Assembly (NCBI RefSeq): GCF_034702125.1
Contig: NW_026945742.1
Location: 62,001-126,000 of the forward strand
DNA from: Engraulis encrasicolus
Taxonomy: Eukaryota > Chordata > Actinopteri > Clupeiformes > Engraulidae
Direction: 5' to 3'
Length of the DNA stretch: 64,000 bases
Every line of letters starts with the position of its first letter. Within the stretch, counting starts at the first letter, position 1. Below, one piece after another: positions 1 through 64,000 of this stretch. The notes below the pieces were generated by a model that made no database searches, had not been told where the DNA came from, and saw nothing but the letters and a program-made list of their open reading frames with translations. The position numbers were made by a program, and so were the translations under genes.

Positions 1-2640
1 GGTGTCATATAGACCGCTGAGCACCACGGCGAACAAACTGGTGTGATAAGTTTTGTGATAAGCACCGGATTCTCGTGCAAATGTAGGTCTACATCTACTT
101 GTACAAGGCTACGACATTTAAACAGAGATTACTACACGAGCTTCGATATGGTCACCAAATATTTTGGGACTGTCATTTATGGTATGCCTACACTTTGGAA
201 TTAGATCAGAGTCTTGTAGTTACACGGGTATATTTGATTTACCTCAACGGTACCCTGTAGGCTACTCAACTTTACAAACAGTTACAGGGCACATGAGAAT
301 CCTGTTCAGATCACAAAAGCTACCACCACACCAGACAGAATCACGGCGGATTCACTCTATCCCCACGGGTCTCACAAACACAGGCTTCACACACATAGGA
401 AACACTGATCTTACCTTTAACTTGTACATCAGGTCCATGCGCCGCTCTTTTCCTTCACTTTGGAGTTGCGCATGCTAACGTTACTTTAGCCGGTGCTGTT
501 CATCCAAAGCCACATCTCTTCGAGACGCACCAAACGTCCAAAGCAATTTGGCATTGAATATGAATATGAGTAGCCGCGAGGATTTGTGTTTCGTGAGGCT
601 CCTTAGTCCTTAGTAAATTGTTAAGTCGTAAAATCCCATGCGAATGGTCTTCCACACATTCTCGCCGGTTGCAAACAAGACACAGGGGAAACAAAAAAAA
701 TAGTTTCTGTTGTACCACTCACTTTGAAATGATCGGGTAGCCTAGTTATAATCTTCTGATCGGTCATCTGCAGTAGCAAACCCTTCAGCTCTGTCGGTCC
801 TCCATTCTTTATCACATATTTTCCCCTTGGAAATCCAACTTTGAGAATGCTCTTAGTTTCGTTATGAAATCCACTTGTAGCAGTCAAAGAGAACAAGCTA
901 GCCAACAACACCGACTGACAGTATTGTGAACTTCAGATTCGCTATGACGTAACTGTCCAGCAAGACTCAACACCAGAAGGAGTCTGCGGCCAGGCTACTG
1001 CTGGCCTCACCACTGTATATTTCAGTGGGCGTTATGCCAAAGCGTTCAGAGTAAAGAAATGATAATCACACGTAGAAAATAGTAAAAAAAATATCAGGAA
1101 ATGAGGGCACACCATACATACTTCTATTAAGTGTATAAAAACGTTTAATACAATATTACCAGGTTGCATTCACAGAACGAGCAAAATGGCGCATGCGCTC
1201 AAGCTTGTTAACGAGGTATTGCGCAATCCGGGGGTGAGGCAAATTCAGAGTTGCCCCAAATTCGGCGTATTCGGAGGAATTTGACATGAAATGGGCAAAT
1301 ATTACGATTTTGGCCACAAAAATGATTGAGAACGAGTGAAACAGTTTAAACACTGCTCAAATGGTAGTTATGGTGCAGATGCTAGAAAATAATAGCTGTT
1401 ATTGTAACTATTATTCACATTTACTGCATCTCATCATAATCATCTGGAGCTGGTGAGGCCGTGCCTCCCCTGCCGTATTGGAGTGCACGTGCCTGGTGCA
1501 CACTATAAGAAAATATTTCCCTACGGGGCGAATAACACCCCCGACGCCGAAGGCGGAATGCTGTCATCTCCGAAGGGAAATGTAGGCTATTTTCCGTAGT
1601 CACGTGTGGACAATACATTATCCCGCCTTTACCAACATTAGAAAGCATACATAGTTAACCATAGTTTATAGCGTGCGCAAAGAAAGATAGTTCGTGGAAC
1701 GCTCATAATTTAAAAAGGTTAACAAGCAACACGGCTTGGCTACTTTCTAACTTGTTACAGCCACATTGCGCTTCAAACTGTTTGCAGGCTGCCTCGTTCA
1801 CTGCGCAATATCTACTAAACTTGGGTTCATAACAGGATCATTTCTATCTAATCGGCGACAGTAGGCTATTCCAGAAAAAAAGCATAGACAACCCAAACAC
1901 TGATGTGCGCCCTGACCATCATCATTAGCCTATCGATCCTGATACAGGCAGAGCCTATAAAAGGGCGTTGAACACAATGGCTATTTTCAGTAGCCTATGC
2001 TTGGGGAAGTATAGCCTCCATCAATATTCTGCGTCTTGATTCACTGTTGGGTTGCAACGTGTCATCATACATTGCGTAGGTATGACACGCCACTCCTGAT
2101 CGCCTTATCGCGTGCTCAATATACGCATTTTCATCTTATCTCGTGAATGTGAACGCCTTTTCTCCGCGCTTTGACTAGCCCGCTGGCGCTGGAGCTAAGC
2201 AGTCCCAAACTGGACAAGAACGTGCGCCGATGTTTATTGGCTATTCGACAGTCTACGTACTAGATTTAAAGACAACATGGCGGGCGAGTACCACGTAAAT
2301 TTACGGTCATCCGAATTGCAATGAATTTATCGTACGTGTCATATTTTTTTACGTGTACGCTCATGAGCACTGAAACATAGCGGCTTATTTTTTCCTAAAT
2401 AGTTTGTATTCTAAACAATGGCTTATGAACTTTGATAGTTTCATGTACAAACATCTCGTGAGAATCTGCATAGCTAAATTTAGTAGCTACAGTAACTTCT
2501 TGTGTAACTGAACGCAAACAATTGCATAACGTAATGTAACCTACCAAATAATAGTGAAACTTTCTAGCCCATAGGCCAATCCCAAGCATTCGTTCTCTAT
2601 TTGAACACATATTTAATTTCCGTGTTGGCATTGACCGCGA
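1..2640. other. Non-coding stretch, nothing recognised
   Basis: I see no exon chain, known repeat end or RNA gene here. The open frames on both strands are short, have no recognisable motif and do not link through plausible splice sites. Base composition is mixed without a strong CpG island. Confidence 0.4.
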
Positions 2641-2649
2641 AGCGTAGCC

Positions 2650-2800
2650 TGTCACGGGGTGACAAGGGCCACTGGTGGAGGTGGGAACCAAAATTTGTTT
2701 TAATTGTTTCGCGAGGGAAGTTGTGGAAACGACGGACATAAACAGAGACTGGAGGGTGAACTAAGCACAGACCTGTATTAACCTGTTAATACAGGTCTGT
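2650..2800. repeat. Dispersed repeat copy A ending in a perfect palindrome
   Basis: This segment shares its opening (GTCACGGGGTGACAAGGGCC), the GACGGACATAAACA motif and a terminal inverted repeat with a second copy at 8484-8612. The end at 2767-2800 is a perfect palindrome: two 16-base arms (ACAGACCTGTATTAAC and its complement) around CT. Both copies are followed by GC-rich DNA. It may be the end of an undescribed mobile element or a piece of an LTR; I do not recognise the family. Confidence 0.6.
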
Positions 2801-2859
2801 GGAACTAAGCTTAGAGAATCTCTGCTAAGACTTTGGACTAATGCACTCAAAATGGGTGC

Positions 2860-3850
2860 AGGTGTGACACGGGTTTTGAGGGGTTTTTTTTGCATGTCTG
2901 GAACACACGGGGCAGAGCGGAGGAGCGGCGACGCAGCGGGGGAGGCGAGAGGAAGAGAGAGTGAGTGCTGTCGAGATGGCGGGTGACCTGAGCCGGAGAA
3001 CAGGTGCGCGAGTGAACGTCTTAACCGGTAGCCGGACGAGGCTGAGCCTAGACGGAGCACACGAAGATCCTAGGGATCGAACGCCGGTGAGCTGTGTATC
3101 CACGGAGGGCGCGGATGGCATTCTGCCCGATGAGGGTCCGCGGGCGGATCACAGTTGAGACGCACGTTGGAAATTGGAGGGGTGTGGACAATCACCCCTC
3201 CCTTGAGTTAAGTGTTGGCATTCCGTAGCTTGGTCCTCGGGACCTTCTATTTGAAGTCTCTCGCAAAAGTTCTGTTGGCGGTCGTTGTCTCTCTCCTCTC
3301 ACTGTTGCTCTTTCTCTCTCTCTCTCTCCCCCCCCCCTTGCTCTCTCACCTGCTGTCGTCCTCCTCCGGCCCACTCCACTGGGCCATGCTGAGTAATTAT
3401 GATCTGCCACAGTAAGTAACACAAATTTTAACTATAGCGATGTAGTTGGCTACCCTTATTCAGTTGCTGTGTAAGAAGTTTGCAGTGAATTTACACTAGT
3501 GTGTCGTGTGCGTTTGTAATTCACGTGTTGTTGGGAGCCATCCTGTTTTTTTACGTAAACAATAACGTTGGTGTAGCACTGTGGCATTCATTGTGCCGAA
3601 CTGTGGCATTCATTGTGCCAAACTGTGGCTGGTGGTGGTGTCCCTGTTTCCTTCAGCCCCGATGCGGATGGATGCCGGATTTGATGTGGCGAGCGCGGAC
3701 TGGTTGGTGGGCGCCCCTTTGGAAGGACCCCCCTTGGACTCTCTCGTTCATGGACTGGTTCGCACACACACGCACCCTCACTCTCATTAGGCCTACAGAA
3801 CTTTGTGTCCACAATTCAGAGAAATAAATGTTGAACCTCAACTGTTCTGG
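2860..3850 (+). other. CpG-rich segment with possible exons and a polyA signal
   Basis: The DNA becomes GC- and CpG-rich from about 2900. A start codon at 2976 (opening MAGDLSRRTG) runs into a possible donor AACAG|GTGCGC, and another donor-like site follows an ERTP-type reading at about 3087. A 21-22 base unit, ACTGTGGCATTCATTGTGCC, is repeated at about 3577-3620. An AATAAA signal lies at 3823-3828. Together these could be the promoter and short exons of a small + strand transcript or an LTR-like unit, but I recognise no protein and cannot fix a splice chain. Confidence 0.25.
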
Positions 3851-4431
3851 TATCTTGGTGTGTTTGGTTATGCAATGCTCTTCGGGGTATAGTTGATTGT
3901 AAGTGTGAAGGTGCCGCTTGGCAACGCACACCTCCCACCTGTGACATAGGCAATAGTGTCCAGCTACAAATAATATCCCGGAATTGTATGTGTGGGTCAC
4001 GAAAAGAGACAAGGCGTGTGTTTGAGATTACGTGGCTATTGGGAAAGGTACGATTAGGACTAGAAGTGAAGGGAAAACATTTTGGAAAAGCAAGACAAAC
4101 ATCATTTCTGTAAGTCCATTGATGCGTTAGAGCCATTGAGGTGTCATTAAATCCATGTAAAGTGCCCCGTAGCTCTACATATAGTTCTTTTCAGCATCAG
4201 CAAGTGCCATCAGCATAACTGATGGATATCTCGTATTTTCGTCTTCTTCAGGAGGGTTATGTCAGGACACCACTGAAGATGAGCGAACTATGAGTCGAGT
4301 CTGCAGGTGAGACACAAAATTACTCCGCTGATGGCAGCAGGTGAGACACAAATTTACTCCGTTGATGGATGCACGTTTTATGGCTGATAAAAAAACATGT
4401 TCATCTTGGCCATTTGGATGCTTGTTGGATT

Positions 4432-5170
4432 AGTTTAGTTTAGTTTAGTTTATTTGATAGGGACAGATACATAACATGTAGGTTGCATAACAACCAAAAC
4501 TGCAAGCATCATAGCATTTATAGCCAAAAGCTAATTTCCAATGCTCGTCCCTAGAAGGGCTTTTAAAACAATACAATAGCAGCAATAACAAATAAAACAG
4601 TATTATCATAAGAACAGCCTATACACTCATTCAGTCCAATCATTCATTTTTGAAACTTTCAATCCTACTTAAAATTGGTGTACATTCTTCCATCCATCTC
4701 ATGCATTCACTAAACATCATAGTCACATTTCCTACCAATCCTACATCTGTCCTGTACTTACTGTTATGTATTTTTACACATTATCACCCACACAAAACAC
4801 ACACATGCACACACACACACACACACAAAATCAGCCCCCCCCCCCACTCACACACACCATATCAATTGCCCCCACCCCTCACTCTCACACACACATGCAC
4901 GCAGCAATTACCCCCCCCCCCCCCCCAAGAATCTGCGATCTCTACCCAATAAGCACACTCACACATGACTACATACCTGGTTGCTTTTTAGGAACTCCTT
5001 CAGCTGAGTTTTAAACTGCTCATGATTGTGAATAGCCTTGATATCAGATGGCAAGCTATTCCATTGATTAGTTCCTTTAATCAGGAATGAAGACTGGCCA
5101 AAGACCGTTTTGCGGTGTGGTACCCTACAGTTGCCCAATACAGCGTTCCTGGTGGACCTCCCAGCAACCT
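4432..5170 (-). mobile_element. Truncated non-LTR retrotransposon, 3' end
   Basis: Read on the minus strand, 5170 to about 4975 encodes a broken C-terminal end of a LINE polyprotein, with readable pieces such as NQWNSLPSDIKAIHNHEQF and KTQLKEFLK. The minus-strand 3' end falls at about 4432-4455 in a (TTAGTT)n-type tail, which is usual for 3' ends of fish non-LTR elements. CA and C tracts have expanded inside it (4797-4926). The copy is 5' truncated and has no long open frame. It may belong to the same family as the RT piece at 11331-11641, but the two do not overlap. Confidence 0.6.
4797..4926. repeat. CA and poly-C low-complexity tract
   Basis: CA repeats at about 4797-4828 and 4880-4900 alternate with runs of ten or more C (near 4834 and 4910-4926). 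They lie inside the LINE remnant and make long meaningless open frames. Confidence 0.9.
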
Positions 5171-6399
5171 GTATTGGTTATACTGTATTGGATACTCAAC
5201 TCCTATGTAATCGTCGTTTTGTTGTCCTAGAGCGACGTCCAGATCACCTGGCATTTATAGATTAGTTTTTTTAGATTGTCACCTTACTCAAGCACCCCCT
5301 GTCTCCAGTTGAAGCTAGAAAATGGAAAGGACTGGGAAGAAACTGATCCAGAGGAAACTGGTGAGGAACAGAAGGCGGTCACCGTCATAGGTCCTCAACC
5401 ACTGCCAATGAAGTGAGCGTGAAAGTCCCTTTGGGAAACTCAACTCCCATTGTCATTGTGACCCAGCACTCCACAGCACACAGTCGAACACTGTACACAA
5501 CAAAATTGCATTCATGCCTCACCCATGCAACGGGGTAGCTCTCAAAAAGTCGTGCAAGTGCCAAATCGGGGCAAAATCGTGGCAAAAGTCGCACAGTGTA
5601 AGCCCAGCTTAAGTTGGCAGGTGTCCCACTGCCTCCTCTCTGGGTACGCTGTGACCCCCCTGGGCACGGTATGGCTTGGTACAGAGCCCATTTCCACTGG
5701 CAACAAAGTGTGAACGCCTTTCACGCCGTGCTTTGCTTGCATGCTGGGCTGGTGTTGTTGCTATGGTTACCATATGCGTCTTTCGGACAGATATTGTAGG
5801 CCTATTGATCTGAACAGACCAATATCTTTGAGTAAGGGAAATAAATTAGTTATACACTGACATGGCTATAAGCCTACTGTATAAAAAATATCAACCAAAT
5901 GATATAGACTTCAAGGAAAGGATTAAACAAACTCGTCTGATAGGATCTTTTTTGTCTTTCCCTACCAAATGGTAAAATGACGGCGCATTGGATCATTTAA
6001 AATATTCGGGTACCATAGGCCACAGCATGTAAAACAGCTGCCATTACAATATCTCCGGTGCCATCAACATTGGCAAAGGCAAGGGATCACAATTTACACC
6101 TTTATGTTCCGTAAGCCTGGGCTCACTTGGCAAATTCGCAGACACGGGAATGCATATGCATAACCTGGGACTCTTGACTGCTCTTTCACGTAGGTTCTAG
6201 CAACAATGCAAGCATTTTAGTGGCATAGAACTAGACCTAAGAAAACAAAGGAAATACAAGGCAAACTGCACAACATTGAGCACACATAGGCCTACAGTGC
6301 AGCTGATGTCCCGTTCGACAGCCAAAATCAACCACGTCTGCGGAGCGCAAACGTCCATTATAGGCCTATAGGTTTTGGGTAATTCTGCAATATTGGTCG

Positions 6400-8238
6400 A
6401 AGTACAGTTGAGGACATGTCTCTTGATTTCTCAGTGAGAGGGACCATTATGAACTGTTTCTGTTTTTCTGGAAACAAATAGGCTACACTGATGGAGATAA
6501 TGTCCAATGAGTTGAATTTGGATTTTTCCATTTCCAAATTGAGTTTAAACAAAAAAGGCTAAAAATGGCAAGGACAAAATTATTAGCCCCCTTATCATTA
6601 ATAGTCCATAGAGTGCCATTTATGAACCAAAATTGATATCAGGCACTTGGATTAGTTGTTAACTATGTTGGCACATGCCCTACCAGGGATTTTGGGCCAT
6701 TTTTTCATTGCAAATAGTTAACCTGATCCAAATTGCATGGATTTAGTAACCTTGAAGAACATTTGAACAATTTTGGATGAAAGTTTTGGGTTATTATCTT
6801 ATTGAAAGATCCAGTGAAGAGTCTTAGCTTCCTCTATGATCATATCTTTGCATGGTCACCTTCCACATTCTATCATATCTTCTGTTTCTATGGTGCCGTA
6901 CACCCAAACAAGGTTTCCTGTGGCTGAGGCTGCCACAGAATGATGCTTCCACCACCATGTTTAATTGTGGAAACCATGTTATGAAGTTTTAAGGACTATC
7001 CCTTTCTTCACCTGACAGAAGCAGAATTCATGCATCAAGGTGCAGGTGCAATTGAATCTCATCAGATGAAAGCAAAGACTTTCAAAACTCAATAACACTC
7101 TGATATTTACCGCCTTTAGTAAGAGGGTCTTCTGTGATGATGGCCCCAAAGCCCAATATGATGACAAGCCCTAACAGCTGTCTTTCTTGAAATAAAAGTT
7201 CCAGGTGAGGCCAGGTCAATAACAATCATCTAGGCAGGTGTCCAATGCTAATGAGTCTAATGCTGGTCTAATGAGACTAAGCAGTTTCCACAGTTAAGCC
7301 CGATTTGCACGGGATAAATATTACCTATGGACCCCTGGTAATTCGTAATTACCCCTGGACCTCCATGATTTTTCGGGGCGCATTTGGACGGGATAAATAA
7401 ACGTCTGTTATTTATTCAATTCACAGACATTACAAGGGAGTGCAGACGGCGCGCCTATGTAAAATTACCCCAGGACGTCTGCGTTTTGCCGAAATACAGT
7501 AGGTAATTCGTGGCGGAATTATTACCTCACAAATCGCAGACATGGCACATTCACAGAGGACTAATAACTCAGGCCTTCTCTGTAATTATTCAGAATTACC
7601 AGGGGTCCATAGGTAATAAAGGTCCCGTCTGAATCAGGCTTTACACATAGTGATGGGGGCATCACGTTTTTAGACTGTTATTCAACCTCAGACACAGGGA
7701 GTCTGGGTCTGGATCTGTATTGTTGGGTCCTCCAACAACATTGTAACCCAAAGTAAATATTTACATTAGTTCAGAGGTTCTTCAAGGACACTAAAATCAT
7801 GATACTGGAATGACCCGCTCAAAGTCCAGTCCTCAATCCCACTGAGAGTCTGTGGCAAATGTCAATGCTCAGCATCCATGCAATTTGGACCAGCTAGAAC
7901 ACTTTGCAGTGAAGAAATGGGCCAAACTCCCTAGTGTGGCATGTGCCAACCTAGGTAACAACTGATCAAAGTGCCTGTTGTCAGTTTTGGTTCATAAATG
8001 GCGTCATATTGACAATTAATGATCAGGTGGCAAATAATTTTGTCCTTGTCATTTTTGCCCTTTTTTGTTTAAACTCATTGTAAAGATAGAAAAATGCAAA
8101 TTCAACTCATTGGACATTATCCTGATCAGTGTATTTGTTTCCAGGATAACAGTAACGGATCATAATGGTAATTCTCACTGAGAAATCCAGAGAAATGTCT
8201 AATTTCAGGAGGGAGACTAATAATAGCGTCCTCAACTG
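6400..8238. mobile_element. Tc1/mariner-like element with long inverted repeats
   Basis: The left part (about 6400-6720) and the right part (about 7890-8238) are inverted copies. Matching blocks are, on the left, GAGTTTAAACAAAAAAGGC, CAAGGACAAAATTATT and GTTGGCACATGCC, and their complements on the right. Between them, 6850-6975 keeps a decayed Tc1-transposase-like piece (GCTGAGGCTGCCACAGAATG). No open transposase remains, so it is non-autonomous. A Harbinger-type MITE is inserted at 7297-7640, which dates it as younger than this element. Confidence 0.7.
7297..7640. mobile_element. Harbinger-type MITE nested in the Tc1-like element
   Basis: Imperfect terminal inverted repeats begin AGCCCGATTTGCACGGG on the left and AGCCTGATTCAGACGGG on the complement of the right end. 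Both continue into ATTACCTATGGACCCCTGG. The unit is flanked on both sides by TTA (7294-7296 and 7641-7643), the 3-bp duplication typical of PIF/Harbinger elements. It has no coding capacity. Confidence 0.75.
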
Positions 8239-8483
8239 TAAGCTGAAGCGCAAAGCTGCCAATCGACATCATGTGCATGAATTTTTGACTGAGAATAGAG
8301 CGAAACATCACGTCGTTTAATAAATGTATGTAGGCCTACTTCATTATTGAAATAAACACATAGGTTGTCATTAATGTTTCGCCCTTGTGAGTCAATGCCT
8401 CCCCTTAAAAAAAAAAAACCTCAAATCTTGCTAGGCCTGCTTAATGCTACTGTTAAGAACAGACAGAATACTTAGATGGTTTT

Positions 8484-8612
8484 GTCACGGGTTGACAAGG
8501 GCCACTAGTGGGGGTGGGAACCTTATTGTTTCTTGATGGGATTTTGGAAGTGACGGACATAAACACTAAACAGTGACTGGAGGTCACAGACCTAGATTAA
8601 CCTAGGTCTGTG
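8484..8612. repeat. Dispersed repeat copy B with imperfect palindrome
   Basis: This is the second copy of the 2650-2800 repeat: GTCACGGGTTGACAAGGGCC, then GACGGACATAAACA, then an inverted repeat at 8585-8612 with arms CACAGACCTAG and CTAGGTCTGTG around ATTAAC. The palindrome sequence differs from copy A while the pairing is kept, so the hairpin itself may be what is conserved. Confidence 0.6.
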
Positions 8613-8736
8613 CTGGAGGTATTGAAAGGTCCCCTCTACGCAATTCATACAATGATGACCCATTCCTAGGCCCCTTGGCCCGGAACAGCCCCCCTCCCCC
8701 CCCTGTCAGCATCCCTGACCGTAGGCTAGAGCGTGG

Positions 8737-8737
<1 letters not shown>

Positions 8738-8769
<32 letters not shown>
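8738..8769. repeat. Poly-C tract of about 32 bases
   Basis: An uninterrupted C run that gives a poly-Gly frame on the minus strand. The length in the assembly may be unreliable. Confidence 0.95.
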
Positions 8770-9799
8770 ACGCCTGCCGTAGCGATCGACTCGACTGCAA
8801 GGTGAGTTGGAATTCCCCGTTGGCCATGGCATTACTGAATTAAGTTGTTTTTGCATGGTTTACATTGCGTTGCATTGTTAGATGATTGACTGTCAATCCA
8901 GCGATATATTTGATCATGTTGGTGGGGTGTGGTATTGTTTAAAACTGTAGGCTTTGTATTGCTCAAAAGCAAACGGGCGCCTATCAGAGCCAGATCTGGC
9001 CATGTGTAGGCTTGATCATGGCTGGCTAGAACTAAAACTACGCTCTAGGGCCACATGGCAACTATCAAGGAATGTCTCCGAGCGAAATTTCAGCTCGTGT
9101 GCATATACGGAATAAAAGGAATTTGTTTTATGGTTCTGCTATGGTTTGTTTGGTGACATCACGATCGTCCGTCAAATGCTTTCTTCTGGTTCCGATTCCT
9201 TTATGCATGCAATTGTGGTCACTTTTGCTAAAAACGCTAACCGCTTGTGGAGAGTATCAGCAATCTAGCTTTCAATAGGATAGGATCAGCAACCTAGCTT
9301 ACAATAGCCCACAAGCTCGCAGGTACCTAGAGATTCCAGTATATCTTGAGGGATTTATGTTCATTCATTTCGTCTTGCATTTCCCCATTAGTTACAACAG
9401 TACTCCGGGAGCGTGTCTATGTTCCCACAGCTCATTGGTCCCACAGCTCATTGGTCCCACAGCGTTATTACTGCTGCTCCATGTTCTCACATTTCTAACA
9501 ATCTATTAAAATTTAGGCCCTATGAAATGTGGGAGCATGCAGTTGTCAAAACAAACACTCAAGGACACTGTACAGAGAGACAAAATAAAAATGACACAAA
9601 CAGATTGTAAACAGAAATAAATATATAGAAAACGGAATAAAATGGAATTTGAATAATTTCTTTAAAAAGTAGGAACATGGAGCAGTAAGAATAAGCTGTG
9701 GGATCAACAGGCTGTGGGACCAATGGGCTAGAGCTGACCCCAAACCTCCCTCCCAAAGCCTCATACAGTGTTGATGTGTTGATGCCATTGGGCCGGGAG

Positions 9800-10048
9800 A
9801 CTAGTCTCTTGGTCCAGCGCTATCGTGCTGTGTCTCCCATTGCTGGACCATTGCAGTTGATGAGGTTGCACGTTCGATCCCCGAGGGTAGTGAACAGGTG
9901 CAAAATGACCTCCGTCACAGTGGTGCCGTGACCCGGATGGGAGTGAGGTTTAAGGGGGAGAGTGTAACGTAGGCCAACTAGCAGAGTTGGCATGGGACGT
10001 TGATCCCCGAGGGGGATGAACAGGTGCAAGATGACCTCCGTCACACAT
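9800..10048 (+). repeat. tRNA-like (SINE-type) repeat with duplicated tail
   Basis: GTTCGATCCCC at about 9871 resembles a tRNA B box, preceded at 9811-9825 by a weak A-box-like TGGTCCAGCGCTATCG. The following motif GAACAGGTGCAA..TGACCTCCGTCACA occurs twice, at about 9891-9920 and 10017-10046, each after a GATCCCCGAGGG block. This looks like a tRNA-derived SINE or a dimer of its body. It is not a functional tRNA. Confidence 0.4.
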
Positions 10049-10200
10049 GGTCCGCTATTTTTAAATTTCCTGAAATGGGCATTTTTAGCTGCAAAACCCA
10101 TTGTCCTTTAGTTATATTAGTAAATATTGGTTTATGTATTAATATTCATGAGTATTTATCGAAATAAGTAATTTTGGTGTGCAAACTGTTTTAAGATACT

Positions 10201-13200
10201 ATGACGCAGAAAAGGAGATTTCGAAAGAGAATGGAGTCATTCCAGGCAAGGAGTGAGGAGTGGGCGGACAATATCAAATTGCACCGCAACATGTCCCACT
10301 TTGTGGACGATTTGGAAATAACAGTAAGTTTGCATTTTTTGAAGGAATGTTTTGATCATACCACATGTAGCTAAGTCCAGGTATAATTTCATCATATGGG
10401 AGGGACATTGAAGAAAATACATTTACATATTAACGTAACTGTTAAACTACACAAACTAAGATGGACGGTTATACATGAGCTGTGGTCATTGGCTCTGATA
10501 TTTGCTACTGGTGGTCATATTATGCATTTTCAGTCAATAACTGAAGATTCTTAACTGTTTCAGGTGGAGAAAATGAAGGCCCTTGGGCTACGCCCTGTCC
10601 TTTTATATGCTGTGCATAAAAAAGGAGGGGGGTATTCATCAAAGCTGCTCTGTCCATACAACTGTCCCCCTCAGGTCACGGGAATGCTATCCAAAATTGA
10701 GCAGCTTTATAAGCTACTCCTTGATGGTATGATTAACCAATCAGATTGTTTTTCAATACTTGAGCTTCCATATAACCCCATGTCAAAGTCTGTCTTACCA
10801 CTAGGTGTGGCACAGTACATACATACGGTTAAATCCTTTGGTTTAGTAGGTTAACAGTACAGGGTAAATGATAATAGACATACTACAGTACATGAACTGT
10901 TATTTACAATCATCATTATTGTGGTGCACTCTAGGTTACCAGTTGGTCTATAGTATTATGGAGAAGATCCCCCTTTTCCTGTATGAAAAGGGGGATCAAT
11001 TTTCTCTATCATAATGAATACTTAAGTTGATGGTGGTTCTTGTAACTTTTTTTTTTTCAATTCTTTCTTAACATCAGACTCAAAATACATGGTCCATATC
11101 AAGGTAGACAACAGTCAAAAATTGAGAAGTTAAGAAAAGACAAATAAGAGATCAAATAAAAGAATAAAAAGAAAGATGGGAACACACCCATCAAACAAAT
11201 AGGCACTCTCTCCTGTGTCGCCTACGTTTGGAGGAGAACTGCACAGAACACTTTGCAGGACTCAGTAGGGTTTGAATAATGCTGTTCTGAGAGCAGTCCA
11301 ATCTGCACATGAACTTGTAAATAACATTTCTTAAGACAGTACCACACCTAGACACATTGGAGTATACAAAGAGGTAACTAGCACTGGTCTTGGTAGCTTC
11401 ATCAACATTATATCATGATATGCTGCTGTCAGATTCTGGTTGCTGATTGTCTTATACCTACACCATAAGTCAGCAGTATAGATGGGTGTGCAGAAGGCGT
11501 TAAACAGAGATAATTTGACTTTGACATTGAGCACATGCTAAACTTGTGAAGTAATATGTTGGCCTGGGCATATAATTCATGCTCTTCACTGAGATCATCT
11601 GATATTATATGACCAAGGTACTTGACTTCTTCACACACCATAAGTGGGCTATCACACAGATGAAAAAACAGGGAATGTCATCGTCTTATCTTCATTAGGC
11701 CTACTTCTCACTATCATGATATTGCCTTTCTTTGCATTCGTTTGATTTAAAAAGGTAACATTTTTTGAATGGGTAGCATGCATTGTGGAAATAAAGTACT
11801 AAACATTTCACACAATGTACCTTTAAATATCAACTTACTATCATACTGTGTATTTTCTGGCAATCCATGCAGTAATCTGTGGAAATAAACTACTAAACAT
11901 TTTACACAATGTACCTTTAAATATCAACTTACTATCATACTGTGTATTTTCTGACAATCCATATACTAATCTATACCCGTAATATACCCCTTAAAGTGTG
12001 GACACCAGAAGGTGAGGAGCGGCGGAGGAGGAAGTACAGGAGAAGGGAAGGTACGGTGACCCATATATCTGAATATATTTATACTTGTGTTGTCTAGATG
12101 GGGTTGTATTAAGTGGGTGGTTTTAAGGTTGTTTTTGGTGAATTGATCCATTTCAATCAATTTGGATATGGGATTAATGTAAGTGTAGCCAATACCATAT
12201 AATAAGCCGTATTTATTTTGCAAGCTGGTCCCTCGTGTTGCAGTCATGCATCTCTGTTGTGGGCTATTCCACAGCAGGGACCTTGGGCTATTGCACAGCA
12301 GGGACCTTCTTGCTGAAAGTTATCCCTTGCTTGCGTGTGTTGGTGAAGAGCAATTTTACTAGGCTGTTGATGATCACTGACAATTACATACATATAATTC
12401 AGGGAAACGGAGAGAGGGGGGCCAGGAGGCAGAGGACGGGGGCCTGGAGGAAGAGCAGGGGGGCCAGGAGGCAGAGGACGGGGGCCTGGAGGAAGAGCAG
12501 GGGGGCCAGGAGGCAGAGGACGGGGGCCTGGAGGAAGAGCAGGGGGACATGCAAGTAGAGGACGGGGGCCTGGAGGAAGAGCAGGGGGGCCAGGAGGCAG
12601 AGGACGGGGGCGTGGAGGAAGAGCAGGGGGGCCAGGAGGCAGAGGACGGGGGCGTGGAGGAAGAGCAGGGGGGCCAGGAGGCAGAGGACGGGGGCCTGGA
12701 GGAAGAGCAGGGGGGCCAGGAGGCAGAGGACGGGGGCCTGGAGGAAGAGCAGGGGGGCTTCGGTGGAAATGATGGTATGTGGCTTTTACTAATGATTAAG
12801 AAAGAGTTCTGATCCAATACAGCAGTTGAAATTCAGAATGCAAGGTGTATTGTTTAGGGAGATATTAAGACTTCTCGTTCTCTCTCCCAGCAGGACCAGG
12901 AGCCTCATGTACAAAACTCACAGACACAAAACTTCTTCAATTGTTTTACATGGACATGTCCAGATGTACTAAAACTGATTAGACGGGGAAAACTGTGGAT
13001 ATACTGCACAGCTCGAGGCCACTTTATTAGAATTGTGTGAAAAAGTTGATTTATTTCCATAATCCCATCAATAATGTTAAACTGCCATGCATTGTATTAT
13101 ACATTCATGGCCCAGTTTTTTAACTATTCCAATCATTCAATTGTTTATTTTTACGTATTTTGGCCTTCCAGCTCAAAAAAAACATGAATTGGTGAATTCG

Positions 13201-16200
13201 CAACATTAGAATATTGGGCTGTGAAAGAGATTGTATTAATACTGTGATCTCAATATTTATTGACTTTCTCTGCCCCATGAGCAGCCCGGAAGGGCCGGAA
13301 ACTTAGTAGGTGTCTGGTACAGAGAGGCAGAAGCTCACTAACAAAGCTAGTATCTATGTGTAAATAGCCTTGACAATGAAGTAGCATTGAATAATGTCAC
13401 ATAAAGTTGTAATCCTAACAGTTGAGGGAGTCACACATCCTGAGGCAGTGGGGTTTTCTTTATTTGGCCTCTCACAGACTGAGTTATCAGGATACAAACA
13501 ATACAAAAACCTTCAAATGTTATGTATGAATTTGGGGACATTTTCATATGCCTTCACAGAGCAGGACCAAGGTGCTGACCAGGCAGCAGGGAAGGACCAG
13601 GCCGTTTCTGTGGTAGGATTTGTTGACGATGAATAACTCTAATCCAGGTCATGCTTTATGTGCATTTGTCTGTTAGAACGGCAAATGATTAAATCAAAAA
13701 TGCCTGTACCAAACTATATGTTTCATGTTATTGTCTTGTTTGCCAGGCTATCCTTTTGGATAAAAATGCATTGTGTTCAACGTGTGTCAAGAAAACCATC
13801 TTATGCTCATTCACAGATCCAGCAACTTAGGTCGCTGCTGTCTGGGGAGAAGCGAGAGAGAGCGGCAGAGCCCATTATGCAGGTGGAGATGAAAAATATG
13901 AAAATCTTTGTTAGAAAAAGGAGGCATCGCACCAGGAGTAAGTATTGCCACATTTCCATTATTGTGCAGGGCAGTCCCAGCAGGAACGTCTGAACCTATG
14001 TTTAGCAGTGGTGCCTTTGTGTTATTCCATATGATTTTCCACTTGGAGCAGCAGTCACTCTTACTTATTTAAACTCTGAGGGTGCTGGAAACACATTAAT
14101 TGATTGCCGTAGTTGATATATCCCTTCATTGAACAACAAGCAAACACTTGGTGTTCTGATAAGTGTGTTCCAAGTTTTGCAAATGACTCTGAAGGATGGA
14201 CAAAAGTTGTTTAGTGATGGTAGGCAACTGTTGAAAAATGAAAAACAAAAAAAAAAAACAGTTCATGTGTTATTAAACAACAATAATAACCGCCATCCCA
14301 CCCGTACACCCATATCATCTCACTGTAAACATTGTCATAAGCCAACAAAAGAGACAAAACATCGAGCTCCAAAATAATCCAATATATTGTCTTTCTATTG
14401 AAGGACCAGTTCAGTCAATTTCAACATGCAGTTGTAATGCTCACACTACCCTGGACTTGTCAGTACCTGAGATGTTTTTTCTTCTTCTTCAGCCGTTTCC
14501 GAGATCCTGGTCATTGTAATGGGGGCAGCGCTTTGTTTACATTTCAAAAAATGTTTTTTATTTATCCCCAAAAACATCCAAAAGGTTATAAAACGTCAGC
14601 AGACAACTAGCTAACAGCGGTGCCTGTTGGGAAAATATTTGAAGTGGATCTATGTTACATTTTTTTTTAAATGTTAAACGCTGCCCCCATTACAATAGCT
14701 TATATCTCGGAAAGGGCAGAGCCGAAAAATGTGGCATCACCAGGTAGCCTACTGACAAGTCAATGGTGGCGTGAGCAATACAACAGCATATTGAAATTGA
14801 CTGAAGTGGTCCTTTAAATTTCTTACAGACTGTGGCACGCATCCATATGTTGAGACCCTGGAAGGCAGAGCAGTGGGGAGGAGGAAACAAGAGAAGGTTG
14901 GTATTACACAAATCATTACAGATGCTTTGATTTGCTAGCCTGGTCCTGACTAGAGGATGACATTTTTCAGGAATTCCCGTGGGTCCCGCGGGATGGGAGT
15001 CAAAATTTGAAAAATGAACAGGAGCGGGCAGAAGCGGGAATAAATATGAATGGGAATGGCGCTTATTTTTTCTTTCTTTAAAAAACAAACAAAAAAAGCC
15101 TAGTTTTTTTGACGAAACGTTATTGGGGTTGATTTTGAGTTGGAGTGGGCAGGATTGGGAGACATTCTTTTTAGGAGTGGATGGGATGGGATTTGTTTTT
15201 TTTACTCCAGCCCAGGATGGGATTTTTTTTCTGGGACCGGGATGGGACAGGACTGAAAATCCACTCCCGTGTCATGCTCTAGTCCTGACCACCCTAGTAT
15301 AATACTACCATTTCATTTTGTATTTATGGTCTGGAGGTTACGTGATGTGACGCAATTGCATGAAGTTTGCACTGAGTTATGGTTTGAAACGATGACCGCT
15401 CTCACCCAATCACCGACAGTTACTCAAAAATAACAGCGCTTACCACAGACCAATGACTCTAGTGCAGATGTTTACGTCGTCGCCAGGAGCGCCCTCACTC
15501 CCGTCCCATCCCGGTCCCAGAAAAAAAATCCTATCCCGTCCCATCCCGGACTGGAGTAAAAGAAACAAATCCCATCCCATCCCGTCCTGAAAAGAATGTC
15601 TCCCAATCCTGCCCAGTCCCACTCAAAATCACTCCCACTCAAAATCAATCCCACTCCCGTTTCATAGGCTTTTTTAATGAAAAATTAAGCAAGCATTCCC
15701 GCTCCTGCTCGCTCCCATTCATCTTTATTCCCGCTCCTGCCCGCTCCCGTTCATCTTTATTCCCGCTCCTGCCCGCTCCCGTTCATCTTTAAAATTTTGA
15801 CTCCCATCCCGCGGGAATCCCGCAGGACACGCGGGACCCACGGGAATTCCTGAAAAATGTCATCCTCTTGTCCTCACTTAGCTATGTGACTTTAAAAGAA
15901 AAACAAATTACCATTGTGTCTGGGCTCAAGATCATGTGTGTTGCAGGTATATACAGTGCCTTCAAAAAGTCTACACACCCCTCTTCAAATGTCAGGTTTT
16001 CGTGATGTAAAAAAATGTCAGGAAGACAAATAAATTGACAGCTTTTTCCACCTTCAATCTAAACTATTAACTTGTACAATGCAATTGAGAAACAAGCATA
16101 AAGCTTGAAATGTAAACAATAGAAAATAAAAAACTTCAATTAACATGTTTACATAAATATACACACTCTTAAATTTGATTTATGTACTGAAGAACCTCCA

Positions 16201-16954
16201 TTATGAGTAGCTCCTTTTCTATGTTTACCAGTAATTGAACATAAAAACTGAAATAGTCATGTTTATAACCATAGGGAGTGGAGGTCGTACGGGTCAAGTG
16301 GAAGGACTGCCAGGAGTTGTGAGTGTATTTAATGTGTGTGTGTGTCCGTTCGTAACACGTGCAGGATTTCAACAACTTAACAGTTTTCTCGATTGCTTCC
16401 ACACAATTTCTGTAATCAGGTCTTGAATTTTCAACACTCTACACACAAATCCCCAAAACTCACACACAACGGGCAAAACCCCTCACTGCCCCTGAACAAA
16501 TTGACAAAATAATGGAAACACCTTTTTGCAATGCACACAACATTATAGGGGGCAGCTTCCTGTGGCATCCACAGTTAATCCTGTTGGATGTGGTTCATCC
16601 TTCTTGATGGTATGCAGACATTACCTTGGATACCGTGGCTCTTGATACATCACAAAGACTTGCTGTTTCCGTGAAAGATTCAACAGTTACTCGCACACCA
16701 AGACTTTCTCCTTTTTGAACTCTGATGTGTATGTCATCTTATCTAATAATTCAAGAAACATCTATCTGCCTGTCAGATCTGTCTGTTCTAACTGGTTTTA
16801 CACAGACAGTGATGCACTGCAAGTATATGCATGGCCTATTCTTTGACATTAACGGCATGCACATTATATCTTTTCACTTTTTTCTTGCAGTGGAGAGGCG
16901 TGGAGGGATTCCTGGGAGCCATCAAAAAATGTTGAATTTGTGTCTCATTTATGA
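10201..16954 (+). CDS. Nine-exon gene: predicted protein with acidic repeats and C-terminal chromodomain-like module
   Basis: Exons 10201-10323, 10564-10849, 11997-12050, 12403-12774, 13560-13612, 13817-13937, 14829-14896, 16275-16318 and 16891-16954 join with matching phases (0,1,1,1,0,1,0,2) into 394 codons. Residues 1-137 are unrecognised, with a basic start ([11 protein letters not shown]) and a CPYNCPP motif. About 137-154 is Arg-rich. About 159-275 is a Glu/Gly/Gln-rich repeat. About 297-336 is basic and partly helical. About 340-392 matches a chromodomain: PYVE start, VKWKDC core, SWEPSKN. The third cage aromatic of HP1 (VKWKGY) is replaced by Cys and the loop before WEP is longer, so methyl-lysine binding is uncertain. 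The exon 2 donor (GTTAAC) and exon 3 acceptor are weak, exon 3 has an alternative in-phase donor at 12011, and the first ATG could instead lie in an internal exon. An AATAAA follows at 17211. I do not recognise the gene; a host gene or a transposon accessory gene both fit. Confidence 0.5.
10966..10997. repeat. Perfect 13-base hairpin
   Basis: Arms GATCCCCCTTTTC (10966-10978) and its complement (10985-10997) surround CTGTAT, within a larger GAGAA..TTTTCTC context. The same GAAAAGGGGGATCTTCTCC motif occurs at about 41449-41467, so it marks the end of a repeat family. The motif lies in intron 2 of the chromodomain gene here and in intron 2 of the KDZ gene there. Confidence 0.8.
11331..11641 (-). 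mobile_element. Non-LTR retrotransposon fragment, reverse transcriptase C-terminal part
   Basis: Two overlapping minus-strand frames together read as the region just after the RT fingers/palm of a [23 protein letters not shown], then KFSMCS, then [19 protein letters not shown] frameshift separates the two parts, so it is dead. It lies inside intron 2 of the + strand chromodomain gene, in antisense. Confidence 0.7.
11785..11972. repeat. Tandem duplication, about 94-bp unit, two copies
   Basis: The block GTGGAAATAAA.TACTAAACATTT..CACAATGTACCTTTAAATATC..TGTGTATTTTCTG is present twice in tandem with few differences, just before the proposed exon 3 of the chromodomain gene. Confidence 0.9.
12403..12774 (+). 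CDS. Exon 4 of the chromodomain gene: 42-bp minisatellite coding an acidic repeat
   Basis: About eight units of 42 bases follow one another from 12419 to 12757. Each unit is itself two diverged 21-base halves (GGGGGCCAGGAGGCAGAGGA and GGGGGCCTGGAGGAAGAGCA). All three + frames stay open over long stretches. The frame that fits both neighbouring introns encodes [14 protein letters not shown] repeats. The other frames would give RGG-like ([14 protein letters not shown]) or Arg/Trp-rich repeats but end in stops before the donor GATG|GTATGT. The unit starting at about 12541 is diverged (GGGGGACATGCAAGTAGAGG). As an isolated piece of DNA it could be a plain minisatellite; the phase match argues for an exon. 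Confidence 0.5.
14401..14814. mobile_element. TTAA-type MITE in the last part of intron 6, ending 14 bases before exon 7
   Basis: Terminal inverted repeats AGGACCAGTTCAGTCAATTT (left) and AGGACCACTTCAGTCAATTT (complement of right) continue inwards through TTGTAATGCTCAC and its right-hand partner TTGTATTGCTCAC. A second copy of the family is at 63585-63822, where TTAA flanks both sides. Here the right side has TTAA and the left TTGA. It has no coding capacity. Confidence 0.85.
14829..14896 (+). CDS. Exon 7: first half of the chromodomain-like module
   Basis: The exon lies between TTACAG and GTTGGT. It enters in phase 1 and leaves in phase 0. It encodes a short Cys-Gly-Thr lead, then [19 protein letters not shown], which corresponds to the first beta strand and turn of a chromodomain (compare the Y-x-V-E-x-I start of HP1/CBX proteins). 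The acceptor pyrimidine tract CTTTAAATTTCTTACAG begins in the inverted-repeat end of the adjacent MITE. Confidence 0.6.
14951..15869. mobile_element. hAT-type foldback element, 919 bp
   Basis: The left end TAGAGGATGACATTTTTCAG and the complement of the right end AAGAGGATGACATTTTTCAG begin long inverted arms rich in CCCGCGGG and GAGCGGG motifs (14951-15290 and 15480-15869). The flanks GTCCTGAC (14943-14950) and GTCCTCAC (15870-15877) are an 8-bp target duplication with one mismatch, as expected for hAT. It is non-coding and sits in intron 7 of the chromodomain gene. Confidence 0.85.
15957..16190. mobile_element. Tc1-like terminal fragment
   Basis: TACAGTGCCTTCAAAAAGTC followed by TACACACCCCTCTTCAAATG and a long AT-rich arm resembles the terminal inverted repeat of fish Tc1 elements. 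The second end is missing. It lies in intron 7 of the chromodomain gene. Confidence 0.55.
16275..16954 (+). CDS. Exons 8 and 9: chromodomain core and C terminus
   Basis: Exon 8 (16275-16318, between CCATAG and GTGAGT) encodes [14 protein letters not shown]. Exon 9 (16891-16954, after TTTTTTCTTGCAG) supplies [21 protein letters not shown] and a TGA stop. Exon 8 leaves in phase 2 and exon 9 enters in phase 2. VKW and WEP at this spacing are the hallmark of chromodomains; the third HP1 cage residue is Cys here and the loop is about four residues longer than in HP1. The acceptor of exon 9 is strong. The short C terminus after WEP suggests the final helix is reduced. Confidence 0.65.
16497..16745. 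mobile_element. Fragment of the same Tc1-like family as 26385-27083
   Basis: AGTTAATCCTGTTGGATGTG, GACATTACCTTGGATACC and TTGATA.ATCACAAAGA match the interior of the element at 26385-27083 in order and strand. The ends are decayed. It lies in intron 8 of the chromodomain gene. Confidence 0.75.
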
Positions 16955-16971
16955 ATTTGTGTCTCATTTAT

Positions 16972-16993
16972 TGTGCGTGTGTGTGTGCGTGTG

Positions 16994-17025
<32 letters not shown>

Positions 17026-17032
17026 TGTGCCC
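16972..17032. repeat. GT and GTGC microsatellite in the proposed 3' UTR
   Basis: A (GTGT/GTGC)n run begins about 20 bases after the TGA of the chromodomain gene and ends before its polyA signal. Confidence 0.9.
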
Positions 17033-17210
17033 GGCACAAACATAGCACAATCACCAGCTTCATGCAGGTAGTCTCAAGTTAAAACAGAACCCACCTTCTC
17101 TATGCCACCTGAGTATAACTTAAATGTATTGCACACACACACCACAACTACAAACAGTACAAGTCCTGACAAGACTGAAACTTGTGATGCATTTTTACAG
17201 TAAAAAGTTC

Positions 17211-17216
17211 AATAAA
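17211..17216 (+). terminator. Polyadenylation signal AATAAA
   Basis: Canonical AATAAA about 257 bases after the proposed stop of the + strand chromodomain gene, in a suitable AT-rich setting. Confidence 0.5.
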
Positions 17217-17297
17217 ATTGAAATGATACATTGAAACGACTTAAAGTGTACTTCATTCATTGTAAAATTGTTGTGAAATGTACATTTTGTAGAGCAA

Positions 17298-17645
17298 TTA
17301 TACTGGGCACACAAATGTAATGCTGTACAGCACAGTGAGTGTGACATAAAGGCTGAAGATTGAGTCTTGATAACCACAGGATGTGTAATGAACACTTGTA
17401 AACTGTCTCAAAGTATGAACATCCCATGTCCCATACCATACTATCTCATAGTCCTTGATGACACGGCGATGGTTATTAGGCTTCCTCAGATTAGGTTTAA
17501 CAAAAACTTTCTCATATAGGGGAGAGTGGTGTGTGCGACACTCAGATGAGGTCCCCTCCTGTAGCCAAGCAAAAAATGTGTATCTAAACAATGGATGAAG
17601 ACCCACACAAAATCTCACATGGCATGGGCTGATAAGACATTCCAT
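17298..17645 (-). other. Open frame of 115 codons, not recognised
   Basis: The minus strand stays open for 115 codons with a normal-looking amino-acid mixture (fragments such as LRKPNNHRRVIKDYEIVWYG). I find no family match and no clear splice neighbours. It may be a remnant of a transposon protein or chance. It is antisense and just downstream of the chromodomain gene. Confidence 0.2.
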
Positions 17646-17804
17646 AGGTGACCTCAGTGGCTATACACTCCTCAGAAAGTATGGGTATACCTGTATTAAT
17701 GTTTATTTCAGAACCTAGGCCTACAGTGTCTCACATTAACCGTCTGTCCTCAAAATTGTGATATAGGCCCTAAAGTGGGCTGTGGGAACAGACATGCTCT
17801 CGCT

Positions 17805-17918
<114 letters not shown>

Positions 17919-18597
17919 CCTATGTACACAGCTCTGTGTTTCGGGCCTATCGTTGATGATCATCTACCCCAGGGCAGGACTCTACCTGGGAAACGTGTAG
18001 TAGCCTAATGAGCTACTTCTATTGACATTACTGCTATAGGCGCCTTTAATTTACTAGGGTAAAACACATTGACGCAGTTGCCTCTTTTCAAAAGGGACAC
18101 TAGCCAAGAGAGCAGCAAAACATGCCTCAAAAGTCTGTTGTTTTTGGTGTTCACACTGCCATACTTTGAACTGTCCCGTAGTCATCGATGTTACTGTAGT
18201 AGGCTAGGTAGTAGTTACGTACAGTACAGTACCTTCTTGCACATCAAAGCTCTGGTCACCACGGTTATATGGCGCTATCAGAGATATTTTCTAGCTAATT
18301 CAGACAGCCTATTAGCTGGCTAGCGAGCTAGCTTGCTAGCGATTGTACAATTATGAGGGCAGTCTTCTCAGGCCAGGGGAAGAAAAACTGGCATAGGCTA
18401 CTTTTGGCTTCCATAGTTAAAAGATCCACAGAAGTGGCAGCAATAAAACACAGGTGCCCTTACTGCGTAGCCATCAAAATGTGCTTCATGGGAATGAAAG
18501 CTAGCCTATCTAGTTTTGAGATTAGCATGAATTAGCATGTACAGCAGGGGATTAAGACATGCAGATTTAGGTGTTGACTTCATATGAGTGAATAACT

Positions 18598-18690
18598 ATG
18601 CTCCTCGTTGTGAATATTAAATATTATAGTAATATAATAATATTGAAATAATTGATAATATGTAATATCCAAAAACAATGAGGAGCATAG
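18598..18690. repeat. Short hairpin repeat
   Basis: CTATGCTCCTCGTTGT and the complement of the right end CTATGCTCCTCATTGT enclose about 60 AT-rich bases. The same GAGGAGCATAG motif occurs at about 41597-41610 in a repeat inside the KDZ gene, so this may be a tiny MITE. Confidence 0.55.
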
Positions 18691-18816
18691 GCCTAATGAG
18701 GCTATTCAATGAATTGCTAGAAATGTGGTTCATGTCCAATGACACTAGGCTACACGTGGTCATTTGGGAAAACACTCAATAGAACACATTTTCTCAGGTG
18801 GTCTGTGGCTGTAGGC

Positions 18817-18920
18817 CAGGGGTGGGAAACCTTCGGAAGGGCCACTCTAAATTCATCGGAGGGCCATAAAAGTCCTCAGAGGGCCATATTATGAACACAA
18901 ACCAGGAATTCCCCCTGCAC
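18817..18920. mobile_element. hAT-type (Charlie-like) end fragment
   Basis: CAGGGGTGGGAAACCTTCGG, GGGCCA blocks and ATTATGAACACAAACCAGGA match the left part of the element at 37488-37784. No right end is visible here. Confidence 0.6.
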
Positions 18921-19994
18921 TTCAGGCCTATACTGATTCTTGAACTGACACTAAAACAAGTCCATTCCATTGCCTCACAGAATTTGCAGTTGCCTTAGAA
19001 AATAATAGGCTATGCCTTTTTTAAGCAATGGGCCTACTCTGTCCAGCATAGGCTATTCTTGCTGCTCCATGTTTTAGACATTATGCCTTTAGGCCTAGGC
19101 CTTGTTCCACAGCTCTGTGTTCACACGTAGGCTAAATGCTTATTTGGGGGGAGCGGGGTAATGTGAGACATTTTTTAATCCATTGTGTCCTTGAGAGAGC
19201 TTTTAATTGAAACTTTTTTCATGTTTTTTTTGTGATTCGGATGCTGAGATTTTAAGGTTTTAATATTGAGAGGGGACCTTTTCCCAAAAAGGGCTTAGGC
19301 TAAAATGGGTTAAATAAGCTCGATCCCTCTGATAAAATTCAGTGAAATGCCCACATTTTCCACTAACTTATGTTACAACTAGGCCTATGGAAATGAACAG
19401 AAATATCTTCATGACAAAGGATCATAAAAAAAATATTAAGTGGTCTAGCCTCACTTTACAAAAGTAGGCCTAAATGAATAAATAAATAGGCCTACATGAA
19501 TCGGCCTAAAGAAGCACTCATCAGATTTCTTTTGGCTTTGTGTAGCCTCTTATTGCAGCAGGGGTCGCCGGCGACCCTATTCACTTGCTGAAAATGCTTA
19601 ACTACACCATAACAACATTGCCATGACATTACAGAGAGCCATAGTGTTGCGCTAAGGGGTTAATTGCCTCACATCACACACGTTTTGAGCTTACACCCTT
19701 CTTCAGTGAAATGGCTATTTTAAGCCCGAAACCTCTGTGATGTGAGGCGATTAAGCAAAAAGAAATCTTATGCATGCTTCTTTATTCATTCATTTATTCA
19801 TTAATTTTTTAGATTTGAGTTCATTAATTGACGAAGTTAAGCAGTGTAGCCTAAAGTAGACGACAAGGTGTTGAGTGCGCTTCATGATCCCTCTACTCAC
19901 TTCGCCTTAGGAATTTCTCTAGTTTGTCTCAGTTTACCCCCTCTGTGGGGTAAAGTCAACCACCACAGATGAAGCTGCAAACATCGTTTTCTGC
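18921..19994. other. Intergenic stretch, no gene seen
   Basis: AT-rich DNA with many AGGCCTA motifs. Around 19680-19745 an inverted-repeat-like pair (GCCTCACATCACA and TGTGATGTGAGGC) suggests another degraded MITE. No coding signal. Confidence 0.4.
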
Positions 19995-19998
19995 TTAA

Positions 19999-21674
19999 CC
20001 CTATACTGCACGGTGTTGCCATATGGCAACATACCATTCTTTTGGCATTTCCTGGTATTTAAATATAAATAATAGACACTGATTGGTTTTCATATTGAAA
20101 CTGTGGCCTTGTTTTATCCAATTATGTGGTTTGTTGGCATCACATGACACCACACACTGCCCCAGGCTCGCTCTTTCCCTCACTGTACATGAGTGTGTCT
20201 CCTTGACAGATTGCTCTCCCATTGGCCAAGATATTTCACACTTTTTGCAATATTTACAAAATTGTAAAAAATATTGGGATGATCTATAGTTAGTCATGAT
20301 CTGTTTTCACCATTTGTTTTGTTTTCAACTAAAATTATTTCCTTTTTATGTTGAAAAATAGGTATGTTGCCATACGGCAACATTGTGCGGTAATGGAACA
20401 AGACGGTCAATAGGGAAAGTGTATTGATACAAATACCCAATTCTAATTGATTGATTAATTGATTTATTTATTGATTGAATGATTGATAACTGATAATATT
20501 TATAATTAGTGCAAATGGCAGTCTGTAATGAACATTAAAAATGTTATAATAGGTGTACAGAACTGTTTTATGAGCTTTCACTCTGAGTACATGCAGAAAA
20601 GCGAACAAGGCCTATGCAGCCTCCCCAGACTGCCAGAGGTATACCACAAAAATCCCCAAACCCCAGATTAGAGCGTAACTGTCATCTTGACCATTTGAAG
20701 CCTCCAAAATGTTTTGACTTCATGTGTCTGTTATAATTAGGCTAATTAGCACACAATGTTTGTGCAAATCTGTCAACCCGATCAAAAATTATTGTACAAA
20801 GTCAACCATTTTGAAAGTCAGCCATTTTAAAAGCATAATCTCCAAATTTCAAACAGCTCATAAACCAATTATATTATTAACACACAAGATTTACTGCAAA
20901 TCCAAGCACCCATTGAAAAGTTGTGGCGTAAACAAAAGGTACCGTCTCGAATGGTTGCCAACCTCAAAGTCAGCCGTCTTGAAAGTCAGCTATCTTAAAA
21001 GCACTGGCCTCACAATTTTACATGGCTTATTTACTCATTACAGAGTGTTATCACAGAAGGTTTAATGTAAATCCAAGCATCCATTCAAAAGTTATGACAA
21101 ATAAACTGTCGGTTATGTTGAAAGATGCCTGGCCCGCAAATCGGCCATCTTGAATGTCGGCCATCTTGAAAGTGTTGGCTTCCGAAATTAAATCAGTTCA
21201 TGTACATATTATAGACAGTTACCATACACATTTTTGTGCAAATCTATGCACAGATATTGTGTTAATACCTAATATATTCATTGGTGGTTGGTCAACGTAA
21301 TACCACTGAAATACTGTTTTTCGGGGATATAATAAACAGTATTCACTTGTTCTCTCAATGGCAAAAATGTGTTAAATATCTCCCTTGAACTTGTGGGTAA
21401 ACTTTCAAAGTTTTTCTGAGATAAAAACAATAACATTTCTATAAAATAATCCATAATGTTGTATGACCCTTGTTTGGTCTTGGAGTAAAAATGTACACTG
21501 GATCCTTTCCGTAACTGCACAATGTTGCCATATGGCAACAAACCTAAAAGCACCCCCCCAAAAAACTTTTTTTTGAAAAAAAATGCAAATATGTCTTAAG
21601 AAGTTCATTTTATGTGACAAAAACCACAGCAAGATTTTTTTCCATGATGGGATAATAATGCGTGCAGTATAGGG
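19999..21674. mobile_element. TTAA-flanked DNA transposon, non-autonomous, 1.68 kb
   Basis: Both ends begin CCCTATACTGCACG (19999 and the complement of 21674) and both are flanked by TTAA (19995-19998, 21675-21678), as in piggyBac-type insertions. Inside are three copies of a palindrome, GTTGCCATATGGCAAC or its one-base variant (about 20014, 20363, 21523). There is also a diverged repeat array at 20800-21180 with GTCAGCCATTTTGAAAG-like units (period near 190). No transposase frame remains. Confidence 0.8.
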
Positions 21675-21777
21675 TTAAAGACATAGGCCTATTTACATCC
21701 CAACAAGTAGAATAATAATAGCCTAATGATAATGATGATAGGCCTAATTGTATTTGTATAGCACTGTATCATACAAG

Positions 21778-22321
21778 CAGAGGTGGAATGTAAATAAGTA
21801 TTTTTACTTTGTTACTAGGCTACATAAGTAGTTTTTTCTGGAATTTGCTTACTTGAGTAAAAATAAAAATGCAGACTTTTACTTTTACTCACTTACATTT
21901 TTTTGACAATGTCTTACTTTCTACAACGTACATTTCTAGAAGAAGACTTTGTTACTAGTTACATTTATCCTAGGTGTTCCTGTTGTATTTCATGGATATT
22001 TGAGTGGCCTCTGCTGCGGGCAGGGAGGTGGGACCAAACCCCTCTTTCAAACTGACACCCAGACAGAAAAGATAGCCTACTTTAAAAAAAACATTAACAG
22101 GACTCCATTGTCATATTCAAGTAGAACGGAAACCCGTTGCAGAAACGTTTTTCTATTGGATCAAGAAGGCAGACATAGATATACTTTTGTACTCAGTTAG
22201 GCCTACTTTTTACTTAGGCACATTTTTGGTGTACAACGTTTACTTTCACTTGAGTATTTTTTTTCGCAGGGTACTTCTACTTTTACTTAAGTACACAACT
22301 CCAGTACTTCTTCCACCTCTG
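21778..22321. mobile_element. hAT-type MITE, 544 bp
   Basis: The left end is CAGAGGTGGAATGTAAATAA and the right end TACTTCTTCCACCTCTG. The arms are rich in ACTTTTACTT motifs. Flanks CATACAAG (21770-21777) and TATACAAG (22322-22329) form an 8-bp duplication with one mismatch. Confidence 0.85.
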
Positions 22322-22329
22322 TATACAAG

Positions 22330-23460
22330 GCATGTAACTCAAAGTTCTTAACAAATGGGAAAAACATCATTGTTAGAGATGGATGTGAGCGGAGAAAGGG
22401 AGAGGAGAGGAGCAAGAAGACATATAGAGTGAATGCCCTGCTGTATAAAAAAATAAATATAGGCCTAAACACTCTTCTTTGTTTTTGTCTCTTTTTTATG
22501 CTAACTTCTGTTAGTAACTTAAGAGTGACTTAGGCTACAGTTTATCTCGATAACTTACACTCAATTTTCAGAATCAATTCGCGAGTTCTGACAATTCCTT
22601 GTCTCAAAACAATGAACTCTCTTTACACACAAGCTCTCTTCTTCTTCTCTTCTTGAACTCTCTTCTTTGAAGGGACACACACAAGCAGTCATTTTAATAA
22701 ACACCAAAATGAGCCATGGAACACTAATGGTCATTTGGTAAAACACTATAGCCTACTCAGCTGAACACACAGTAAAAACTCATTTTGTTCAGTGTTCCAC
22801 TTACTGAAGAGCTTCTGTTGTAAAACACTGACATGTTTTCTGACTCACAGTACACAGATGTGTGGGAAAAATATATTTTAGGCCTAAATATTTTTCTGAC
22901 ATAGGCCTAGAAAGAAATTGCACTAATTTGCTGTAAAATATTGGATAACCACACGAAAGTAATGTCTTGTATTAGCCCTACATATTTTGGGGATCAAAAA
23001 CTACAAATGTGTGTTCTCACTGCTCCCATCAACATCACAATGTGTGTCCTTACGGGGTGATGATTTCAGATTTTAAACTGATATGAAGAGAGTTTGCCCA
23101 TATGTTGAGGAAGTGAATATAGCCTATAGAAGTTGATTGAAGTATTTGAATGACATTGTGTTCCATGCGACAGCCAGGAATGTTCTTCATGAAAAATGTG
23201 TCTAATCCAGAGAATTGTGTGTAGGCCTATGAAAAGACTGTTTCAAACTGGAATTGTGCTTATTGTTCAGTGACATTGGTTAGAGGAGTTGGGAAATTAG
23301 TTGGGAAAGATGTGAAGATGTGAGATGTGAAGTAGCCTACCAGAAATTGTGCGGAGGTAGACGTTTTTATTTTGTATTGGACTGTGCTGCCCTAACAGCG
23401 TATGGGCTTAGAGTCTCTGTTTTAAAACTGAAATATGAGTGTAAATAAGGAGTTGTGTTT
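22330..23460. other. Intergenic stretch, no gene seen
   Basis: AT-rich sequence with repeated AGGCCTA motifs and no open frame with a recognisable motif. Confidence 0.4.
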
Positions 23461-23469
23461 AGTGACATA

Positions 23470-23990
23470 AGATCTGAAGCCCCCCATCAACGACCAAATC
23501 AGTAGGCTATTTCATCATAACCGACGCTCAGCCCACGGTGCCAGCCATAATCGAGCCGACTGTGCTTTCCCCCACACAAGCAGAGTCCCCCGTCTTAGTC
23601 ATTTTTTTTGCAGTCACCCCAAAAGTGGCCCAACCTCCGGTCAATTAGTTGCGGTGCGCGTCCTGCACCCGCATATCTCCGACACTTCTCATCGCAGCTC
23701 AGGTGCACATGGCAGACTCCCTCATCAGTCTATATGCCAGTGAGCTGCTGGGCTGTGTGAGAGCATGCACTCCCATAATACAGACCATGTCATCATCCGG
23801 TTTCGCCCCATAGTTAGCGCGGTGTCACTGTCGCCCCATGCAACAGCTCTCCAGCCGGCCGTGTTGGCTATCGCCCCGGGCGCGCTGACGGGACTCTCTC
23901 GCTGTTTCGTCTCCCTCTCACCTCCAGTAGGCCGAGGCCTATTGGCTAGCTCTAGCCTCCGTGCTTGCTGAAGTTAGTGATTAATCGGAG
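23470..23990 (+). other. GC-rich island with a short open frame
   Basis: CpG content rises sharply here against the AT-rich surroundings. A 34-codon frame starting at 23709 (MADSLISLYASELLGCVRAC) ends in TAG, with further open but shifted stretches after it. This could be a decayed exon or an unmethylated regulatory island. I recognise no family. Confidence 0.25.
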
Positions 23991-24227
23991 TTTACGCGGA
24001 ATTTCACCAGTTGCGCAATTTGGGTGGGGAGTAGGCCTATGTGCAGACCTATAGGCTTCATTCATGGGTCTTTTCCCAACCCAACCCTGTTTCTTTCCAC
24101 ATTACCCTAGGCCTACTTCTAGTCATGCCATTGACTGTCCTGTCTAAAGAAATACACCAAAAAGCCCCTAAAACATTGAAAATTGCCTTAGTTTCTCCAC
24201 TCCTCCACCACCATCTACAAAGCGGAT

Positions 24228-25641
24228 TCCAAAAAAGTTGGGACACTTTGTTTGTTGTGAATAAAATAAAAATGCTGGCATTTTCAAAACATCCAATATG
24301 TTAATAAGGTAGAGCATTATGTACCGACAACATATCAGTTGTTAAAGTCAAGCAGAATTATTGTTTTGAGGTAATTATGTTATCATTTCAAATTTGACCC
24401 ATGCAACAAATCTCAAAAAAGTTGGGACAGGGCCAACACATGTTGTAATAGTTGGATAATTCTAAAAATAACACAAGGAAGAATATTTTAAAAGGAACTA
24501 TATTGACTGCCGACATGAATGCACAAATAAAATACCATCACAGAGAGGCTGTGGCACTCAGAAGCGAAGATTTTGAGGGGCTAATTACTTATCTATTACA
24601 CAGAAAGATTGAATTATCAAAATTGCAGGCATATAAGGCCTATTTCCGTAATATAGAGTTCTGTGTAATCATTGCATGAGTTATGAGATCATGACATACT
24701 CATCGTCAATAAGCAAACTATGACACTCCAACAATGACAGCTCTCGAAAAAATGACCATAAACACGAAACTTGATTAATGCACATGATGCAGACATTAAA
24801 CAGTGTTGCATGCGGAAAGCTCATTCTAGATGGACCTAGGAGACATGTGAAACTGTCCTCTGATTACAGAATGGAAAATATTTCATCCTTTTTTTAAATC
24901 TAGGAGTCATGCACCCTCCAGGTTATATAGAAAGTGAATACTTCAGCTTGATTTAGTTTTCAGTCTTAAAGAGGGCATATATGATGGTAAATGGGGGCAG
25001 AGGTGCCTTGGTTATGGTCTTCTTGCTCATGTAGAGCAAATGAATGAATGTTGAATGATAAATACAGACTTTAAACAGCATGCATAGCTACCAAGGCATT
25101 ATATTTTGGAGCACCGCCTTTAGATATTGCCCCATAACGGTGGCAAATGTCAATCTCTTCTATGTTCCAACAGTGTGGTTCCATCATAAGAGTAAACGGG
25201 TCACAAAATTGTTTTCTTGCAGTCAGGATATGCCACATATTAAGCATAACAAAAAGGTAAACAAGTTGAAGAACACACCTATCAGTTGAGCTGCTGAAAT
25301 CATGTCTTGCACATCAAAAGACTTAATTTTTGAATACAATTATGCCATCAGTCAAAGTATTTAACTGTTCAATCTCATCCCTTGCGTTGTGTTTAGTCTT
25401 ATCCAATATAAAAAGCATTTTATTGGCCCTGTCCCAACTTTTTTGGGATTTGTTGCAAGGGTGAAATTTTAAATGACCACATAATTACCTCAAAACAATA
25501 ATTCTGTTTGACTCTAACAACTGATATGTTGTCTGTAAATGATGTTCTACCTTATTAACATATTGAAGTTTTTGAAAACGCCACAATTTTGATTTTATTC
25601 ACAAAATACAAAGTGTCCCAACTTTTTTGGAATCCGCTTTG
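24228..25641. mobile_element. TA-flanked DNA transposon with about 215-bp inverted repeats, 1.41 kb
   Basis: The left end CAAAGCGGATTCCAAAAAAG and the complement of the right end are identical over the first tens of bases and stay similar for about 215 bases. Each repeat also holds a second block CCCAACTTTTTTG. TA flanks both sides (24226-24227, 25642-25643), as in Tc1/mariner-type insertions. The 1-kb interior has no transposase motif that I can see. A GT microsatellite follows at 25653-25679. Confidence 0.8.
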
Positions 25642-25648
25642 TATCATG

Positions 25649-25680
<32 letters not shown>

Positions 25681-25849
25681 ATCTGGACAATATGTAATGT
25701 CACTAGAATCCATACAGGCAACTGCTAGGCATTTACACAGAACACGTTGAACCTTGTTGATTAGCGCGAGTTCTTTATTGTGTATTTGTGTATGCTGTTG
25801 GACATCTCGATTTCAATAACAAACTGTATTATAGGGCTATGTAGGTAAT

Positions 25850-26050
25850 TTTTTTTTGCCTGTTTAGGTGGAAAATCATCATGGCTAAAGGAAACTCCAT
25901 TGTAACAGGTGCATTTTAGCCCCCTAACTGGATTTTTTTAAAAGCAGGATGTTTGATTCGTGGGTTTTAAAAATCTGCTACATTGAAATCCAAATCCAAT
26001 AGAACCAGAAGAGAAACATAGGCCTATCCAGAAAAACAAATTCATGCTAT
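25850..26050. mobile_element. Degraded copy of the MITE at 58374-58636
   Basis: TCCATTGTAACA.GTGC.TTT, AGCCCCCT.AAC.GGAT, TTTTAAA.ATCTGCTAC and CCAATAGAACCAG match the interior of the 58374-58636 element in order. The ends are decayed. Confidence 0.6.
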
Positions 26051-26384
26051 GCGGAAATTGCTCCTTAATCTCTATGGAATTCCTTTGTTGGCTATGCTAT
26101 TCTGTCAAAACACTCTTTCCTCTATCTTACAGAAAGCCAGTGACACGTTTTTGGTTTCCGTACATGTTAATATCCTATAGATAACACCAATGCCCTGCGG
26201 TCCAAATGAGAACACCCTACATCTAAAATGGTATTTAATACAGTCAGGAGCAAACACAAGTTGTATTTCTTTTAAAACAGTAACATGAAACATTTTACAA
26301 AAATGAAGCAACAGACAACAGGCCATGTTTTATGAGCTTGGAGTAATTATGAAATAACAATCACTAACTATGTATAGTCCATGG

Positions 26385-27083
26385 GGTTGGACAAAATAAT
26401 GACAGAAAGTAATTTTCAGCAAAGTGATTATTTAATTTCACAAATGGTCATATGTTATTAATAACAAGTTGGTATTATTAGTTACAGGGGCTGCACAAAA
26501 TAAGTGCAACACCTGTCATTTTAGTGTGGGAAGTTTCATGTCTTAAGTGGACCAGCCTGGTGACAAGATGCGTCTCTGGCTCCACAGGGTCAATATACAC
26601 GGCCGGTCACCCAAACATCCCTTTCAGACAGCTTCTTGCATCCAGAGTTAATCCTGTTGGATGTGCTTCATCCGTCTTGGTGGTATGCTGACATTACCTT
26701 GGATACCTAGGCTCTTGATAAATCACAAAGATTTGCTGTCTCGGTCAAAGATGCACCAGTTACACTCGCACAAAGAAAATCTCCTATTTTAACTCTGATA
26801 TGTCACCTATAATGTTGTGCGCATTGCAACATTTTGAGCATAACTGTGCTCTTTCCCTGCTAATTGAACCTTCTCACATCATCTTAATGGTGCAATGTGC
26901 AGTTAATGAAGATTGGCCGACAGGCTGGTCTACTTAAGTCATGAAACTTCCCACACTAAAATGACAGGTGTTTCACTTGTTTTGTCCAACAAATAATAAC
27001 AACTTGTTATTAAAAACATCTGAACATTTGTGAAATTAAGTCTTCACTTTGCTTAAAAGTAATGAATTACTGTCTTATGTCAT
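26385..27083. mobile_element. Tc1-like non-autonomous element next to the KDZ stop codon
   Basis: The left arm (26385-26557) and right arm (26936-27083) are inverted copies: CAAAGTGA, TAATTTCACAAATG, TTAATAACAAGTTG and CACCTGTCATTTTAGTGTGG with their complements. The right end lies about ten bases from the stop codon of the minus-strand KDZ gene, so the native 3' UTR of that gene is displaced or replaced. Confidence 0.75.
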
Positions 27084-27093
27084 GTGTAAGTGG

Positions 27094-30000
27094 TTAGCAG
27101 CCCAAAGACTGCCGGTTCAACTCTTCCATTTCTTCCTCTTCCATCTCTTCCTCTTCCATTTCTTCCTCTTCCATCTCTTCCTCTTCCTCATCCGTCAAGT
27201 CATCTTCCTCTTCCACCTCTTCTTCATCCTCATCCTCCTCACTGCTGTCTGCGACACCACCGTGGGTTTCTTGTGTGCAGACCCTGCTATACTGTCTGCC
27301 CACTTCCTCCAGATGTTGCCTTTGGTTGTGCAGTGTTGCCAGCAAGGCACATCTTAATCCTCTGGTCGCCTGCTCCGTCATTGCCTGTGAACAGCCTGGG
27401 CAGGACATGAAATGAAATGGAAAAAATACAGTTAATTGTTTTGGGTTCAAAAAATTTAGTAAGCCATTTCATCACCAGTCATTAATTCAATGTGAGGGAT
27501 AATAACTCAATATCTTACTTAAGTAGCTGCCACTGTCAATGACAGTCTGCAGCTTCCTGATATTGTTGTCCAGGCTCTGGCAGTGCTGCACCATTTCGCC
27601 GAGGAGAATTTTTCTTTCTTCCACCATCCTGCTAACAGAATTGACCTGGTCGAAGAGCCTCTTTTTCACATCAATCCCAGCTGGAGAGAAAACATAAAAA
27701 TTGGAAAAGTTGCAGTTCATGATGACTACTGGAGACCAAAGTATTGTAACTATGATACGATACGATTTGACTTTATTGTCAGTTTTCACTGAAATTATTT
27801 TTTGCATCCCTGAGCAACACTCACTTAAGACAGGACATACACATAACATCACAAGACTATTGCACCACTGACCAAAAACAAAAACAAGCCAGAACAAAAC
27901 AACCAAAAACACAGGACACAGGCCTATATACAGACAGACATGCATACAAACATTACATAACTTGAAGATCCTACCAACGTGGAGTTTTGCGCTGTTTTTA
28001 CAGAGAGACTACACCCGTCTCCAAAAGAGTTGTCGCCTATCCATCTGTTTGGAATAACAGCTAATAACCTGACTTTCAATTAATCACTTGGCCTCAGAAG
28101 TCACTCATATGAAAGCTACAACCCTCCCGAATGAAAATGTATGTACAAAAATAAATGTCATGCACCAAAGAAAGATTGACCCAGACAGGGCAGATTTTCA
28201 CAAGACAAAAGTTTTGTCGTCTATTGAACATAATGTGAAAATGAGCAGATAAGTCACTTCAAAACACTTCAAATACTCAGATCGGGTGTCATACTTAATC
28301 ACTCTCACCTCTCCAGAAAATCAACTTTGGATTTACGTGTGTGTTTGGGGTCATTGTAATCATGGTGCATTGAACATTGGTTGATGAAAAAAAAATGTTG
28401 TACATACATTTTCATTCGGGAAGGTTGTTGCTTTCATATGAGAGTGATTAATTGAAAGTCAGGTTATTAGCTGTTATTCCAAACAGATGGAGAGGCGACA
28501 ACACTTTTGGAGATGGGTGTATTATACCAAGCTGTACTGCAGTAAAGCATAACACTCTGGATTACAGATGTAATAAAATTAAAAGATTATTTGGGCATTA
28601 GCACCAAAGGATCTTAATCTTTGCAGGAAGTATACGTTGCTGTATGTTTTTTTAACATGTGAAGCCAATGTTGTCAGTCCAAGTCAGGTTCTGGTCAATC
28701 ATAACACCCAGTTTTTTATAGGAAGGGACTTGGCTGATGTCAGAGTCATGGATTTTAACAAGAAGTAGTTGGAGGTTGGGCGGTTTACCTCAGTTTTTAC
28801 GGTGTTAATGGTGAGGTAGTTGTCACACCAGTCAATTAACCAGTGCACATTGCTTTGGTACAAGCTGTGGTCATCAGATTTTGTGAGGAGGGTCACTAAG
28901 ATAGAGTCATCTGACTATTTGAGAAGATATTGATTAGGAACATTGGTGGTGCAGTCAGAAGTATCCAAGGTGAACAACCGGGTGACAACAACAGGGTGAA
29001 CAACTGCAATCAATAAGCCTAAAACTGTTATTGGGTCTGACCATCATGCTCCTTCTCCCAGGGCCAGATGTAGCCTCCTGCTGCTCTTGCTGCCTCCTCA
29101 GGGTCAATGGTTTCCCCCGACATGGCGTTGTAGAGGGAGATAGCCTGGCACAGATTTTCCTTGGCCAGAGCTATCTGTCGCCTACGCCTCAGCTTCTGGC
29201 CACTATTGGCTGCAAGTGTATAAGATAACAATCAGATGGGGGGGTGGGGGGAGGGGGTAGTTCACAAAAAGTTGACTTAGCATTATAATCATTAGATACA
29301 CAGGTTGACAGCTTAAGTAGTTATATAAATAGTATCGCAGCAGAAGTTTGGAAGCCACAAGTGTAGGTGTTGTTGATAAAATTATACAGACCACTGATTG
29401 AATGCAGGTCCTGCCGCCTCTGCTGCAGACTGAGGTAAAGCCCCTCCAAGTTGGCCCGCTGCTTGTCAAGGGGTCCTTTACCTTTGTTGTCTGTGATACA
29501 AAATGTAAATATAAAATGTAAATAAAAATGCAGTGTATGGTATAACTTCATTGTGCATTGTTTACACACACTTATACGTTGATACGTTTTGGAAACAGCA
29601 TTCATTATAAATTGATTTTATTATGTTGTTGTATGTTCATATTTACATAACGAACTGTTCCTTTTTCAGGTCTTATTTGTAATGTGTTTCACTTCGTCTT
29701 GCTATTGGAGGTTGTGTGAAGGCAGTTATGCACATGCCAGATGTTTTAACATTGCATTTGTTTTAATAGCTGCAATTTACATACTGTATTGAGATACAGA
29801 GGTTGGATGGCAATTGATTCAGAGCTTCTGAGCATCAATGTCTCACCGGTGATAGCCCACTGCCTCACATCTGCCACCCACTGGTCCAGCTGTTGTGGTG
29901 TGCATTGCAGGTCTGCCACAATTGCTTGGAGTTTTCTCTCCTCGCTCTGGTGTTTCTGTGCCACCTACAAAGGGGAAAACCATTTACGAAAAAGAAAAAT

Positions 30001-30179
30001 GACTGAAAACAGGAAGATCCTGCCATACATCAATAAATAAAAACAGTAGAGCATATGCTGTCTTTTTTGGTAGAGTTTTGGGTATACCTTGAGGTATCTT
30101 CTACAGAGAGTGACATGCAATGTCTCCACTTTACGTTGGTTCCACTCCAGGGCATGAATAGTAATTATATCCCGCCGTG
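27094..30179 (-). CDS. KDZ exons 11-16: C-terminal helical region and acidic tail
   Basis: Exons 30088-30179, 29847-29964, 29392-29490, 29042-29209, 27519-27680 and 27094-27395 are all open and in phase. They encode mostly charged, coiled-coil-like sequence (ALEWNQRKVETLHVTLCRRY; RRRRQIALAKENL) with a TIDPEEA-type segment. The tail is almost pure Glu/Asp/Met with EEEEM repeats, and the gene ends RQSLGC-stop. The acidic tail comes from a 15-base repeat (TTCCTCTTCCATTTC-like on + strand) at 27120-27200. Confidence 0.8.
27740..28995 (-). mobile_element. 5'-truncated LINE in KDZ intron 14
   Basis: Minus-strand sequence at 28995-28700 reads as an RT fragment: NVPNQYLLK, SDDSILVTLLTKSDD, WLIDWCDNYLTINTVKTE. 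One stop lies before SDDSIL. The 3' end near 27740-27790 has CAATAAAGTC and a short ATCGT-like repeat. A TA-flanked MITE splits it at 28012-28519. It is dead and shares the strand of the host gene. Confidence 0.7.
28012..28519. mobile_element. TA-flanked MITE nested in the LINE, 508 bp
   Basis: The left end CACCCGTCTCCAAAAGAGTT and the complement of the right end CACCCATCTCCAAAAGTGTT begin arms that match for about 160 bases with few differences. TA flanks both sides (28010-28011, 28520-28521). Arms of this quality suggest a young insertion. Confidence 0.85.
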
Positions 30180-30394
30180 CTATAAGTCAATGGAAATACA
30201 TACTTAAACAATTGATATTATCAAAATAAAAGATCCATTGAGTAAACATTAAAAGAGTTTAAAGGCCTGTCGCTTCATTGACAAGGCAACATAATGTGAT
30301 TATAACTGTGATAATGACGAAAACAGATACGGCTGTGTCGGCTGAACTTTTCTGCCATGGATACTTAGGTTGGTCAGTAGGACAGGTTACTCAC

Positions 30395-30779
30395 TGGATT
30401 TTGTCATGTACTTCGTTGTCAATGCCACCCTGGAGAGGAAACTGTTGACTTGCTCCACCTTTTTAAATTGAAAGAGCCCCGTGTTATGTAGTTATTAAAA
30501 CATGCTTGTGATAATTTCTCCATAATTTCTTCAACCTGAAGCCATTCAGATCATGTCTATAGTTAGAAATCACCGTAAATGAGTGGAAATCAATTTTACG
30601 CATTTGTAATACTTTTAGTTGGCTACAGGAGCATGGTGCACATGACAAAAGATGCTCACATCACCCTATCTCCCCTCCCATAATATACCATAATTGTGCT
30701 CAGCATTTAAAAAAGACTGCCATACCTCCTCTCCAAGGGTGTTACCTGCTCCAGTCTGATATTTTCCACTCCAAGTGAC
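30395..30779 (-). CDS. KDZ exons 9 and 10: third acidic motif
   Basis: Exon 9 (30726-30779) encodes VTWSGKYQTGAGNTLGEE. Exon 10 (30395-30458) continues VEQVNSFLSRVALTTKYMTK. GAG-x-T-x-GE-x-VE is the family's third acidic block. Borders are CTGCAG, GTATGG, AAAAAG and GTGAGT. Phases are 0/0 and 0/1. Confidence 0.85.
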
Positions 30780-30939
30780 CTGCAGCATGTTATGTTACAT
30801 TAAATCTTACATGTAAAGTTGTGTTCAACATAATAGACGTGTCTTTAAAAGAAGTAAGTGAGTAAATGTTCTAAACGCTTCAAGTTGATTGTACTGTCAT
30901 GAGCAAAAATGCATTGAGGAAACTGAACCAACCATAGTG

Positions 30940-31170
30940 CAAAAACTTCTCCATCACGATACTTGCACCACCATTAAACAAGATTAGGTAAGATTGTTCT
31001 TTCTGGGTCACAGTCACTTAGTTGGACGACATGCAAACAAAGAATTCAAGCCATAGTACACAGTGAAGATGGTTAGGCATGATAGTGCAAGCATCATGAT
31101 ATGGGGCTGTTTTCGCACTATGGTGTTGGTCCGATTTACCACATGCCAGGAAAAGGCACTGCTCTTACTC
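30940..31170 (+). mobile_element. Tc1-like transposase remnant in KDZ intron 8
   Basis: The + strand here reads GCAAGCATCATGATATGGGG, giving ASIMIWGCF, a conserved block of Tc1 transposases. It is preceded by decayed upstream sequence. No open frame survives. Confidence 0.55.
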
Positions 31171-31241
31171 TGAGCACAACTGGCACATGTACATGTCTAA
31201 GGTAATGTGTATATGGAATACTGCACGTAAGGGTCACTTAC

Positions 31242-31593
31242 CTCACACTTTGGTTTGTGGGCTTTGGCATGGAGCACTGAGAGCAATGGCTTCATGCTGA
31301 GGAGTGCATCGAATTCACCAAAGTGAAGAGCTGCCTTTCTCATATATGGCCAGTAGTGGCACATCTGGTCTGTGCAAAAAAACTGCACATTGAAACGGAC
31401 TGCCAGGTCCTGCTGCAGAAACATGGGGTAGGCAAAAACCTCGCCCCGGTACATATTTAAAGCTCTAAAAAAAAAAACCATGCCGACAAACTGCTATTTC
31501 CATGCCCTCCTCATCAAGGCAGCCACTGGCCTTCTTGGAGACCTCCTTCGCTGCCACCCATGTACTACTGCCACATGTACCTCTTCCAAGTCT
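31242..31593 (-). pseudogene. KDZ exon 8: central catalytic exon, frame shifted in a T11 run
   Basis: The exon encodes TWVAAKEVSKKASGCLDEEG, AVCRHG, then after the T run RALNMYRGEVFAYPMF, FFCTDQMCHYWPYM and LLSVLHAKAHKPKCE. Its 352 bases are one more than the phases of its neighbours allow. The T run (A11 on the + strand, 31467-31477) is where the two open frames meet, so a single extra T is the simplest explanation. TDQMC holds the second acidic residue and H-x4-H-x3-C is the family's metal-like motif. Confidence 0.8.
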
Positions 31594-31955
31594 CTAAAAC
31601 AACAAGTTTAGACAAAAATAATGAAATGGACATCCCCCTCACATTTATGTGGTAATAATACAGTTCAAAATAGAGAAGTCATGTGTGAAGGACATCAGGG
31701 AATCTCTTCCTGAAAAAAAGAAGTGAATAGGCCCACTTCAGACAAAGTTCTGGAATCAGGAGAGTTGAGTGAAGCTTCAAGTTTCATTTACCCTTACCCC
31801 TTTCAGGCCTGTCTGAAGTTTTTCCACAAAAGAGGCCACATCCTCATCAGGAGCGAAGAACAGGTCTTTAAATAAAGACTTGTCAGCACATCTGAAATAC
31901 AAAAACAATTGTAGAATACACACAGTAGTGGGTAGATACATAGGATATCAAGTGG

Positions 31956-31956
<1 letters not shown>

Positions 31957-32038
<82 letters not shown>

Positions 32039-32049
32039 GGGGGGGGGGG
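31957..32049. repeat. GT microsatellite with a G run
   Basis: About 78 bases of GT repeat followed by about 14 G, in the intron between KDZ exons 6 and 7, close to the exon 6 donor. Confidence 0.95.
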
Positions 32050-32075
32050 TTAGGGTTAGGCTGAGATCTACAAAC

Positions 32076-32257
32076 CCCTTGGATTTCTTGAAGCGATAAG
32101 CTTTTCTGTTGCCATCGGCGGAAACAGCCATCATTTTGGGACAGCATGCTGGGCACTGCATGACATCTTATTGAAATGCATGTCTGTTGACCTCAGACAT
32201 GGCGAATTTGTACTGGCGATAGCTATGCAGATATGCATCTCGCCCAATTTTGCCAGA
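32076..32257 (-). pseudogene. KDZ exon 6: CPAC and DGN motifs, with an in-frame TAA
   Basis: Read from 32257, the exon encodes a basic helix (SGKIGRDAYLHSYRQYKF), then codon 30 is TAA (32168-32170). The same frame then continues as DVMQCPACCPKMM and VSADGNRKAYRFKKSKG. The DGN aspartate is the expected first acidic residue of the catalytic core. Treating the stop as removed by an intron would need an intron of about 22 bases, which is implausible. A CAA or GAA to TAA change explains it best. Confidence 0.8.
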
Positions 32258-32944
32258 CTGTGAGGAAATCAGGGATGAAATGTAACTTCACATATATATG
32301 GTGCAAGTTTCTGTAAATGAATAATCACTATAAACAGGAAAATCTACATGTATGCAAGAATTCACACCCTGTATTATAACACTTAGTAACTACATTTGAT
32401 GCCCTCCACAGGTGTTCGGGTGTGTGGCATACTTTTTTTCAATGTTGCACTGAAGAGAAATAAGAACTATTGTTGAGAATTGATCATTTGTGCATTTTCT
32501 CAGGGCTCTCAAAAAAGCAATTGGCCATTTGCCCCTGTTCTGCCATGCAAAAGTTACCATTGCATTTACTACGGTATATGGCTGCAACTAAACAACGATG
32601 AAACAATGAACTGGTGTGCCAATAATGAGTTGTTTGTAATACATGTAGCCTAATGTTTGTCCATTACCCTTCCATGACGAATGGAGTTGGTTTCCAACAT
32701 CTTCACGAATGCGAAGCATGAGAAACTTGGTGCATCCAACTTCAGCTGGTCATAAATATTGAATATTTTGGTGTCAAACACTGTATGGTAGTGCTGAGGC
32801 GATGCTGGCCACATGCCACTCCTGACCAGATCCACCATGTCAGGAGCTGCCACCGTCTCGCAGGTCTGACAATAGGCCTCAGGGACCATCAGATCAAAAC
32901 GTCCTATTGTAGAATGGGTAAAGCAGAATGAAATATCTACATCA

Positions 32945-33180
32945 GTGTTTCTCAACAGGGGCGGTGCCGCCCCCCAGGGGGTGTTGGGGAGTTGTAGGGG
33001 GGTGTTGAGAAGGATACAGCTGAGAGGGGGTGGTGCTTAGTTTCCATTGGGGGACATTAGTGCATTTCATTTTTTAATACTAAGGTCTTATGTATGGGTT
33101 ATGATGAGGTCAAGGGGGTGTTGGGAAGCTTGTGATGAAGCCAAGGGGGCTTTTGTTCAAAAACGGTTAAGATCTAGCTG
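32945..33180. mobile_element. hAT-like fragment
   Basis: CAGTGTTTCTCAACAGGGGC and repeated GGGGGTGTTGGG blocks resemble the CAGTGTTTCTCAAC end of hAT elements. The other end is decayed. It lies in the large KDZ intron 4. Confidence 0.5.
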
Positions 33181-33406
33181 ATAGTAGATCACTGATCTAG
33201 TATGGAGGCCATCATCTGTAGGACAGTAGGGCTATACACAGACACAATAATGTATCATGGTGCAAGAAGGCAACATTGTGACACACTCTTTCTAAGACAA
33301 AAACAGAACATGTTCAGTTTAAGGTATAAGGTTGTAAAAAGTGTTTCTTCATTTCATAACTATTTAAGTCTAATAAAGAAAGAATTTTACAGTTGTACTA
33401 TTTTAA

Positions 33407-34500
33407 AGTCAAAGGTTTACATACACCTCATTAGAATTAGGTGTAAATGTGTTCACGTCTGTCTATATACACCACCTGCTGTCTACGGAGAGATAAGAGA
33501 GGATGCATAACATCCTGCGTAACTGCCATCATACTGCCCGTAACTTGTTCTAACTGGACATAGAAAGTAAGGCCTATGTAGAATTTTGGATGAATTATGG
33601 ATTTGTACAAGAAGGTGTTACATCCTGCTGGGCATTGCTGCCTGTCGCACCTCCTCCGGTGCCCATGGGTCAGCTGCAGGGTCATCAGTCGGGAACCACG
33701 TGTCATCAACGGTGCCTGTAGAAGACCGTGGGCTACTTACAGAGAGTCTCTGAGACAACAGAAGCCATCCGTATGCTTTAATATCTAGGCCTATAGCATA
33801 CGTGTCAGAACACTCAATTTCAGTATACGTGTGAACTTGTACTATACGTGTCTGATTTAGAAGTGGACTATATAAACTTGTTCCACCATTTTGAGAACCT
33901 TACTTTGACACAAGATTTTGTCATTTTCTTTTTACACTCTATTTTCCTATTTTTCTTTATTTCCTTACTTTTTCTTAACTTTTTGTAATCTCACTTTTCG
34001 ACAATAAATTGTATCCTGATTTGACCCTTTTAATTACGAAGACGTCAAGACTTATCTTATTTTTGTGAGTGAGTTAGTCAAACACAACGCAGAGTATTCA
34101 GCCTTCAATTTTTGTTGGAGAAGAGAATTTTGGAACACCTCCAAAATCTAACACCTACAGGTCCCAACACACACAAACTAAAAGACTGCCTATACCACCT
34201 GGCTATAAGACTTTTGAATTCAGAGGGCTGTTGAGATATACTACAGTATCACTACTGCCCATACCATTTACATTGGGTTATTTATTGGGGAAAAAAAACA
34301 AAAAATCTTTAATCCTGGACTGGGCATGACAACTCATGAGAATTAATGTAGGTAAACCTGTGACTTTGATGTAAATCCAAGAAATATTGGTAAACATTTC
34401 TCTCATTAATGTTTTAACTGGAAATAATGTTTATTGTTCAGTTCCTTTGAAAGTGTAGTCCTTGACCAGACAAACTAAGAATGACCAGACTGACAAACTC
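33407..34500. other. Intron 4 of the KDZ gene: Tc1 end fragment and unrecognised DNA
   Basis: AAAGTCAAAGGTTTACATACACC at 33405-33427 looks like a Tc1 terminal repeat without a visible partner. The rest up to about 34500 has no gene or repeat end that I recognise. Confidence 0.35.
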
Positions 34501-35109
34501 CCGTTCAGACTTTCTTCTTTATTGATCATGTCTGAATATGGTATACAACTACAATAAACAGAAAAAGGGGGGAAAAAACAAAAACAAATGAGCATCGATA
34601 GTAGTAGTAGTTAGGGAGCAAGAATGCTCTGGCATACTAACAGTGCAAAAACAACAATGAAGGCAACTGTTAACCGGCATAAGACAAAAGCACAGAACTT
34701 TCCTGATTACTCATTACAACTTGTTCTGTTAATTTTTAGCTTTTGCTTTCAGAGGGATTCACACGTAAACCGTGGAGGGTGATCGTCCAATTACCATCAT
34801 CTACAGTAGATTACTGTCAATGAATAGGACTGCTTCCTGTAGTTGTGAAATAACTAGTAAATAAATTACATGGAGTAAAACCATTTGCATTGGAAATAAC
34901 TTTTTTTTTTCGTCAATCAAATTTTAAAGTGATACTGTCCCATTTTTGGAAATAGGCTAATAATAATAAGCCCAAGGAGGGGCAAGGGGTAGTCCTATTC
35001 TTTTGAGGGACAATGTGGGTCAGACCCTGGCGCACTCATGCGTCACCATCACCATCAGGTCACATCTAATCAGTTGAAATTTGATACTTTCGACATAACA
35101 TGGCAATGG

Positions 35110-35290
35110 AACTAGAATGAAAGTGGTGAGTTAACACCACGGCATGGAAATCTACGGGTTATATTGAAGAGTGATGTGTGGGTCACCAGATCAAACAACC
35201 AAAAACAGCTGACAGCAAAGCATCAAGGAAATCTGGGCTTCCATAACGCCCATGCAAAGCCTCTGTCATTAACTTCAATGACAAAGACAG
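35110..35290. repeat. Third partial copy of the foldback arm
   Basis: GTGTGGGTCACCAGATCAAAC, ACAGCTGACAGCAAAGCATC and TCTGGGCTTCCATAAC match 36240-36350 in the same orientation and 35870-35960 in inverted orientation. It is therefore a separate duplicated piece beside the main foldback element. Confidence 0.7.
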
Positions 35291-35442
35291 TCCTAACCAA
35301 GTATTGAACCATTGACATGTTATGTAGAAAGTGACAAATTGCAACTGATTTGATGTGACCCGAATTTCTCTATTTTTCCCCGATGAAAACTGTAATTATT
35401 ATTACAATATTCTAATGATGTGAATTCCTCGATTTATGTTTA

Positions 35443-36633
35443 TTTTTTTTGGAGCTGGAGGGCCAAAATATGCAAACGGATATGTATAGATATACTGGTC
35501 CTTCTCAAATAATTAGCATATTGTGTTAAATTTCAATTTTTCCCCCACAATGTAATGATAAAAACTAAACTTCCATATGTTTTACATTCATTGCACAACA
35601 ACTGAAATATTTCAGGTCTTGTATTGTTTTAATATTGATGATTGTGGCATACAGCTCATGAAAACCCCAAATTCCTATCTGATCTGAAAATTTGCATATC
35701 ATGAAAAGGTCGTCTAAACAAGCTAGGAACCTAATCATCTGAATCAATGAATTAACTCTAAACACTGGTAAAAGCTTCCTGAGGTCCCAGCCTGGTTCAT
35801 TACTCAAAACCGCAGTCATGGGTTAGACTGCTGACCTGACTGTGTTTAACATTGAAGTCAATGGCAGTGGCATTGCATGAGGGTTATGGAAGCCCAGATA
35901 TCATTGATGCTTAGCTGTCAGCTGTTTTTTATTCTTTGATCTGGTGACCCACACTTCCCTTGTCATTATACCCCATAGATTTCTATACCACGCTTAGGTA
36001 CTTTGGTGGTTACAGAGTTCTGACAGTCCCAGACTGTACTGCAGTAGTCGTGATTTTGGTTCAAATGTTCATTCAACGCATTTTCGCTTGGGGCCCCACC
36101 TGACCCTAGAATCGCTGGTAATGGATATTCTAAATCAGCCAGAACATTGCATTGATAGTCAATGGGGTTTCATTTCTGGCAAATTAGAATGTGCATAACA
36201 CCAAAGCACCAAAACGTGGTATGGAAATCTATGGTGTAAAATCAAGAAGGCAGTGTGGGTCACCAGATCAACCAACAAAAACAGCTGACAGCAAAGCATC
36301 AAGGATATCTGGGCTTCCATAACTATCATGCAATGCCACTGTCATTGACTTCAATGTTAAACGTAGTCAGGTCGGCAGTGTAAGGCAGCTTTTGCCAGTA
36401 TTTAGAGTTAATTCCTTGATTCAGATGATTAGGTTAATAGCTCGTCTAGAGAACCTTTTGATGATATGCACATTTTTTGAGATAGGAATTTTCATGAGCT
36501 GTATGCAAAAAAACATCAATATGAAAACAATACAAGACCTGAAATATATTGGTGTGCAATGAATCTAAAACATATGACAGTTTAGTTTTTATCATTACAT
36601 TATGGGGAAAGCACAATATCCTAATTACCTGTA

Positions 36634-36721
<88 letters not shown>

Positions 36722-36765
36722 ATATCCATTTACGTATTTTGGCCCTCCTGCTCCAAAAAAAACCA
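35443..36765. mobile_element. Tc1-like foldback element with arms over 500 bp
   Basis: The left arm (35443-36010) and right arm (36190-36765) are inverted copies. Outer blocks are GGAGCTGGAGGGCCAAAATA and its complement. Next come TTAGCATATTGTG, CAGCTCATGAAAA and CAGATCAAA..GTGACCCACACT pairs. A GT microsatellite (36637-36717) has grown inside the right arm. The AATTAGCATATT and CAGCTCATGAAAA motifs are familiar from fish Tc1-like elements. The loop (36010-36190) has no coding capacity. Confidence 0.75.
36637..36717. repeat. GT microsatellite
   Basis: About 80 bases of uninterrupted GT, lying in the right arm of the foldback element. Confidence 0.95.
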
Positions 36766-36785
36766 CACACACACACAATCACTGG

Positions 36786-36982
36786 CCACTACATTAGGAA
36801 CACTCGTAACAACTGCACATTGAGGCAAATTTTTGATCAGCCAATCACATGGTGGCAACTCAATGCATTTGTGCGCGTAGACATGGTCTGATGCAGTTCA
36901 AACCGAGCATCATAAAGGCAGGCAGTTCTGAAAGCAAAAGGGGGTCCAACCCAGCATTAGAGAGGTGTTCCTAATGATGTGG
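36786..36982. mobile_element. Short MITE, 197 bp
   Basis: The left end CCACTACATTAGGAACAC and right end GTGTTCCTAATGATGTGG are inverted copies. A fragment of the same family in the opposite orientation lies at 42500-42545 (CCACTTCATTAGGAACACCT). Both are in KDZ introns. Confidence 0.8.
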
Positions 36983-37487
36983 ATATATATATATATATTA
37001 GTTTATCACTAAATCTTGGGCCTTATATGACACAGAGCATAACAGGTATGCCTATTAACATAAACATTGCTCAACCAATGTGTTTAATTTCCTTCTAAAT
37101 AGGCCTACAGGAAATATAAAGTGGCCTAAAGATACAATGTTATCAGTGCTTAATCCACACATCCCGAATAAATATATCAATCAATCAATGAATAAATAAG
37201 CAACACTATTTAGACAATGTAGACATTGTCAGTATATCCATGTGAAAAACATAAGTGAACATAATTTCAGTCTCTTGAAAAGACCCATAGGCTACTTTAT
37301 ACGCCTTTGTTTACCTTTAAGGACTTGTATTATTTAAAATAATAATTTTAGCAAGCTACAACATCACAGCATTTGGGGTAAACGCTTGGATTTAGCTTTT
37401 CTTAGCTGACAATTCCTGCTCATATGTTTATTCTATTACAAATGCCAGTGAGGTTCGTAATGGGATGCAGGGTGGCACCATGTATTT

Positions 37488-37784
37488 CAGAGGTGGGGAA
37501 CCTTTTTCATTCAAGGGGCCATTTCAAGTCATCCGGGGGCCGTACTATGAACACAAACCAGGAATTACTCCTGCACTTTAGTCCTACGTGTATATTGAAG
37601 GCAGCCAGCTTAACAGACCCCTTTTTCTCTTGATCCCCTGAATATAACTTAATTGTATTGCAAATGTATTTTCCAAGTTTCTTATATTATGTGAAGTTGC
37701 ATAACATTAAAACTATATTGGGGGGCGGATAAGGCAGCCTCTAGGGCCGCAAACAGCCCTCGAAACATAGGGTCCCCACCCCTG
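37488..37784. mobile_element. hAT-type (Charlie-like) MITE, 297 bp
   Basis: The left end CAGAGGTGGGGAACCTTTTT and the right end GGGTCCCCACCCCTG pair. GGGCCA blocks follow the left end. Flanks ATGTATTT and GTGTAGTT are a weak 8-base match. A related left end is at 18817. Confidence 0.7.
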
Positions 37785-38385
37785 GTGTAGTTGAAATATC
37801 TAGTCATCTACTGTGTCATCACATGTGCAAACAGCTTGCATTTAGCAATAAACCAACAGGTAACAGACTTCCTGCATCACTGACACATTCTGTTGCAAAT
37901 GTGATGGACTAGTGTTTGTTTTCACATTCATCCAAGGTCGCACAGTGTTGTTGGATTGTCCTAACTGGACAAAAAGTCAGCCTACATTTCCCTCGCATCA
38001 TGATGTGCGCTTGGCGTCTGTATCGAGAACTGCCATAGCGCGCATAACAAGGAATTTTAGTCGGTTTGCTGCTAGGGCAAGGTGTTAAAAGTTAGCATAG
38101 AATAAAGTCATATCCCACCTCTGACTTGCTGTGATGCAGGTGGGTCTTAGAACCCCTGTGTGACTGTCTACGTTTCAGGGATAGAGAGACTTTTTTTCTT
38201 CGAGCACACTTGATTATGCAGGACAAACTAAATCTGTGGGACGCATGATTTGGGCTTCAAACACGGCACACGCACGCGCTACGTGGGACAGGTGGTCAAC
38301 CTACTTGGGCCACTCATTGCTCTGTGAGAGTCTTTCAAACCACCTGGAGGTCTCTGCTTTTTCTAGGTGGACCAATGTAGGAGGG

Positions 38386-39782
38386 GGCTCTGAATTGTGT
38401 GCTGCTGTGTGTGTGTGTGTGGTGTGTAGGCTCTTGGAATATACGTCTGTGGAGGAGACAGATGCAGTTGACAGCTGTGGAGGAGTGTGGAAGGTTAGCA
38501 TGGAAGGTGCCGTTGTTGCGGATGCTGCCTCTGCAGCTGCTCTAGAAGAGACGGATGTTACTGCTGCTGCTGCTGTCGCTGGTTTTGCTGCTGCTGACGA
38601 TGAAGCTGATGTTACTGCTGCTGCTGATGATGATGCTGATGTTGCTGCTGCTGCTGCTGATGATGATGCTGATGTTACTGCTGCTGCTGATGATGATGCT
38701 GATGTTGCTGCTGCTGCTGCTGACGGTGCTGCTGATGTTACTGCTGCTGCTGCTGACGGTGCTGCTGATGTTACTGCTGCTGCTGCTGACGGTGCTGCTG
38801 ATGTTACTGCTGCTGCTGCTGACGGTGCTGCTGATGTTACTGCTACTGCTGCTGACGGTGCTGCTGATGTTACTGCTGCTGCTGCTGACGATGAAGCTGA
38901 TGTTGCTGCTGCTGCTGCTGGAGATGGTGGAGATGGGGGGGGTTGAGGGGTTAGGGTTAAGTGACTGGAGAGAACACGTCTGTGCTCCCCGCTGTGACTT
39001 ACCTGAAGTGTGTGCTGATGTGGATGTTCATGTGGTGCGGATGCTATTGGCATATACTTATGTGGAGGAGAGAGATACAGTCATACCTGTCAACTTTGAG
39101 CTACCAAAAAGAGAAAAAAATCAGGGAAAAATCACTGATTTATAGGTGCTCAATACTTCAGGACTCTAAAGATGCATATGGACTTTTATTTTTTATTTAT
39201 TATACTGTTTATATATATTTTATTTTGTGGGCATCTGTGGGTTGATTCATATTTTGAAGGACCTGGAATTTTTGGTTGTATCTTCTGCCATAAAATCAAC
39301 TGACAGGTTGCTTAATAAACAAGACCCTCTCTATTATTCACAGTAGAATGTGGTGTGGGTCGTCAGGCGAACTGATAATGGGAATAATTTGTGGACTGAC
39401 TTTTTTTTTGATAATGTGAATAATATTTTGCGAGAAAATACCAAATTGGGATGACAGCGGGAAATAAGTCATACATAGGTTGTTTCCTGTGAAAATGGGG
39501 AGGGTTGACAGGTATGGATGCAGCTGACTGCTGTGGAGGAGTGTGTGTGTGTGTGTGCATGGGGGGATACTGCCTCTGCTCTTGGTGATGATGATGATGA
39601 TGATGATGATGACGACGACGATGTCGGTGTGGAGGAGACACATGTTGTTGATCCTGTTGCTGGTTGTTTTGTCACTGTAGAGATAGATGATGTTGCTGCG
39701 GAGGAGGAGGAGATAGATGATGTTACTGTTACTGCTGCTGCTGCTTGTCCAATGCTTTTGTTGCTGTTGAGAATATAGATTA

Positions 39783-39813
<31 letters not shown>

Positions 39814-40190
39814 TGGTCTTTTGTTGCTGTGGAGAAGATAGATGTTGCTACTGCTGCTGCTGTGGAGGAGACGGATGATGTTGCTGCAACTGCTGTTACT
39901 GCTGCTGCTGGTGTTTGTTCTTTTGTCGTTGTGGAGCAGATAGATGATGTTGCTGCTGCTGGTTCTTTTGTCACAGTGGAGGAAATAGAAGATGTTGCTG
40001 CTGCTGCTGCTCCTTTCTCTGCTGTTGCTGTGGAGGAGACGGATGATGCGGTTGTTACTGCTGATGATGGTTCCTTTGTCACGGTGGAGGAGATAGATGT
40101 TGCAGCAGCTGCTGGTTCCGATGCTGCCACTGGAGATTGTGGACATGTCTTCATGAGGTATGGAGAAGGGCTGGAAAAACTCTGACCGGG
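38386..40190 (+). repeat. Trinucleotide and 33-bp repeat region in KDZ intron 4, open on both strands
   Basis: GCT, GAT and GTT triplets dominate. From about 38690 to 38890 an imperfect 33-base unit repeats (coding ADGAADVTAAA in one frame). A flanking block GTGGAGGAGACAGATGCAGT recurs at about 38446 and 39061. From 39530 to 40185 the + frame reads as a degenerate FVTVEEIDDVAAA-type motif repeated many times; the minus strand is open as Ser/Ala/Thr-rich sequence. It may be a decayed low-complexity gene or simply an expanded satellite. A hAT-like element is inserted at 39082-39516. Confidence 0.6.
39082..39516. mobile_element. hAT-like MITE inserted in the triplet repeat region, 435 bp
   Basis: The left end CATACCTGTCAACTTTGAG and right end AGGGTTGACAGGTATG pair. 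Flanks GATACAGT (39074-39081) and GATGCAGC (39517-39524) match at six of eight bases. Comparison with the uninterrupted copy at 38446-38490 shows the empty site. Confidence 0.75.
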
Positions 40191-40905
40191 CTAAGGAGCA
40201 ATCACTCTGGTCATACAGAATGGCAGTCGTAAGGCCAGGTGGGAATGAGCACAGAACTTGTAACATCTGTGGTGTTCTTTAAGCTGTTTTTCTTTTCGGT
40301 CTGCGTGACATTCTTCTAAACCATCTGCATTTTTCTAGGGTGTGTGACGTGTTGTGAAGTGGACAGTAATTTAGCTGGATCGGAGTCGTTGTCTGCTCCC
40401 TAGGGTGAACAATTTGCATCGAAATCACATGAAATGGAATTATTTAAAATGTCTTAAATCAATCCAGTAAAAAAACTGGGACAGAATAGGCTGTACAGAA
40501 AAATAATCCTAAATCACCTTAAACTGGACAGGTTCTGATTTAAAACCAGGAAATGAGACAAAAATATGATACTGTGTCCTGATATACAGTATATAACATA
40601 CAGTGTATGTACTGTATATATCCATATATTGTAAAGAAAGCAAGCTTTTCAAATCAAGGTCTCACCATTTGAAGACACATACCTTTCATGGTTACTAATG
40701 TGACGGATCGTCCTGGCCTGACCTCTACAGAGGCTCTGCAGGTGGAGCAGGCACCAGGGAAAGCTACTGGGAGCAGCCGGGCTGTAACCAATGGAGAAAG
40801 AAGAGCACATACAAATACAGTATGTGAGTAAAGGAAGATGGCTCAATACTTTTGGCAATATAGTGTATATTACATGATTATAGAATCAACACTTTATGCT
40901 CATAC

Positions 40906-41277
40906 CCTCTGAGACGAGGGAGTATCCGTCGCTGGATTCCACGATGATGTCAGTGGGTGGGATGGGCTTAAAGAAGCCATTCAGCATGTGCTCCCGGTCA
41001 TGCAAGACATGGTGGCGATGTTTGAGGTCACACCTGCTGCAAAAGAAATGCCTTGGGAGGCAATCAAGGCAGCGAACAACGGCATTTCTTCCACAATAGC
41101 TGCATGATGTGTCCCCCACTTCAGCTGCAGACAAAAGGGCATCCAGAAGACCTGGCCGTGCAGCTTCCCACCTCTCATGGACGACAGTCTGGCGGACAGA
41201 CCACTGTCCCTTGGCTTCTGGAGGCTCTTCAAATTCTGGCAGCCCAGACAGCACCTCCTGCAATGCTGCCAGGCAGT
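40906..41277 (-). CDS. KDZ exon 3: B-box-like zinc cluster
   Basis: The exon runs from ACTATTTAG to CAGAGG|GTATGAG. Its second half encodes a Cys/His array: CSYCG, CLDC, FFCSRCDLKHRHHVLHDRE, then GFFKPIPPTD. Spacing and the HDRE end resemble a B-box and the CxC-type cysteine clusters reported with KDZ transposases. The likely role is DNA or protein binding ahead of the catalytic core. All Cys and His positions look intact. Confidence 0.8.
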
Positions 41278-41437
41278 CTAAATAGTAAACATGGTTACCA
41301 AATATTACAGTCAATTTACAGGCAGTTAAATAGGCATTCATCTGAAACTGCCTTACTGGCAGGGTCCTCCCACCCTGACTATGTACACTTTGGATAAAAG
41401 AGTCAACTTAATATAGTGAAATACTGAATATAGCACT

Positions 41438-41660
41438 TTTCATACATGAAAAGGGGGATCTTCTCCATGCTCAGAAATAGCCATTTTTAACTGCAAAAAA
41501 GACTGTACTTGGGCCATACTAGAGAATATTAGTTTATGACTTAGTAAACTTTCATGGAAATATCAAATTTGGCGATAGGCAACCCAGTTTCAATGAGGAG
41601 CATAGTTGTTGTACCTTTTTTGACCATTTCCTGCACAATGTACCTTTACTGTAAATATTG
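41438..41660. repeat. MITE-like repeat in KDZ intron 2
   Basis: It starts near CATGAAAAGGGGGATCTTC, the same motif as the hairpin at 10966-10997, and has GAGGAGCATAG near 41600 and ends near CACAATGTACCTTTA. The interior (CATTTTTAACTGCAAA, AGAATATTAGTTTATG) matches 10070-10180 just upstream of the chromodomain gene. The same family therefore flanks or enters both genes. Confidence 0.55.
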
Positions 41661-41859
41661 GATGGTGGAATAATAAAAAAGAATTTTACCTGCTACTTCA
41701 TTTGATGACGCCGAAGTAACATCTGCAACACAGAAAAATACGGTATTGATGTGAGCATTACAAAAAAATCTGCAATCAGCAGGGCACTTCAGTCATGGAT
41801 GGAGGAACATGCAACTCTGTGATCTTCAGTCCAACTCCCTAACCCTTACACCACAGCTG

Positions 41860-42120
41860 TGAACAAGTATTCATGTTTTTTGGGGGGTGACCATGAAACC
41901 CACAATTAACCATGTTTTTTTTCCAGTAATATTCAGTAATATATTCAGTAATATTTTTTTCCATGGTTAGTCAGGGACCACTGTTTTCATGGTTACCCAA
42001 AGAACATGGATAAGCCATAATACTACTGTATGACTGGTTCAGAGTACTTAGATAAACTATGGTTACTACAATAAAACCATGCTCACTACAGTAAAACCAT
42101 GGTCGATTTTCGTAAGGGAT
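41860..42120. repeat. Degraded repeat rich in CCATGGTTA
   Basis: Inverted occurrences of ACCATG and CATGGT with TACAGTAAAACCATGGT resemble a common fish MITE. The ends are not clear. It lies in KDZ intron 1. Confidence 0.4.
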
Positions 42121-43044
42121 AGAGTAGAGTAGATTACTTATATTCATTCTGATACACATTACTGCACATTGCACTAAACATATATAGTAAAATCTGAGTA
42201 TACACATAAACAGACAGACAGACAGACAGACTCAAACACAAAATGACTTTTATTTGGACCCAAGAGACAGGCATTAAGGTACAAGATCCAAATATTTAGG
42301 ATTAGCTAATGACAGCTATTGACAGGCCGACAAATTTAAAAGACTTTGACATGCCAGAATAGTTGTTGACAAAATTGAACCAGCATTCAAGGATAAATGA
42401 AACAGCTCCATCTCCATATTTGCATGCTACCTATTATAGCTGAAACAGAGCACATTTTTGCCAGTGTTTTTGCGGCCCCCTTTGCAGTCCTGCAATCTGC
42501 CACTTCATTAGGAACACCTCTCTAGTGCTGGGGTGGACTAGCCAGGCCGTGTCCTCCTAGTGACGCAACAGCTTCACCGTTGCTACCAGTCAGGCCACGA
42601 GCAATGTAAGTCCTTTCTGAGTTCCCGAAAATACGGGATCTCCTCCCACTTTGATGGGAAGCAAACAATCATTAGCAAACCAAGGGAGAAGGAGAACCAT
42701 GGGGAAATGTTAATTGTTATGCTATTGGTCACAGGCTAGGGGTAGACCTTTATCCTTCACAACTGCCTGAACTGCCAGCAACAATACTTGGTTGTGGCAT
42801 TCCAACAAAGTACCAATAAGTGCAGGAGCAAGTTCATATTAAATAAGAAAAAAAAACCTTCTTGAGACCCGTTGGCCTTTTCTTTGCGGGCACGCTTCGA
42901 AGGCCGCGGATTGGCAGGGGGCAGTAGAGAGATGGCAGCTGCAGAAGCTGCTGCATTTTCGAGAAAGACATCTCCCAAGATCAATGCAGCTTCCAGGCGC
43001 TCGTTATTGCAGTGGCCAGCCATTTAGACAGGCCGTGTCTGAGA

Positions 43045-43050
43045 CAGAGT

Positions 43051-43103
<53 letters not shown>

Positions 43104-43141
43104 AAATAGAGCAAAACAGAGCAAGAGAGAGACAGAGAGAG

Positions 43142-43201
<60 letters not shown>

Positions 43202-43375
43202 GAGAAAAAGAGCAAAAGAGAGCAAGAGAGAGACAGGGAGAGACACAGAGACAGAGACAGAGAGACAGAGAGAGACACACAGAGAGAGAGACACACAGAG
43301 AGAGAGAGAGAGAGCGAGCGAGAGAGAGAGAGAGAGAGGGAGGGAGAGAGAGAGAGGGAGGGAGTGTGTGTGTGT
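43045..43375. repeat. GA/GT microsatellite directly upstream of the KDZ start codon
   Basis: GA repeats (about 43048-43113), a GT run of about 50 bases (43147-43199), and then more GA-rich repeats begin about 25 bases before the KDZ start codon at 43023. They occupy what should be its 5' UTR or promoter. The long open frames here are artefacts. Confidence 0.95.
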
Positions 43376-43399
43376 GTTATTGAGAGTCAGTGTGAGAGA

Positions 43400-43683
43400 G
43401 GAAGTATTGTGTTTTTTTCTTTTCGTAAGTAGATGAGAACATCAGCACTATAGCAAGATATTTAGGGTGAGTAATAGAAGAGAGAAGAGTGTAAGAAAAA
43501 CAGAGAGAGCCAGACAGGAGTGGAGAGAAGAGAAAACAAGATTATGAATACGTTGTGGGGAGCCTGTTAAATTTAACAATGGAGAAATGAAATGTAATTA
43601 AGATCATCACTGATAACCGTATGCATCCATAGAATAGGCCTACATAGATGGATAAGGTTTGGGACGTAGGCCTATTTGTTAGC

Positions 43684-43715
<32 letters not shown>

Positions 43716-46700
43716 TAATAGTTGCATTTGTATATCACTATATCAGACTGCAACCCTTTGGGTATATCTGATTATGTTGATTAAATGTTGAGTTCCCACA
43801 AGGATGTCACAAGTCCTGGGATTTGTAATGGCTACGTTTACTTGAGACATGATGCAGCAGAAGGGTGTAGTAGGCATATCTCATGCAAGTTGCAGCATAG
43901 CCTACCGTGTACGTCACATGTTAGGACGATAACTAAAGTAGACTAGAACAAGTCATTAAAATGAATACATGTTAATTGCATGTGTCACGATGAACAATAT
44001 CCACTGTTGCCAACTCCCTGGAGAAAAAACAAAGGACTTCTCATTCTCACGGAGGTGGGTCCTCACCCAGTAAAGTTTGTATTTATTATGTGCAATTTCC
44101 TGCATTTCAACAAAATTGCGTCCCGTTTCATATGCGTATAGAACCGTAGTTTTGTTTCTAAATAGGCCCACGGGACGTATTTCCAGATTTCCCCTTATTT
44201 CAAGGGACGTGTGGCAGCTACCGGGGTGACTCGCCAGCTATAGGACTGACAAAGCAAGCTTCTGCTAATCTGAACGCAATTGAACTTATTCCAACATTGC
44301 ATTACGTAGAATTCTCATATAGGAATAACTTTGACTGGACACGCTTAAATATTCGACATGCAATGTACGCAAATGTAATTATCGTCTGCTGAGACAACAT
44401 TGATCTGCATGCTTACCTTTTTCGCATTCTGGATTTTTTTTTATGTGAACCGGCGGCAGCGCGCTAAACGAGTAGACGTTTCCGGAAAGGCTCGGAAAGT
44501 GTAGAAGTTTCCGGAAAGGCTCGGGAAAACCCGCACATAGCCTACAGTGTGTATAGGAAATGTGTCGGCGTTGGCATAACACGAGATAAGGAGAAAATGC
44601 GTTGTAGCAACACGCCTTAGTGGAACATCGATATGCGTGTTATACGTACGCCAATTCAAGAGAACAGTCTGCTGTTGGTGTTTGTATCAGCACGCCAAAA
44701 GTTACCTCACTAACGTTAATGATGTGCTTTGCTGAGTAACCTAGCCAAATATATCCAGATAATCGTGAATAATGCAAAATAAAGTATGCCAACATGTATT
44801 GCCATTCTAGGAGCGATAGGCCTAAGGAGAATGCCGCACAGGCGCGGAGAAAGGGTTCCTTTGACACAGAGAATGCTGTGTGTGTCTGCGCGCATGCAGT
44901 GTTTGGGTTTGCAGGTTTCAGGCAAATAATGGTGATCGATACGCCCTAGGTCCATAACACTAACAGTAAAACAGGGACAATGACAAAAGGGATGAATTGC
45001 TTGAGGAAATCAAAAGGGACAGAGCGAAGTTATGACAACAAATTGACGTGCACCATTATGCAAGGCTACATGTAGTTATGATGGGTTAACCAATCAGTTA
45101 CCGTTGCATTAATAATATTTATGATAAAGATGACTTCAACGCAGGATATCAGAAATAAACAAGACAGCGCAGATGGCTTTTAATTTTTAATATGGCCACA
45201 TTACGCGTCAATACGCCAATGCGTATTAGGCTATTTTTCATGAAACCTCAAATCGGAAGTAGCCTTATCTTGTACCCAGCACTTTTCAAACCTTATCAGG
45301 TTTATGATAATTGTCCGGGCCAGCACTTTTGAAATCAAACGGACGCCCTTGCCTGCATGACATGTCATTTGCATGATAAGAGCATGGACGATCATGGACA
45401 TACGATGGTACACACATAGCCACACACGCACACAACACGGTTCAGTTCAACGTTTATTGACCAGCAAGCGAGCAGCGCAGTACCAGCTGATTTGCTCTGG
45501 AATCTCGAAATGAAAACTGACTTCTCTTGGGAAAAGTGTTGCAAGAACATTGAACTCATTTAGTAGGCCTATCATTGTGCCAACCGTGTGTCGCAATATT
45601 GTGCTGGGGATAGGCCCTATGTGTTGGGGAGGACAATAACCTTTGGCCTATGACAAATACATTATCGGGGAGCATTGAGGATAAATCTTACCCGTTTCCT
45701 TATTAATGGAAAATTAATTCCATGCTTTAGAAAGTATTCAAGAACCTAAACAATATGTAATTGCTCCACAGTTCAAGGGTTAGGCTATTTATTCAGTGAG
45801 GTTGTGGATATTGACACCTTTCCTCCGCGATCGAGGATAGCCCCCACCTTTGCGCTTCTCATCTGGCTGTCACGATATGGAACGGGAAGAGAGCGCGCAG
45901 TTCAAGACAAGCGGCATGACTGCAATTGTCAATACAGTAGCCTAAACAACTGTTAAATGTTCAGCGGTGTCTGTAGTCAAATTATCACAGCGGTGGTAGA
46001 TGATTTTATGAAGACCTGGAGGACAAAAACCAACAGACACAATTGCTGAGTGTGTATGCAGTATTTGTAACGAATGATTCTCCTGCCAGGATAGCGTTGG
46101 ACTACAGAATAACCCATGTACATGTTGAATGTTGAGAGGAGGCATTTTGAAAAGTCGAAGACCTATTCACGAGGATATCATAGCTACCTTTCCTTGTCAA
46201 TGTCCCATGCACTACAAAATATTCAAGAACCTCATCTGCGATAGGCCAAACACAATTTATCCAACAAGCTTTTAGATAATATTGCCACCTTTCCCCTCTC
46301 CTGTGGTGGCCAGTTGCCTTCTCAGAAGAAGCAATCTGAATCGGAAAGAGAGCGCACTGTTCAAGACCCGCGGCAAGACTGCAATTGTCAGCTGGTCCGT
46401 GGTGTCAACCTTCAGCCAAAACGGTGACAGGCCCTTTTTTTTATAAGATAGACCTACCTTATTCGCAGCAGCCAAAATCAGTCAGAAAATAAGTTCTTAA
46501 CGAGTATGTGCAGGGTAGCGAATGCTCTTTTATCAGGGTAAAGTTTGCAATTGGAGAGGGGTGATTGAAGGGCTAAATTAAGTCTGAAATCAAAATGATA
46601 AAAAAACGGTCGATTTATTTACAATACCCTACATGACAGAAAGAAAACGTGCAGGGGGTCAACTGAAAATAGCCATAAACTGAGGACTATAGGCAACGTC

Positions 46701-46955
46701 AAAGTAAAATACAAACACGAAAAGCTTTTTTTTTTAATGCGGTACACTTCAAGCTTCACAAAACCCATTGGTTAGGCCTACAGCAGGTTTTACGCACACA
46801 TTTCGAAGCGGTTAATCACAGATGCTGCTCTCTTCCTTGCTCTCCCAAACCCCAACGTACACTGGGTTTAATACACCCTGCAATACTGGCAAACTATTAT
46901 TCAATTACCATTTCATTTGTTCATGCAAAGACCTTTACGCGGCGGAGAGAGAACG

Positions 46956-46986
<31 letters not shown>

Positions 46987-47000
46987 GTAGCCATGGACTT
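43400..47000. other. No gene recognised; microsatellites and duplications
   Basis: This holds an AAT repeat (43684-43713), a 31-base tandem pair with TTTCCGGAAAGGCTCGG (44468-44525), and a diverged duplication (next entry). No exon chain was found. Confidence 0.4.
45720..46480. repeat. Diverged tandem duplication, unit about 470 bp
   Basis: Matching blocks AGTATTCAAGAACCT and ATATTCAAGAACCT, CACCTTTCC, AAGAGAGCGC, GTTCAAGAC and GACTGCAATTGTCA occur in the same order at about 45730-45935 and 46215-46400. Confidence 0.65.
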
Positions 47001-47008
47001 AACACAGC

Positions 47009-47157
47009 GTCACCTTCTTAAAATAATCGCCTAAGTCATTTTTTGGTCAAGTTCACGTTTTCGCCTAACTCATGTCCTCCCCCATTCTGAGGGAGTTTGT
47101 GTGTTCCCTGACAAACCTGGAAAAAAATGACTTAGGCGATTATTTTAAGAAGGTGAC
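47009..47157. mobile_element. Compact MITE with perfect 36-bp inverted repeats
   Basis: The left arm 47009-47044 begins GTCACCTTCTTAAAATAATC. The right arm 47122-47157 is its exact complement. The 77-base loop is unique here. Identical arms suggest recent insertion or gene conversion. Confidence 0.9.
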
Positions 47158-47366
47158 GACAGGTGTATGGGTTCTGTAATGTTTTCAACACTGTTAGGAC
47201 CTATATTGTTTTCTGGCTCATGCGCGAACTATTTGTTGTCATTCAGAATCAGAAACATCAAAGTGTCAGCAGACAGCATTCTCTTGTTGCTGGTGCTTCG
47301 CATCTAAAAGTTAGCGGAAAGTCAGAAAACTCGCTGCATGACAATGTGCTCAATGGTCAATATTTA

Positions 47367-49150
47367 GGGCCCGAGCACCGGAGGGTGCGAGGCCCTATTG
47401 TTCTCCCTCGGATTATTATTATTATTATTTCGCTTCTTTTTGCTCCTTGTTCGGGTCCGCCATTTTGTCTGAGATGCACTTGGTCGCATGCCGCTTTGCA
47501 CGGTGATCCGAAATGTGCGCCGCTACTCAGAACCAGAATTATAGGTTCTCACCCCCAACCCTCTAGCGCCACCAGCAGGCCAAAATTTCAGGGACATTTC
47601 TGCTTGTAACTTTTGAACCGCTGGGCCTGGAATCCTTGGGCCGAGACGAATCCAACGCACCCTATGACGTCATTTTCCGCCAGGATAGTTTTCCCGCCAT
47701 TTTGAATTTTGTGAAAATCAATAAAAACGCTACTTCTCCCTCATTTTATGATCAACCGTTCTGAAAGTCGGTATATAGTATCTCTGGACTGAGCCTCACA
47801 AAACTTATCGAGTGGATTCTGCGATAATGTTTTCGTTTGGCCGTGACAGCCAATCAAAAACGGCCTAAAAGTCGCCTAAAACTCACCAAACAGGAAGTGA
47901 AGTCATATCTTGGGAACCCATCGTCACAATGTTCTGTAAATTGTCACAGACATTTCCGTCAATACCATGACTGACCACAAAAAAAATCAGGTCGCTAGCT
48001 CAAACTCTCTAGCGCCACCAGCAGGTCAAAGTTTTAGCTACATTTCTAGCTGTAACTTTTGAACCGCACGCTCAATTTTAAATCCAGGGGTAGCGTTGAA
48101 ATCCTTGGGCCAAGACGAATCCAACGAACCCTATGACATCATATCCGCCATTATAAAATGTCCGCCATTTTTGATTAAGTTGCCATACAGGAAGTGACGT
48201 CATATCTTGGGAACCCATGTGTAAATCTGTAACAGACATCCTTGACCATCCCATGACCCCCCACAAGAAATATCAGGTCGCTAGCTCAAACACTCTAGCG
48301 CCACCAGCAGTTCAAAGTTCAAAGTCACCACCCAACAGCAGGCCAAAGTTTTAGCTACATTTCTGCCAGTAACTTTTGAACTGCATGCTCAATTTTAATG
48401 CTGGTGGTAGCGTTGAAATCCTTGGGCCAAGACGAATCCAACGAACCCCATGACATCATACCCGCATTTTCAGAATGTCCGCCATTTTGGATTTGGTGAA
48501 AATCGATAACGTGGTCCTAATCCTTCAAATTCGGTCTGATTTTCTCAAAACTTGATACATATGATTTCAGGAGCACTCTGAAGAGATTTGTGAAAGGGTT
48601 TTATTACATCTTTTACGGTTTGGCCGTGACAGCCAATCAAAATCCTTCTAACACCCCCAAACAGGAAGTGAAGTCATATCTCAGCAACCAATATGACCCA
48701 TGACTTCCCACAAAAACTTTCAGGTCCCCATATCTGCTTGTAAAAATTACATGGCATGGTTGTTCAGTAAGGCGCATTTACAAATCCAAAAATGTCAGAC
48801 TCAACAGAACCCCCCGCAGAAACCTGTCCGAAGCTGGCATATATGTGACTGCAGTGGCCCACCAGGTGCAGTGCCACCATTTTTAGGCGAATTAATTGCT
48901 ATAAATGTGGAAATTAAAACATCTTCCATGCGCCTATATGATTGAAATGGCAATGCAAAGGGATACCAAGAGGGGAAGTGGACAAGACAGCAGTGCTACG
49001 TCAATGACGCCTTCACCTTCCTCATACTTGTCAGAAAATGTTTACGCTTCATCCATTTTTCACAGGTAGGGGTGTATTAGGGCAGGGCGATGTGCCATGC
49101 CCCCCGGGCCGCAGGTGCGAGGGCCCGCCAAGGCTGCTCGCAGCTTTAAT
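47367..49150. mobile_element. Long non-coding transposon-like repeat with internal array
   Basis: The left edge GGGCCCGAGCACCGGAGGGT and the right edge GAGGGCCCGCCAAGGCTGCT look like the ends of a common fish element. Inside, a 280-450 base block recurs three times, with CTAGCGCCACCAGCAG, CTGTAACTTTTGAACCGC, AAATCCTTGGGCC.AGACGAA and CAGGAAGTGA.GTCATATC. There is no open transposase. Confidence 0.65.
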
Positions 49151-49397
49151 CTAGATTATTCTAGATTAGTCTAATAGCATAAACGCGGGCTCTGTCTGAT
49201 TCAAAGCGAGCACAAGGGTCAATAGTCCACTTCAAGACGCATTAAACCGCACTGCTCTGATTCTAAGAGCAGGCTGTGCTTGGTCCCGCCTCTCTGCCCG
49301 CAGCTGGGGCTACTCAAATACTGTTCCAGAAATGTAAGGAGTAGAAAGTAGCATAGGCCTACAGATATTTGTCAAAACATGTAACGGAGTAAAGTAA

Positions 49398-49760
49398 CGG
49401 CGTAAAAGTTAAAAAAAGCTTCTCAAATATTGTCTAGATAATTGTCAAAAAACGTAAGGGCGTAAATGTAAATTGTCAAAAAATGTAACGACGTAAAGGT
49501 AAAAAAAACCAACAACATACCAGTTAAAATTAGTAAGTACATTTTATTTATAGATTTACATGTTTAAATCAACAAAACGGCGTAAAAGTGAAAAAAAAAG
49601 CTTCTCAAATATTGTCTAGATAATTGTCAAAAAATGTAAGGGCGTAAACGTAAATTGTCAAAAAAGGTAACGACGTAAACGTAAAAAAACCCAAAAAAAC
49701 ATACCAGTTAAAATGAGTAAGTACATTTTATTTATAGATTTACATGTTTAAATCAACAAA
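49398..49760. repeat. Tandem duplication, about 180-bp unit, two copies
   Basis: GGCGTAAAAGT, CTTCTCAAATATTGTCTAGA, CATACCAGTTAAAAT and TACATTTTATTTATAGATTT occur twice with offset 180. A second pair with unit about 62 (AACCCGTTAAAATGAGCATT) follows at 49803-49925. Confidence 0.9.
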
Positions 49761-49925
49761 AAACAAAACTTAACAGCTGATTTACATATTTAAATAAACA
49801 AAACCCGTTAAAATGAGCATTAAAAAAGCTGATTTACATTTCTAATATAGGCAGGCTGAAGAAAACCCGTTAAAATGAGCATTTAAAAAGCTGATTTACA
49901 TTTCTAATATAGGCAGGCTGAAGGG

Positions 49926-52330
49926 ACGTTTAGTTCAAACCTAAGGATCTTTAGTTCAATTTTAAGGACGTTTCGTAGGCTTTTGCGTTAGACGGAACGT
50001 CCTCGACGAAAGATCCCCTGCCTTATACGAATGGTCCAACGTTTTGTTCGAATGGTCCCCTCTCAAGAATCCATTCGACGACAAGACCTGTACCCTTGAC
50101 ATCATATACAGCTACAACATACCTTTTGATGCTTGATCATTAAAATCCTTTACTGAGCTTATTCTTTCAACACTGCCTTCTCTGAATACTGGAAATGGTC
50201 AAGCTTCCACTGTGTCCATTGACAATGGGCAGAAGCTATGTAGTTTTTGAGTACCTGGAATTGGGACCGACGAGGGTGCAGGGCCCACCAGGAAAATGCC
50301 CGTTATGCCAAATGGTCAGTCCAGTCCTAATACTACTTCATTACAACTAATTTCAACCTTTATGTCCCATTATCTCTGAAATGAACAAAGAACCAAACAC
50401 CCCATTTTCAGGTGTTGTTTATGACCTTACAGGCTATGCTTAGACAAGAAACCGGCCATTTAAAAATATACGTTTTTTTTATACGAGTGATTCTACGATT
50501 CGGCTTCGCTTTTAAGTCCATGGATTTTATTTGCCAATTCCACTTTTAACTGCATCCAATGATGTTTTGGACATTAGCACACATTTATCTTTCATATAAT
50601 ACAGAAAATGTAGACATGGCATTATTTCCCTCAGCAAGAACGAATATTTATTACTGGTTTTGGGCGTTTTCATGCCGTCCTGTTTTCCAAATGCCAGATT
50701 CAGTCTTCATATTAGCATGTAAAGAAACTTGTTTTGCCCAAGATGATTGCAAATGTTGATTTACAGTAATCATCACAATATGACAAAACTGTCAGAAAGA
50801 CCACTGTCCTTTCCATTATAGATGAAATTTGCCATTTTGTGTGTGTCCACGAAAACTGTGTTAACCGTGTCACGGTCTGAAACCCCCTCCATAAATCAGT
50901 AATGGTTTGGTTTTAGGCCATACGAATAACATCACGTGATGTCATAACCTCTTTGGCAGGATATGGGAAGACTTTTTTAATCCATTCTTTTTCTATTCTT
51001 CATGTTATCATAGCGGGAAAATTGCCTGTCAACAGTGTTATCAACATATTCATAAGAATCTGAATTAGAAATCACATGTAGAAAAACACAGATAAAGCAT
51101 ACAAATACATGAATTGATTAAGGTGTTGTGGTGGAACTTCTGAGGTCCTCACTTAGCACAACACCATAAAAATGGCTGAAATGTCAAGCCTTTTTACCGT
51201 CAATGGTGTTACAATTAGCTATGACAGACAGTTGAGGAGGAGTATGTTTTTGACAATTTATCTCCATATTGACAGACAAACAAACAAAAATAATTTGTGT
51301 TCTAGGGAGATGGGTTCGTCTGCTCTTTCTTTTCTCCTAAATAAGTGCCGACTTGTTCCCCTGCACTGTTGACCGTAACACAGTTGAGTAACACGGTTGA
51401 CTGTTTTGAAAGTGTTTTTGAGCTATTGATCCCTTATGTGTTGGAAAAATCCTATGAACAGACACTAGGGATTATATCTGGAGAAGGAAGTGACTAAATT
51501 CAAATCAGACGTTACAGGGATTTATAATGAGAAATGTGTCAGTCTGTATCACAGTGAATCATAAAATCCTACTTATGAAGCTCAACAATCACATTTTCTA
51601 TATCAGTTGCACAGATTAATGACAACATTATTGCTAAGGGACATGAGCACTTTCAAACGTATGTTGTTTCAACTCTAGTATTTTTATATATGTTTGAAAT
51701 GACATAGTATTTGTCCATAACACTGTTGACAAAATAATCAAGCAAATGTTCGCTTTCATTAGAGTATTTATAACATTATTTAAGATTAATCTTGGCAATT
51801 TGTTTGTTTGGAAACTTAAATATATACACTATGTAAACATCTAGGTCATTTAGTTGAAAAAACTTATAATTGACATTTTGCTTTTGCCAAAAGCGTCGGC
51901 GAATCGTAGAATCACTCCTATTCAAATTGTAATATTTCAATGTATCAGAATTCATATTCTGAAGGTTGTTGTATTCCATGCTCTTTGTGTTAAAGTACAG
52001 ACAGGAAGACCCAATTGCAGTTCAGAGATTTTATTTTCTTCACACAGGAATCCAACGAAAGAATTGCAGTCCAAAAACAGTCAACAAAAAAGGGATAAAC
52101 GCTCAGAAGATTCAATGGGCAGTAAAAAGGCAAAAATGAAAAACCCCAGTATCGGTTGTCAAAGTCTTCAAGAAAAACTCAAAAGTTGCATAAGCACTTG
52201 TCCATGTAAAATCTTCAAAAAAACTCAGGTCACAAAAATCTCCAGACAAAAAACTCAAAAGGATGCAAGAGAAAAAGTCCAGGCAGTTCCAAAAGTCACA
52301 ACAAAAGATCTTCACCAAAAACTAAAAAAA
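49926..52330. other. No gene recognised
   Basis: AT-rich DNA. The 159-codon + frame at 51854-52333 is Lys/Gln/Ser-rich with internal CAAAAA repeats and resembles low-complexity repeat sequence rather than a protein. Confidence 0.4.
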
Positions 52331-53356
52331 TAGTGTAACCCGGTTGGGATTTGTAATTAAGTATTTAAAAATATCTGTGAATGCATTTCATAAGGTTATA
52401 AATGGCTTAAAGGGTATTTTAGTTAATGGCAATAAATACTGATAAGTAGAAGAAAGTTAAAATTCATTGGCCAGCAATGACGTCATTATGGCTATGTTTC
52501 TGTAAGAAACATAGATATGGGTAATAGGCATGTTTATTCAATATGTCATGTTATTTTTCTTATATTTCCTATGTATGGACACTTGTTAAAATGCTTAAGT
52601 TTTGCATAGAAGTATGTGAAACGATGTCTGTATTTGTTTTCAGTTTATTTCTTTTCTGTATAATCTGTGATTAGCCAATCACGAGACAGGTCAAGGGGGA
52701 GGAAGTGATACGTGAGATGTACGTGGGTCAGAAGGAAAAATGCATTTTGTGAAGAAGCCACGCATTAAGTTTGTCCGAGTTTGAGTTATTAATCATATTC
52801 ACGGAAGTTGAATTTGATGTACTATTGTCATGTAAGTGAAGCTTTCGGTATGAAGACTTTGTGTAACTTGTGTGAGATAGTTATCTGCCGGTTAGATGGA
52901 CAATTTAACTTGAGGCAGAAGGAAGACTGCATCGCCGTTTATTTCACGGGCTTCGTGCATCCAGTGGCTGCGTGATGGACTTTGCTAATTAGTTAGCGGC
53001 TTGCCAACTGTAGCTGAGAAGTCCACACGAGCAGAGGGAAGACCACGAGAGCCGTGTCTACATCGAAGCCCTGAAGCAGTGTCAAAGGGGCGACTAAATG
53101 CAACTGACTGGACTTTGCTGAATCTGCATAACACCTCCCAACGTGCGTCATAGACGAGTGAGTAAGGTATTTTATTTTCAATGCCCTCGTGGTAGTGATG
53201 GCGAAATGAGGCTTCCTGAACCAATGAGGCTTTCAGGCAAAAAGGTTCGAGCAGCCAATTAAAATAACCGGAAAGAAATATAATTAATAGAGTCACATTA
53301 TATGAATTAAATGTCATTCAAGGGATACCAGCAAATATCAGTTATCCACTAGGCCT

Positions 53357-53416
53357 ACTTATATTTGAACTCACAATTATAAAGGTAGCACTCTGTGGCC
53401 TTCACCACTATGCCAG
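53357..53416 (-). repeat. tRNA-like module 1 inside the hAT element
   Basis: On the minus strand, TGGCATAGTGGTGAAGG resembles an A box and GAGTTCAAATATA a B box at near-tRNA spacing. It is probably the head of a SINE. Confidence 0.4.
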
Positions 53417-53510
53417 GCTGGAAGATGAGTTCATGGTTTACTTGGTCAAGTTTAACAGAAGGCTACCCAGTGAAATCAAGAACTAGTTGAATTATCATCA
53501 CATCGCTGCT

Positions 53511-53580
53511 ACAGGGATTTGATCTGATGATCCTGAGAATCCAGGTCTGACAGTTTAACCACTGCGCTAGCCGCTTCACC
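53511..53580 (-). repeat. tRNA-like module 2 inside the hAT element
   Basis: On the minus strand, GGCTAGCGCAGTGGTTAAA matches an A box closely and CAGATCAAATCCCTG a B box. Length and spacing are close to a tRNA. Acceptor-stem pairing is poor, so it is a tRNA-derived repeat rather than a working tRNA. Confidence 0.5.
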
Positions 53581-54471
53581 CGGGACGACACAGCGGAGTT
53601 TCCTTCTTGTAGTCAACATGACTCACCTTGTAAAGACTATTAAAACCCGCACAAAACCTACAATAAATAAAATAGGTCTGCTCTCTTATTTAGCTGTAGT
53701 TTAGTACTAATAATTGCTGACAGAACTGCTGTCTCGTTTATGGTTGCTTAGCGGTAGAACTAAAACAATTTTCCACCTCGTCTTCTGAAGCGTCTCACTT
53801 TGAAAAACTACTTCAAAAGGGAATTGGAGGTGCATAGATCATATTTGGACATTTGGGTCAATCTACGGCATGAGCTGAATTTATTGTAGAGTGGAACCAA
53901 ATCAAAGTCACTACATATCCAGTCTCAACACACACAACAAATCTTGAAAACTTGAGAAGTGCTCCGAGGCGCAGAAAGCTCGTTTGGGTAGCGGTGCGCA
54001 ATGAAACATCCACGCGCCTCGCAAAATGTGAAGCCTCGTTTGGCATTGTCACGTGGTTTTTACGTTGCCGACACAAGCCTCGAAGCAAGGCTTCATATGT
54101 TACACCCACTTTTGCCCGAAGCAGGCTTCGAAGCCTCGCTTCAAGTTCCCCATCACTACCTCGTGGTGAAGAAGCCACTTGTTTGTTTATACGGCAAGAA
54201 CTGGGGTGGGGACCTGTTGCTTCTTTGAGACTTTGGGTTGAACTTAATTGAACATTATTTGTACTGCCGGCTATAGGGTAATCTTTTTATATTGGGCCCA
54301 TTAGAAGAATATTTGGTCTGTGCATTTTTTTGTTTGAAACCCTGAGGTGGGTAATTGTGTTGATATTGACATTTGCATTATTCTTAAACTTTTCAAAGTG
54401 ACTTTATTGCATTCTATATTCAGTAAATAATTCGTGTTTTCATTTAAACTCTGGTGAATGTGTCATTCAGT

Positions 54472-55264
54472 TGCTACGTGTACATGATGTTTTTGAATCG
54501 GATCTAATAGATCGGATTTAAGTAGATTGGATTAAGAGTTATTTTGCGACGTGTATACATGGCAATTTCACTTAAATGCGATTAAACGTCTGGGGAAAAT
54601 AAAGCATTGCGATTGGACTGAGGACGCACGTGCTGAGTGAGCCAAATAAGGCGTGGGGGCGTGGTCGCCAAACCTCCGGGGAACTACTGGGACACAAGCT
54701 TATCTTCAGCCCGAAAATGAATTCCCTCAGTGGACTCAAGGCTGGTAAAATCCCCTTTGGGTCTGGTTCTTTCAAATGCTAGTTAGCACCCTCCTAGCTT
54801 AGAAAAACGAACTGGTGAAAGGGTGATGTGGAGTAACTTTGTTGTGCTTAATTACTTCGTGGGGCACTTTTACATCAATATATGGAAGCCACAACATTTA
54901 TAGTCGCTTAGGGACTTTAAATTAAGCAAAACTTTCATGTGAAAATCAACAGGAAGTGCCGCCATCTTTTTCTCACTGACAAAGAGCACGGGCTCTTGGC
55001 GCCATCGTGTGGTCAACGAGCATGCGTGGAACAACCGGATTTATTGTAATTCTGATTAAAAGGTTACATGACAGAGGAACGTGTTTAATCGGATTTAAAA
55101 GAGGAATAAACCACCCACTTTAATCGGACTTAAGTTTAAATCGGAATAAACTTAAATCCTGTTCGGTAAGTGTTTACATGATGTTTTTAAAGTGGAATTA
55201 AGTTTTAATGAGATTTAAAGTGAGTTAAATCGGATTTAAATGCCTCATGTAAACGTACCAAGTG
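54472..55264. mobile_element. Inverted-repeat element with GGATTTAA motifs
   Basis: The left end AGTTGCTACGTGTACATGA and the complement of the right end ACTTGGTACGTTTACATGA pair. Both sides are rich in AATCGGATTTAA-like motifs. GTCATT lies just left and GTCATA just right. It is non-coding. Confidence 0.6.
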
Positions 55265-55269
55265 TCATA

Positions 55270-57210
55270 TCTGTCTGAGGTTTATTCCATAGGTGTTATT
55301 GCACATAAGGTAAACCTGCAGTATATTAACTGTAACACTTATATTACAGGGAGTAATATATTTTTCAAAGGTAAACACACAATTATCAGGTCACTTAACA
55401 AGTTACCTTTTCAGAGGGGAAACACACACATTATAATAACAGTATAAGGACTCAGGTTAGCTTCTCTCATAATAGTCATAAATATTAGAGAGGCTCTACA
55501 ATAGCAAAAACAAGGAGCATGGCAAAAACTGAAAAATTCACTGGGATAGAGCACTTACGAATTGGCGCACACTTGGGAAAGGACAGAACAGTCTGACACA
55601 TGGCAAAGGGTGAGCAGGGCATAAGTAGGGGGAAATGAACAAACAATGAAGGTGATGCTAATGAGGGGCAGGTAGCAAACAATCAAACAATCATGAGGGG
55701 AAACAAAAACAAAAGCACATGGTGGTGGTGTTGTGGTGTTCATGTGGTGTTCATGTATTTAGGCCAATGTGATGTTAATGTTTCAGTGTCTGATGGTGAG
55801 GGTCATATTACCGAACCAGTGACCAGAGACTTGTTGCACAGTAAGTTTGGCATTTGACAGTCACACAGAAATACATTTAAATGTGCACCAATAAAGGAAA
55901 CACATATGTTTTTTCTTCTTTAAAGGGCAGCACATTTTTTTTCAATGGCATCCTTATTTATAGTGTAATAGAATAGTGTTCTGCCCATGGTAGTTTTTCG
56001 TCATTTGGAACACCCCGAAAATATTGGGTTTGAAACATCCGGCTATGTGGAGAACATTTGTTTGAACAACAGTTTTGGAGAGTTTCTTGAAAGCTGGTAC
56101 TGATGACGTCATCAGTCCACGAGAGTGCTCTTTCAGTTCGCTGGCTTAGTTAAAACACCTTAACCTTAGGGGCTATTTTTGAGGTTTTTTTTTTTTAGGT
56201 TTTGCACAATGTCTACCTACATGGTTCCTGAGCCTGCATACTTTGACCTATCATGAAGTACTGGTACAATTTGAAAGAAGAGACTCTGTAGAATCCACAG
56301 GAAGTGACAGGAAGATGTTGTGATGTACTGCCAAGGACTTACAGGGGTTTGAACATCTTTTTTTCTGACAGGCGATTTTAGAAACTCTTTGAAATTACTA
56401 CATTTCAGCAGTTTAGCTGATACATTTGGCCTTGGAAACACATTTGATACTTACTCACATGTCTACAGAAGCTTTTTTCAAAGGGGATCTTGTTACAGCT
56501 ATATATGACCTTTCCCAAGACAATTATGTGTGGATATGCACATGCGTTATTGTAGATCTTTTGATTAGTCAAAATGCACCCCACAAATAAGGTCTCACTG
56601 TTCAAGAACAGTTTGAGCTAGAAGCCTCATGATGGTCTCAAATCAAAGCTTACCCTTTGAGGTGTTGTACAGTCATCTGACTTAGTTGGATATGCCTTTT
56701 GGGTAGTATTATAGAGATGTTACTGTACAGTACTGTACGGTACTGTACACTATGTACAGTAAAAACATGGGAAAAAGGGGCATTCTTGAGCAGATTTGAG
56801 ATTCCTCTGTCCCTGGGTGTAAACACAGAAGAGCTATATTATATATATATGACTCATTTGAAAACATGGACTCTAGACTATCATTCAGCTAGACTATCAT
56901 TCACCACTCCAGTGGTGCCCATGTAATCAGCAGGGTCTGGGGATCATGTGGAATACCATTGATCATATGAAATATATGGAAGTGTAGGCAACAACAGCAC
57001 AATTCTTGAGAAAAAAAAAGTGATCATTTTTTTTCACAATAAAGTGATTTAGTTTGAGTGGAGTTGTACAACTTGTGGTTGAAATAGAGTAACAAGAATA
57101 TACTTTCATAAACCTTGGATTGTAACAGACATTTTGAGACCATGATGATAAGGATATGTTCATGCTTGGATGTCCACTCATCCTAGGAAGGTAGGGAGAC
57201 ATCAGGCGGG
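55270..57210. other. No gene recognised
   Basis: AT-rich DNA with only short unsupported open frames. A diverged direct repeat (GTAAGTTTG.CATTTGACA.TCACAC) links about 55840-55885 and 57786-57835. Confidence 0.4.
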
Positions 57211-57215
57211 GGTGC

Positions 57216-57216
<1 letters not shown>

Positions 57217-57284
<68 letters not shown>

Positions 57285-57395
57285 GGGGGGGGGGGGGCGG
57301 GGGGGGGGGTGGGAGGGGGGGGGGGGGGGGGGGGTGGGGGGGGGGGGGGGGGGGGGGGGCAGCGGGGGGGGGGGGGGGGGGTGGGGGGGGGGGGG
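57217..57395. repeat. Poly-G tract of about 180 bases
   Basis: Nearly pure G with scattered A, C and T. It could form G-quadruplexes and is also a classic assembly or sequencing artefact. Gly- and Pro-rich frames over it are meaningless. Confidence 0.95.
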
Positions 57396-58310
57396 ACAAA
57401 TCAGAAAGGTGACATTGTGTAATAAATTGATAATAATGCACATTAAATATGGTCAAATCCCTGTATAGCAGTGCTAGGTGTGGTCCTGAGGGTGTAAGAT
57501 TTCCAATGATATATAATGTTTCTGGGTTTATTACACCACCTGGATTATAAACCATTGCGGAATGAAGATCAAGTGGAAGTTCAAAGTCATTCGGGTCGCC
57601 ACCGGGTTGCCTTACAGTCAAGGGGTTTTCTCACAATAATGATTTTCCTCACATACCCCTAAAACATTCACTACACCTTATTACTGCTGCTGTATCATAC
57701 TTAATATATTAAAAATAATGTATCAAGTGCCGGCATTTACTTGCCTGTACACTCAATCACCCGACATCACCAAACCTGTTGCAATGTAAGTTTGCTATTT
57801 GACACTCACACCGACATACACATAAATATCCACCAATATGTGGGTAAAACACATTTTCTCTTTTTCTTTCTTTCTTTAAGTAGACAGTGACTGAATACTT
57901 CATATTGGCATTTCAATGTCTCAAGTTGAATCTTTGGCATTTGACACTTATACTAACTTACCCTTAATTATCTGCCTAAACAATGGAATTATCTTTTCTG
58001 ATTAGCTGATGGGGTGGCCATTAATCCCTTAGGACCAGTCAGGCATCAAGCGTACGACTAAGTTAGATGCACATGGAACTTTCGTTTGGAATGCCAATGG
58101 TATCTAAGGAAACCATGCACATCGTCTATGGAAAATTAAGTAACATAACAATGTCAGCATACCAAACTAAGATTCTAGACGCGTCTAAGTTAGACGCCCA
58201 CATAGCGATGCGTCTATCTTGTTCACAAGATTCTGGTGCAGCTGACATGGTTCCTGCAACTTTACAGACAGTAAGAGATTAAAAAATGCCCATACCGTAA
58301 CAGCAGATAC
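57396..58310. other. No gene recognised
   Basis: AT-rich DNA. A 71-codon + frame at 58067-58282 has a normal composition (MELSFGMPMVSKETMHIVYG) but no recognisable family. An upstream exon of the GTPase gene could lie here or further left and cannot be identified. Confidence 0.35.
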
Positions 58311-58315
58311 GCAGG

Positions 58316-58728
58316 ATAACGACCTTCGAGGTTGACCGGTTACACAAAGTTAATGGCTTGGCGGAGGCAACTCAGGTGCTGTTTCCACTTAGCAGGATAT
58401 TTTTTTAGCAGGGTATTTTTTTCTCCTGTTGAGGTGTAAACGCAACATGTGGATAAAAATAAATCCTCCATTGTAACAAATGCGTTTCAGCCCCCTGAAC
58501 AGGATATTTTTTTCTCCTTATTTTTATACCTGGATTTTAAATATCTGCTACGTGGAAACGGAAGGCCAAAACCAATGCAACCAGGAGAAAAAAATATCCA
58601 CACATAAAAATATCCAGCTACGTGGAAACAGCACCTCAGTCTCTGCGCTACGCACATTTCCAGAGTTCTGAGCCACCGCCTGGCCATTAACCTCATGTAA
58701 CCGGTCACCTCGTCGGCCGTTATACCTC
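58316..58728. mobile_element. Inverted-repeat element with a second inverted-repeat element in its loop
   Basis: Outer arms GGTTGACCGGTTACACAAAG with TTAATGGCTTGGCGG (left) and the complement of 58675-58728 (GGTGACCGGTTACATGAGG, TTAATGGCCAGGCGG) enclose the MITE at 58374-58636. This is a transposon-in-transposon arrangement. Confidence 0.65.
58374..58636. mobile_element. MITE, 263 bp
   Basis: The left end AGGTGCTGTTTCCACTTAGC and right end GCTACGTGGAAACAGCACCT pair, with GGATATTTTT inside both. A decayed copy is at 25850-26050. Confidence 0.8.
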
Positions 58729-59207
58729 ACATATCCACCACTATAGACACTTTCTGTCATTTAACTTATATACAGTAGATCTAATTGAACTTACTTCACT
58801 GTGGCTGGCTTCACATATGTTTGACTTAATTTATTGTTTATAAAATATTGTTCAAAATGTTACTTTTCAAAAGGGGTGCACTAATTACTGGTGTGCGCTG
58901 TACATTTATACCCAGTGCCGATTTACATAATTATTACTATGTTCACTACTACCACCATACATAGAAGTTTACAAAAGTGACTACGCATGTGACGTGTAAT
59001 GAGCAAATACTACAACACAATGACATTGATGGAGCAATTGTATGTGTCTAATATGTGATTGTATTGGAAAAGGAAATTATCATTTTAAATAAATATCAGT
59101 GTCTATTGAGTGGTCAGGGGTTAGTGTGCTAAATTTACAGAATTACCATCACCCCTTGAACAAAATAGGTCATATGTTCATTAATTAATTAATGTATTTA
59201 TTCATCT

Positions 59208-60866
59208 ATGTCAACAGGTTCCAGATATGAAAGGAAACACACTGCTCTGGACAGAAACAGGTTCACTCCTCTGCCAGGTAGCCCACCAGTGTATCTGCTG
59301 AATATGAAATCAGCAGCAGGTCAATTCAACAGGAAGGAATTTGGAGAAGCATCATGTAGAAATCTTTCAAAAAAAACCATCATGCTTGTTGGTGCCACTG
59401 GATCTGGCAAAACAACCATCATCAATGGCATGATCAACTACATACTGGGAGTTGACTGGGAGGACAACTGGAGATTTAAACTGATTGATGAAGAGACCAA
59501 TGAATGGCAAGCACACAGTCAGACCTCAGAGGTGACAGCCTATCAGATTCACCACACAGAGGAATTCAAAATTCCACATGCGATCACAATCATTGATACC
59601 CCCGGATTTGGGAACACCAGAGGAATCAAACAAGACAAAGAGATCACAGAGAGGATTAAACAGTTTTTTGCAAACAGGAATGGCATTGATGCAATTGATG
59701 CAGTGTGCTTTGTGGTGCCTGCTTCTTTAGCTCGTTTGACACTGAGGTACAGCTTTGAGGCAATCCTGTCCGTGTTTGGGAAGAACATCGCCAGCAACAT
59801 CATCACTCTGGTCACCTTTGCTGATGGCAAAAGTCCTCCCGTACTGGAAGCCATCAAAGAGGCCAACTTTCCATGTGCCACACGGGGAGATGGGACACCT
59901 GTCCACTTCAAATTTAACAACTCTGTCCTTTTCGCCGACAACACGAGAGGCATTGGTGATGAGGGAGACTTTGATTTCATGTTCTGGAAAATGGGGATGG
60001 CCAGCATGAAGAAATTCTTCACTCAGCTAGGGAAGATGGAAACCCAGAGTCTGACCCTGACAAAGGAGGTTCTCCAAGAGCGCAGACAGCTGGAGGCAAC
60101 TGTTGAGGGAATGCAGCCACTCATCAGAAAGGGTTTGTCAATCATGGAGGAAATAAGAGCCGCACAAGCTGTACTGGAAAACTACAAGAGCCAAATTGAA
60201 GCAAATAAGGACTTTGAATATGAAGTAGAGGTTGAGAAATCTTACAGGATTGACATTCCAAGAGGAACTTTTGTCACCAACTGCCATGTATGCAACTACA
60301 CCTGTCACTACCCCTGCTATATACCGAACGATGGCGATTTACGGCAATGTCCTGCAATGAGAAATGGAAACTGCACAGTGTGTCCTGGAAGATGTGTATG
60401 GAGTGTTCATCACATCATGACCTACAGATGGGAGTTTAAACGTGTGAGAGAGAAGAGAACATATCGAGAGTTGAGGAGTAAATATGAGAAAGCAATCGGA
60501 CAGAAGATGAACCAAGAGCAAATTATGACAAAGCTGGAAAAGGAATATCACCAAGCGCAGGCCAAGGTTTTAGAAATCTTGGAAACTGTAAGTAAATGCC
60601 TGACATGTCTGAAAGAGATTGTCCTTCGTCCAGATCCTTTGTCTACTCCAGACTACATTGACCTGATGATAGAGTCTGAGAAACAGGAGGCCAAGCCTGG
60701 ATATGTGGAACGCATCCAAGAGTTACTGGAAGTCAGAGAAGGAGCTGTCATCTTGCAGAAAATGGCAGAGAAAGTCAGGCTCAGTGAGAAAGAGACATTA
60801 GCATTCCAAAGGATGAAATCAAACACCAAAGCAGCATTCAATGACTTTTTGAAATATTCTAAATGA
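59208..60866 (+). CDS. Septin/AIG1-like P-loop GTPase with cysteine cluster
   Basis: A 552-codon open exon. The P-loop GATGSGKTT is at 63-71 and the G3 motif DTPGFG at 130-135. The usual N/TKxD specificity motif appears as TFADG (203-207), as I recall for this fish family. A charged helical region (270-345) is followed by a Cys/His cluster at 359-401 (CHVCNYTCHYPC, CPAM, CTVCPGRC, HH) that probably binds zinc, and then a coiled-coil-like C terminus (440-545). Such proteins resemble GIMAP and septin GTPases and are expected in the cytosol or at membranes; the actual role is unknown. The ATG at 59208 overlaps TATGTCAACAG, a plausible acceptor with exon start at 59218 in phase 1, so an upstream coding exon is likely and the true N terminus may differ. 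It is intact throughout and has normal codon use. A decayed tandem copy follows. Confidence 0.85.
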   Translation: MSTGSRYERKHTALDRNRFTPLPGSPPVYLLNMKSAAGQFNRKEFGEASCRNLSKKTIMLVGATGSGKTTIINGMINYILGVDWEDNWRFKLIDEETNEWQAHSQTSEVTAYQIHHTEEFKIPHAITIIDTPGFGNTRGIKQDKEITERIKQFFANRNGIDAIDAVCFVVPASLARLTLRYSFEAILSVFGKNIASNIITLVTFADGKSPPVLEAIKEANFPCATRGDGTPVHFKFNNSVLFADNTRGIGDEGDFDFMFWKMGMASMKKFFTQLGKMETQSLTLTKEVLQERRQLEATVEGMQPLIRKGLSIMEEIRAAQAVLENYKSQIEANKDFEYEVEVEKSYRIDIPRGTFVTNCHVCNYTCHYPCYIPNDGDLRQCPAMRNGNCTVCPGRCVWSVHHIMTYRWEFKRVREKRTYRELRSKYEKAIGQKMNQEQIMTKLEKEYHQAQAKVLEILETVSKCLTCLKEIVLRPDPLSTPDYIDLMIESEKQEAKPGYVERIQELLEVREGAVILQKMAEKVRLSEKETLAFQRMKSNTKAAFNDFLKYSK

Positions 60867-61254
60867 TGACCTAATGTGAATACTGTATGTGCATTATGTT
60901 CTGTACTCATTCCCAAGCCAATTATCAAATATCACCAGTGCAAATTTTAACATTTCACTAATAATTGTCTGGATGTGCTTTATTGCATCATACTACAGTA
61001 ATGTGAATTATGGACATTTATTTATTTATTTTCTTCTATTACTTTTTCAGATTTACAACAAATATTTGCATTGTTTTTTTGTTGGTTTTGTTATGCTGTG
61101 TTTTGTGGTGTTTATACAGTATCTGTTTCAATCTTGTCATTACAGAGTGTAATTCTAGATTTTTTTTTCTAATTTCCTGAAGTCTTTTAGGGTTATATGA
61201 TCACACTGCAGTAGAAATGTGGATAAAAGTATGTTGGGGTTAGAGTTTTGCCCT

Positions 61255-61790
61255 TCTTGCATGTAAAACTGCAAAGGACGCAACTTCACGCCACTATCCC
61301 TGCAGTAGAGCCAAAGATGATACACATCACTGTTATGCAATGAGAAATGGGTACTGATCAATGTGTCCTGGAAAATGTAAATGAAATGTCCATTTCAACA
61401 TGACCCACAGATGGGAAGTTGAATGTGTGTGAGAGAGGAGGCAGTATCAGGAGCTGAAGTGTAAATATGAGGATGCAACAGGAGAGAAGATGGGTACAGA
61501 GAACATGGTTGCAGATCGGAAAGAGGAATATGTCCAAGTGGAGGCAGATATTTTAGAAAGGATAGAAACTGTAACTAAGCATGTTTAATACATCTCCAAG
61601 AGATTGTATTTCGTCCAGATTCCTTTTTATACTCCAGATTGACCTGCTGATAGAGTCAGAGAGACAGGAGGCCAAGCCTGGATGGCATCAGAAAAGAGTT
61701 ACAGGAAGTGAGAGAAAATGCTGATTTACCTTAATGCAGAATGTGAAACAGGGCTTGAGATTCAGTGAGGAGGTCTCAGCGAGTGAAACA
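61255..61790 (+). pseudogene. Decayed tandem copy of the GTPase 3' half
   Basis: The sequence follows the GTPase from the Cys cluster to near the end in order: ACTATCCCTGCA, TGCAATGAGAAATGG, TGTGTCCTGGAAAATGTA, ACCCACAGATGGGA, AAATATGAGGATGCAAC, GATAGAAACTGTAA, TTTCGTCCAGAT, ATAGAGTCAGAGAGACAGG and AGGCCAAGCCTGGAT. Stops and frameshifts interrupt it throughout, and the P-loop half is missing. Similarity continues into the 3' flank (GACATTTATTTATTTATTTTC near 61010 against GAACATTTAATTTTCTTATT near 61990). It is therefore a DNA-level tandem duplication with offset near 985, not a retrocopy. Confidence 0.85.
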
Positions 61791-62109
61791 ATTGATAAAA
61801 AGGGGGTTTCAGTGATGTTAATTGGTGTAACAATTCAAACATTTAGAAAGATGACAGAACGATATTTCATGCCTGTGGTTATATCTATCATGTGCAGTAG
61901 TCTAAAGTACTCTTGCTTCAGCATCATGATCAGTTTTAAGATTGTATTAATATGTAGGGACATTACTGCATGACAGTACACATAAAATATGAACATTTAA
62001 TTTTCTTATTAATTTCTCAGATTACTGCCGTTATTATTTACATTTTATTTTGTTGGTTCTGTTGAATGTGATTACATTTTCAATTCTGAATGATTATTGT
62101 ATGTCAGCT

Positions 62110-63400
62110 TCCCGTCAAAAATATCAAATTAGTCATTTTTTAATTTGCATGTTGTTGTGTATGGATATGGGTTATATAATCACAATGTGTGTTATGATAA
62201 CTAACTGATTATATTTTCATTTTATCATCTCTTAACAGCAGTAATGATTCCATTACCATTGATAAAGTGTAAAGTTTAATATAATTTAACTGCTGAGTCT
62301 TCACTATTAACCCTCTGAGGTCTAAAGTAAGGCCTTTCAGAGGCTTTTAGGCTGCTTGCACCACCCTGACATTTTCAAGTATTTTCAGTAAGCATCTATG
62401 CAAAAGTGGAATATATGGTTGTATTCTGAAAAGCCTGACAAGAAATAATCTGAAAGAAAATTGGATGTCATACATACATGTTTTATTTAAATTGAATATA
62501 AACACAACTGTACAAAAAAACAGGTTTCAGCGGTCTTCAAAAAGGGCAAGAAAACACACAATAAATATATCTAGCCAAGACTTTTGAAGTTTGAATCTTG
62601 TAAACAAATGTGTTGACTGCATAAAAGTAAAAAAGGCATTTAGAAATGTTTTGTTGTTTTCATACAAAATGCAAAAAAGAAAGACTATGCCACTGCCACT
62701 GCCTGTCTCATTTAAATACTAATGAGATAGGTGTGGAAAAACCTCTAATGGCCCACACCCCCCTGTCAATCTCCATGTGCTCTGATAGCACACCCAACTG
62801 TCACTCTCTTTGTCCTGTGGCAGGACACTGTGTTTTGCCTAGCTGAAAGGGGCGTGTTGTCACCTCTGAATAGCCACTCAAGCACCGGTACTTTACATGT
62901 GAATAGCTATAGGTGTGGCTGCTACAGGCAGAGAGTACAGAATACGCAAAGATTTCTTTTCACTTTCTTTAAATTGGGCCAGCTATATAATTTATTTAAT
63001 ATATATATATATATATGAAATCTGGAAGGTCTGAGGTTTCTAATGGTGTGACTTATATGTTTCAATGACAAAAACTCACAGAGTTACAGATTTGTTTTTG
63101 GAGACATGTCAAATTGCCATCTGAAGTGCATTCAGTCATCTGTGTGTTAAGGATATTAGATCTAGAAGAGACAGCAATCTTATACAGTTGTGCAGTGCCT
63201 TTTAACTTTTTGTACATACTCTGTAGACACAGACAACTCCAGGTGTGAGGATTAATCTGTGCTCTTCCCTATTATGATTTGCTGAATTAATGTAATCATG
63301 TGATTTGTGTCAAATAAAAAGCTATTTGGTTTTTATTATAACTGTTTCGGGTCAATCTCTGCTTGATGTTTATTCTCTCGTTTCGATAATTGCATCTAGG
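62110..63400. other. No gene recognised; TTAA-end-like repeat
   Basis: TTAACCCTCTGAGGTCTAAA at about 62309 resembles the end of a TTAA-type fish element, but a matching right end is not clear. The rest is AT-rich with a TATATA tract at 63000-63018. Confidence 0.35.
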
Positions 63401-63580
63401 GTAGTCAAGTCCAAGGATGGGACTAGTCAAGTTCTAGACGAGTCAGATTCAAGTCCAAGTTCAAGTTCAAGTAAATAAGTTTGGGTTCTAGTCAAGTCCA
63501 AGTCATATGTAAAAGCTCTATTTGGCAAGACCAGTGTCCAAATCCAAGACAAGTCCGAGTGCGACCACTAGCGTGTCCAC
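63400..63580. repeat. Degenerate CAAGTC-rich repeat
   Basis: Many copies of AGTCAAGTCCAAG-like hexamers. Similar sequence (GGTCTCAAGACCGAGTC) resumes after the MITE at 63585-63822, which is therefore inserted in it. Confidence 0.7.
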
Positions 63581-63584
63581 TTAA

Positions 63585-63822
63585 AGGACCAGTTCAGTCA
63601 ATTTCAATATGCTGTTGTATTGCTCACGCTACCCTTGACTTGTCAGTACCCGGTGATGCCACATTTTTCGGCTCAGCCCTTTCAGAGATATGAGCTATTC
63701 TAATGGGGGCAGAGTTTGTTTACATTTAAAAAAAAAAATATTAACATAGGCCTACTCCAAATATTTTCCCAAAAGGTACCACTGTTTGCTAGTTGTCTGC
63801 TGATATTCTATAAACTGGTCCT
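63585..63822. mobile_element. TTAA-flanked MITE, second copy of the 14401 family
   Basis: AGGACCAGTTCAGTCAATTT at the left and its paired right end (ACTGGTCCT), with TTAA on both sides (63581-63584, 63823-63826). The interior keeps GACTTGTCAGTACC, GATGCCACATTTTTCGGCTC and AATGGGGGCAG of the first copy, but the right part is shortened. Confidence 0.85.
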
Positions 63823-64000
63823 TTAAATCCGGTCTCAAGACCGAGTCTGGTCTTAATTATTAGATCATCTATTACATCCTACTAGTTTTTTTAAACGGTT
63901 AATATGTGCCTCTAAGTTACAGAACAGAACCAGTGTCCATTGCCCTATTGTGGCAGAATGTGATGAAAAGGGTTTTTTATTTGTATATTCATAGATAGAC

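Follow-up and report, generated by a model that had tools for sequence, protein, structure and literature searches.

The KDZ transposase gene and its domains

The window, i.e. the whole 64,000-nucleotide stretch of the Engraulis encrasicolus genome analysed here, carries on its minus strand (43023..27094) a gene of 16 exons, with GT-AG boundaries at 15 of 15 introns. The joined exons amount to 2593 nt, one base more than is needed for 863 codons and a stop. An earlier sequence-only reading had the exons, the splice sites and the length of 863 codons right, but missed two lesions, a TAA within the frame of exon 6 and a frameshift in exon 8. The features are listed below.

42858..43023, minus strand: exon 1, start codon, 55 codons, weak donor GTTTTTTT, N-terminal match to loach P0004
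41690..41722, minus strand: exon 2, defined by splice sites alone, with no match seen among homologues
40906..41277, minus strand: exon 3, B-box-like Cys/His cluster
40683..40781, minus strand: exon 4, beginning of CxC3
32668..32903, minus strand: exon 5, CxC3 cysteine cluster
32076..32257, minus strand: exon 6, CPAC..DGN, candidate first catalytic Asp
32168..32170, minus strand: in-frame TAA of exon 6 (GAA at the same site in the C8 partial copy)
31798..31891, minus strand: exon 7, missing in the C8 copy
31242..31593, minus strand: exon 8, KDZ core with TDQMC (candidate second Asp) and HAKAHKPKC
31467..31477, minus strand: 11-T run of exon 8, shifting the frame (the frame is likewise lost at this site in the C8 copy)
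30726..30779, minus strand: exon 9, 3' end is the GEE of GEEVEQ (candidate Glu)
30395..30458, minus strand: exon 10, starts with VEQ
30088..30179, minus strand: exon 11, end of the KDZ match
29847..29964, minus strand: exon 12, supported by homology
29392..29490, minus strand: exon 13, supported by homology
29042..29209, minus strand: exon 14, supported by homology
27519..27680, minus strand: exon 15, supported by homology
27094..27395, minus strand: exon 16, acidic Glu-rich tail and stop
29781..33238, minus strand: stretch duplicated at C8 14,169,452-14,173,238, in three aligned pieces, introns included

Exon 1 (LEAALILGDVFLE), which aligns with the loach protein P0004 (LEAALLLGDVFLD), occurs only once in the anchovy genome. 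The motifs described previously are present (Cys/His cluster in exon 3, CPAC..DGN in exon 6, TDQMC in exon 8, GEE and VEQ in exons 9 and 10, acidic tail in exon 16), except that the one given as H-x4-H-x3-C actually reads H-x3-H-x3-C. The Cys/His cluster of exon 3 scored 18.7 bits with an ANCHR-like B-box profile, under the cut-off of 27. The introns of the gene contain other inverted-repeat insertions.

The Pfam profiles were run on the protein read through both lesions. The KDZ domain (PF18758) was found at residues 345-564 with 112.7 bits against a cut-off of 26.6 (E 2.6e-32, profile positions 3-217 of 217), far beyond chance and spanning exons 6-11; the check proposed in the sequence-only reading, a KDZ profile match in exons 5-10, thus came out in favour of its family name. 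N-terminal to this core lies CxC3 (PF18804), with 69.4 bits against a cut-off of 26.6 at residues 195-299. Without reading through, the two exon 8 frames gave KDZ scores of 21.9 and 21.0 bits, each under the cut-off, and the exon 5 frame alone gave 57.2 bits for CxC3. A protein search (7997 candidates scored) listed 30 matches, 35-51% identical with E 2.9e-96 or better, every one of which has the KDZ domain and, judging by the protein names, comes from a bony fish. When a 9-row alignment was used as the query, 28 of the 30 matches listed were already in this set. Foldseek alone gave no match at E <= 0.001, and an RNase H-like integrase fold was predicted for a relative. The candidate catalytic residues are retained in the window copy. 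The KDZ identity, originally proposed from the order of motifs, is supported by profile, homologues and, for the relative, the predicted fold: the window gene is a KDZ transposase gene.

Among the proteins found, the nearest relative of the window lineage appears to be an eel protein, P0021, which is 47% identical in the alignment. In a gene tree of 43 rows (the window protein and 42 of the 130 proteins found) the two were joined at 100/99, a grouping for which the program warns of long-branch joining. In its gene model, the eel P0021 is a fragment fused with a kinase domain.

Lesions and the partial copy on C8

The surplus base was located in the 11-T run of exon 8, where the frame meets a TAG, and the 863-codon protein is obtained only by passing over one T of this run. 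With the TAA in exon 6 and the frameshift in exon 8, the gene does not have the open reading frame of a functional transposase. It had been called near-complete, which is true of the exons, but there are two breaks in the frame and the search for element ends came up empty (see below). According to the available part of the genome description (PMC13403563), the anchovy assembly GCF_034702125.1 (1.4 Gb, 24 chromosomes) derives from PacBio CLR reads with Illumina polishing, so that the T run may have been given a wrong length in assembly; for the TAA, a substitution, such an error is less probable.

The window lies on contig C1270 of the 1.43-Gb assembly that was searched. When the read-through protein was used as the query, 55 of 161 candidates were scored, so that more copies could have escaped; of the at least 63 matches obtained, 14 were the gene's own exons, six lay on C8 at about 14.17 Mb and 43 were more distant relatives. 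Among the candidates scored there was one full copy of the window gene and one partial copy, on C8, rather than the several dispersed full copies of a mobile KDZ element, and for this reason we file the gene as a KDZ transposase gene and not as a demonstrated mobile element. The three aligned C8 pieces are 91.7, 96.5 and 97.6% identical to the window, gaps counted. This copy keeps exons 5, 6 and 8-12; window positions 31686-32036, including exon 7, are missing from it, and exons 1-4, 7 and 13-16 were not found in the 20 kb examined. Mismatches between the two copies amount to 24 of 1098 positions in exons (2.2%) and 46 of 1967 in introns (2.3%), and the codons compared show 7 silent and 15 replacement changes (dN/dS 0.56). 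Given this similar divergence of exons and introns and the dN/dS value, both copies look largely unconstrained since their split, although with only 22 changes weak constraint is also compatible.

These data bear on the idea that the gene is a host gene domesticated from a KDZ transposase and intact in living fish, the lesions being assembly errors or a private allele. Such an origin would agree with the single full copy found among the candidates scored, with the retained catalytic and zinc motifs and with the long, open exons; Zisupton-derived genes have moreover been reported in fish and other vertebrates, according to the accessible part of PMC3424704. Nevertheless, we consider it improbable. 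There are two lesions, the T run of the C8 copy likewise breaks the frame, divergence between the copies is equal in exons and introns, and the nearest relative, from an eel, shares just 47% of its residues. Nor was a near-identical protein, from anchovy or otherwise, among the 30 matches listed, an absence that would fit a pseudogene.

A young mobile KDZ family and the search for ends of the window copy

Seven places in the genome had identical weak KDZ scores, and the six that were fetched, 30 kb each, have a sharp-ended block in common. The corresponding protein, with domains CxC3 and KDZ, is 100% identical over 99% to that of RefSeq LOC134436995 (Engraulis encrasicolus, contig C21). The C21 element measures 10,397 bases and has terminal inverted repeats of 201 bp, 98.5% identical; the ends of this young family read CA..TC. 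In 15 copies the 7-bp flanks were identical in nine, matched at 6 of 7 positions in four (one with an N), at 5 of 7 in one and not at all in one, while the best match of the 8-bp flanks in the same copies was 3 of 8 or less. Two of the nine perfect 7-bp duplications sit in GT repeats and are weak evidence. A further locus of this family, at C22 16.99 Mb, with neither family end in the 10 kb fetched, was excluded from this count.

A query with 120 bases of the end, for which 40 of 212 candidates were scored, recovered at least 41 places. Of these, 28 were left ends (97-100%), 12 were right ends and the remaining one was a partial match. For each pair of the six fetched copies, the longest aligned piece (4.2-6.8 kb) had 1-12 mismatches and an identity of 98.9-99.8%. 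Two of the six, on C19 and C21, have a frame uninterrupted by stops or frameshifts across 15 exons; for the other four, spliced alignment over the last 8,400 bases failed to recover the full exon set. This family has clearly moved recently, carrying its introns along. A second pair of anchovy KDZ copies, at C22 13.48 Mb and C24 12.14 Mb, is fragmentary and rearranged, and the C22 13.48 Mb copy has a 365-bp inverted repeat with no 7- or 8-bp duplication.

The young family and the window protein are 41% identical over 719 columns, and 11 of the 15 window introns coincide with introns of the family (within 2 alignment columns, same phase). J15 is offset by 7 columns with the phase unchanged, the young family has no equivalent of J9 (intron 9, within the GEEVEQ motif), and J1-J2 fall outside the part that was compared; the family in turn has two introns without counterpart in the window gene. 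Since an old intron set, 11 of 15 introns in common, has been kept by the mobile family, the introns of the window gene are ancestral to the transposon lineage, which means that they represent inherited transposon structure and are no sign of domestication; with the mobile family having them too, they offer no argument for a host gene. Nor are many introns, which had been put forward as worth describing, notable in themselves, as Zisupton elements, first characterised in fishes, are described as multi-exonic in the available part of PMC9297572, a trait that the window gene has with its 16 exons.

The genome search for further copies had been suggested as a way to find the element ends; it yielded the C8 partial copy but no ends. 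Scanning about 10 kb per side (17000-27093 against 43024-53000) for 24-bp inverted ends with at least 18 matches and a 7- or 8-bp duplication with at most one mismatch returned no pairs, and a reversed-flank control returned one pair at 7 bp and none at 8 bp. A blastn comparison of the flanks at E <= 10 found 11 inverted matches; identity is scattered in their best cluster (21879-22037 / 49280-49397), which we take to be common hAT-like tip sequence. The end motif of the young family was not present in the window at up to 3 mismatches. Upstream, 43440-44673 has as its sole other match one 39-base piece and the sequence from 44674 on is a high-copy repeat (40 of 724 candidates scored), so that no second copy marks the upstream boundary. 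The failure to find terminal repeats or a target duplication in these flanks counts against the window copy as a once-discrete element. The lack of terminal repeats in the flanks scanned also suits a host gene, but an old element can lose both its terminal repeats and its target duplication.

Could the copy instead be an intact, autonomous KDZ transposon, its ends overlooked and its lesions due to assembly errors? Every exon is present and a related family has moved recently; yet there are two lesions, the places scored include no full copy that is nearly identical, the 10 kb scanned per side contain no terminal repeat with a 7- or 8-bp duplication, and other inverted-repeat insertions lie inside the introns. 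We regard this as even less probable than a host gene. In our judgement, the window gene is very probably a copy, inactivated not long ago, of an intron-rich DNA transposon from an old lineage of the CxC3-type KDZ class.

By analogy with its relatives, a living element of this kind would be transcribed and spliced to give a transposase of about 860 aa. The zinc clusters (B-box-like and CxC3) may bind DNA or chromatin, and the RNase H-like core (DGN...D...E) would cut the element at its terminal repeats and paste it, introns included, at a new site with a 7-bp duplication. The window lineage itself was presumably once mobile.

Relation to known KDZ transposons

Zisupton reportedly goes back to work on platyfish by Bohne et al. 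in 2012. The window gene resembles it in having a KDZ transposase, in being multi-exonic and in coming from a fish. However, Zisupton has 8-bp target duplications (available part of PMC12730594) and the CxC7 cluster, defined on residues 1333-1393 of the platyfish protein (available part of PMC12062965), while the window protein has 863 codons and CxC3, with no CxC7 among its Pfam matches at E <= 0.1, and its mobile anchovy relative duplicates 7 bp, not 8. Membership in Zisupton in the strict sense, as implied by the earlier label "Zisupton-type", is therefore not supported.

Fungal Kyakuja, also KDZ, has 7-bp duplications and CA..TG ends, with no terminal inverted repeats reported, and its described families carry a TET/JBP gene, all according to the accessible part of PMC12730594. 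The young anchovy family resembles it in the 7-bp duplications and the 5' end CA, and differs in its 201-bp repeats and CA..TC ends. Combining a 7-bp duplication, long terminal repeats and CxC3, the young family fits neither the Zisupton nor the Kyakuja description exactly, as far as the available parts of these sources go. From the window gene it is set apart by the 201-bp repeats, the 7-bp duplications and the near-identical copies.

Also close are other fish proteins with CxC3 and KDZ (eel Synaphobranchus P0021 and P0017, Acanthochromis LOC110971783, and proteins of Arctogadus, Culter and Sardina), in which the domain order, motifs and acidic tail are as in the window protein and the length, where they are complete, is similar; they are just 35-51% identical and are annotated as uncharacterised or hypothetical. 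No account of a fish CxC3-KDZ element with 7-bp duplications was found in the literature searched, in which few subscription papers were covered, and the accessible main text of the anchovy genome paper (PMC13403563) mentions neither Zisupton nor KDZ.

Taken on its own, the window copy is a modest find, one more fossil of a known transposon type. A broader joint reading, for and against which we see about equal weight, is that fish CxC3-KDZ elements would constitute a group of vertebrate DNA transposons apart from Zisupton (about 10 kb, at least 15 exons, terminal repeats of about 200 bp, 7-bp duplications), which would have kept the full ancestral introns through transposition and passed horizontally between distant fishes, with the window copy as an old side branch and with members passing as ordinary multi-exon genes in databases. 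The presence of introns should not be read as demonstrating that such genes are domesticated or are ordinary host genes. With 7 bp instead of the 8 bp of Zisupton, the target duplication offers a simple structural criterion by which fish KDZ elements could be split, and the young anchovy family lends itself to testing how repeated cut-and-paste is survived by a gene with at least 14 introns.

Insertions and repeats in and around the window gene

Several insertions and repeats lie within the introns of the broken 16-exon CxC3-KDZ transposase gene (window 43023-27094, minus strand) or next to it:

35141-36762, intron 4: nested inverted-repeat, MITE-like insertions
38301-40278, minus strand, intron 4: Ser/Ala-rich repetitive frames, beside the possible gag remnant
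40191-40443, minus strand, intron 4: possible retroelement gag zinc-knuckle remnant
28010-28521, intron 14: nested inverted-repeat, MITE-like insertions
26410-27061: 650-bp inverted-repeat element, starting about 30 bases beyond the KDZ stop codon

The gag resemblance is tentative, and a Pfam search of the zinc-knuckle-like stretch (40191-40334) gave no match. On the other flank, 44674-45400 is part of a high-copy repeat: when 40 of the 724 candidates were scored, 39 other places matched it with 96-98% identity. A separate open frame encodes a P-loop GTPase domain, with Pfam scores of 35.0 bits for Septin and 33.0 bits for AIG1:

59193-60863, plus strand: 557-residue open frame (domain from Pfam)

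A young family and other KDZ loci in the anchovy genome

A mobile CxC3-KDZ relative, annotated in RefSeq as protein LOC134436995, is a transposon family of very recent age, with 201-bp terminal repeats, 7-bp duplications, many introns and at least 28 left-end matches in the genome search:

L009-L026, L030-L047 (contigs C2, C3, C4, C5, C6, C7, C9, C16, C17, C18, C19, C21, C1281, C1824): young CxC3-KDZ family

At 48.298-48.340 Mb on C16, at least seven KDZ places follow in a row, with intervals of about 1.4-1.6 kb between five of them, in what looks like a tandem array.

Similar KDZ proteins in distant fishes

Some KDZ proteins of distant fishes are highly similar: those of pike and goldfish (P0012/P0038) agree at 92% across 771 residues, those of catfish and culter (P0057/P0006) at 93% across 597, and those of elephantfish and culter (P0128/P0006) at 89% across 494. 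The tree also groups these proteins in a way that contradicts the kinship of the species, and all three pairs are candidates for horizontal transfer.
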